Source: a virus
Length of the DNA: 34,159 nucleotides
Virus record (IMG/VR): IMGVR_UViG_3300046002_003840
Coordinates: 1 to 34,159 of that record
Reading direction: 5' to 3' (one strand)
Numbering within the stretch: the first letter of the stretch is position 1; the number at the start of each line of letters is the position of its first letter. The notes beneath the pieces are model-generated. The model was not told the origin of the DNA and did no database searches. It worked only from the letters and a program-made list of their open reading frames with translations. A program made the position numbers and the translations under genes. Positions 1-34,159 of the stretch are shown here, piece after piece.

Positions 1-3
1 AGA

Positions 4-129
4 ATTTATTATACCATAAAAATAATTTTTGTTTAACCATAAATAGTCCATATAGGAGAGCCATATATTTTTATATATATGGTATGAATTATATAAAAAC
101 AGGTGGTAAACTAAATACAATTAACGAAA
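4..129. repeat. Direct terminal repeat, left copy
   Basis: These 126 bases are identical to 34034-34159, with a constant offset of 34,030. The simplest reading is an assembly overlap of a circular or circularly permuted genome of about 34,030 bp. A true short terminal repeat is the alternative. The match breaks at bases 1-3 (aga here, cat at 34031-34033), exactly where the start codon of the GIY-YIG gene lies in the right copy. The repeat holds the divergent control region between that gene and the nuclease gene at 84. Confidence 0.9.
61..82. promoter_or_regulatory. Inverted repeat just upstream of the nuclease gene
   Basis: CCATATAT at 61-68 and ATATATGG at 75-82 are perfect inverted arms around TTTTAT, ending one base before the ATG at 84. 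Its place in the divergent region between a nuclease gene and a GIY-YIG gene suggests an operator or a hairpin that hides the start. That function is inference; in AT-rich DNA some such palindromes arise by chance. Confidence 0.4.
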
Positions 130-650
130 AATATGGTATTAATAATCCTAAAAAATGTGGATTTAGCATGAACAACATAATAAATAATAATAAATTTGAC
201 AGCGAAGAAGATTTATTAAATTTTATTGGTAAAGATAAAATACAACAATATGGTAAAGAATTATTTGAAGCAAGCATACAAGAAAATTACCAATCATCAT
301 TAGAAGAATGCATCAATTTCCAATATAGCCTATTTGTTGTTAACTCATTTAAAGGATTTAAAATGGAGAATAAAGCATACGAACTCCTTAAACATAATTA
401 TAATATAAAAAAGGCAACAAGCGATATAGATTGTAATTATTCAGTTGACCTTGTAATCAAACATAATAATACTATAATAGGTATACAAGTAAAACCAATA
501 TCTTATATAAATATGCCTAAACATAAAAAACAAATAAATATTATTAAAAACAACAGATTTAAAACTGAATATAATGCCAAAGTTCTATACCTATTTTATT
601 CACCTAATGAAGAATTTACGAATATGGAAACCATATTACAATATATATGA
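84..650 (+). CDS. Restriction-endonuclease-like protein, PD-(D/E)XK type
   Basis: A protein of 188 residues. The C-terminal half has the layout of a PD-(D/E)XK nuclease core: a helix with Glu95 (MENKAYELL), then Asp122 in SVDLVI, then Gln135-Val-Lys137 in GIQVKPIS, with Gln replacing the usual Glu/Asp of the ExK half motif. The N-terminal TGGKLN segment and overall length recall MjaI-like type II restriction enzymes, but that family assignment is from memory and tentative. A beta-class DNA methyltransferase lies about 2.3 kb downstream on the same strand, so a phage-borne restriction-modification pair is plausible. The ATG follows a perfect inverted repeat at 61-82, and the gene overlaps the next one by four bases (ATGA), implying coupled translation. 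The alternative is a solitary nuclease that attacks host or rival DNA. Confidence 0.55.
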   Translation: MNYIKTGGKLNTINEKYGINNPKKCGFSMNNIINNNKFDSEEDLLNFIGKDKIQQYGKELFEASIQENYQSSLEECINFQYSLFVVNSFKGFKMENKAYELLKHNYNIKKATSDIDCNYSVDLVIKHNNTIIGIQVKPISYINMPKHKKQINIIKNNRFKTEYNAKVLYLFYSPNEEFTNMETILQYI

Positions 651-847
651 AATATAAATTAACAAAAATAAACATACCAGAAAAGTTTTGTAGTAAATGT
701 GGTGATTGGTATTTAATACAAGCAGAAGATGGTAAAACTATACAAGAATTAGCAGAGCCATTTTATAATATGTTACTTATGTTAATGGATTATAATAAAA
801 TAAAACAAGCAGCAGATGAATGGCAAAGAATAAATAATCCATCATAA
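647..847 (+). CDS. Small protein with CxxC knuckle
   Basis: A 66-residue protein whose ATG overlaps the stop of the nuclease gene (ATGA), so it is probably translated with it. One CxxC pair (FCSKCGDW, residues 14-21) could be half of a zinc site or a dimeric zinc clasp; no second pair is visible. The rest looks helical, with an acidic middle (QAEDGKT) and a Met/Leu-rich stretch (MLLMLMDY). The family is not recognised. Coupling to the nuclease makes a regulator or accessory subunit possible, but nothing in the sequence proves that. Confidence 0.65.
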   Translation: MKYKLTKINIPEKFCSKCGDWYLIQAEDGKTIQELAEPFYNMLLMLMDYNKIKQAADEWQRINNPS

Positions 848-876
848 ATACATATTTTAAATATAATATATAATAT

Positions 877-1041
877 ATGAATTATGAAAAAATATTAACC
901 AGAAAACAAAAAATACTTTTTACACTAAAAAGGATATTACCAAATTATACAAATCAAGAAATGGAAGATGATATAATTTTGTTAAAAATACAAATATTAT
1001 TACAAAATGACAAAAAATACAGGAATAAGCGAATTATTTAA
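877..1041 (+). CDS. Small basic hypothetical protein
   Basis: An open frame of 54 codons starting at ATG 877 and ending at TAA 1039-1041. The product is basic in its first half (Lys/Arg-rich around RKQKILFTLKR) and helical. It overlaps the start of the next gene at 1007 by 35 bases in another frame. The same overlap length recurs between the next two genes, so the arrangement looks like compact phage packing rather than chance. It fills the otherwise empty gap between 847 and 1007. The function is unknown. Confidence 0.45.
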   Translation: MNYEKILTRKQKILFTLKRILPNYTNQEMEDDIILLKIQILLQNDKKYRNKRII

Positions 1042-1405
1042 CTTTTGCATCGAAGAATCCAATCAAGTACCTGACTTTATAAATATAAGAACAAAGGCAC
1101 ATAAGTTACCATATAGTACAATATGCGCCTTAGTATCAGAATTAACCTATTTAATTAAACCAATTTTCTTAAACGAAAAGGATATTTTTAGATTTTTAAT
1201 AGATTTTGAAGTAATGGCAGCAAATGGATTTGAACCAATTGCTTCATCAGTATTATACCTAAAATGTCTTCAATATATAAATGGTATAGTAGATGAATTA
1301 ATGGAAAAAGCAGAACAACTACAAGAATATGAAGCAGCAAAAAACCTACATATTTTTAAAAAATTACGAAATGAATATCAACACAGAGATTACTTTAAGG
1401 ACTGA
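1007..1405 (+). CDS. Hypothetical helical protein
   Basis: A protein of 132 residues, predicted mostly helical, with no recognised motif. The C-terminal part (from about residue 85) is rich in Glu, Lys and Gln and could form a coiled coil. It overlaps its upstream neighbour and the sigma-like gene downstream by 35 bases each, placing it in a tight operon of early or regulatory genes. A partner of the sigma-like protein is conceivable, but only by position. Confidence 0.6.
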   Translation: MTKNTGISELFNFCIEESNQVPDFINIRTKAHKLPYSTICALVSELTYLIKPIFLNEKDIFRFLIDFEVMAANGFEPIASSVLYLKCLQYINGIVDELMEKAEQLQEYEAAKNLHIFKKLRNEYQHRDYFKD

Positions 1406-1922
1406 AATATTGGATTACATATTAAATAACCAAATTATTAATCAATATTTTAATAAAATAGAATATGAATATAGAGATGATTTTAGAAGCCATATTTGGC
1501 TCATCATTATGGAAATGATAGAAAATAAATGGGATAAAGTTGTAGAATTATATAATAAAAATGAATTAGGTAAATTTATAATAGGTATTATGAATAATCA
1601 ACTTAAAAGTAATACGAGTTCATTTACCAAAGATTATAAAAACAAAAAATTTATATATCCCGACGATTTACCAGAAGTAGAAGATGAACCAATGGTAGTG
1701 ATAAACACAAGAATTATATTAATGAAGGTGTTAAATATATTAAATAATATACACTTTGTAGATGCCATCTTGTTTAAACTATATTATGGTATATGTCCTG
1801 TAACAAATGAGATAACTGAACCTAAAACATATCAACAGATACAAACTATAATAAATATAAATTATCAAACCGTGAGAAATTCGGTATTGAAAACCAAAAA
1901 ATTAATACAAGAATCTATATGA
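1371..1922 (+). CDS. Sigma-70/ECF-like transcription factor
   Basis: Two blocks resemble sigma regions 2 and 4. An N-terminal helical segment (DDFRSHIWLIIMEM, then NELGKFIIGIMNNQLKSN) is like region 2. A C-terminal helix-turn-helix (TYQQIQTIININYQTVRNSV, then LKTKKLIQ) is like region 4. Linker residues around 105-120 are acidic (PEVEDEP). I prefer the ATG at 1371 (183 residues) to an in-frame ATG at 1329, because the longer form adds only a stretch deep inside the previous gene. Phages of Bacteroidota often encode such divergent sigma-like proteins, and its place before the methyltransferase and terminase genes fits control of late transcription. Its target promoter was not identified. A generic helix-turn-helix regulator is the alternative. 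Confidence 0.6.
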   Translation: MNINTEITLRTEILDYILNNQIINQYFNKIEYEYRDDFRSHIWLIIMEMIENKWDKVVELYNKNELGKFIIGIMNNQLKSNTSSFTKDYKNKKFIYPDDLPEVEDEPMVVINTRIILMKVLNILNNIHFVDAILFKLYYGICPVTNEITEPKTYQQIQTIININYQTVRNSVLKTKKLIQESI

Positions 1923-2191
1923 TAACACTATTTAATATATTCATTTTAAGCTGGTTATTAACGCATTTTAGCCCTATAAAAATGATATTTGATATGATAC
2001 CCATTAAAAAATTAAATGCTTTATTTTCGCTTATAATTAGCATTATAGTATTACCATTTAGCTGCCTAATGTGTATGTCTTTTTGGATTGGTTTAATATG
2101 GACTCATTCAATTATAACTGCGGCTACTGTATCATTTATAGGTTATTTGTGGAGTAAAATAGAAGCTAAAATAGAATATGAGCGATTTTAG
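1919..2191 (+). CDS. Small membrane protein
   Basis: A protein of 90 residues with two clear hydrophobic stretches: about 34-57 (LFSLIISIIVLPFSCLMCMS) and about 60-80 (IGLIWTHSIITAATVSFIGY). The N-terminal 18 residues form a third hydrophobic patch. A charged tail (KIEAKIEYERF) follows. The start overlaps the stop of the sigma-like gene (ATGA), implying coupled translation. Holin-like or superinfection-exclusion roles are possible. A better holin candidate lies at 27366, so no function is assigned here. Confidence 0.6.
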   Translation: MITLFNIFILSWLLTHFSPIKMIFDMIPIKKLNALFSLIISIIVLPFSCLMCMSFWIGLIWTHSIITAATVSFIGYLWSKIEAKIEYERF

Positions 2192-2429
2192 AACATGTAA
2201 AGATTGTGGTATACAAGGTGATTTTGATTGGATGTGTAAACCGTGTTGGAGCGAATATAGAAAAAAGCGATATGAAGTAACAAAAAGGTTAAAAAGAAAT
2301 GCAACCACATTATTAGATATAAAAAATGTAGATAGGTTTTTTAAATCAGGTTATAAAGAAAGGATTAAAAAATATATAAACGAAGAAGTAATACCAGAAT
2401 TAGATAAGGTATATAAAAATAATAAATAA
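2178..2429 (+). CDS. Small zinc-finger-like protein
   Basis: An 83-residue protein with two Cys pairs near the N terminus: CKDCG at residues 7-11 and CKPC at about 20-23, followed by a basic helix (SEYRKKRYEVTKRLKRN). This resembles the zinc-binding part of HNH nucleases and other nucleic-acid-binding knuckles, but the His-Asn-His catalytic part is absent. It overlaps the membrane protein gene by 14 bases. DNA or RNA binding is likely from charge and zinc motif; the target is unknown. Confidence 0.6.
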   Translation: MSDFRTCKDCGIQGDFDWMCKPCWSEYRKKRYEVTKRLKRNATTLLDIKNVDRFFKSGYKERIKKYINEEVIPELDKVYKNNK

Positions 2430-2430
2430 T

Positions 2431-2640
2431 ATGAAACCAACACAAGAAGAAAAAGATTTCGTAATGCGACTACTAAAAGCAGGTGGAGCAGGATCAGAAG
2501 ATAAGCAAAAGATATTTGAACTTTATAAAAAATATATAGACCCTACACATTTAAGTTGGGTTGATACAAGCTGTGGTGGCTGCTCATCAAGTATATTGAG
2601 AATGTGGAACTTAGTTAAAGAATATATAATGAATAATTAA
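2431..2640 (+). CDS. Small hypothetical protein with CGGC motif
   Basis: A 69-residue protein starting one base after the previous stop. The central segment SWVDTSCGGCSSSILRMWN carries a CGGC pair that could bind metal or be redox active. The flanks are helical and charged. The family is not recognised with certainty. It belongs to the same tight run of small genes that leads to the methyltransferase. Confidence 0.6.
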   Translation: MKPTQEEKDFVMRLLKAGGAGSEDKQKIFELYKKYIDPTHLSWVDTSCGGCSSSILRMWNLVKEYIMNN

Positions 2641-2655
2641 AAAATAAATAAAAAT

Positions 2656-2976
2656 ATGAAAAGAAAACTTAACAACTATTATTTAACCATCAAAACTAAA
2701 ACCGACATATACGATTTTAGTCAAGATGCCTTTAATTTATATTATTTTACTTTAACAAATCAAGACTCATTAAATGAACTATTAAATGATACTTATAGTA
2801 AATATATAACAGAAGAAGGTATAGAGATTTATATATGCCAGGAACCAAATAGCAGTGATGATTCTAATAAAAAAAATGAGATAGTAAGATTGCTAAAAAA
2901 CTTACCTAAATATACCACAATTGTAAATAAAAAGGAAAGCAATAAAATAATATATACATTACAAAAAAATAAATAA
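2656..2976 (+). CDS. Hypothetical protein
   Basis: A 106-residue protein, basic at both ends, with no recognised domain. The sequence alternates short strands and helices (YYLTIKTKTDIYDF, IEIYICQEP). It lies between the small CGGC protein and the methyltransferase, ending one base before the methyltransferase start codon, so the two are likely translated from one message. A role beside the methyltransferase is possible only by position. Confidence 0.6.
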   Translation: MKRKLNNYYLTIKTKTDIYDFSQDAFNLYYFTLTNQDSLNELLNDTYSKYITEEGIEIYICQEPNSSDDSNKKNEIVRLLKNLPKYTTIVNKKESNKIIYTLQKNK

Positions 2977-2977
2977 T

Positions 2978-4189
2978 ATGAAGAAACAATTTAAATTAAT
3001 GCAAGGTGATAATATGGCAAGCCTTAAACAATTGCCAGACAATTCTATTGATAGTGTAGTAACCGATCCACCATATGGATTAAACTTTATGGGTAAAAAA
3101 TGGGATTATGATGTACCATCAGTAGAGTTTTGGACAGAAGTATATAGAGTTCTTAAACCAGGTGGTCATATTTTATCATTTGGTGGTACAAGAACTTATC
3201 ACAGAATGGTGGTTAATATAGAAGATGCTGGCTTTGAGATAAGAGATCAGATAATGTGGATATATGGTAGTGGCTTTCCAAAATCTCATAATATAGGTAA
3301 AGCAGTTGATAAGATTGAAGGTAATAAAAGAGAAGTTGTTGGTAAATCACCAAATGAAAGATTGAATAAAACAGACTGTGATAGTTTTGATTGTAATGGA
3401 TTAAAAAAAGAATTAGATATAACCAAAGGCAATTCAGCATATGAAGGTTATGGGACAAATCTCAAACCAGCAGTGGAGCCAATTTGTGTAGCAAGAAAAC
3501 CTTTAAGTGAAAAGACTGTTGCTGCTAATATGATGAAATGGGGCACAGGTGGTATTAATGTTGATGGTTGTAGAATAGAAGGTGCTTATGGAGATGGTGA
3601 GAATAAAGTTGTTGAAGGTAAAGAAGCGGTAATGATGGATAAATATGATGAAACAAGAAAAAGTGGAGCAGGTATGAAACAAAAAATTCAAGTAAGTAAT
3701 TCAGAAGGTAGATTCCCAGCAAATATTATATTTGATGAAGAAGCAGCACAATTATTGGATGAGCAAAGTGGTGTGAGTAAGTCAAGTAAATCTAATAAAC
3801 AATATAATAATGATGCCAATGGTAGAGTAGTTAAAAACTCTCCTGGTGGACAAAGAAGTCCTGAATCAACTTATTCTGACAAAGGTGGAGCAAGTCGCTT
3901 TTTTTATGTAGCAAAAGTTTCTAAGAAGGAGCGCAATTTAGGTGTGCCAGAAGATATGAAATCTACACATCCTACTATGAAGCCAATTAATCTTATGACA
4001 TATTTAATTAGATTAGTTACACCTGAAAATGGTATAGTATTAGAACCTTTTATGGGTTCAGGTTCAACTGGTATAGCAGCAATGTTAGAAGGTAGAAGAT
4101 TTGTAGGTATGGAAATGGATGCTGATTATTTTAAGATAGCCGAAAAGAGGATTGAAAGTTGGGAACAATATAAAAAATTAATTAAATAA
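2978..4189 (+). CDS. DNA methyltransferase, beta class (N6-adenine or N4-cytosine)
   Basis: A protein of 403 residues. Catalytic motif IV, TDPPYG, sits at 29-34, and the AdoMet-binding motif I, FMGSGSTG, at about 358-365, preceded by HPTMKP (motif X). This IV-target domain-X-I order defines the beta class of amino methyltransferases. The central 110-330 stretch is the likely target recognition domain; it is long and rich in Asn, Lys and Gly. The enzyme would methylate an exocyclic amino group in DNA with AdoMet as donor. It may protect phage DNA from the nuclease encoded at 84, from host restriction, or both. The recognition site cannot be read from the sequence. The gene is complete and sits just ahead of the terminase genes, a common position for phage methyltransferases. 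Confidence 0.93.
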   Translation: MKKQFKLMQGDNMASLKQLPDNSIDSVVTDPPYGLNFMGKKWDYDVPSVEFWTEVYRVLKPGGHILSFGGTRTYHRMVVNIEDAGFEIRDQIMWIYGSGFPKSHNIGKAVDKIEGNKREVVGKSPNERLNKTDCDSFDCNGLKKELDITKGNSAYEGYGTNLKPAVEPICVARKPLSEKTVAANMMKWGTGGINVDGCRIEGAYGDGENKVVEGKEAVMMDKYDETRKSGAGMKQKIQVSNSEGRFPANIIFDEEAAQLLDEQSGVSKSSKSNKQYNNDANGRVVKNSPGGQRSPESTYSDKGGASRFFYVAKVSKKERNLGVPEDMKSTHPTMKPINLMTYLIRLVTPENGIVLEPFMGSGSTGIAAMLEGRRFVGMEMDADYFKIAEKRIESWEQYKKLIK

Positions 4190-4216
4190 ACTATATATTA
4201 TAAAGGATTAGAATAT

Positions 4217-4582
4217 ATGAGATTTGATAAAGATAAATTAATAGAAGAGGTAGTTAGGATGAGAATAAAAGACTTAGCCTCTACCTCTACTATTTTAGAA
4301 TATGTAATGAAGGAGGCTAATGTTAAACAGGCACAGGCTTATAACTATTTAGCTGACGCACAGGCAATAATTGCTAATATGTATAAAGATATAAGAAAGG
4401 CAGCATTAGAAGAGGCGATAGCACAAACGCAAACATTATTGGAGCAGGCAGAAACTATTGCTGATAAGTTGAAGGTAAGACAAGAGTTGAGCAAGCTACA
4501 AGGACTTTATGTTGATAAAATAGAACATAGTGGTGAAGTTAGTATTAAAACAATAAGATTATTAGGACCAGATGAAGGATAA
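4217..4582 (+). CDS. terS: Terminase small subunit
   Basis: A protein of 121 residues directly before the large terminase, overlapping it by 11 bases. The N-terminal part (about 15-50) can form a helix-turn-helix (STILEYVMKEANVKQAQAYN), as expected for binding the packaging site. The middle (about 60-100) is a Gln/Glu/Ala-rich helical region (EEAIAQTQTLLEQAETIADK) suited to ring oligomerisation, and the tail (IKTIRLLGPDEG) may contact the large subunit. Assignment rests on position, size and architecture rather than a strict signature. Confidence 0.8.
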   Translation: MRFDKDKLIEEVVRMRIKDLASTSTILEYVMKEANVKQAQAYNYLADAQAIIANMYKDIRKAALEEAIAQTQTLLEQAETIADKLKVRQELSKLQGLYVDKIEHSGEVSIKTIRLLGPDEG

Positions 4583-5738
4583 TTTAGACATACAACATAC
4601 AGTAGTATTTAGTCGCAATCTTAAAGCATATGAAAATGGTAAAAGATTTATATGTAATCAAGGTGGTAGTAGAAGTTCTAAAACATATTCTATAATCCAA
4701 CTGTTAATATATCTATGTTTAGTTACACCAAAGTTACAGGTATCAGTAGTTAGAAAATCTTTTCCTGCGCTTCGTGGTTCTGTACTACGAGATTTTGTTG
4801 AGATAATGAATGAATTAGGATTATATGATATAAATAACCATAATAAAACAGAACAAAGATACATATTCTCGAATAAGGCAAGCATAGAGTTTTTCTCAAT
4901 AGATGATAGTCAGAAGGTAAGAGGTAGAAAAAGAGATATATGTTATTGTAATGAAGGCAACGAACTGACACGAGAAGATTATTTACAATTAAATATGAGA
5001 ACCTCTAAATGTTTATTTATAGATTTTAATCCATCTGATGACGAACATTATTTATACGAATTAATGAAAGAAGATAATGCTATATTAATTAAATCTACAT
5101 ATTTAGATAACATTTATTTAAGTGAGGATATTAAAAAAGAAATAGCAAACCTTATAAATGTGGATGAGAACTATTATAAAATATACGCATTAGGTGAGCG
5201 ACCTATACCAAACACAAGAATATATACACATTTTAGGCAAATAGAATTAATGCCGCCAGTTGATGATTGGTGTTATGGTATAGATTTTGGTTATAATCAC
5301 CCTACTTGTTTATTAAAAATAAGTTGGTCTGATGGTAATGTTTATGTAAAAGAAGAATTATATAAATCCAATTTAACCAGTCAAGATATTATAAAAGAAA
5401 TGAATAATTTAGGTATAGATAAAAAGAAATATTGTTTTGCCGATTACGCACGACCAGAAATAATAGAAGATTTAAGGCGTGCTGGTTATAATATGAAAGA
5501 AGCAGTCAAAGATGTAAAAGAAGGTATAATGTCTGTTAAAATGAATAAGATATTTGTAGATAAGACAAGTTTAAATGTATGGAAAGAGTTTAAAATGTAT
5601 TCTTGGAAGACAAATAAAGAACAAATATTAGATGAGCCAGTTAAATTATATGATGATGCTATGGACGCATTGAGGTATGCAATATATACAACAGAAAAAA
5701 GAGGTAGATATGATAAAAAATATGTAGGTTTCTTTTAG
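4572..5738 (+). CDS. terL: Terminase large subunit, packaging ATPase and nuclease
   Basis: A protein of 388 residues. Walker A is GGSRSSKT at 31-38, and a Walker B-like ICYCNEG with catalytic Glu is near 120-127. The RNase H-like nuclease domain shows its three acidic positions: Asp near 238 (YGIDFGYNHPT), Asp near 290 (FADYARPE) and Asp near 361-364 (DDAMDALRYA). This is the pattern of PBSX/Terminase_3 family enzymes. It pumps DNA into the prohead at the portal and cuts concatemers. It follows and overlaps the small subunit gene. Length is slightly short for the family, but all motifs are present. Confidence 0.95.
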   Translation: MKDNLDIQHTVVFSRNLKAYENGKRFICNQGGSRSSKTYSIIQLLIYLCLVTPKLQVSVVRKSFPALRGSVLRDFVEIMNELGLYDINNHNKTEQRYIFSNKASIEFFSIDDSQKVRGRKRDICYCNEGNELTREDYLQLNMRTSKCLFIDFNPSDDEHYLYELMKEDNAILIKSTYLDNIYLSEDIKKEIANLINVDENYYKIYALGERPIPNTRIYTHFRQIELMPPVDDWCYGIDFGYNHPTCLLKISWSDGNVYVKEELYKSNLTSQDIIKEMNNLGIDKKKYCFADYARPEIIEDLRRAGYNMKEAVKDVKEGIMSVKMNKIFVDKTSLNVWKEFKMYSWKTNKEQILDEPVKLYDDAMDALRYAIYTTEKRGRYDKKYVGFF

Positions 5739-5796
5739 AAAACCATTTTATTAATTTAATATATAAATAATAAACACAAAAATAATATATATAAAT

Positions 5797-6384
5797 ATGA
5801 GATTCAAATTTGAAGAAGCTGAGTATAATATGACAACCAATTGGAGTGATATGACTATGAGGCAGTTTATTGATTTAAACAAAATACAAGAAAAACAAAA
5901 GGTGTTAGCCATGTCTGATGATATACTAACTCAACAATTAGTAGAAGTTTTAGCAAAGGTAGATATAGGTGTATTTGATGAGATGTCTTATGGTCAATTA
6001 TGTGAGTTAGCTGTACCATTAGTTGAATTAATGAATAGTTTAAATAGTTTAAATGCTGTTAACATTACACCACCATTATATTTTGAAGTAGGTGGTATCA
6101 ATTATAGTTACAAACAAAATGCTTTTGATTATAATGTTGGTGAAGTGAGTGATATAAAGACAATGATAACTAATAAAAAGAATGATTGGGATTATTTGGC
6201 TGATATAGCATCAGTAATGATAAGACCAGCTACCAAAGAAGTAACAGAAGGTGGTACAGAATATTGGAAGTTAATAAAAAGAAATCCGTTAGATTTTGAA
6301 TCTAATAAAAGAGTAATACTATCTATGAAATTGGTAGATGTAATACCAGTCATTAATTTTTTTTTGAATGGATTGCTGAAATAG
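5797..6384 (+). CDS. Tail assembly chaperone-like protein, zero-frame product
   Basis: A 195-residue protein. The first half (DMTMRQFIDLNKIQE, LTQQLVEVLAKVD) is helical and resembles the N-terminal part of gpG-type tail assembly chaperones, although the match is structural rather than a clear family hit. Near its end the message runs over nine T residues at 6357-6365, and a second frame then stays open for about 80 codons with protein-like composition. The layout copies the lambda gpG/gpGT pair, in which a small fraction of ribosomes make a longer chaperone. The location is unusual: right after the terminase rather than before the tape measure gene, which lies 12 kb away. Confidence 0.65.
   Translation: MRFKFEEAEYNMTTNWSDMTMRQFIDLNKIQEKQKVLAMSDDILTQQLVEVLAKVDIGVFDEMSYGQLCELAVPLVELMNSLNSLNAVNITPPLYFEVGGINYSYKQNAFDYNVGEVSDIKTMITNKKNDWDYLADIASVMIRPATKEVTEGGTEYWKLIKRNPLDFESNKRVILSMKLVDVIPVINFFLNGLLK
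6357..6366 (+). promoter_or_regulatory. Probable -1 ribosomal frameshift site
   Basis: In the zero frame the T run reads as U UUU UUU at 6357-6363, then U UUU UUG at 6360-6366. Both match the X XXY YYZ rule for -1 slippage. The zero frame stops at 6384. The -1 frame has no good start near the site, only an internal ATG at 6468, so slippage is the natural way to express it. A single-base sequencing error in the nine-T run is the alternative. Confidence 0.7.
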
Positions 6385-6608
6385 ACAAAAGATACGAAAA
6401 GTTATATTCAAGTAGAGGTGGTGATGGATTTGCTCCAAAAATACCAGAAGAATTTGGTTGGCACTCAATGATAAATAGATTAGCCAAAGATGATATAACA
6501 AAATTTGAACAAGTAGTTGAACTAAATTATATAATGGCACTTAACCAACTATCATTATGGTATTACCAAGACAAAGTAGAAGAGTACCACATAAAAAAGA
6601 AAAAATAA
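6357..6608 (+). CDS. Tail assembly chaperone extension in the -1 frame
   Basis: After a -1 slip, translation continues as FFFEWIAEIDKRYEKLYSS and ends with a Lys-rich tail (EEYHIKKKK) at TAA 6606-6608, one codon before the next gene. The segment is helical (DDITKFEQVVELNYIMALNQ) and would extend the zero-frame chaperone to about 270 residues. The open frame, its proper ending at the next start codon and its plausible amino-acid composition make it real coding sequence. In known systems the extended form binds the tape measure protein through its extra domain. Confidence 0.7.
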   Translation, partial: FFFEWIAEIDKRYEKLYSSRGGDGFAPKIPEEFGWHSMINRLAKDDITKFEQVVELNYIMALNQLSLWYYQDKVEEYHIKKKK

Positions 6609-8342
6609 ATGAATAATACATTAAGCCTAAATAAAATAATAGATATATTCTATTCGGTAGCCATGAATAACAAAATGGTGAACGATTATTTCTTTGGCAC
6701 ATCATATAATATTAACTCAGCTAATGAAAGAAGATATCCTTTAATTGCTGTTGAACCGACTAACTCAACAGTTACAAGTTCAGGTAATGGTGGTGCGAGT
6801 AGAATGAATGTATATTTACATACCTTTAATGTTTATGCCTTAGATAGAGTAGCAAAAGGTGATGCTAATTTTAATGAATTACTATCAGACATGCAGTTCG
6901 TATTACAAACCTTTATAACACAAATAGATCAACATCCATATTATACTGATTTAGGTATGATGTTTGATGGTGATATTAATTTACAACCAGTTTTTGAAGT
7001 AGAAGATGATAATGTAAATGGTTGGATGGCTTCAATTACAATTAAAGTACCAAATAAATATACACCTTGTTCTACACCACAGATACCTATTTTAGGTTGG
7101 ACTACATCTTATAATAATGGAACAAATCAATTAAGATTAGTAGGACCACAAGGACCTACTGGACCGGCAGCAACTATACAAGTAGGTTCTGTAAGTACAT
7201 CAGGTAGTGTGCCAACTGTTACAAATGTTGGTAATTCTTTTAGTGCCATATTTGACTTTACATTTCCTGCATCATCTGGTGGTGGTAATTTACAACAGAC
7301 ACTTTTATTAGGTAATACTGCGAGTTTAGGCTTTCAATTATATGAAGGTAGTTTAATAGATTTGAATGATAATTTTGGTAACACAAACACACTTGGAGCA
7401 GCAAATATAAACATTTCTAATAATATTGGTGATGAAGTATTAATAAATAATCAAGGTATAGAAATTGGTAATACATCAAGTTCTATTAGTATTCAGAATA
7501 GTAGTATTGTTAAATTAGATAAAGTAAGTGGTGCTGAAACTGTATTAAACTTCAATCAAGGTACACAATCTCTTTCTAAAACAATTTTCTTTCCTGATAA
7601 TGGTGGTACTATCGCTTTATTGAGTGATATAACTGGTGGTAATTTACAACAGACACTTACATCAGGTAATACATCGAGTTTAAGTATAGAATTATTAAAT
7701 GGTGCATTTCAATCATCTGGTTCAGGTGGCGAATCAGGAACTTTGGTTTCATCTGGACTTCAACTTATTGATAGTTTAAATCAATCAGTAGTAACTGCAT
7801 TTTCTGTTAAAGTTGAATCAGCATTATCTAATATCGAAATGGATGATACAAAAATAAGAAAAGTTGATCCATCAGATGGTAGATTTACTGATTTAGTTTT
7901 TGACCAGACAACAGCAGGAGCGGTTAATACAATAACATTTCAAGATGGCACAGGTACACTCGCTTTCTTATCAGATGTAGTAGCAGGACCACAAGGACCA
8001 CAAGGAGCAAAAGGTGATAAAGGTGATAAAGGTGATACAGGCAGTCAAGGACCTATCGGACCTATCGGAAATACAGGTAGTCAAGGAACTATCGGAAATA
8101 CTGGTAGTCAAGGACCTATCGGACCTATTGGTAATACAGGTAGTCAAGGACCTATCGGACCACAAGGAGCAACAGGTTCTGATTCAACTGTGCCAGGTCC
8201 AATAGGACCAACAGGTCCGCAAGGCGCAGGAGTTCAAGGTTCAATAGGTCCGACAGGTTCAATAGGAGCGACTGGATCAATAGGAGCAACAGGTTCAATA
8301 ACACCGGCTTATGGAATATATTTAAGTTACAATTTTAGATAA
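6609..8342 (+). CDS. Tail-terminator-like domain fused to collagen-like fibre
   Basis: A protein of 577 residues with three parts. Residues 1-160 look like a tail terminator or tail completion protein ([43 protein letters not shown]). A first short collagen patch ([10 protein letters not shown]) near 180 leads into two repeated beta segments, each opening with GNLQQTLL or GNLQQTLT. From about 460 to 563 there are more than 20 Gly-X-Y triplets. Collagen triplets form trimeric rods in phage fibres. Fusing one to a terminator-like domain would place thin fibres at the head-tail neck, like whiskers. The C-terminal [10 protein letters not shown] is a short tip. The terminator assignment is by pattern only; a plain tail fibre is the alternative. 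Confidence 0.65.
7986..8300 (+). repeat. Collagen-like repeat tract (Gly-X-Y)
   Basis: DNA here is built of near-repeats of aggacctatcgga- and ggtagtcaa-type units. It encodes an unbroken run of about 22 Gly-X-Y triplets ([18 protein letters not shown]), then a second, looser block ([12 protein letters not shown]) to about 8300. Such tracts change length easily by slippage, so fibre length may vary between related phages. Confidence 0.9.
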
Positions 8343-8366
8343 AAAAATAAAAAAAAATAAAAAATT

Positions 8367-8786
8367 ATGTCAATTAATAATTCACCAATTTTTATAGCAG
8401 CACCGAGAGTTCAATCTGCTATATCAAATGCTGCCTCAGGTAGAGATGGAACAACAGGAAATTTGTTCTTGTTATGCACACCTGGATCAAATGGTTCAAG
8501 AATAGAAAGAATCACAGCAATAACCACCGGCACTATGAGTTCGCCAACAAGTGCTATGGCAATAAGAATTTACATTCAAAATGTAGATGATCTTACAAAT
8601 TATTTATATAGAGAAGCAGTATTTCCAATAGTAACACCCGGTACAGGTATAGTAGGTCCAAATACAACATTTAATTTTAATGGTGGCTTATGTTTAGGTA
8701 CTCAATCTAAAATATATGTAGGTCAATCAACATTTGCTGATGCTGATGATAGAGTAAGTTGGACTTGTGAGCTTGGTGATTTCTAA
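8367..8786 (+). CDS. Putative virion decoration or fibre-associated protein
   Basis: A 139-residue protein predicted to be mostly beta strands, rich in Gly, Thr and Ser (AITTGTMSSPTSAMAIRIYI, TPGTGIVGPNTTFNFNGG). The layout suggests a compact beta-sandwich, as in head decoration or baseplate accessory proteins. It follows the collagen fibre gene and precedes another structural gene, so virion location is likely. No catalytic motif is seen, and exact placement on the particle is not determined. Confidence 0.6.
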   Translation: MSINNSPIFIAAPRVQSAISNAASGRDGTTGNLFLLCTPGSNGSRIERITAITTGTMSSPTSAMAIRIYIQNVDDLTNYLYREAVFPIVTPGTGIVGPNTTFNFNGGLCLGTQSKIYVGQSTFADADDRVSWTCELGDF

Positions 8787-8805
8787 AAAAAAATAATATA
8801 ATAAT

Positions 8806-9027
8806 ATGAAACAAATATGGATAGGAATCCTTAATGGATTAAACTCTGGAAAACCAGTTAAAACTATATCAGTTCTTTATGATAAGGTTGATGTAAGAAT
8901 GCCTTATGATCCTTCTTTCACAGAAGTGAAAAATTTACTTGTAGAAAAAATAGAGGCGATTATAGCAAGTTTGCCAGATGATCCAATAGAAGAATCAACA
9001 GAAACAGAACAACCGAATAATGAATAG
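8806..9027 (+). CDS. Small acidic-tailed hypothetical protein
   Basis: A 73-residue protein overlapping the next gene by eight bases. The N-terminal half may form strands (KQIWIGILNGLNSGKPVKTI), and the tail is acidic (DDPIEESTETEQ). The family is not recognised. Position between two structural genes suggests a small virion or assembly protein, possibly a chaperone for the following protein. Confidence 0.6.
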   Translation: MKQIWIGILNGLNSGKPVKTISVLYDKVDVRMPYDPSFTEVKNLLVEKIEAIIASLPDDPIEESTETEQPNNE

Positions 9028-10081
9028 AGGAATGTATAATGCCAATAATGGTGTTATTGGAAACATATGGAGACAAAAAGTCTCACCATCGGCGAAACAA
9101 GGAACTCATCCAGCACCTCAACTGGATGAGGATACTTATAACCTTTTTAATGCTTGGAACTTTAATTTACCTGATAATGCGGATGATATAAATAACTTTA
9201 TTATAAATCTAAAATGTGAATTAGGTATTCAACAATTGAAGGATGTTTTTGATTGTTTTTATGTACTGGCGGCTGCTACACAATCACAAAGTTTAATAAA
9301 TTGGGCTCAACCTGGTACTTATGATTTAACAATAGGTAATACAGCGAGTCCTCAATTTGGTTTAGTATTTACTACATTAAAAGGATGGAGAACAACCGGT
9401 GTGGCTACTACTGGTTTCTTAAATACAAACTTTAATCCAAATGCGGTTGTATGTAATTTTAATAATAATGTTGAACCATATGATCCTACAAAAGAATCAG
9501 CCACTCAGTCGGCTATGAATTATGGTGGAGTAATGGGATTTTATACAAATGAAATGCCAACAAGACCAGGTGGATTTATTTATGATATGGGTTCATCAGC
9601 AGGACAAAATGGATTAAGTGGTATTGTATTAGCGACACTAAATCAAACTACTGCTTATCAATTACAATTATATGGCAATAGAACCAGTATTGCTACTAAT
9701 AATCCTATTTATGGTGGTACAACAGATACATCACAATTATATTCTAATCCATATGGATTTTATTCAATAAGTAGAGAAAATAATACATTAGTTAGTAATT
9801 TGATGTATAATTATTATGTTAATGGTATGTTATTTACTACAAATATTGCGGCACCTAACTTTTCTCAGGTGGCAACTGCTTCAACTTGTGCTGGTCCGAT
9901 TATATTTCCTGGTATTAATGTAGCAAACACATTCACAGGTGTTACAAAAATAACAAATGGCAGTACTCAAAATAGATATGCTTTTGTTTTTATAGGTAAT
10001 AAATCAATAGACCAAACTATATTATACAATAATCTAAACAATTATTTAACATCAATAGATGCGGCAATGACAAATAGTTAA
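9020..10081 (+). CDS. Putative structural protein, possibly receptor-binding
   Basis: A 353-residue protein. The N-terminal 80 residues are helical and charged; the rest is strand-rich with many Asn, Thr and Gly residues. It has a lectin-like look (GLVFTTLKGWRTTGVATTGF, YGFYSISRENNTLVSNLMYN, RYAFVFIGNKSIDQTILYNN), similar to concanavalin/LamG-type jelly rolls in phage receptor-binding proteins. That match is by eye. It lies beside the collagen fibre and decoration-like genes. Two perfect hairpins in its first coding 110 bases (9070-9084 and 9105-9130) may affect translation. Confidence 0.55.
   Translation: MNRGMYNANNGVIGNIWRQKVSPSAKQGTHPAPQLDEDTYNLFNAWNFNLPDNADDINNFIINLKCELGIQQLKDVFDCFYVLAAATQSQSLINWAQPGTYDLTIGNTASPQFGLVFTTLKGWRTTGVATTGFLNTNFNPNAVVCNFNNNVEPYDPTKESATQSAMNYGGVMGFYTNEMPTRPGGFIYDMGSSAGQNGLSGIVLATLNQTTAYQLQLYGNRTSIATNNPIYGGTTDTSQLYSNPYGFYSISRENNTLVSNLMYNYYVNGMLFTTNIAAPNFSQVATASTCAGPIIFPGINVANTFTGVTKITNGSTQNRYAFVFIGNKSIDQTILYNNLNNYLTSIDAAMTNS
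9070..9130 (+). other. Two hairpins within the start of a coding region
   Basis: GAGAC/GTCTC with an AAAAA loop spans 9070-9084. CTCATCCAG/CTGGATGAG with an eight-base loop spans 9105-9130. Both are perfect stems in the first 110 bases of the gene at 9020. The second is a nine-base-pair stem with more GC than its surroundings. A role in translation or RNA processing is possible, but no T tract follows, so this is not a terminator. Confidence 0.45.
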
Positions 10082-10091
10082 TATATAGAAT

Positions 10092-10217
10092 ATGAGTAAA
10101 GAAGAATTAATAAAAGAAACCGAAGCTATATTAAAATTGGTTAATAAAGATAGCCGAATAGGTAACTATTTAGAAGAAATTAAAAAATTATTAGAAGGTT
10201 TAGATATAAATAAATAA
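10092..10217 (+). CDS. Small hypothetical helical protein
   Basis: An open frame of 41 codons from ATG 10092 to TAA 10217, filling most of the gap between two structural genes. The product is a single amphipathic helix by appearance, with leucines at regular spacing (LIKETEAILKLV, YLEEIKKLLEGL). The start is preceded by an A/T-rich stretch like those of its neighbours. A small assembly factor is possible; the function is unknown. Confidence 0.5.
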   Translation: MSKEELIKETEAILKLVNKDSRIGNYLEEIKKLLEGLDINK

Positions 10218-10233
10218 AAAGATATATATTAGT

Positions 10234-10743
10234 ATGGCACTATCAACATTTTATTTTAAGAAGGCAATTGAAAAGTTTGGTGAAGCATATATTAAAGAAT
10301 TAACTAAACAATTAATAATAGCTGATAAAAAGGCAAGCGGTGAATTAATAGAAAGTTTAGATTATCAATTAACAGAAACTTCTAATGAGATTTTATTGAA
10401 AATAACCGCTAATGCCTATTTAATAAATGTAGATGAAGGTAGAAAAAAAGGAGCCAGAATGCCACCTGGTCCAAAGATAGGTAAATGGGCTAAAATAAAA
10501 GGATTAGGACTAACTCATAAGGGTATTAAATATAAAAATTATGAACAAGTTGGTTGGGCCATATCAAGAGGTATAAGTAGAAATGGTATAAAACCAACAA
10601 ATGTTTTAGAAAAATCAAAAACTGCCCTATTTAATAATAAAAAAGTAATGGATGAGTTAGCAAATGGTGGTTTACTTGATTTAAATAAATTAATAGATGA
10701 TACCTTCAAAGACCTTAAACAAATAAATATAAAGAAAATATAA
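10234..10743 (+). CDS. Head-tail joining protein, HK97 gp10-like
   Basis: A 169-residue protein. The N terminus is a Lys-rich helix. A strand block (NEILLKITANAYLINVDEG) then leads into a basic, Pro/Gly-rich loop (RKKGARMPPGPKIGKWAK), and the C terminus is helical. The combination of a short strand ending in DEGR and a following basic loop is typical of HK97 gp10-like neck proteins, also called virion morphogenesis proteins. It overlaps the next gene by one base. Assignment rests on this pattern and on context. Confidence 0.6.
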   Translation: MALSTFYFKKAIEKFGEAYIKELTKQLIIADKKASGELIESLDYQLTETSNEILLKITANAYLINVDEGRKKGARMPPGPKIGKWAKIKGLGLTHKGIKYKNYEQVGWAISRGISRNGIKPTNVLEKSKTALFNNKKVMDELANGGLLDLNKLIDDTFKDLKQINIKKI

Positions 10744-12503
10744 TGGCAACAGCATCATACACAAGACCACAAATATCAATTAATCAAACACCATCTAAGT
10801 TTAGTCCAGTCTATGCGCCAAATTGGTTTGCATTTACGGCATCTTTTGTTAACACAACTGCTACCGATCCATTCTTAATATGTGATATAAATATTCTAAA
10901 TCAAGCAATACAAGCGCCTACTGTATCAACAGCATTAGGTAGATTTAAAACACCTGGTAGAGAGAATAACTATTTTGTATTTAATCCAGAAGCAGTTATA
11001 AAATCTTATGTATCATATCCATATGAAACAGGTAATCAAACCTATTATGGTATAGGACAGGCAGAATATGTTAACGAACAGGCTGGTTGGGGTGCGCCTT
11101 TAAATAATTTTCCTACTATTGCACCAGAAACTGATGGTATAGTAAAATATAACATGAGATTTGGTTTAGAGTTTAATCCTAATGCCACATTTTCAAGTAT
11201 TAATCCAGTTGGAGCAATTGGACCTGATGGTGTATATAGAGATTATTCAAGATATAAAATAGCTGGTACTAACTCTTTTGCAAATGTAGGTGATATAATA
11301 ACAATTAAAACTACTTCTGGTTTATATACTTACTATGACGGACAAGCACAAGTAATTAATGCATTCACTTTAACAGGTGACACATATATAGAAACTTGGC
11401 AAATAAATAGTCCAACGCTAAATAGTTTATCAAGCGGTAATATAGTAGGACAATTTACTAATATACAAAAAATATATGGTACAACTTCTACCTATTATGG
11501 TTATAATGGTACAAGACAATATGATGAAGTTAGTGTTAACTTTGATAATATATATTATTTTAGACAAAATGGTGCAGTATCACCTGGATTTATATTATCA
11601 AGTTCAACTGCATCCAATTTTAGATTTATGAACGATTATGGTTATGATATGGCTCACGCTATACCAATTAGACCAGGACAAGGTGAGAGAGCAAGATTTT
11701 TATGTGATTTATATGCCGATACAAATAGATTAGTAGCCTTAGAAGTAGTAGAATATAACGCATACGGTGGTACTGTATCAACTTATCAACATATTCTAAC
11801 TGATACTATATCTGGTACATTATATCCTTACAAATGCTTTACAGTTCAATTATTTGATAAAAAAGGTAGATTCGCAAGTAATGCAACGACCACAGGCACA
11901 CCAATAGTAGTAGGTAATTATTATAAGTTTAGTATAAAAGGTTATTTAACAGCTACAACTACACAATTTAACTATGCATCAATATGGTATAAGGCAGAAA
12001 ATCCTTGTAGTCGTTATGAAAATGTAAGAATTAAGTTCTTAAATAGACAAGGTACATGGGCTTATTGGAATTTTAACAAGGATAATAAACAAACTACTAC
12101 TATTGAAAGAAAAGAATTTAAGTCACCAACACAATATGATAGAAGATTAGTAGGTCCAGCAGGATCAGTAGTAAGTTCAACTTCAATTGCTAATCCATTT
12201 AGAATTAGTAAATTAAGAGGACAAAATATTCTATCAATTACCGCAACTGATGAATTCCAAATGAACTCTGATTGGATTAGCGAAGAAGAATATGAATATT
12301 TACAACAATTAATAACAAGTCAGCAGGTATTCTTATTTTATGATACATATACATTAAAGGATAACTCAGTATTAGAATGTGTAAATATACCAATTGTAAT
12401 AACTGATACCAATTTTGAATTTAAAACTACTAATAGAAACCAATTATTCAATTTAGTGTTAAATTATAAAATGGCACAAGATTATAGCATTCAGAATCCG
12501 TAA
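10743..12503 (+). CDS. Large tail/baseplate structural protein
   Basis: A 586-residue, strand-rich protein with many Tyr, Asn and Thr residues and no enzyme motif. The C-terminal 150 residues (VRIKFLNRQGTWAYWNF, LRGQNILSITATDEFQMNSD, WISEEEYEYLQQLITS) resemble a domain common in distal-tail proteins of Bacteroidota phages. With the 1070-residue gene downstream it may form the tail tip or baseplate. The stop codon is followed closely by a structured, GC-richer repeat at 12506-12562. A fibre or adhesin is the alternative. Confidence 0.55.
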   Translation: MATASYTRPQISINQTPSKFSPVYAPNWFAFTASFVNTTATDPFLICDINILNQAIQAPTVSTALGRFKTPGRENNYFVFNPEAVIKSYVSYPYETGNQTYYGIGQAEYVNEQAGWGAPLNNFPTIAPETDGIVKYNMRFGLEFNPNATFSSINPVGAIGPDGVYRDYSRYKIAGTNSFANVGDIITIKTTSGLYTYYDGQAQVINAFTLTGDTYIETWQINSPTLNSLSSGNIVGQFTNIQKIYGTTSTYYGYNGTRQYDEVSVNFDNIYYFRQNGAVSPGFILSSSTASNFRFMNDYGYDMAHAIPIRPGQGERARFLCDLYADTNRLVALEVVEYNAYGGTVSTYQHILTDTISGTLYPYKCFTVQLFDKKGRFASNATTTGTPIVVGNYYKFSIKGYLTATTTQFNYASIWYKAENPCSRYENVRIKFLNRQGTWAYWNFNKDNKQTTTIERKEFKSPTQYDRRLVGPAGSVVSSTSIANPFRISKLRGQNILSITATDEFQMNSDWISEEEYEYLQQLITSQQVFLFYDTYTLKDNSVLECVNIPIVITDTNFEFKTTNRNQLFNLVLNYKMAQDYSIQNP

Positions 12504-12505
12504 GA

Positions 12506-12562
12506 TAACGGCACACCAACTTTTACTTGCGACTATCGCTCGTTATTGGACTCGCTGTCGCC
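12506..12562 (+). repeat. Structured intergenic element, copy A of an inverted pair
   Basis: This stretch is much richer in G and C than its surroundings. It aligns, with gaps, to the reverse complement of 13311-13366: shared CGGCACAC, a TTACT-GCG block, a short hairpin and a CTCGC box. The hairpin is GCGA-CTA-TCGC at 12529-12539 here and GCG-AAGA-CGC at 13336-13345 in copy B, so pairing is kept while sequence changes. TAACG at 12506-12510 can pair with CGTTA at 12541-12545. The pair brackets the gene at 12582. Confidence 0.6.
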
Positions 12563-12581
12563 AAAAAATAAAGTGAATAAT

Positions 12582-13106
12582 ATGATAGATAAGATAAAGA
12601 ATATAATTATAGTAATGCTGCTATTTCTGATAGGCTTCTTTGTGTTAAATGAACAAAAGAATATAGTGTATAGGGATAGAATAAAGTATGATACAATCAA
12701 CTTAAAATCATTTGTTGAAGTTAAATCTAAACCAATTATAATTAACCATATTAAACATGATACAACCGAATTACCACCACATATAGATACGGTTAAAGTA
12801 ATAGATTCTTTTTATTCTAAAAATATATATATGGATACCATAAAATCAGGTAATAATAAAATAATTATAAATGATACACTACAAAAAAATCAAATAATAG
12901 GCAGATCTGTTAAAATAGAATTGGAGAACATAATGTTAAAGCCAATAAAGCAGAAAACACAGACAATATTATATTGTAATCCAACCTATAATGGGTCATA
13001 TAATATGAACTTAATTCTAATGCGAAATAATATAGGAATAAGTGGTGGTATATCTTCACGAGGGACACCATCAATAGGTATAATATTTAAATTAAAAGCT
13101 ATCTAA
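12582..13106 (+). CDS. Membrane-anchored periplasmic protein, spanin-like candidate
   Basis: I chose the ATG at 12582 (174 residues) because an in-frame ATG at 12546 lies inside the structured repeat. Residues 7-24 form one transmembrane helix (IIIVMLLFLIGFFVL) behind a short basic N terminus, giving a signal-anchored protein with a periplasmic tail. The tail is strand-rich with Asp-Thr repeats (YDTINL, HDTTEL, IDTVKV, MDTIKS) and a glycine-rich end (GISGGISSRGTPSIGIIF). Such one-helix proteins in Bacteroidota phages may act as inner-membrane spanins or tail-related factors; neither is proven. Its stop codon sits in the loop of a terminator hairpin. Confidence 0.6.
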   Translation: MIDKIKNIIIVMLLFLIGFFVLNEQKNIVYRDRIKYDTINLKSFVEVKSKPIIINHIKHDTTELPPHIDTVKVIDSFYSKNIYMDTIKSGNNKIIINDTLQKNQIIGRSVKIELENIMLKPIKQKTQTILYCNPTYNGSYNMNLILMRNNIGISGGISSRGTPSIGIIFKLKAI

Positions 13107-13120
13107 GGGTAGCTTTTTTT
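13094..13120 (+). terminator. Rho-independent terminator after the membrane protein gene
   Basis: AAAAGCTA at 13094-13101 and TAGCTTTT at 13110-13117 form an eight-base-pair stem with an eight-base loop, followed by T residues to 13120. The loop contains the stop codon at 13104-13106. It closes the upstream tail transcript before the long gap to 13440. Confidence 0.75.
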
Positions 13121-13243
13121 GTGTTAAGAAGTAGGTATACTAATAGTAAAGCAAAAGATCTGCAACATCTATGATATAATATAGAATAATAATAAACAAT
13201 AAATAATAAATAATAATAATAAATATATAATAGTAACAATTCT

Positions 13244-13297
13244 TATATCCAATGCCAGAACCATAATAGATACTGACATCTCCAAGCACAAAAATCA
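13244..13297. repeat. Dispersed repeat, copy 1
   Basis: Bases 13250-13272 match 33633-33655 exactly over 23 bases, the shared core being CAATGCCAGAACCATAAT plus five more. With one mismatch the match extends left to 13244, and it continues right through a short hairpin (AGATnnnnnnATCT), an AGCA block and an AAAATCA block. Both copies are preceded by an A/T-rich repeat tract. Coding is unlikely because differences fall on all codon positions. Confidence 0.85.
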
Positions 13298-13310
13298 CAT
13301 TTGCTTGTAG

Positions 13311-13366
13311 CGGCGAGCAACACAACTACCAGTTGGCGAAGACGCAGTAAGAGTATAGTGTGCCGG
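13311..13366 (-). repeat. Structured intergenic element, copy B of an inverted pair
   Basis: The reverse complement begins CCGGCACAC and follows the same order of blocks as copy A at 12506-12562, including the GCG-TCTT-CGC hairpin and a CTCGC box. A further hairpin, CAACT-ACC-AGTTG, is at 13323-13335. The pair is inverted around the membrane protein gene, about 0.8 kb apart. Confidence 0.6.
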
Positions 13367-13439
13367 TATTCAATTAATTATAAAAAAGCAAAAATAATCT
13401 TTTTAAAATTAATATATATAAATATAAATAAACATAATT

Positions 13440-16400
13440 ATGGCATTAGAAATAATAGTTAAGCAAGATACTTTTAATACGGTATTAGATATATTTCAAG
13501 ATGAATCATTTGAGGTAACTTATTCAATTAACACAATAAAAGATATATCACAGAGTAATGGTTCATATACAAAAACTATATCATTACCAGACACACCTAA
13601 AAATAGGCAAGTGTTTGGCTATGCCACTAACTTATCAACCAATTTAGAGTTCAATTCAACTACATCATTTACACCAGTAGCAAATAGATATAATCCTAAT
13701 AAGAAATTAAGATGTAATGTATTAGAGGATGGTATAAATGTATTAGAAGGCTATATACAATTAACAAAATACCTTATAAATGAGTATAATAAGTCAATTG
13801 AGGCTGTAATATATGCTGATAACACTTCATTTTATATCAATATGGGTGATAAGCTACTTACTGATATAGATTTTAGTGAATATAACTTTACATTTAACTT
13901 AACAAGTATAACTCAATCGTGGAGTAATGATTTATTTTCTTATAACAGAGGTGTTTATTTTCCTTTAATAGATTATGGCTATGGTTGGACTCTAAATGAT
14001 ATATCAGGATTCTCAGCAACAGGCTCATATGGTTTATCTTTTAAGCATTTTAAGCCAGCCACATATATTAAAACTATTTTTGATAAAGTGTTTCAATCAA
14101 ATGGATATAATTATCAATCAAAGTTTTTAGGCACAAATAATTCAGCAAATAGCGGCACAACGGTATCTTTTGCGGATCCAAGATTTGGTGGTTTAGTTAT
14201 ACCATTTAGTAATCCTAACTTCCAGTCTGATGCTATGATTACACAAGATAAGATATTCTTTGTAGGTCTATCTGCTTCAACTATAAGTCAATATAGTACA
14301 TACGATGTAGATTTTTATCAAACAAAATGGGGTACGGCATCTGCACCACCAATAAAAGCAATTGTAAATGCGAGAGGTATAGACACAGTACTTTTTCCTA
14401 TAGCCAATAATGGACTAAAAAAACTATGGTATAATGCTTATATGTTAAGTCCGTTTGATTTACCAGCACATATAGCATCTAAAAATGCTTACTTAAATAA
14501 TACCTCACCATTTTATATTTACGATTCGAAAACGATTCCGTTTACGAGAGCCACAAATCCACTATTTAACACAACGGTAGGATCAGCATCAACTTATAAT
14601 TTAACAGCGAGTCATTATGAAAACTTATCAGGTACGGTATTTAAGCAAAGATTTGTTGTAAATACCGATATATTGACAAATTATTCATTACAATATAACT
14701 CAGAAAATGGTGTACCAAATAGCACAACAATAACAACACAATCTTATAGATATGTAATGAAGGTTGAATTCTTCCGTTCAAAAAATCCAATAACAGGAGC
14801 AGATGATCCAACTTGGGCGACAGGTACAGGTTATAGAATACCAGGTGACTTTGGTGGTGCATTAGGTATAACATCATCTGCAAGAGTTGTAGATATAGGT
14901 GATATACCAGAAAAAATAGTTCACTGGATTGCAGATAAAAATGGTAATTCAAACTGCTTTACGAGAGGTAAAAAAATAATTGTACCACAAGGACCTAATA
15001 GATATTTAGGAGAATTCTGCACTGACGAAAGAGGATTTACAGCATCACCACCGGCTAAAAATGGTAATAATAGATTTAGATTTAATAGTGGAGATGCTTT
15101 GGCATTTTATTATAATGATGGATATAATCAACCAAATACCAGATTACAAGGTTTATGGGCCAGTGGTGTTAATCCTACAACATTAGTAGATCCATATAAT
15201 GTGGATTTTCAAGCAACACATCAGCCGGGTTATGGTGATTGGTATCAAGATTTACAATTACAAACTATATTTTTAGATGGTGATGATTTTGATCCTTTGT
15301 ATGGTAATTCAGGTAGTATAGTTCTAAATGGTAATAGACCTATTCTTCCAAACGAAAAAGTAAGAGTTGTGTTTACATTTGGTTGTAAATATGGAGGACA
15401 ACAGATGCAAGACCCTGGATTAGGTTTAACACCAACTGCTGCAAATAATAACTTTACATCATATAAACCACCGATGGTTGCCTATTTATTGACAGGTACT
15501 GACCTTGCTGGTTATAATAATGGTTCAGATGCTGATCCAAAAACTAAGTTCTGGAATGATATATCACCAGATTATATACCAGGTATGACGGTATCTTTTG
15601 TAGATTGTATACCAAAAAATCTTAAACAAAGAGATTTTATTCAGGATATAGTTAGGATGCATAATCTTTATATTGAGCCAACTAAATTAAGTAAGATACC
15701 GAACCAACTTATAATAGAACCAAGAGATGAGTATTATACATTAAGTTCTGATATTTTAAATTGGACTAATAAGTTAGATATATCAGAACCAATTGATGTT
15801 AAATTACTGGCTGAAACACAATATAAGAGAACATTATTTACATTTAAAGAAGATGGTGACTATTATAATAAACAATATAAGCAAAATACTAATGAAAATT
15901 ATGGACAATATATTTATAGTATAGATAATGACTTCTTAACGGATGAATTAAAGATAGAATCTAATTTTTCACCAACACCAATGAGTCCTTTATACGCAAT
16001 ATCAACCACAGGTACACCAATTTTAAGAACAGGTGGATTTATATTACCAGTTTTCTTATCAGGAGATAATGCTAAATCATCTTCTAATGGTGGTAATAAT
16101 ATTACAAATGTAAATTATAGGATTTTATATAGAAAATATATAAAAACAAAAAATGAAGATAAGATTTATATATTCAACGGTTTAACTGATACATATCCAT
16201 ATGCTGGACCATATGACGATCCATATACACCAACATATGCTGTAAATTGGGGACAAACAAGAGGTGAATTCTTCCCAGTAGCAACAGATCAGTTCTTTGA
16301 AAATCTTGTAAATAACTATTGGGCGTCATTATTATCAGAATTAAGTGATATGGATTCAAGATTTGTAACTTGTAAAATGTTCTTAATGGCAGAAGATATA

Positions 16401-16652
16401 AATAACTTTTATTTTTATAAACAAATCTTATTAACGATAGATGGTGTAGATGGATATTATAAAGTAAATAGTATAGAAGGATTTACACCAGGTACAAATA
16501 ATTTATGTACTGTTACTTTATTAAGATCTAACTCAAATCTACCAAGAAAAACATATCAAGGTTCAACAAATACACCTCGTTCAACCAGTATATATCTTGT
16601 AAGTGGTGGTGGTGCATCAATACCAACATCAGGTGGATCACCAACATTCTAA
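13440..16652 (+). CDS. Large baseplate/tail hub-like protein
   Basis: The longest plus-strand product, 1070 residues. The N-terminal 130 residues (LPDTPKNRQVFGYATNL, VLEDGINVLEGYIQLTKYL) match the style of tail-tip or hub proteins seen in Bacteroidota phages. The middle is strand-rich; the C-terminal 100 residues (FYFYKQILLTIDGVDGYYKV) end in a Gly/Ser/Thr-rich tail. No lytic or protease motif was found. A location at the distal tail is inferred from size, position before the fibre and tape measure genes, and the N-terminal resemblance. The ATG at 13440 follows a long A/T-rich leader. Confidence 0.65.
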   Translation: MALEIIVKQDTFNTVLDIFQDESFEVTYSINTIKDISQSNGSYTKTISLPDTPKNRQVFGYATNLSTNLEFNSTTSFTPVANRYNPNKKLRCNVLEDGINVLEGYIQLTKYLINEYNKSIEAVIYADNTSFYINMGDKLLTDIDFSEYNFTFNLTSITQSWSNDLFSYNRGVYFPLIDYGYGWTLNDISGFSATGSYGLSFKHFKPATYIKTIFDKVFQSNGYNYQSKFLGTNNSANSGTTVSFADPRFGGLVIPFSNPNFQSDAMITQDKIFFVGLSASTISQYSTYDVDFYQTKWGTASAPPIKAIVNARGIDTVLFPIANNGLKKLWYNAYMLSPFDLPAHIASKNAYLNNTSPFYIYDSKTIPFTRATNPLFNTTVGSASTYNLTASHYENLSGTVFKQRFVVNTDILTNYSLQYNSENGVPNSTTITTQSYRYVMKVEFFRSKNPITGADDPTWATGTGYRIPGDFGGALGITSSARVVDIGDIPEKIVHWIADKNGNSNCFTRGKKIIVPQGPNRYLGEFCTDERGFTASPPAKNGNNRFRFNSGDALAFYYNDGYNQPNTRLQGLWASGVNPTTLVDPYNVDFQATHQPGYGDWYQDLQLQTIFLDGDDFDPLYGNSGSIVLNGNRPILPNEKVRVVFTFGCKYGGQQMQDPGLGLTPTAANNNFTSYKPPMVAYLLTGTDLAGYNNGSDADPKTKFWNDISPDYIPGMTVSFVDCIPKNLKQRDFIQDIVRMHNLYIEPTKLSKIPNQLIIEPRDEYYTLSSDILNWTNKLDISEPIDVKLLAETQYKRTLFTFKEDGDYYNKQYKQNTNENYGQYIYSIDNDFLTDELKIESNFSPTPMSPLYAISTTGTPILRTGGFILPVFLSGDNAKSSSNGGNNITNVNYRILYRKYIKTKNEDKIYIFNGLTDTYPYAGPYDDPYTPTYAVNWGQTRGEFFPVATDQFFENLVNNYWASLLSELSDMDSRFVTCKMFLMAEDINNFYFYKQILLTIDGVDGYYKVNSIEGFTPGTNNLCTVTLLRSNSNLPRKTYQGSTNTPRSTSIYLVSGGGASIPTSGGSPTF

Positions 16653-16666
16653 AAATAATAAAATAT

Positions 16667-17989
16667 ATGTCACAACTTTTTGTAGCACAAGTACCTCGTA
16701 ATGTCCTTTTTAGTGGTTATGATAATGAAACTCAAACCAATAACGGTATTATATTAGGTTCAAGAAATAAATCTTATTCTAAACTATTTAACATAAATGG
16801 TGATGATAACTTAACCACTGACGAAGGATCTAAAATAGTCAATGGTAATAATAATGCTGTATATGGTGGTGCCCTACTAAACGGCAGTTTTAATTCAATT
16901 AACGGACAATTAGTTTTTATAACAGGTAATTCAAATAATATATCAGGAACTAATATATCACTATTAGGTAATAATAATAGTTCATTATCTTATTTTATAA
17001 ATAAAGATTTAATTATAAATGGTAATAATAATATAGTAAGCGGTGAATCTGTATATGTAAATGGTTCAAACAATGTAACACAAGATACAAAATATAATTA
17101 TATTTTAGGTAATAATAATACTATACAAGGTGGTTATATTGCGCCAGATTTATCAGGATTTACAGATTCATCAACCAGTTCTGTTATACCATTATATTCT
17201 AATAATAGTAAATTATATCTTAATGGTGATTATAATGTAATAGCAACTTATTCAAATGATGTGCAGTTATATGGTAGTTATAATAGTGTAGGTTCGTCAG
17301 CAAGTAATTTGTTTATAATAGCAAACTCTCAATCTATAACCGATTCAAATCAATTTTATATAGGACCAGATAAAGATGTAAATATAAAAGGAGCAGTTTT
17401 GCCTTGTAATCTTATACAGACTTATACTCCTAATAATTATACAGATCCATTTGGTGTGTCTGGTAGTATAGTAAAAGATGATGAAAATATCTATGTAAAA
17501 ACTGATGGACTTGGTTGGAGACAAATACCTTTTAATAATTCTTATGGTAATTTTTATGATACTTCGATTCAAACAAATCCAACAGCATCTACCGCAAATA
17601 AAATGAGATTTAATTCAACCGCTGATTCTAAAACAATTAATATTGTTAATGATGATATTTATGTTGATTATGATGGTTTATATAATATACAATTCAGCGC
17701 ACAATTTGATAAAGCAGGTGGTGGTATAGATGATGCTGATATATGGTTAAGATATAATGGAGTAGATGTGCCTTGGTCTAATACAAGAGTAACATTAGCA
17801 GGTAATAATGCCAAAGTGGTTGCTGCTTGGAACTTTTATCAACCGATGACAGCCTCATCATATTTTAATTTAATGTGGAGTTCAGTGGATACAGATGTGA
17901 GAATATATTCACAAGGAACACAGAGCAATCCGACAAGACCGGCAATACCATCAGTTATTTTAACGGTGGATAAAATATCATCAATATAA
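16667..17989 (+). CDS. Tail fibre: solenoid repeats and jelly-roll tip
   Basis: A 440-residue protein. Residues 40-215 carry repeating N-G-N/S-N-N units (IVNGNNNAVYGG, LLGNNNSSLSY, IINGNNNIVSGE, YVNGSNNVTQ, ILGNNNTIQGG), as in left-handed beta-solenoids of trimeric adhesins. The C-terminal 140 residues (DDIYVDYDGLYNIQFSAQFD, then DADIWLRYNGVDVPWSNT) look like a C1q/TNF-type jelly roll, often the receptor-binding tip in phage fibres. The two parts together suggest a trimeric host-binding fibre. It follows the hub-like gene by 14 bases. Confidence 0.7.
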   Translation: MSQLFVAQVPRNVLFSGYDNETQTNNGIILGSRNKSYSKLFNINGDDNLTTDEGSKIVNGNNNAVYGGALLNGSFNSINGQLVFITGNSNNISGTNISLLGNNNSSLSYFINKDLIINGNNNIVSGESVYVNGSNNVTQDTKYNYILGNNNTIQGGYIAPDLSGFTDSSTSSVIPLYSNNSKLYLNGDYNVIATYSNDVQLYGSYNSVGSSASNLFIIANSQSITDSNQFYIGPDKDVNIKGAVLPCNLIQTYTPNNYTDPFGVSGSIVKDDENIYVKTDGLGWRQIPFNNSYGNFYDTSIQTNPTASTANKMRFNSTADSKTINIVNDDIYVDYDGLYNIQFSAQFDKAGGGIDDADIWLRYNGVDVPWSNTRVTLAGNNAKVVAAWNFYQPMTASSYFNLMWSSVDTDVRIYSQGTQSNPTRPAIPSVILTVDKISSI

Positions 17990-18013
17990 ATATAAAAAAA
18001 ACTATATATTAAT

Positions 18014-20644
18014 ATGGCAACAAATAATAAAAAGATTGAATTAGATATAGACGCTAAAATAAATGCGGCATCTGCAACGGATGATTTAAGAAAATTAACC
18101 AGATTACTCAAAGACTTAAACTCTGAATTAAGTGCTATTGATGAAACATCGGCTGATTTTAATAGGTTAAAAGACTCTATTGGTGAAGTAGAAGGCAAAA
18201 TTGGTGACGCTTCTGATAGATTAAGAACTATTACAGGTGAACCATTAGAAAGAGTTAACGCTGGTTTAGGTTTAGTTGGTGAAGGTTTGAAAAATCTTGA
18301 TTTTACAAAAGTATCAATAGGTATAGATGGTTTAGCAGATGGTATTACTAAGTTTAGTTCAGCTAATTTTAGTGAAAGTATAGGAAAGGCAAAAACCTCA
18401 TTGGGTAATTTAGGTAAAGCATTGATGTCAAGCAAACTTTTATTAGCTGGACTTGGTGTTGGCGCTGCTGTGCTTGCTTTATCTGCTTTAAGTGATAAAG
18501 GTGGATTAGCAGGTAAAATGTTTAAGTCTTTAACTGGTATATTAACTGGTGTTAAGGATGGTTTCTTACAAATGACAGATTCTATTGGATTAACTGATAC
18601 AAAAACCAAGATTTTATCTGACTCATTTTTAAGATTAACTGCTGATGTCAATAGCACAAATGATGCTATGGAGCAAATTGCTACTGCTGGTGGTATGGCA
18701 CATTATAATTTAATGGTTGAAAAATTAAATAATAATATAGGTGTAGCACAAGGTGATTTAGAAGCATATATTAAATCATTAGGATTAGAACAAATACAGA
18801 TTGAAAACTTAAATTATGAGTTTGATAGATATTTAGAAATAAAAAAACAAATGGGTTTACCTGGATCTGATTTGAAAAAATTAGCATCTGATTTATTACA
18901 AATTGAGAAAGCTATTAAATCAATAGTAGGTGATGATAAAGAATCTGAGGCATTAATAGCTAAGAAAATTAAACTAAATGATGCTTTAATAAAAAAGAAT
19001 ACAACAGTTGCAGAGGAGGCTAATAAAGCTGCAGTACAATCTTATGATATACAAACACAACTTGATGAGGCATTTGATAATTTAATAACCGACTCAACGC
19101 AAAGAGAGATAGCACAAGTTAAAACCAAATATAAAAAAATAAGAGAGTTTGATTTATCTAATTTACAAGAAAAATTAAAAGATCAAAAAAGAATAGCAGA
19201 AGAAAGTATAAACACGGTAACTACACAGATAGAAACCACAAGATTAGAATATACAACACGATTATCATTAGGTCAAGATGCGGCTGCTAACGAAAGTAAA
19301 TTAAAATTAGAAGGATTACAAGAAGATAAGAAAATAAATGAGGATAATTTAAAGTCTGCAAATCAACAATTAGAAGATTCTAAAAAATTGGCTACTACAT
19401 ATGCTACTTTGGAGCAAAGAGAGATTGATAAAATTATATGGAAATCACAAGCAGATAGAGCTAAAATAGAATTAGAAAAAACAAGAGAGGCACAAGCTGT
19501 TTTAACAGATGAATCTAAACTACAATCTGGTAAAAAGATGGAACTTTATGATGCAGAAGAAAAAAAGATATTAACATATTATAGTAATTTATTAAAATTG
19601 GCTGATAATGCTAACGAAAGGGGACAAATAGATTTAGATTTAAAGAAAGATTTAGATGCACTTGATATAAAAAGATATAATACATTAGTTAATTATAATA
19701 AAAAACGAGAAGAAGGTGATAATAAAGATGAGGAAAACAAACTAAAACAAATTAAGTATGAACAAGATTTATTAGATGCAAGGATTAATACCGCACAAAA
19801 TCTAATAGATATTAATAATGTTAGAATTCAAGAATTAAATTCTACTGCTAATCAATATAAAAATGTTTTAGAAGACGAAACTGACGCATTAATAGAAAAT
19901 TATGGTAATCAATTATTCTTACTTGAAGCACAAAAACAAAAAGAGTTAAAGTTAAATGAAGATAATACCATCAATCGTAAAGAAAAGGAATTAGAAATAG
20001 AAGCAAAATATAATGCGTTAATAAAAAAATCCGGTTTAGATACAGCAGAAGCAATTACAGCGGCTAAAATTAAAGAGATTGATAGACAAATGTCATATTT
20101 TAAGGCTGGTTTAGAAGGTGCCACTTTATTGGCTGATATAGCACAAAATATAGATGATCAAAGAAGAAAAGATGGAGAAGAACAATCATTTAAGGCTGCT
20201 TCAAAAGAGTTTGTAATTAGACAAGGCTTAGCCGCTGCTGGTGTAATAATGAGTACATCTGAATCTGTTATGAAATCTGTTGCTGCTTCACCATTAACTG
20301 GTGGTATGCCGTGGACGGCTATAAATATAGGTATGGGTGCCTTACAATTAGCAAAAATACTTACAACTAAGTTTAATTTTAATGGAGGTGGTGGTAGTGT
20401 TGCTGGTGCTGGTGGTGGTTCAACTAATGTAACAGCACCAGATATGGCACAGACACCAAAGAATCCATTTTTTAGTCAAGGTTATATGAATCAAAATATA
20501 GGACCTAATGGTATGGTTGGATTTAGACCAGGTAAGGACAACAGCATGATAAAAGTAGGTGTTTACGAAAGTGATATAAGAAATGTTATGAATAAAGTTA
20601 ATGTTTTAGAAACAAGATCGACTTTATCAGGAGCAGGTAATTAA
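18014..20644 (+). CDS. Tape measure protein
   Basis: An 876-residue protein with the usual tape measure layout. The helical N terminus has heptad-like Leu/Lys patterns, and a hydrophobic glycine-rich segment lies near 140-160 (KLLLAGLGVGAAVLALSAL). A long charged coiled coil runs from about 220 to 700. A second hydrophobic stretch is near 735-790 (GLAAAGVIMSTSESVMKSVA), followed by a Gly/Ser-rich linker. It sets tail length and may form part of the DNA channel. The frameshifted chaperone pair that usually precedes it is instead at 5797. A minus-strand open frame at 17839-18657 is its shadow. Confidence 0.88.
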   Translation: MATNNKKIELDIDAKINAASATDDLRKLTRLLKDLNSELSAIDETSADFNRLKDSIGEVEGKIGDASDRLRTITGEPLERVNAGLGLVGEGLKNLDFTKVSIGIDGLADGITKFSSANFSESIGKAKTSLGNLGKALMSSKLLLAGLGVGAAVLALSALSDKGGLAGKMFKSLTGILTGVKDGFLQMTDSIGLTDTKTKILSDSFLRLTADVNSTNDAMEQIATAGGMAHYNLMVEKLNNNIGVAQGDLEAYIKSLGLEQIQIENLNYEFDRYLEIKKQMGLPGSDLKKLASDLLQIEKAIKSIVGDDKESEALIAKKIKLNDALIKKNTTVAEEANKAAVQSYDIQTQLDEAFDNLITDSTQREIAQVKTKYKKIREFDLSNLQEKLKDQKRIAEESINTVTTQIETTRLEYTTRLSLGQDAAANESKLKLEGLQEDKKINEDNLKSANQQLEDSKKLATTYATLEQREIDKIIWKSQADRAKIELEKTREAQAVLTDESKLQSGKKMELYDAEEKKILTYYSNLLKLADNANERGQIDLDLKKDLDALDIKRYNTLVNYNKKREEGDNKDEENKLKQIKYEQDLLDARINTAQNLIDINNVRIQELNSTANQYKNVLEDETDALIENYGNQLFLLEAQKQKELKLNEDNTINRKEKELEIEAKYNALIKKSGLDTAEAITAAKIKEIDRQMSYFKAGLEGATLLADIAQNIDDQRRKDGEEQSFKAASKEFVIRQGLAAAGVIMSTSESVMKSVAASPLTGGMPWTAINIGMGALQLAKILTTKFNFNGGGGSVAGAGGGSTNVTAPDMAQTPKNPFFSQGYMNQNIGPNGMVGFRPGKDNSMIKVGVYESDIRNVMNKVNVLETRSTLSGAGN

Positions 20645-20673
20645 AAAATTAAATAAAAATAATATATATTATT

Positions 20674-21654
20674 ATGAAAAAACCAAAATATGATACAACA
20701 AGATTACCATTATATGACATTGAAATAGGTGATGATGAAGATGTAACTGGTATTAAGTTTATATCAATTGTAGCAAAACCAGCAATAGAAGTTAAAGGTA
20801 TAGCATTTAATGATGAAGATGAGGAACCAGATGCGGATTGTAGTGATTTACATGAGCATGATTTTGCTGATACATTTTGTGACAATCCACCATGTCATCC
20901 AAATTGTGTATGCTTTATAGACGATAGAGGATATTGGCAAAATAAACCATACGCTACTAAAACTGGTGTATGTCCTGTTTGCAAAGCTAATAAGAAAAGA
21001 TTTAATAGCAAACTTTATGGTAAAAGAGTAAGCGAAAGTAAAAACTTCTCAATGGAATTTGCAGTAAAAGAAGATCAACAGATTTTAGCAGGACCTACTA
21101 TGATACCTTATAAGAATATTTATAGGTCAGACGAATCTGGTGAATACATGGTAAGATTTACACCAGACACAATTAAAAAAATAGTTCAAAAGTTTTTTAA
21201 GAATAATAATAATTCGTCTATAAATGTAGAACACACTAATGAAATGGTTAAAGGTTATATAACCGAACACTGGATAGTAGAAGATCCAATGTATGATAAA
21301 TCAAAATTATACGGATTTAATCTACCAGTTGGCTCACACTTTATGTTAGTTAAAATAGAAGATGAAAAGTTTTGGCAAGAACAAGTTAAAGGTGAAAATA
21401 AAAAAGGATTTAGCATAGAAGGTATATTAGGACAAAAGTTAGTAAGCATGTCTAAAATGTTAAATATGGAAGAATTTATTGATTCATTGACAGAAATAGA
21501 ATTAGCAAGTATTTTATCATTTGTTGAACCTGGTAAAAAAGAAACAGAAGATGAGTTTATTGGTAGATGTATACCTTATGTTATAAATGATGGTACAGCA
21601 AAAGATAACTCTCAGGCTTACGCCATATGCAAAACTAAATGGGACACAAAATGA
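20674..21654 (+). CDS. XkdF-like prohead protease with Cys-rich insert
   Basis: A 326-residue protein. The segment from about 125 to 260 (KEDQQILAGPTMIPYKNIYR, INVEHTNEMVKGYITEHWIV, ENKKGFSIEGILGQ) fits the XkdF family of phage serine proteases that mature the capsid; the conserved His (VEHT) and Ser (GFSIEG) are likely catalytic. The N-terminal opening FISIVAKPAIEV is typical of Bacteroidota versions. Residues 50-115 form an unusual insert with eight cysteines, including HPNCVC and CPVCK. The first recalls the C-terminal HPNCRC signature of Mu gpF-type minor head proteins. It overlaps the lysozyme start by four bases and precedes scaffold and capsid genes. Confidence 0.75.
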   Translation: MKKPKYDTTRLPLYDIEIGDDEDVTGIKFISIVAKPAIEVKGIAFNDEDEEPDADCSDLHEHDFADTFCDNPPCHPNCVCFIDDRGYWQNKPYATKTGVCPVCKANKKRFNSKLYGKRVSESKNFSMEFAVKEDQQILAGPTMIPYKNIYRSDESGEYMVRFTPDTIKKIVQKFFKNNNNSSINVEHTNEMVKGYITEHWIVEDPMYDKSKLYGFNLPVGSHFMLVKIEDEKFWQEQVKGENKKGFSIEGILGQKLVSMSKMLNMEEFIDSLTEIELASILSFVEPGKKETEDEFIGRCIPYVINDGTAKDNSQAYAICKTKWDTK

Positions 21655-22085
21655 AAAAAGCAATAGAAATTATAAAAGAATTTGAAGGTTGTAAATTAAA
21701 AGCATATTTATGTCCGGCAGGTATACCAACAATTGGATTTGGTAATACATATTATAATGATGGTAAAGTTGTTAAAATAGGTGATACTATAACACAAAGT
21801 GAGGCAGACATGTTATTAACTTTAACGGTTAGAATATTCTATGACAAAGTAATAAAAGCAGTTAAATCTAATATTAACGAAAACCAAATAGCAGCTTTAA
21901 CATCTTTCGCCTACAATGTAGGTGTTGGTGCTTTTGAAAAATCAACATTATTAAAAAAAGTAAATGCTAATCCAGATGATCCAACAATAGAAGCAGAGTT
22001 TATGAAATGGACAAAAGCAGCAGGTATAGTATTAAATGGTTTAAAAAAGAGACGCATGTCAGAATATAAATTATATACATTATAA
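21651..22085 (+). CDS. Endolysin, GH24 lysozyme
   Basis: A 144-residue phage lysozyme. The catalytic pattern E-x8-C/D-x5-T is present as Glu12, Cys21 and Thr27 (EFEGCKLKAYLCPAGIPTIG), followed by the family-typical GFGNTYY, ALTSFAYNVGVGAFEKST and GLKKRRMSEYKLY. Cys in place of Asp is seen in part of the family. I start at ATG 21651, which overlaps the protease stop as ATGA; an ATG four codons upstream is less likely. No signal peptide is seen, so release depends on a holin, probably the product at 27366. It cuts peptidoglycan glycan strands. Its place between protease and scaffold genes is unusual. Confidence 0.93.
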   Translation: MKKAIEIIKEFEGCKLKAYLCPAGIPTIGFGNTYYNDGKVVKIGDTITQSEADMLLTLTVRIFYDKVIKAVKSNINENQIAALTSFAYNVGVGAFEKSTLLKKVNANPDDPTIEAEFMKWTKAAGIVLNGLKKRRMSEYKLYTL

Positions 22086-22246
22086 TGGAACACAAAACAC
22101 TTTGTTTAAAGCTTATAGAGTTAGAAGCCTTGTTGAATGCCGCTATATTTACAGACAATTTGCCTGATATAGAATACTATTCTAAAAAAATAGGATTGAT
22201 GATTGTGAGATATTTGGATGAAAGAAAGGCATATGTAAGAAAATAA
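22085..22246 (+). CDS. Small hypothetical helical protein
   Basis: An open frame of 53 codons with start overlapping the lysozyme stop (TAATG). The product is helical with two short amphipathic segments (KLIELEALLNAA, KKIGLMIVRYLDERK). No signal peptide or membrane helix is seen. Coupled translation with the lysozyme suggests an accessory or regulatory role in lysis, but no family is recognised. Confidence 0.5.
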   Translation: MEHKTLCLKLIELEALLNAAIFTDNLPDIEYYSKKIGLMIVRYLDERKAYVRK

Positions 22247-22291
22247 TTTTACTGAAAAGTAAAAAAATAAAAAATAATTGTATATATAATT

Positions 22292-22948
22292 ATGAATAGG
22301 AATGAATTATTAAATAATATCAAGGCACAGTTTAAAAAACTAATGTTCGCAACTGAAAACTACACTTGTACAACAGTAGATGGTAAAAATCTTATCGTTT
22401 TAGGTGGTACAGATATTGCAACGGGTTTAGAAATTTATGAAGTAAATGCTGATGGTACTCAAATACCATTAGAAAATGGTGATTATAAATTAATGGATGG
22501 TAGATCAATAATGATTACAAACAATTTAGTATCAGAAGTTAAAATGCCAGAAGCACCAGCAGCAGAAGTAGAAGCACCAGCAGAAGAAGTTGAAATGTGT
22601 GGAACTACAATTATGGAAGTATCACCTGACGAAATATCAGAAGTAGAAGATGAAATGCCAGAAATTGAAGATGAAATGATGGAAGACAAAGGCTTAATGG
22701 CTAAAAGAATTGAAGCATTAGAATCTCAAATTGCTGAAATTATGAATATGTTATCAGGCACTATGAAAAAGGCGACAGATATAGAAGATAAAACTATTAA
22801 AATGTCCGAGCAGATTATTAAATTATCAAATGAGCCGGCTGGCGAAAAAGCCAATGTAGGTAAAAAGATGGTTCAAGATGTAGCAACTAAAAATAGTGTT
22901 ACTATGGACGAAATAAGAGAAATTGCAAAAAAAATAAATAAAAACTAA
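22292..22948 (+). CDS. Scaffold-like acidic protein
   Basis: A 218-residue protein just before the capsid gene and after the protease, the expected place for a scaffold. The centre is strongly acidic with Glu/Ala/Pro repeats (EAPAAEVEAPAEEVE, EVEDEMPEIEDEMMEDKG). It is followed by a coiled-coil region (RIEALESQIAEIMNMLSG) and a basic C-terminal helix (EIREIAKKINKN) that could contact capsid subunits. The N terminus has short strands. Assignment rests on position, charge and coiled coil. Confidence 0.7.
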   Translation: MNRNELLNNIKAQFKKLMFATENYTCTTVDGKNLIVLGGTDIATGLEIYEVNADGTQIPLENGDYKLMDGRSIMITNNLVSEVKMPEAPAAEVEAPAEEVEMCGTTIMEVSPDEISEVEDEMPEIEDEMMEDKGLMAKRIEALESQIAEIMNMLSGTMKKATDIEDKTIKMSEQIIKLSNEPAGEKANVGKKMVQDVATKNSVTMDEIREIAKKINKN

Positions 22949-22982
22949 AACCATTAAGGTTTAATAAAAAAAAAACAAAAAT

Positions 22983-23945
22983 ATGAGTTCAATTAATTTA
23001 GCGAACCTTGTGGATTATGTAAATCAATTAAATCCAGAGATTCAAAAAGAAGCAGTATTAAAAGGTAGATTTGTAGATCAAATCTCTGTTATGCCAGGTA
23101 TCAAAAATGCTGAGGTAATAAACGCTATCAGATCTTCTTTGGTATTGACAGCACCTACTTGTGGTACAGTATTGTCACCAACAGGTTCAGTTACTCCATT
23201 CCAAAACACATTAACGGTATGTGAGTTACAAAGCGCAGAAGTTCTTTGCGTAAAAGACTTTGAAAGCAAATACTACGGTATGTATGCGAAACTTGGTTCT
23301 TATAACGAAGATGTTACAGAAGCTTTCTCAAAAGTATATGTAGCTGATAAAATGGATAAAATTCAAGCACAAATCGAAGATTCTTTAATCTGCGGTTCAT
23401 CTACTGGTACATTCAGTTCTACTGCAACTACATTATGTAATGGTTTGTTACACACTTTAATCTTAACTTCTGCGAGTGCATCAGTTGTACCAGCAGGTTT
23501 AACAGCGGCTTACACATTAGCAACTGCAATTAGCACTGTTGATACAATAGTAGATAAAACACCAACTTCAATTTGGAATATGCCAGACTTAACATTATTT
23601 ATGTCTTATCCTAATTTTAGAACATATGTAAGAGCTTTAAGAACAGCTAACCTTTATCATTTCAATGCACTTGAATCAGAAGGTGGTTTAATATACGAAA
23701 TATATCATCCAGGTACTAATGTTAAAATATCTGCTACAAGAGGTTTTAACGCAGTAACTAATGGTAAATCTTATTTTATCTTAACAAACGCTTCTAACCT
23801 TTATTATGGTTATGATGACGCTGCTGATTACCAAAAGTTCCAATACTTCTATTCTGAATTAACAGATGCGGTTAACTTCCGTTCTAAATTCAAAATTGGT
23901 ATCAATGCTGCTTATTACGATCAAATCGTATTAGGTGTAATCTAA
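22983..23945 (+). CDS. Major capsid protein
   Basis: A 320-residue protein following protease and scaffold-like genes, the canonical capsid position. It has a helical N-terminal arm, then strand-rich segments with a mixed alpha/beta C terminus (LYYGYDDAADYQKFQYFYSE, KFKIGINAAYYDQIVLGVI) that fit an HK97-fold subunit. The DNA uses C-ending codons (ttc, aac, atc, tac) more than neighbours do, a usual mark of very high expression. Length fits a small capsid protein. A short GC hairpin follows the stop. Confidence 0.8.
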   Translation: MSSINLANLVDYVNQLNPEIQKEAVLKGRFVDQISVMPGIKNAEVINAIRSSLVLTAPTCGTVLSPTGSVTPFQNTLTVCELQSAEVLCVKDFESKYYGMYAKLGSYNEDVTEAFSKVYVADKMDKIQAQIEDSLICGSSTGTFSSTATTLCNGLLHTLILTSASASVVPAGLTAAYTLATAISTVDTIVDKTPTSIWNMPDLTLFMSYPNFRTYVRALRTANLYHFNALESEGGLIYEIYHPGTNVKISATRGFNAVTNGKSYFILTNASNLYYGYDDAADYQKFQYFYSELTDAVNFRSKFKIGINAAYYDQIVLGVI

Positions 23946-23961
23946 ATAAATATAATATAAT

Positions 23962-23979
23962 GGGCGGATAAAACCGCCC
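23962..23979 (+). other. GC-rich hairpin between capsid and tail-tube genes
   Basis: GGGCGG at 23962-23967 and CCGCCC at 23974-23979 form a perfect stem with an ATAAAA loop. There is no clear T tract after it, so it may stop some transcripts, stabilise the capsid message end or be an RNA-processing site. In this AT-rich genome a six-pair all-GC stem stands out. Confidence 0.6.
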
Positions 23980-24016
23980 TATATATTAAAATTAATAAAA
24001 AATAATTATAAATAAT

Positions 24017-24535
24017 ATGAGTTGCTTAATAACATCAGGATTTCCTCTACAATGTAGAGACAATACAGGTGGCGTTCAAAATGTATATATAGGTGCTTTT
24101 ACCAATATGACTCCAATTCTTGGTACTACTTCAAATGTAGGTCAAATTACAGGTTTCACTGGTACTACTGCTTCATTCTACACTTTTAACCAACCTTTGG
24201 AGACAGCCGACTTCACACAAGCAGGTGCGTTCTCAATAGAAAATGGTACAAGTATGTACACACAAACTGTAAACATTACATTACAAAAATTAGATGCTAC
24301 CGCTTCTACACTAATTAACACCTTGGGGCAGGGAGTATGGCACATAATTGTGATCGATCAGAATGGTAACTATTGGTACATAGGTAATAAAAATGGCGCA
24401 AGAGTCACAGCCGCTACACCAGGTGTTGGTAAAGCTATGGGTGATCTTAATGGTGCTGTAATAACCTTTGAAGGTAAAGAGCAGGTAACTGCTTATCAAA
24501 TGACTGCTGCGGCAGCATTAGCATTGATTGCTTAA
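24017..24535 (+). CDS. Major tail tube protein candidate
   Basis: A 172-residue protein rich in strands, Gly and Thr (GQITGFTGTTASFYTF, NVTITL-like NITLQKLDATASTLI, GVWHIIVIDQNGNYWYIGNK, GAVITFEGKEQVTAYQ). The arrangement of strands and a C-terminal Ala-rich helix resemble tail tube proteins. Codon use is richer in C-ending codons than most neighbours, as for an abundant protein. It is followed at once by a strong terminator, which fits a separately abundant transcript. Confidence 0.65.
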   Translation: MSCLITSGFPLQCRDNTGGVQNVYIGAFTNMTPILGTTSNVGQITGFTGTTASFYTFNQPLETADFTQAGAFSIENGTSMYTQTVNITLQKLDATASTLINTLGQGVWHIIVIDQNGNYWYIGNKNGARVTAATPGVGKAMGDLNGAVITFEGKEQVTAYQMTAAAALALIA

Positions 24536-24583
24536 ATAATAGTGGTACATTAGCAAAACTCACGCTTTTTGCCACGCAGAATT

Positions 24584-24614
24584 AAAAATACCGGCACATG
24601 ATGTCGGTATTTTT
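24584..24614 (+). terminator. Strong rho-independent terminator after the tail-tube gene
   Basis: AAAAATACCGGCA at 24584-24596 pairs with TGTCGGTATTTTT at 24602-24614, a 13-pair stem with one G-T pair and a five-base loop. The T run on the right and the A run on the left make it work on both strands. It separates capsid and tail-tube genes from the portal cluster. Confidence 0.9.
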
Positions 24615-24655
24615 GTTTTGTTATAATAAAAAGTAATATTTTTATATATATAATT

Positions 24656-24817
24656 ATGAGAATTAAAGAAGAATTTATTAATTTAACCTTTATTTGTCCT
24701 TTTACTAAAAAAGTAACAAATGCTTTTATGGTTGATCCTGAAATGTATATACATTATTATAATTTTGGTATGCAGTGGTTATTTACAGAAGAAAAAATTC
24801 AAAAAAAGAAAAAATGA
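24656..24817 (+). CDS. Small hypothetical protein
   Basis: A 53-codon open frame, ending in a Lys-rich tail (EEKIQKKKK) and overlapping the next gene by ATGA. The core (LTFICPFTKKVTNAFMVDPE, then HYYNFGMQWLF) has a compact, aromatic composition unlike random sequence. No family is assigned. It marks the true beginning of the next gene, because the overlap fixes the next start at 24814. Confidence 0.65.
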   Translation: MRIKEEFINLTFICPFTKKVTNAFMVDPEMYIHYYNFGMQWLFTEEKIQKKKK

Positions 24818-25212
24818 TATATTTAGATATTAATCAATCACAGAATGTAGTAGTAACTTTGTCTGAAAAGGCAATAGGTGCTTCGCCTTCTTATATTTGG
24901 AATATAAATGATGCGGATACTAATATAAATTATGTTTTTGCGGCTGATGATATATCTCCTACACCATGGACTTATAATATGTTCTCGTTTTCAGTTATAC
25001 CAGGAGCAACTTATGGTGCTACAAGTGGTATAATATCAGCACCACAGGGTCCTTATATATACACATGTTACGAAACTAATTATCCATATATATTATCAGT
25101 AGCATCAGCATCAAAAATAGTAGAGGTTGGTATATTAATTATAGAAGGTACTGCATCTATAACAAATACCTATAATAATATACCAACCTTTATAACTTAT
25201 AAAAAAATATAA
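24814..25212 (+). CDS. Putative structural protein, beta-sandwich-like
   Basis: A 132-residue protein starting at ATG 24814, which overlaps the previous stop; an upstream in-frame ATG at 24775 lies inside the preceding gene and is rejected. The sequence is strand-rich (NQSQNVVVTLSEKA, YIWNINDADTNINYVFAAD, YPYILSVASASKIVEVGILI) with an Ig-like look. Between tail-tube and portal genes, a head or neck decoration role is plausible. The family is not recognised. Confidence 0.6.
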   Translation: MIYLDINQSQNVVVTLSEKAIGASPSYIWNINDADTNINYVFAADDISPTPWTYNMFSFSVIPGATYGATSGIISAPQGPYIYTCYETNYPYILSVASASKIVEVGILIIEGTASITNTYNNIPTFITYKKI

Positions 25213-25217
25213 TAAAT

Positions 25218-26498
25218 ATGATAAATAAAAAAGCCGGTTTAATGTCGTTTAGTAATTATGATTTCACACCATCAGCACCAATATATTTAGAAAGAAAGAA
25301 CAGAGGTGGATTTATTGACTTTGGTAAAAATAATTTATATCCAAATTATTTAATGTCTTTGGTAAATAGATCACCATTACATAACGCAATAGTAAATCTT
25401 AAATCATCAATGATAGGACGCAATGGATTTATAAGTGCCAATTGGAGTCCTGAAACAATTAATTTTATTAACAATCCAAATAACGAATTAGACCTTGAAG
25501 AAATATTAGCAAAAATTAGTTTAGACTATGTTATATTTGGTGGTTATTGTTTAAACATAAGATGGTCAAAAGATAGGTCAAAAATAGCAGAAATTAATTA
25601 TGTATCACCATTAGATGTAAGAATAGCTGTACCAGCAACTAATGTAGAAGAAGAATCATATTATATATCTTCTGATTGGACGAATATAAGAAACAATGTA
25701 CCAGTTTTGTATCCTGCATTTTCAACAATAAATAGAGCAGAAGCGAGCCAGATACTTTATTACAAAGAACATAGAGGTTCAAATAACTTTTATCCAGTAC
25801 CAGAATATTTAGCAGGTATAAATATGATGGAAACTAATTATCAAATTAACGAATTTCACCTACATGGTATTATGCAACAATTTAGTCCATCAATGCATAT
25901 TAACTTTAATTATGTGCCTAATTCTGACGAAGAAAGAGATGAGATTGTAAGAAGATTAAAAATGGAATACGAAGGTGCAAAAAAAAGTGGTAATGTTATC
26001 ATATCATTTACAGAAGATTCAAGTAAAAAACCAACAATAGAACCAATACAATTAAACGATTCTGATAAAAAGTTCATCGAATTAAAGAAAGATGTTTTAG
26101 ATGGTATAGTATCGGCTCACGGTTTAACTGATAAGAAATTATTAGGTTTAGAAATAAGTGGTGAATTAGGTGGTCATAAAAATGAACTATTAGAATCTTT
26201 ATCAGTATTTCAGGCAATGTATATATCTGCTAAACAGAGGTCATTAGAAAAAATAATTAATATGTTAGGTAGAATAAATGGCTTAACTGATAAAATCGTT
26301 ATTAAAAAATATGATACAAATTTAACACCAACCATATCAGTAGGTGACATGTTAGCAATATTACAATCAACTATTGATGCAAGACAAAAAATAGAACTAT
26401 TAGTCAATCATGGTTACAGTAGAGATACTGCCGAATTATTGATTAACACAAACACAAATCCAATTACAGTTGGACCAACAACAGAACAAATAAAATAA
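25218..26498 (+). CDS. Portal protein
   Basis: A 426-residue protein with portal-like layout: an N-terminal DFGKNNLYPNYLMSLVNRSP region, a central wing (YYKEHRGSNNFYPVPEYLAG), a stem-like helical part (DSDKKFIELKKDVLDGIVSA), then EISGELGGHKNELLESLSVF and a C-terminal helix (GDMLAILQSTIDARQKIELL). This is the pattern of Bacteroidota-phage portals related to the HK97/PBSX group. It forms the dodecameric ring through which the terminase pumps DNA. It overlaps the connector gene by one base and sits downstream of the capsid, not beside the terminase, an uncommon order. Confidence 0.82.
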   Translation: MINKKAGLMSFSNYDFTPSAPIYLERKNRGGFIDFGKNNLYPNYLMSLVNRSPLHNAIVNLKSSMIGRNGFISANWSPETINFINNPNNELDLEEILAKISLDYVIFGGYCLNIRWSKDRSKIAEINYVSPLDVRIAVPATNVEEESYYISSDWTNIRNNVPVLYPAFSTINRAEASQILYYKEHRGSNNFYPVPEYLAGINMMETNYQINEFHLHGIMQQFSPSMHINFNYVPNSDEERDEIVRRLKMEYEGAKKSGNVIISFTEDSSKKPTIEPIQLNDSDKKFIELKKDVLDGIVSAHGLTDKKLLGLEISGELGGHKNELLESLSVFQAMYISAKQRSLEKIINMLGRINGLTDKIVIKKYDTNLTPTISVGDMLAILQSTIDARQKIELLVNHGYSRDTAELLINTNTNPITVGPTTEQIK

Positions 26499-27061
26499 TG
26501 TCAAACTACGCCAGATTTATATCATATGAATTCCTTATAGAAACTACAATTATTGATTCAAATGTAGATGCGAATTTAATAACAAAGTTTATAGACTCCG
26601 CTCAGGATATGCATATTCAACAAGTGATTGGATTTTCTTTATATACAACTTTAATGAATAAAATTGCTGATGGTTCAATTGCAGGTCAATATCAGTTTCT
26701 TTTAGATACTTTTATACAAAAATGTCAAGCACAATATGTGGTATACATGGCTCTACCATATATAAATTATCACTTGACTAACAAATCAGTATCAACCAAA
26801 TCATCTGACAATGGTCAACCTTCAAGTTTAGAAGAAATCCAATATTTAAGAAAGGATATAGAATCAACCGCACAATTTTATGCTCAAAGAATAAGAGAAT
26901 ATATTATAAATAATCCTGGTTTCTTTCCTGAATACTGGGCAACCAGTGGTATAGATAGAATTACTCCAAAGTCTAATAATTATTTTGGTGGTATATATTT
27001 AGATAACAGAATGAAAATACCTTATGGTGTTAATATAACAAATGATAATTTAAATTGTTAA
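26498..27061 (+). CDS. Head-tail connector (adaptor) protein
   Basis: A 187-residue helical protein. The N-terminal part (NLITKFIDSAQDMHIQQVIG) and the long helices that follow match the style of gp6/gp15-like head-tail adaptors, and the start overlaps the portal stop, the usual place for the first neck protein. The C terminus (TPKSNNYFGGIYLDNRMK) is flexible. It would bind under the portal and guide DNA toward the tail. Assignment rests on pattern and position. Confidence 0.7.
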   Translation: MSNYARFISYEFLIETTIIDSNVDANLITKFIDSAQDMHIQQVIGFSLYTTLMNKIADGSIAGQYQFLLDTFIQKCQAQYVVYMALPYINYHLTNKSVSTKSSDNGQPSSLEEIQYLRKDIESTAQFYAQRIREYIINNPGFFPEYWATSGIDRITPKSNNYFGGIYLDNRMKIPYGVNITNDNLNC

Positions 27062-27077
27062 AAAATAATATACAATA

Positions 27078-27290
27078 ATGACACAATCAGTAAATGATAT
27101 TTTAAATGGTAATATAGCGGATTTACAGGCACAAAATATACTCTTAACAGAAGATTATGTTAATTTAGGCTTAGAAATAGAAGATGTAGAGTTAGTATTA
27201 TCAGGTTTAACTACTTCTCAATATGGCGCATCTGCGAGCATATCTTATAATAATTCTATAATAGCAACATTACAAGGATTTATACAATAA
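27078..27290 (+). CDS. Small helical protein
   Basis: A 70-residue protein that looks like one long helix (LNGNIADLQAQNILLTEDYV, GLEIEDVELVLSGLT) with a short C-terminal strand. Hydrophobic residues at heptad spacing suggest a coiled coil or bundle. The stop overlaps the next ATG. Neighbours are connector and holin; it may be a neck, assembly or lysis helper. Confidence 0.6.
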   Translation: MTQSVNDILNGNIADLQAQNILLTEDYVNLGLEIEDVELVLSGLTTSQYGASASISYNNSIIATLQGFIQ

Positions 27291-27397
27291 TGGCAAATAA
27301 AAAAATATCAAAAAAAACTATTACAAAAGTAATGGTTTTTTTAGAAAAAATAAAAAAGAAGAAAGATGAAGACATGGTTACTAAACCACGCCAATAG
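27290..27397 (+). CDS. Small highly basic peptide
   Basis: A 35-codon frame whose ATG overlaps the previous stop (TAATG) and whose end overlaps the holin gene by 32 bases. The product is very Lys-rich (ANKKISKKTITKV, LEKIKKKKDEDM), with a short hydrophobic core. Too short and too A-rich to be certain. If real, it may be an antiholin-like or nucleic-acid-binding peptide; position next to a holin is the only hint. Confidence 0.4.
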   Translation: MANKKISKKTITKVMVFLEKIKKKKDEDMVTKPRQ

Positions 27398-27794
27398 TTT
27401 ACTAATAGGATTAGTGGCTATATTAAGTCCGATAAAGACATTATTATTAACTATTGGATTCTTAATAGCGGCAGATTTTATCTTCGGTATAATAAGAGCT
27501 TACACCAAAAAAGAAATCATTAGTAGCAGAAAAATGTCCAATACTATTGGTAAAATATTATTATATAATTTAGCCATCATATCAGTATATTTTTTAGATA
27601 AATATTTAATTGGTAGTGGATTACATCTCGAAAAAGTAGCAGCAGGTTTAATCGGACTAACTGAATTCAAAAGTTTGGATGAGAGCTTTAAAACTTTATT
27701 TGGTTGGTCATTATGGGATTTGTTAAAAAAGACAATACAAAGAGGTTCATCTACAACAAAGGAAATAATAGATGATATAGACAAAGCAGAATAG
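27366..27794 (+). CDS. Holin
   Basis: A 142-residue membrane protein with at least two transmembrane helices, about 11-43 (SLLIGLVAILSPIKTLLLTI, then GFLIAADFIFGII) and about 61-83 (GKILLYNLAIISVYFLDKYL). A charged C-terminal tail (KKTIQRGSSTTKEIIDDID) follows. The RAYTKKE segment after the first helix pair and the overall spacing match the phage holin_4-like family. It would open the inner membrane so that the GH24 lysozyme reaches its substrate. Its last ten bases are shared with the tRNA gene that begins at 27785. Confidence 0.8.
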   Translation: MKTWLLNHANSLLIGLVAILSPIKTLLLTIGFLIAADFIFGIIRAYTKKEIISSRKMSNTIGKILLYNLAIISVYFLDKYLIGSGLHLEKVAAGLIGLTEFKSLDESFKTLFGWSLWDLLKKTIQRGSSTTKEIIDDIDKAE

Positions 27795-27857
27795 AGCAGT
27801 GGTCAGCTCGTTTGGCTCATAATCAAAAGGTCGTTGGTTCGAATCCAACTTCTGCTT
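27785..27857 (+). tRNA. tRNA-Met (anticodon CAU), overlapping the holin stop
   Basis: A full cloverleaf of 73 bases can be drawn. Acceptor is AGCAGAA/TTCTGCT (seven pairs), D stem GAGC/GCTC and anticodon stem TTTGG/TCAAA (one G-T pair) around loop CTCATAA with anticodon CAT. T stem is GTTGG/CCAAC with loop TTCGAAT. The 3' CCA is not encoded. The stem lacks the three G-C pairs of an initiator tRNA, and the first pair is A-U, so it is an elongator Met tRNA or, if modified at C34, tRNA-Ile(AUA). The acceptor arm starts inside the last codons of the holin gene. Confidence 0.92.
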
Positions 27858-27892
27858 CACATAGCCATAGGACCGTTATGTTGCTGCAAGGC

Positions 27893-27929
27893 AAAAAAAT
27901 ACCAACCTCGCTACGGTTGGTATTTTTTT
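27893..27929. terminator. Strong bidirectional terminator
   Basis: Seven A residues, TACCAACC, a seven-base loop, GGTTGGTA and eight T residues form a 15-pair stem at 27893-27929. It ends the plus-strand late transcript after the tRNA and can also end the minus-strand gene at 27958-28239 coming the other way. Confidence 0.92.
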
Positions 27930-27957
27930 TACTAATATGTAGTTTTGTTATTATAAA

Positions 27958-28239
27958 TTAGTAAGAACTATTTATTAGTAAGAACATTATATCTTGACCA
28001 TTAGTTATATCTTCACCATTACTTATATCTTCATTAAGTTTTTCAATATATTCTTCAAATCCATCATAGCCAGTTAGTTCTATTTTTAGTTTAGATAAAT
28101 CATCATACATTGCCTCTGATAATTTAAGTCTTTCATCGTAATCATCTATATCACTAATTATTAATATACCTGATAAGATCACATTAAGTTTGTAATTTAA
28201 TTCTTTATTCATATTTTTGTAATTTAATTCTTTATTCAT
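27958..28239 (-). CDS. Small acidic hypothetical protein with duplicated start
   Basis: A minus-strand protein of 93 residues. The first nine residues (MNKELNYKN) are repeated as MNKELNYKL because of a perfect 27-base tandem duplication, so an ATG nine codons in (28212) could also start translation. The rest is acidic with helical segments (LKLSEAMYDDLSKLKIEL, EEYIEKLNEDIS). An exact Bacteroidota promoter lies upstream at 28259-28289. The gene converges on the holin-tRNA block and shares its terminator. Family not recognised; size and independent promoter fit an early or accessory gene. Confidence 0.65.
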   Translation of the reverse strand: MNKELNYKNMNKELNYKLNVILSGILIISDIDDYDERLKLSEAMYDDLSKLKIELTGYDGFEEYIEKLNEDISNGEDITNGQDIMFLLINSSY

Positions 28240-28244
28240 ATTTT
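28191..28244. repeat. Tandem duplication of 27 bases over a start codon
   Basis: Two perfect 27-base copies, 28191-28217 and 28218-28244, cover the start codon and upstream A/T-rich leader of the small minus-strand gene. Each copy supplies an ATG with the same leader. Perfect identity points to a recent event. Confidence 0.9.
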
Positions 28245-28258
28245 TGCTTTTATTTATA

Positions 28259-28289
28259 CAAAGATACGAATAATTATTGACTTGACAAA
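28259..28289 (-). promoter_or_regulatory. Bacteroidota promoter for the small minus-strand gene
   Basis: On the minus strand: TTTG at 28289-28286, a 19-base spacer, then TATCTTTG at 28266-28259. This matches the Bacteroidota housekeeping consensus TTTG-N19-21-TAnnTTTG. The start codon is 19 bases downstream of the -7 box, so the leader would be very short. Confidence 0.85.
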
Positions 28290-28368
28290 ATTATTCAAAA
28301 AAATAAACAAATTAATTTTTTTATAATATAATATATGTTCATCCATAATGAATAACTTGTTTTTATTT

Positions 28369-28396
28369 AAAAGCCATCCATTGGATGGCTTTTTTT
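28369..28396. terminator. Terminator after the helicase-methyltransferase gene
   Basis: AAAAGCCATCCA at 28369-28380 and TGGATGGCTTTT at 28382-28393 form an almost perfect palindrome with T residues to 28396. It overlaps the stop codon of the minus-strand gene at 28395-28397, whose transcript it ends. On the minus strand the T tail after the stem is short, so it may be only moderately efficient. Confidence 0.75.
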
Positions 28397-31300
28397 ATTT
28401 AATACCATCTATGTAAATAAATTTGTCTGTATTTTTATATATATCAGAACATTTAAATCCACAACTTTCAATTATATCTTTTAATCTTTTTTCGTTGTTT
28501 TTCCATTTGCTTGCTGGCTCTGCTATATATAATTTACCACCAATTGATAATGTTCTATATGCCTCTTTTATATAATCTTTGCAATTTCTACCCATTAGTG
28601 CCAAACATATAACAGCAACATCTAATGTTTCGTCAGGTAAATTTGTATTTTTTATATCACACTCAATTACAGAATCATCTACCGCAATATAGTCAAATGG
28701 ATAAATTATATTTTTATCAGAAATCTTTTTAGACAGAAGATTTTCACCACAACCAAAATCACCTACAATTGCACCTTCTTCAATTCTATCAGCTATATTA
28801 TAGACTGGTACTTCTAACCAATTTTTAGTAGCTTCTTTATATAGTTCGTGATATTCAAACCAATCTTCTGGATTATCTTTTAATTGTTTTTGTATAGTAT
28901 CAGAATTAGACACACTCCAATTTTGATTCATTTCTGAAAATCTGCCTAATTTAAACTTTCTTCTATTATCTTCATCTAATTCTTCTAATATAACCTCATC
29001 TGCTGTTCTGTCAATAGAATTCATACCATTTTCTTCAATTCTTTTTTTCCATTCTATTAATGAATTTATAGCAGTTCTTTCTAATGATGCTCTATCCATA
29101 ATTTTATCAGAAGGTATATTACCATCAACCGCACAGTCTGCTAATGTTTTTTTCCAATTAATTCTATCTACTCTGTGTTTGTCCCATGACCATATTTGAC
29201 AATCTGTTTCTATATTTATCATAGGTACTGTAATTGTAACTTTATTAGTTTGACCTGGACGATATAATCTACCGATTAATTGTATCCAGTTAGCATTAGT
29301 CCATGGTAAAGAATAAACAATCATATTATCAGATACATTTTGTAAGCCATCAATACCAGTATTTATACAAGACGAACCAATCAGTATATCAACTTGACCA
29401 TTTACAAACTTATCTTTACCTGCTTTATCATCACCTATAAAAAGACCTACACTAAATCCTTGTTGTTCGCAAAATTCTTTAATAGGTAATACTAAACCAT
29501 CTATATATTCGCAATATATTAATGTTCCTTTTTTTAATAAATGTTTTGTTGCTTCTAATTTAAGATTCAGAATAGTCCGTTCAATAGGTAATGTTGGATG
29601 CTTCTTATCAATCAATAATAAGTCATTAACTAATTCTTGTCCGTCAATTATAGGATAATTAATATCCATATCTATATTGTATTGTGGTTTAAATCTAATA
29701 CCATTATTGACTAATTGTGTATGTATCATAATGGCGTTATTAACATCATTTTTACCACTGATTTCTGGAAATTTTTTATTTAATGCCAATTCAAGTAAAG
29801 TTTTAGCTTCATAAAGATTATTAATAACAGGTGTGCCTGTTAGTGACATTACTTTTGTATCATAATTAACACTATTATTCATCTTATAGATTTTATCTAA
29901 GGTGCCTAATAATGTTTTTCTTCTTATTGATTCTTCTTTTTCGGTAGTTTGCTTTGCCTTTTGTATCTCATCAATAATAACCGCTGCAAAATGATATTGA
30001 TTTAATATATCTAATATGTCATTATTTAATCCTTGTTGGAAATATTCATAGTTTAAAATTAAATAGTTCCACTTTGTACCACTATTATCAAATGTGCATT
30101 TCTTATTACCTTTTAAATCTTCTCTTATTACAATATGATTATGGTTAAATGATTTTTTAATTTCTTTAACCCAGGTATCAATAGTAGCATTACAAGTAAT
30201 AATTAAAGTATTACAAACACCGAGTAATTTAGAAACTACTATACAAGGTAGTGTTTTACCAGCACCAGGTAATGATAGGTTCATATATGAATTTCTTTCA
30301 TACATTTCATAGGCAAATACTTTTTGCTCCATATATAAATCATGTGGAAATATATAAGTATCACCTTCAATACTTCCTCTATAATCCCAATGTTCTATAT
30401 TATATATCTTTTCTAATAGTTTAGTTCTTAATGTATCAGAAAAACCATTCTTCTCAAATATTTCATTCTTAAAATAGGCAAATGTTATTTTATCATTAAC
30501 ATATACATTCATCCATTCATTTATATATGATTCTTGTAAAAATATATAAACTTCATTATCCATAAATGAAGATAAATTAACCATATCAATGGCTTTCATC
30601 TCTCTTAATCTTCTACCAGAAGTTAAAGTTTTATCCTCAGTTATATCAAAATCATCTTCATCATAAGTATCAGTATCACCATTTAATCCTGAATATAAAT
30701 CTTCATATGCTTTATTTTGTTGTTCTTCTGTATCCGCATTAATTAATCTTTTAAAGGCAGTATTTTTTCTTAATGTTTCTAAAAAATAACCATTTTTAGC
30801 AGCCTGTATTATTACAATAAGATTTATTGAACTTAAAGTCTTCATAACCGGTTCAAGTTTAGTAATGAAATCTAAAACTTCTTGCTTTATTTCTCTACTT
30901 ATAATATATTTTGCTATATTACCAGTACCTAAAAAATCACCCAAAGATGTCCATCCTTTATCTTTATAAACAATATCTGGTGTTTTTGGTATATCATTTG
31001 GTAATAAACCAGATTTACAATAAGTAATCCATTCTTTTTGATTTTTTAAATTTAAAGTATGTACATATAATTCCGCTTCTTTATAAGATTTGTGTTGTAT
31101 ATTAAATGTCGCAATTGTGCCTGTACCTAAAAAATCACCCCAAGAAATCCATCCTTTATCTTTATAATATATAGCAGCTCCTTTTGGTATGTCTGTTGGT
31201 AATAATCCATCTTTAACACATTTTTTCCATTCTTCAACATTGTTCAATTTTAAAGTCTGCACATATTCTTTTGCATCTTCATAATTTTTAAATTGCATAT

Positions 31301-31895
31301 TTTGTGTCGCAATCGTGCCGGTGTCTAAAAAAGCACCCCAAGAAATCCAACCTTTATCTTTATAAAACTTGTCGGGTGCTTTTGGTATATCTTGTAATAA
31401 TAAACCAGATTTAGCATAATTCCTCCATTCTATTTGAGATTTTAAATTTAAAGTCTGCACATATTCTTTTGCATCTTCATAATTTTTAAATTGCATATTT
31501 TGTGGTGCAATTATTCCAGTGCCTATAAAATCACCAAAAGAAATCCAACCTTTATCTTTAAAAACTTTTCGTGGATTCTTTGGTATATCTGCTGGTAATA
31601 AACCAGATTTAGCATAATCTAACCATTCTGTTTGAGATTTTAAATTTAAAGTCTGCACATATATCTTTGCTTCTTCATAATTTCTTATATTTTTACATGA
31701 GCATCTATTTGTGCCTAAAAAATTATTTAAAGATATCCATCCTTTATTTTTATATGTGCTGGCTGGATGCTTTGGTATATCATCAGGTAATAAACCTGAT
31801 TTACAGTATGTTGTCCATTCTTCACGATTTTTTAAATTTAAACTATGTGCATATAATTCCGCTTCTTCATAAGTTCTATATTGTATTTTACTCAT
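28395..31895 (-). CDS. KGW-repeat / SNF2-like helicase / Rrp8-like methyltransferase fusion
   Basis: A protein of 1166 residues with three parts. Residues 1-330 hold five repeats of about 66 residues, each with a YAKSGLLPxDIPK-type segment and KGWISWGDFLGTG. They resemble the phage-integrase repeat unit (INT_rpt) thought to bind DNA. Residues 520-960 form an SF2 helicase of SNF2 type: Walker A LPGAGKT near 545, DEIQKAK near 643, LTGTP near 687 and QLIGRLYRPGQ near 875. Residues 985-1166 closely follow the Rrp8 methyltransferase domain: WFEYHELYKEATKNW, VGDFGCGENLLSKK, LPDETLDVAVICLALMG and SIGGKLYIAEPASKW. Rrp8 makes m1A in eukaryotic rRNA; the target here is unknown. It likely reads DNA or an RNA-DNA hybrid. 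It has its own promoter (31913-31944) and terminator. Anti-restriction, DNA modification or host takeover are all possible. Confidence 0.85.
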   Translation of the reverse strand: MSKIQYRTYEEAELYAHSLNLKNREEWTTYCKSGLLPDDIPKHPASTYKNKGWISLNNFLGTNRCSCKNIRNYEEAKIYVQTLNLKSQTEWLDYAKSGLLPADIPKNPRKVFKDKGWISFGDFIGTGIIAPQNMQFKNYEDAKEYVQTLNLKSQIEWRNYAKSGLLLQDIPKAPDKFYKDKGWISWGAFLDTGTIATQNMQFKNYEDAKEYVQTLKLNNVEEWKKCVKDGLLPTDIPKGAAIYYKDKGWISWGDFLGTGTIATFNIQHKSYKEAELYVHTLNLKNQKEWITYCKSGLLPNDIPKTPDIVYKDKGWTSLGDFLGTGNIAKYIISREIKQEVLDFITKLEPVMKTLSSINLIVIIQAAKNGYFLETLRKNTAFKRLINADTEEQQNKAYEDLYSGLNGDTDTYDEDDFDITEDKTLTSGRRLREMKAIDMVNLSSFMDNEVYIFLQESYINEWMNVYVNDKITFAYFKNEIFEKNGFSDTLRTKLLEKIYNIEHWDYRGSIEGDTYIFPHDLYMEQKVFAYEMYERNSYMNLSLPGAGKTLPCIVVSKLLGVCNTLIITCNATIDTWVKEIKKSFNHNHIVIREDLKGNKKCTFDNSGTKWNYLILNYEYFQQGLNNDILDILNQYHFAAVIIDEIQKAKQTTEKEESIRRKTLLGTLDKIYKMNNSVNYDTKVMSLTGTPVINNLYEAKTLLELALNKKFPEISGKNDVNNAIMIHTQLVNNGIRFKPQYNIDMDINYPIIDGQELVNDLLLIDKKHPTLPIERTILNLKLEATKHLLKKGTLIYCEYIDGLVLPIKEFCEQQGFSVGLFIGDDKAGKDKFVNGQVDILIGSSCINTGIDGLQNVSDNMIVYSLPWTNANWIQLIGRLYRPGQTNKVTITVPMINIETDCQIWSWDKHRVDRINWKKTLADCAVDGNIPSDKIMDRASLERTAINSLIEWKKRIEENGMNSIDRTADEVILEELDEDNRRKFKLGRFSEMNQNWSVSNSDTIQKQLKDNPEDWFEYHELYKEATKNWLEVPVYNIADRIEEGAIVGDFGCGENLLSKKISDKNIIYPFDYIAVDDSVIECDIKNTNLPDETLDVAVICLALMGRNCKDYIKEAYRTLSIGGKLYIAEPASKWKNNEKRLKDIIESCGFKCSDIYKNTDKFIYIDGIK
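30915..31890 (-). repeat. Five tandem coding repeats of about 198 bases
   Basis: The DNA behind the N-terminal repeats of the fusion protein carries five near-copies. The second to fourth copies share long runs, for example the segment encoding KNYEDAKEYVQTL. Nearly identical DNA among copies three and four suggests recent duplication, so repeat number may vary between relatives. Confidence 0.85.
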
Positions 31896-31912
31896 ATTTT
31901 TTATTGTTTTTA

Positions 31913-31944
31913 CAAAGATACGAAAATAATTCTATACTAACAAA
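31913..31944 (-). promoter_or_regulatory. Bacteroidota promoter for the fusion gene
   Basis: On the minus strand: TTTG at 31944-31941, a 20-base spacer, then TATCTTTG at 31920-31913, exactly the Bacteroidota consensus. The -7 box is the same as in the promoter at 28259-28289. The start codon follows after 17 bases. Two identical boxes before two minus-strand genes imply direct use of host RNA polymerase. Confidence 0.88.
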
Positions 31945-31956
31945 TTATTTTCATAT

Positions 31957-32214
31957 TTAATTTAATATACTATCAATCTGTGATTCACGCCATTCAGCCA
32001 TTGATATAACATTTAATTTATATTCTATATAATCAACTAAGTACCAATCGCCATCTATCATTATAGATGCCTTGTTACATGCTATTTCGCTAATAGGTTC
32101 ATTATTCATATCTTTAAAATCAACCCATGCTTCTTTTATAATTCCTGCTGGTAATATAAATCCAGTAATTTCGTCAGTTAAGTCCGAAAGGACTACATAA
32201 TTGCTAATCTTCAT
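31957..32214 (-). CDS. Small hypothetical protein
   Basis: An 85-residue minus-strand protein, probably strand-rich in its first half (NYVVLSDLTDEITGFILPAG, KASIMIDGDWYLVDYIEYKL). It ends 12 bases from the -33 box of the fusion-gene promoter. Its own promoter is uncertain: GACTTTTG at the right distance is one base off the -7 consensus, but no good TTTG is found upstream. It is divergent from the polymerase-like gene. No family is recognised; a small regulator or inhibitor is possible. Confidence 0.6.
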   Translation of the reverse strand: MKISNYVVLSDLTDEITGFILPAGIIKEAWVDFKDMNNEPISEIACNKASIMIDGDWYLVDYIEYKLNVISMAEWRESQIDSILN

Positions 32215-32254
32215 AATAATTATATTTAAAAAAGAACAAAAGTCGCATTAAAAA

Positions 32255-32272
32255 TATAATATATATATTATA
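32255..32272. promoter_or_regulatory. Perfect 18-base palindrome in the divergent region
   Basis: TATAATATATATATTATA is a perfect palindrome in the 197-base gap between divergent genes at 32214 and 32412. A run of near-copies (ATATAATATATATAATA) follows at about 32310-32327. It may be an operator, a DNA-unwinding element of an origin, or chance in A/T-only sequence. Confidence 0.35.
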
Positions 32273-32328
32273 AAAAAATATGTAAAAAAAGCCAAAGGGA
32301 GTATTACAAATATAATATATATAATAAC

Positions 32329-32409
32329 AAGAGGATTTAGTAGTTTATAAATGAGTGGATGTCGACAATCCACTCGCCTCTTAAAAACTACTTAAAAATA
32401 AAACTACTA
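32329..32409 (+). promoter_or_regulatory. Structured leader, possible pseudoknot, before the polymerase-like gene
   Basis: A central hairpin GAGTGGAT/ATCCACTC (32353-32375) has the loop GTCGACA. AAGAGG at 32329 can pair with CCTCTT at 32377. TAGTAGTTT at 32338 can pair with AAACTACTT at 32385 (eight pairs) or with AAACTACTA at 32401 (nine pairs), which ends two bases before the ATG. The AAGAGG and TAGTAGTTT pairings cross, so a pseudoknot or a two-state switch over the start codon is possible. An origin with repeats is the alternative. Confidence 0.5.
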
Positions 32410-32411
32410 CA

Positions 32412-33581
32412 ATGAACATTACAATTCCAACACCATTGGTTGATATTATCTTCCAAGCCATAAATATAGATGCCACATTTATGGATTTTAACGAAAAACA
32501 AAAGCAAAAGATTTTTAATAACTGTATAGAATTATGGTTATATATATTGTCACAACAAGATGGCAACAATTATATTAATATACATAATACAACATTGGAT
32601 AAATATTATGTAAAAATAGATAAAAAGTATGGTTATAAGTATTTTTTAACTATATTAGAAAATGCGAACATATTAGATATAAACAATAAGTTTAAATATG
32701 GTACATTTCCAAAAAGTTATAGAGTATTATGTAACTTTACTGCCGACAAAAATACAACAGAAATAAATATAGATTTAAATAAAGTATTCCATAATATACA
32801 ATCAAAAGAATATTGGTTAGATAAATATCCTAAATATGCTCATTTAATAGAAGATTGTTATAGGACTAAAATAGAATTAAATGATTGGGTAATCTTTTTA
32901 TATAGCAATGAGAATATAAAATTAAAATCAACCATAAAAAATGGCTTTTTTAAAGAAAGATATTTAAATGCTGATAGAATTATGGATTATATTATGAGAG
33001 CAATAAAGGTTAATGTTAATAATCTATGGTTTGGTATATCTGAACAAGGTCGCTTTTATTCTTCAATAGCATCTTTACCAGCATTAATTACACCATTTAT
33101 TAGAATAGATAATAAACCAGTAGAGAGTATTGATATACCAAATTGTCAACCATTATTATTGTCATCATTAATAGGTAATAATGATTATAAACAAGATGTA
33201 GAAAATGGTTTATTTTATGAGAAATTAGGTAAAATAATGTATGGCGAATGGAATGTAGATGTAAAACAAAAAGTAAAGTTACAAGTAATGGTAAGATTTT
33301 TTAACCAAGATCAATTAAAGACTGGTGAATTTGTAGATGCTATTAATTTTTTATATCCAGGATTTATACAACAATTAAACTTACTTAAAGAAACCAACAA
33401 GATAGCTCACTTAACACACAAAATGGAGTCTACAATAATGGTAGAAGGTGTTGGGTCATTAAATATGAATAAGATACTTAAACATGATGAGGTATTAATT
33501 TATAAAGAAAATGTTACAAAGGTAAAGAAATATATAGAGAATAAGATATTAAATATTTTTTTGGTGAAGGTAAGTTTATAA
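32412..33581 (+). CDS. Compact polymerase-like protein (family-A motifs)
   Basis: A 389-residue protein. From about 215 on it shows a diverged polymerase palm in order. Motif A is SIDIPNCQPLLLSSL near 238-252, preceded by GRFYSSIASLPALIT. A motif B-like stretch (KQKVKLQVMVRFFNQDQ) is near 285-300, then a fingers-like segment (INFLYPGFIQQLNLLKE). Motif C is ILKHDEVLIY near 355-364, with the HDE triad of DNA polymerase A. No exonuclease domain is present, and the first 200 residues are not recognised. I think this is the phage replicase or a single-subunit RNA polymerase relative, found in many uncharacterised Bacteroidota phages. No primase, SSB or replicative helicase is seen elsewhere. The C terminus may be altered by a frameshift at 33557. 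Confidence 0.6.
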   Translation: MNITIPTPLVDIIFQAINIDATFMDFNEKQKQKIFNNCIELWLYILSQQDGNNYINIHNTTLDKYYVKIDKKYGYKYFLTILENANILDINNKFKYGTFPKSYRVLCNFTADKNTTEINIDLNKVFHNIQSKEYWLDKYPKYAHLIEDCYRTKIELNDWVIFLYSNENIKLKSTIKNGFFKERYLNADRIMDYIMRAIKVNVNNLWFGISEQGRFYSSIASLPALITPFIRIDNKPVESIDIPNCQPLLLSSLIGNNDYKQDVENGLFYEKLGKIMYGEWNVDVKQKVKLQVMVRFFNQDQLKTGEFVDAINFLYPGFIQQLNLLKETNKIAHLTHKMESTIMVEGVGSLNMNKILKHDEVLIYKENVTKVKKYIENKILNIFLVKVSL

Positions 33582-33626
33582 ATAATAAAATAATAATAAA
33601 TAAATAATATAATAATACAACATTCA

Positions 33627-33679
33627 TATATTCAATGCCAGAACCATAATAGATATTAGTATCTCGGAGCAAAAAATCA
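33627..33679. repeat. Dispersed repeat, copy 2
   Basis: The partner of 13244-13297. It abuts the stop codon (33677-33679) of the GIY-YIG gene and follows an A/T-rich tract after the polymerase-like gene. The hairpin AGATA-TTAG-TATCT here replaces AGAT-ACTGAC-ATCT in copy 1, so pairing is kept while bases differ. Confidence 0.85.
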
Positions 33680-34033
33680 ACTAAACCACTTATTATCTTT
33701 ATTAAGAGCATATGTTACAGACCACTGTTTCATATGCTCTTTTTCTTTTTTAAGTAATAATTTTCTAAACGAAGAATCTAACGCTTTACCTTTAAGTCCT
33801 GTTTCTTCTCTATGAGAAGTCTTACTTACAATCTCTAATATTTTAAATTCCCAATCAGTAATAGGTGATGAATTCCATAAATCAACCAATTTAATTGAAG
33901 TATGTTTAGTCATTTTTATATCAGAATAGTGACTACCCCATCTACCAAATATATCAGTAGACATACCAATATAATATTGCTCAGTTATTTTATTATAAAT
34001 CTGATATATACCAGCCAATTTTCTTTTAAACAT
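33677..34033 (-). CDS. Small GIY-YIG nuclease
   Basis: A 118-residue single-domain protein. GIY is in KLAGIYQIYN, YIG in EQYYIGMSTD, then the catalytic Arg region FGRWGSHYSD and a Glu in LLLKKEKEHMKQW. These fit GIY-YIG homing-type endonucleases. I start at ATG 34033-34031 because the upstream extension is A/T-rich filler and runs into the terminal repeat. The start codon is the last triplet outside the repeat. It ends at the dispersed repeat. No intron or inserted gene is evident, so it may be a free-standing mobile nuclease. Confidence 0.88.
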   Translation of the reverse strand: MFKRKLAGIYQIYNKITEQYYIGMSTDIFGRWGSHYSDIKMTKHTSIKLVDLWNSSPITDWEFKILEIVSKTSHREETGLKGKALDSSFRKLLLKKEKEHMKQWSVTYALNKDNKWFS

Positions 34034-34159
34034 ATTTATTATACCATAAAAATAATTTTTGTTTAACCATAAATAGTCCATATAGGAGAGCCATATATTT
34101 TTATATATATGGTATGAATTATATAAAAACAGGTGGTAAACTAAATACAATTAACGAAA
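34034..34159. repeat. Direct terminal repeat, right copy
   Basis: Exact 126-base copy of 4-129. It includes the inverted repeat (34091-34112) and the first codons of the nuclease gene that starts at 84 in the left copy. It supports a closed genome of about 34,030 bp. Confidence 0.9.

Follow-up and report, generated by a model that had tools for sequence, protein, structure and literature searches.

The stretch from just after position 12503 to about position 13370 of the virus contig IMGVR_UViG_3300046002_003840 is very probably a moron-like insertion, specific to this lineage, that added a single accessory gene between two phage genes; in most relatives these two genes adjoin each other. The whole contig, 34,159 bases long with 28.9% GC, was analysed and is referred to here as the window. 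The parts of this best explanation that are directly visible are the insertion relative to related viruses, a terminator, imperfect inverted spacers at the outer edges and a repeat shared with another variable junction. The contig has an exact end repeat of 126 nt, and a family search of window proteins found a Terminase_3 large subunit, an endolysin and a weak holin match. The portal protein matched annotated phages only among Nonlabens phages, at 24% identity; the record names no host, which on such sequence grounds would be a member of the Bacteroidota of the flavobacterial kind. Several further IMG/VR contigs belong to the same virus, and among those compared only one (L002) covers the locus, being identical to the window from 12504 to 13474.

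The upstream flanking gene (10743..12503, + strand) encodes a protein of 586 aa without a family match and lies next to the downstream flanking gene in most relatives. Directly after its stop codon at 12503 there is a GC-rich spacer, element A (12504..12575, +), which was delimited by alignment, shuffles and the list of intergenic regions and fills the 78 nt that precede the start codon at 12582. The inserted gene itself (12582..13106, +; 174 aa) was examined as an open reading frame and by family searches, phmmer and alignment. Its end is overlapped by an intrinsic terminator (13094..13117, +), with a 10-pair stem containing 3 G-C pairs and followed by a T run, so that the terminator reported inside the bracket by the preliminary description was recovered. 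Downstream of it lie the first copy of a direct repeat, D11 (13199..13297, +), and, abutting it, a second GC-rich spacer in inverted orientation, element B (13296..13370, −), delimited by alignment and shuffles. An AT-rich leader (13371..13439, +), which carries a TATATATA site at 13413 belonging to repeat family D6 and has a putative promoter role, separates B from the downstream flanking gene (13440..16652, +), whose 1070-aa product is likewise without a family match. It was also observed that the frame across 12504-12581 is fully open, with 26 codons in phase with both the upstream gene and the inserted gene. A coding role for A was rejected, this open frame being read as chance, and B has no comparable frame. 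A diversity-generating retroelement, considered because of the codon pattern of A and B, was likewise rejected, as no reverse transcriptase match was found among the window proteins searched.

The gain of the gene was evaluated in related viruses. The terminase alignment comprised 80 viral loci, two of them from the same virus, and profile searches with the two flanking proteins were carried out in 83 loci (L022, L025-L103 and three contig extensions). Both flanking genes were present in 29 of the 83, the other 54 being fragments or beyond detection and, consequently, uninformative. In 25 of these 29 contigs the flanking genes adjoin each other, the intervals measuring −10 to 52 nt and holding neither the gene nor the elements, while 936 nt separate them in the window; it is on this basis that the stretch is regarded as a lineage-specific insertion. 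The gap is 3 nt in the contig with the closest terminase (L025/L118, 70%) and 9 nt in L028 and L029. When the contigs were clustered by their upstream proteins with a 90% identity cut-off, contiguity was found in 22 of 24 clusters. Additionally, the insertion is missing from L028, L029, L030, L035, L036 and L118, the six contigs with which the window forms a supported clade (96/85) in the tree. The comparison proposed in the preliminary description, between relatives that have the bracketed gene and those that lack it, favours gene gain. The upstream flanking protein shares at most 29% identity with that of any relative and, because the flanking proteins are so distant, the empty site cannot be aligned base by base; the polarity would be that of a gain and not a loss, which is the most parsimonious reading.

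The remaining four contigs (L053, L055, L060 and L079; two clusters, one virus group) have 736-1083 nt at the same junction, the 1083-nt gap being partly the 5′ end of the downstream gene, missed by the choice of start codon. An unrelated open frame, about 235-250 codons long, occupies the site in all four, so that single genes have been taken up at this junction more than once. The start of this frame resembles a signal peptide, and the junction has the appearance of an insertion hotspot.

A single membrane helix is visible in the sequence at the N terminus of the inserted protein; a low-confidence structure model (pLDDT 34), too poor to be used beyond the helix, places it at residues 2-24. 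No Pfam, PHROGs, NCBIfam or PADLOC family was matched at useful E-values, and no relative in annotated phages was found below E 1. L064 and L067 encode a weak homologue upstream of the terminase (26-27% identity; E 3.6e-5 in a phmmer search of 4364 ORFs), and their flanking genes (extensions L119 and L120) adjoin each other. The product is probably an accessory protein anchored in the inner membrane, and a spanin-like or superinfection-exclusion-like, envelope-related function would be a guess. A nucleotide composition unlike that of the rest of the phage is a criterion for morons. Here the inserted gene has the lowest GC (25%, against 27-39% in 19 other genes) and the spacers are GC-rich, while its GC3 of 0.21 falls within the range of the other genes. 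Because ordinary GC3 is combined with the lowest GC, no clear donor is pointed to.

As to expression, a single terminator (13094-13117) was found where 0.4 were expected in shuffles, and 16 sigma-70-like matches were counted against 11.7 expected, with no promoter of the gene's own standing out. Nine of the 15 TATATATA sites fall within the noncoding 9% of the window, and such a site also precedes several other phage genes. A TATATA box was observed at a fixed 11 nt, or at about 27 nt, before several starts (leaders of 5797, 10234, 13440, 18014, 20674 and 22292) and may act as a promoter or leader signal of the phage; none occurs in the 60 nt upstream of the inserted gene. The inserted gene would be read from upstream transcription, its transcript would stop at 13117, and the downstream gene would then be restarted from its own AT-rich leader.

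The two spacers that bound the insertion resemble each other in inverted orientation. The preliminary description had noticed a sequence common to both, and CGGCACAC is indeed found at two places in the window, 12509-12516 (+) and 13358-13365 (−), where 0.10 occurrences are expected; it did not appear twice in any of 100 shuffles. The alignment of A (12505-12539) with the reverse complement of B (13369-13336) has 29 identical columns out of 36, with 4 mismatches and 3 gaps, and reads ATAACGGCACACCA-ACTTTTACTTGCGACTATCGC / ATACCGGCACACTATACTCTTAC-TGCGTCT-TCGC; the parts involved are 12505-12539 in A and 13336-13369 in B. Opposite orientation and the bracketing of 12582..13106 are confirmed, while the CTCGC box said to be common to both falls outside the reliable part of this alignment. 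Dinucleotide shuffling equalled its local score of 31 in 0 of 1000 cases in one test and in 2 of 20000 in another. Among 2565 inverted pairs of GC-rich 75-nt segments in the window, A/B alone scored 31, and the best other matches of A or B within the window were 23/25. Across 86 further GC-rich noncoding islands, drawn from the window and from 49 AT-rich relatives, A or B scored 26 at best, and the highest score against 966 kb of other sequence was 30. A match of A in a Polaribacter phage (score 28) was dismissed, as it involves 19 nt at the opposite end of A. Among the inverted window pairs less than 2 kb apart, of any composition, 32 of 101,871 also score 31, mostly AT-rich ones, so that the support for A/B is moderate and not overwhelming. 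The resemblance exceeds chance to a moderate degree and is confined to about 36 nt. Within the noncoding islands of L032-L035, L059 and L069, a short sequence, TTTGGTGAGTAGAG, was seen in common, beside hairpins.

Neither element behaves as a structured one. The folding z-scores of A and B against shuffled DNA were −0.05, −0.93, −0.01 and −0.21, and the candidate hairpin amounts to 4 bp in A and 3 bp in B. The compensated hairpin and the terminal structures that had been proposed find no support as structures, since neither element folds better than shuffled DNA; across A, B and D11 the z-scores ranged from −0.93 to 0.81, and D11 has no stable fold either. In the Rfam search of the window a tRNA alone exceeded the threshold, accompanied by two sub-threshold matches at E 1.8, and no family was assigned to A or B. 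Kin of A or B were absent from 50,697 phage records and from the related viral contigs searched, and plasmids gave matches at E 7-8 only. A looser pattern retrieved 5 matches in viral contigs, namely one from the same virus and four chance matches in GC-rich phages. Two exact patterns were scanned across 84,980 bacterial and archaeal genomes, with 0 and 2 matches. The two matches were rejected, as they lie in GC-rich coding DNA of one Nitrosomonadales and one Clostridia MAG and do not exceed the number expected by chance, as estimated by hand. The proposed host-derived origin of the elements is accordingly unsupported, the genome scans having returned chance matches only.

The direct repeat D11, which the first reading of the window had missed, occurs in two copies, at 13199-13297 and 33578-33679 (both +), that are 84.6% identical over 104 columns. 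The second copy was identified by repeat comparison and occupies the whole gap between a variable gene, whose stop lies at 33581, and the stop codon with which a GIY-YIG endonuclease gene ends. The conserved core CAATGCCAGAACCATAATAGATA contains a tiny frame, ATG CCA GAA CCA TAA; its 23 nt were not found in viral contigs outside this virus, nor was a 15-nt core found in other loci of the relative set. Each copy comes after a + strand gene that varies among relatives. The 33.6-kb copy accompanies one allele of the neighbouring gene and is missing with the other, as L002 has at this junction a different neighbouring gene and no D11. The presence of D11 at two variable places suggests a link with gene exchange, and is taken as a lead. 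On the same junction, it was observed that the window (32412-33679) and L002 (1-1105) carry very different genes beside the same GIY-YIG endonuclease gene while the genomes are otherwise nearly identical, the switch point being the stop codon of the endonuclease gene. Repeats of another kind were seen at 30901-31953, where five tandem units of about 198 nt each, coding repeated units of about 66 aa, belong to the N-terminal region of a helicase-methyltransferase fusion of 1166 aa encoded on the minus strand (28395-31895).

How the segment entered was considered under several explanations. On the simplest view A and B, which form an imperfect inverted pair over about 36 nt, may be relics of the ends by which it did so. 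Mobility through such ends is weakly indicated at best, because no transposase match among the window proteins searched, no target duplication and no attC was found. The idea of a gene cassette or small mobile unit is thus retained for the gain of the gene and not for its mobility, for which neither machinery nor target duplication was detected. The evidence is about evenly poised on whether ordinary illegitimate or homology-poor phage recombination brought the gene in, with A and B either as leftover spacers whose likeness is partly coincidental or as elements that each have a local role of their own, such as an mRNA leader or a boundary. The shortness and moderate degree of the similarity, the 32 nearby inverted pairs with the same score and the folding z-scores near 0 agree with such an origin, and D11 at a second variable junction fits piecemeal exchange. 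It is harder to reconcile with A/B being the only GC-rich pair to reach 31 and with the failure of either element to reach that score in the 966 kb of other sequence. A small non-autonomous unit with one cargo gene, bounded by A and B as true terminal inverted repeats and mobilised by a transposase or recombinase supplied from elsewhere, would account for an inverted, outermost pair with an identical 8-bp core, 29 matching columns and only two equally good shuffles, at the edges of a segment that is itself an insertion. This interpretation is nonetheless doubtful, considering that no bases are shared directly outside either plausible boundary, that the record has one copy of the unit and the only other record with it is the identical copy in the same virus (L002), that the phage, plasmid and exact-pattern genome searches gave no kin of A/B, and that no transposase or recombinase was matched among the window proteins searched, a subset of the ORFs.

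Elements acquired together with the gene as host-derived repetitive palindromes of the REP/BIME kind would likewise be short, intergenic, GC-rich relative to the phage and arranged as an inverted pair. This origin is improbable, since A and B are not palindromic and the two exact patterns had no real genome match, the two that were retrieved being coding and GC-rich. Slightly less probable still is a cassette system of the phage's own, in which a one-gene unit with GC-rich inverted ends A/B would be moved in trans, D11 would be a shared 3′ element after two separately acquired genes, and gene and D11 would be exchanged together. Such a pairing of gene and D11 would resemble that of gene and attC in integrons, the sequences being unrelated. 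Finally, pairs of attC sites have been reported around methyltransferase genes in Polaribacter phage P12002L (PMC9892861), which made it reasonable to ask whether A and B are attC sites and the gene an integron cassette. As far as sequence goes this is refuted, as A and B contain no RYYYAAC...GTTRRRY pair and no long palindrome, fold with z near 0 and belong to no Rfam family.

The mechanisms by which phages gain single accessory genes are seldom visible, and the insertion described here is clean, at a junction that has served more than once within this virus group. Its outer spacers and internal repeat are candidate boundary sequences. If the A/B ends are mobile, the segment would be a new small mobile unit; otherwise, it is one more well-documented moron.

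Among known systems, nothing on inverted ends around single genes in this virus group was recognised in the open-licence papers searched. With the integron cassettes without integrase (CALIN) of phages (PMC9892861), the locus shares a gene flanked by structured-looking spacers, an AT-rich phage and, probably, a Bacteroidota host, and differs in that attC boxes and palindromes are missing. The exchange boundaries associated with homing endonucleases (PMC10448857) find a parallel in the GIY-YIG gene at the border of the neighbouring genes that differ between the window and L002; that junction, however, is at 33.7 kb and is linked to the insertion by D11 only. Morons are described in PMC3029335 as insertions of single genes at places where related phages have the neighbouring genes side by side, and the locus resembles them in having one gene and a terminator between genes contiguous in most relatives. 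It departs from them in lacking a promoter of its own that stands out among the sigma-70-like matches, and in its imperfect inverted outer spacers, which lie outside the moron definition as worded there. PMC3029335 also describes MPME1/2, small mycobacteriophage units with inverted repeats at their ends that are absent from related genomes; MPME1 has 439 bp, is identical between phages, occupies several insertion sites and carries an extra 6 bp beside the left inverted repeat. The present segment is also a small phage unit with inverted ends, absent from relatives, although it is about 866 bp long and is known from one site, without a second independent copy. Judged on their description, the MPMEs come closest among the phage units with inverted ends already described.

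Follow-up and report, generated by a model that had tools for sequence, protein, structure and literature searches.

The window, as we call the whole 34,159-base virus record analyzed here, carries 126 identical bases close to both ends, indicating that the genome is probably circular, with a length of about 34.03 kb. It encodes terminase, portal-like, XkdF-like protease, collagen-repeat, and holin proteins, as well as a tRNA-Met at 27785, the sole match from Rfam and tRNA searches of the window. Promoters of the host-type form TTTG-N19/20-TATCTTTG are found before minus-strand genes only, and this form suggests a Bacteroidota host. An MjaI-type restriction endonuclease-like gene at 84-650 and an N6/N4 DNA methylase gene at 2978-4189 possibly constitute a phage-borne restriction-modification pair. 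Two regions of this genome share a repeat, and the features around its two copies are as follows.

12504-13370, plus strand: lineage-specific insert with copy 1, about 867 bp, outer limits approximate; in relatives, the genes on either side are adjacent or nearly so
12505-12566, plus strand: left imperfect inverted end of the insert, an inverted match to 13304-13369 (11/12 in the outer 12 nt)
12582-13106, plus strand: 174-amino-acid ORF with an N-terminal hydrophobic stretch, the cargo of the insert, without homologue in relatives
13094-13117, plus strand: terminator-like hairpin after the 174-amino-acid ORF
13175-13249, plus strand: A/T-rich tract preceding copy 1 (19% GC over 13107-13240)
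13250-13297, plus strand: copy 1 of the repeat unit, a direct repeat with the exact 23-base core at 13250-13272; the gapped alignment ends at 13297
13304-13369, minus strand: right imperfect inverted end of the insert; the joined ends fold with z of about -4.1
32412-33581, plus strand: ORF-A, 389 amino acids, with which copy 2 goes; ORF-B takes its place in haplotype B
33582-33632, plus strand: A/T-rich tract preceding copy 2, starting at the ORF-A stop (7% GC over 33582-33626)
33633-33679, plus strand: copy 2 of the repeat unit by alignment, with the exact core at 33633-33655; absent in L002 and G003
33677-34150, minus strand: GIY-YIG nuclease gene (PF01541, E = 5e-7), 98 to 99% identical in L002 and G003; an alternative start is possible at 34066
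33703-33745, plus strand: strong terminator-like hairpin with a T-run closely following copy 2, within the 3' end of the GIY-YIG gene (z = -7.1)

The two copies align without gaps over 55 nt (13239-13293 versus 33622-33676) at 84% identity, with 9 of 55 sites different, and the exact 23-mer CAATGCCAGAACCATAATAGATA begins at 13250 in one and at 33633 in the other. The earlier note was thus right to describe a repeat of about 54 bases with an exact 23-base core, recurring 20 kb apart in two noncoding regions, as both copies lie outside plausible genes. In a gapped alignment the similarity reaches back through the A/T tract and covers about 100 nt (13199-13297 versus 33578-33679). The A/T tract that had been pointed out before each copy is indeed present twice but ordinary, since gaps of at least 20 nt in this phage average 22% GC. 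A 21-mer of the core, with up to 3 mismatches allowed, occurs twice in the window versus 0.00 expected, and the longest repeat in third-order Markov genomes has a mean of 17 and a maximum of 21; shuffles and Markov genomes together exclude chance as the origin of the repeat. No convincing third copy was found in the window. Given 9 differing sites in 55, an unbroken run of 23 bases has a P of 0.044, meaning that a core conserved without a mismatch is no more than mildly unusual and gives weak evidence for activity there.

Does the repeat act as an RNA? The hairpin after the core had been said to keep pairing despite base changes, a description that the comparison of the copies contradicts: four of the five pairs of AGATA..TATCT are identical in both copies and therefore uninformative, the fifth pairs as A-T in copy 2 but is a broken A-C in copy 1, and the remaining base changes nearby fall in the loop or outside the hairpin, with no compensatory pair between the copies. 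The fold energy is no better than that of shuffles for the repeat units (z = +0.27 and +0.21) or for the hairpins (z = +0.04 and -0.25), and an alternative pairing on the minus strand with z of -1.9 in copy 1 is not kept in copy 2 (z = -0.2). Rfam yields no match to the repeat at gathering thresholds, and permissive matches are at chance level. On the pair comparison and the shuffle folds we rejected a conserved RNA hairpin, and with no structure beyond shuffles and no RNA family match, a structured RNA finds no support. A strong structure does lie near copy 2, but it is the terminator-like hairpin at 33703-33745, which is separate from the repeat.

Coding by the repeat fares no better. Small minus-strand ORFs stay open over both copies because the A/T tract yields no minus-strand stops; these ORFs have no support, and a shared minus-strand small protein was rejected, as the codon changes mostly replace the residue even though the frames agree. 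On the plus strand, both cores read ATG CCA GAA CCA TAA TAG (Met-Pro-Glu-Pro-stop-stop), coinciding with the exact core, which could mean a minigene serving as a leader peptide or ribosome trap. Its start context, however, scores -2.9 in copy 1 and -8.6 in copy 2, compared to medians of +2.4 for annotated starts and -7.6 for other ATGs, i.e., like ATGs that are not starts, and we rejected this candidate as hardly credible.

Copy 1 lies in DNA that relatives lack. In these relatives, the homologue of the gene at 10743-12503 is followed directly by the homologue of the gene at 13440-16652, with gaps, as read from the sequences, of at most about 115 nt and no ORF in them, whereas 936 bases separate the two genes in the window and hold the 174-amino-acid ORF, the terminator-like hairpin, the A/T tract, copy 1, and a GC-rich island. 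The GC-rich inverted ends reach a match score of 40 compared to a shuffle mean of 17.8 (standard deviation, 3.5), a score reached by 0 of 5,000 shuffles, and when joined they form one long helix. With such terminal inverted repeats, as in a transposon-like cassette, the insert is cassette-like. Its only ORF is the 174-amino-acid one, for which family searches returned nothing significant, and no transposase was found. As to a target-site duplication, only an asymmetric ATTCA repeat is discernible by eye; the relatives are too diverged to give an exact empty site. A group I intron was considered for the insert because of a P7-like pairing seen by eye and was rejected, since even permissive Rfam thresholds gave nothing in its favor.

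Copy 2 takes up precisely the gap from ORF-A to the GIY-YIG gene, so one copy does abut that gene, as the earlier note had it. Comparison of contigs of the same phage, which are metagenomic assemblies of one phage lineage with two repeat sites only, separates two arrangements. Contigs L001 and L003 have the locus as in the window, and copy 2 is seen only together with ORF-A (window, L001, and L003). Contig L002 is 99.9% identical over window positions 6-13474 and has a different gene, ORF-B, adjoining the GIY-YIG gene; ORF-B matches ORF-A at 27% identity in the best region, the stops of ORF-B and the GIY-YIG gene overlap, and copy 2 is absent, so that this one contig has copy 1 and lacks copy 2. 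G003, which shares its dataset with L003, has the same arrangement, with a complete 477-amino-acid ORF-B and no copy 2. The haplotypes converge again at 33679, on the final base of the repeat and at the GIY-YIG stop, and the terminator-like hairpin beyond it is kept in haplotype B (z = -6.0). The nuclease gene thereby stands at the border of similar and exchanged DNA, as at an exchange boundary associated with homing endonuclease genes (HEGs).

The same contigs do not support the repeat as a mark left by a mobile nuclease cassette, one of the earlier proposals. It had been suggested to look for relatives lacking the GIY-YIG gene and the repeat together; L002 and G003 lack copy 2 and keep the GIY-YIG gene, and no nuclease gene lies near copy 1. 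The repeat therefore tracks the swapped neighboring gene: copy 2 is part of the ORF-A module, with no link to the nuclease gene. Regions common to the haplotypes are 98 to 100% identical and the two copies differ by 16%, indicating that the copies are older than the swap.

In the leader before ORF-A (32320-32411), kept at 84% in haplotype B despite the swap of the gene after it, the stems AAGAGG/CCTCTT and AGTAGTTT/AAAACTACT cross and enclose an 8-bp hairpin GAGTGGAT/ATCCACTC, which may make a pseudoknot. An imperfect 49-nt direct repeat occurs twice, 56 nt apart, at 32222-32326, where the minus-strand genes and ORF-A diverge. A 1,166-amino-acid gene at 28398-31955, with SNF2 helicase and methyltransferase domains and internal 198-nt tandem repeats, is cleanly missing from haplotype G003, where other minus-strand genes also take up about 1.5 kb near 32251.

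What ORF-A does bears on the reading of the repeat as a replication origin or initiator-binding site, in which the A/T tract would unwind, the core would be bound, and copy 2 would lie by a possible replication gene. The combination of an A/T tract with a fixed core fits, and ORF-A and ORF-B (L141 5855-7288) have motifs that by eye faintly resemble family A polymerases and are distantly similar (E = 4e-4 to 6e-8) to ORFs of very large uncultured phages of 595 to 735 kb. However, ORF-A is recognized by no family library or PDB profile search, there is no switch of GC skew at copy 1, and haplotype B does without copy 2 although its ORF-B is present; we consider an origin improbable. An alignment-based search for more ORF-A relatives found the same phage only, and a structure model of ORF-A, with a mean pLDDT of 32, is not usable.

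Outside the window, known copies of the repeat are confined to contigs of the same phage. The exact 21-mer occurs in only 3 contigs of IMG/VR, each 99.9 to 100% identical to the window over long stretches, while shorter pieces of the core match elsewhere with unrelated flanks (an 18-mer in seven genomes and a 16-mer in ten other contigs). A terminase search gave 54 loci, of which 3 are the same phage and the rest are relatives at 27 to 67% identity; among these, covered as 36 records by DNA similarity and for the longer ones also by local alignment, neither the element outside the same phage nor homologues of the insert's inverted ends were found. The proposed search of Bacteroidota phages and hosts for the core thus returned same-phage contigs only and revealed no dispersed repeat family of phage or host. 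A host CRISPR repeat finds no sign either, with one match per contig, and a match to the crAss-like phage cr110_1 was set aside as mostly A/T tract. Some relatives have intergenic repeats of their own. G030 (L123 and L124) has five copies of CCTCTTATGTGCGTGGATTTT, at 553, 7394, 12574, 19335, and 23310, four of which lie at gene junctions and share an orientation, and G007, G008, and G009 (e.g., L113 13226-14840) have at least 4 intergenic copies of the promoter-like CCGTATCTTTATAGTATAG before small genes.

A simple account of two copies in one phage is neutral duplication, in which a functionless piece of intergenic DNA was copied a single time, for instance as break-repair filler beside the nuclease gene. 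The 16% divergence between the copies, the dispensability of copy 2, and the lack of structure and of wider conservation all agree with it, but the mismatch-free core and the location of both copies at module borders speak against it, and we hold this account to be doubtful. A transcription element specific to this phage (a promoter, a 5' leader, or an antitermination site) at the restart of a plus-strand transcription unit is possible but on balance unlikely. Copy 1 would then serve the operon at 13440-27794 after the terminator of the insert, and copy 2 would give rise either to a short RNA terminated at the 33703 hairpin or to read-through into the operon at 84-13106. Copy 1 does lie between a terminator-like hairpin and the next operon, a strong hairpin of that kind follows within 25 nt of copy 2, plus-strand units may use another signal than the TTTG-type promoters confined to minus-strand genes, and the relatives' own dispersed intergenic repeats include a promoter-like one. 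Against this, copy 2 lies where two genes converge, which would be unusual for a promoter, and haplotype B can do without it; furthermore, there is no hairpin or put/nut-like structure, and sigma-70-like matches are at chance level.

What both copies have in common is their position at the downstream border of accessory DNA. We therefore favor, with a probability of roughly 0.42, the explanation that the repeat is an intergenic linker that exchangeable modules carry at their 3' border. A linker of about 100 bp, made of the A/T tract and a unit of about 50 bp, would travel with swapped genes: copy 1 with the 174-amino-acid ORF in the insert with inverted-repeat ends, and copy 2 with ORF-A, which alternates with ORF-B beside the GIY-YIG gene. 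The latter border would be an exchange boundary of the homing-endonuclease type, a role of the nuclease being suggested by its position, and the swap would probably proceed via repair of breaks near the nuclease gene. Both copies may derive from a single linker common to phages of an unsampled pool, and the sole activity of the linker would be to provide homology for exchange. Several points count against the linker. It is seen at two sites in one phage lineage only, ORF-B does without such a repeat and hence does not need it, no donor phage carrying it was found, and the perfect 23-base core could mean, though weakly, a function there. The recombination site proposed in the earlier note survives in part: copy 2 ends where the haplotypes reconverge and copy 1 lies in an insert with inverted ends, which would place the repeat at borders of exchange without making it the site itself. 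That the A/T tract and core are a site for a trans-acting recombinase or transposase loading accessory genes into these phages is very improbable; if true, it would amount to integron-free, cassette-like capture, with a site at the 3' end of each captured ORF. Contigs of one phage population present a near-clean pair of haplotypes in which a short repeat lies right where genes are swapped next to a homing-type nuclease gene, and on a small scale this makes the exchange of phage modules at defined borders testable.

In lambdoid phages, boundary or linker sequences lie at module junctions. The repeat resembles them as a short intergenic sequence common to module borders and differs in having two copies in one genome, with no phage population found to share it. 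Nonautonomous transposon-like cassettes include MITE-like and moron inserts; the insert around copy 1 is similar in its inverted-repeat ends, cargo, terminator, and lack of a transposase, but its ends are only about 65 to 70% matched, without a clear target duplication, and copy 2 has no inverted ends. The nut RNA sites of phage lambda are short elements with two copies per genome, one before a long operon. HK022 put is likewise a short element with two copies per genome, one before a long operon (PMC9378689); unlike put and nut, the repeat described here has no stable stem-loops and one of its copies is dispensable. Nuclease genes at boundaries of genetic exchange between phages, often near DNA polymerase genes, have been described as HEG-islands (Barth et al. 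2023, PMC10448857). That work concerns nuclease genes rather than a short edge repeat tied to one allele; as in HEG-islands, a GIY-YIG-domain gene stands at the edge of the replaced gene, and here both alleles occur in the same dataset.
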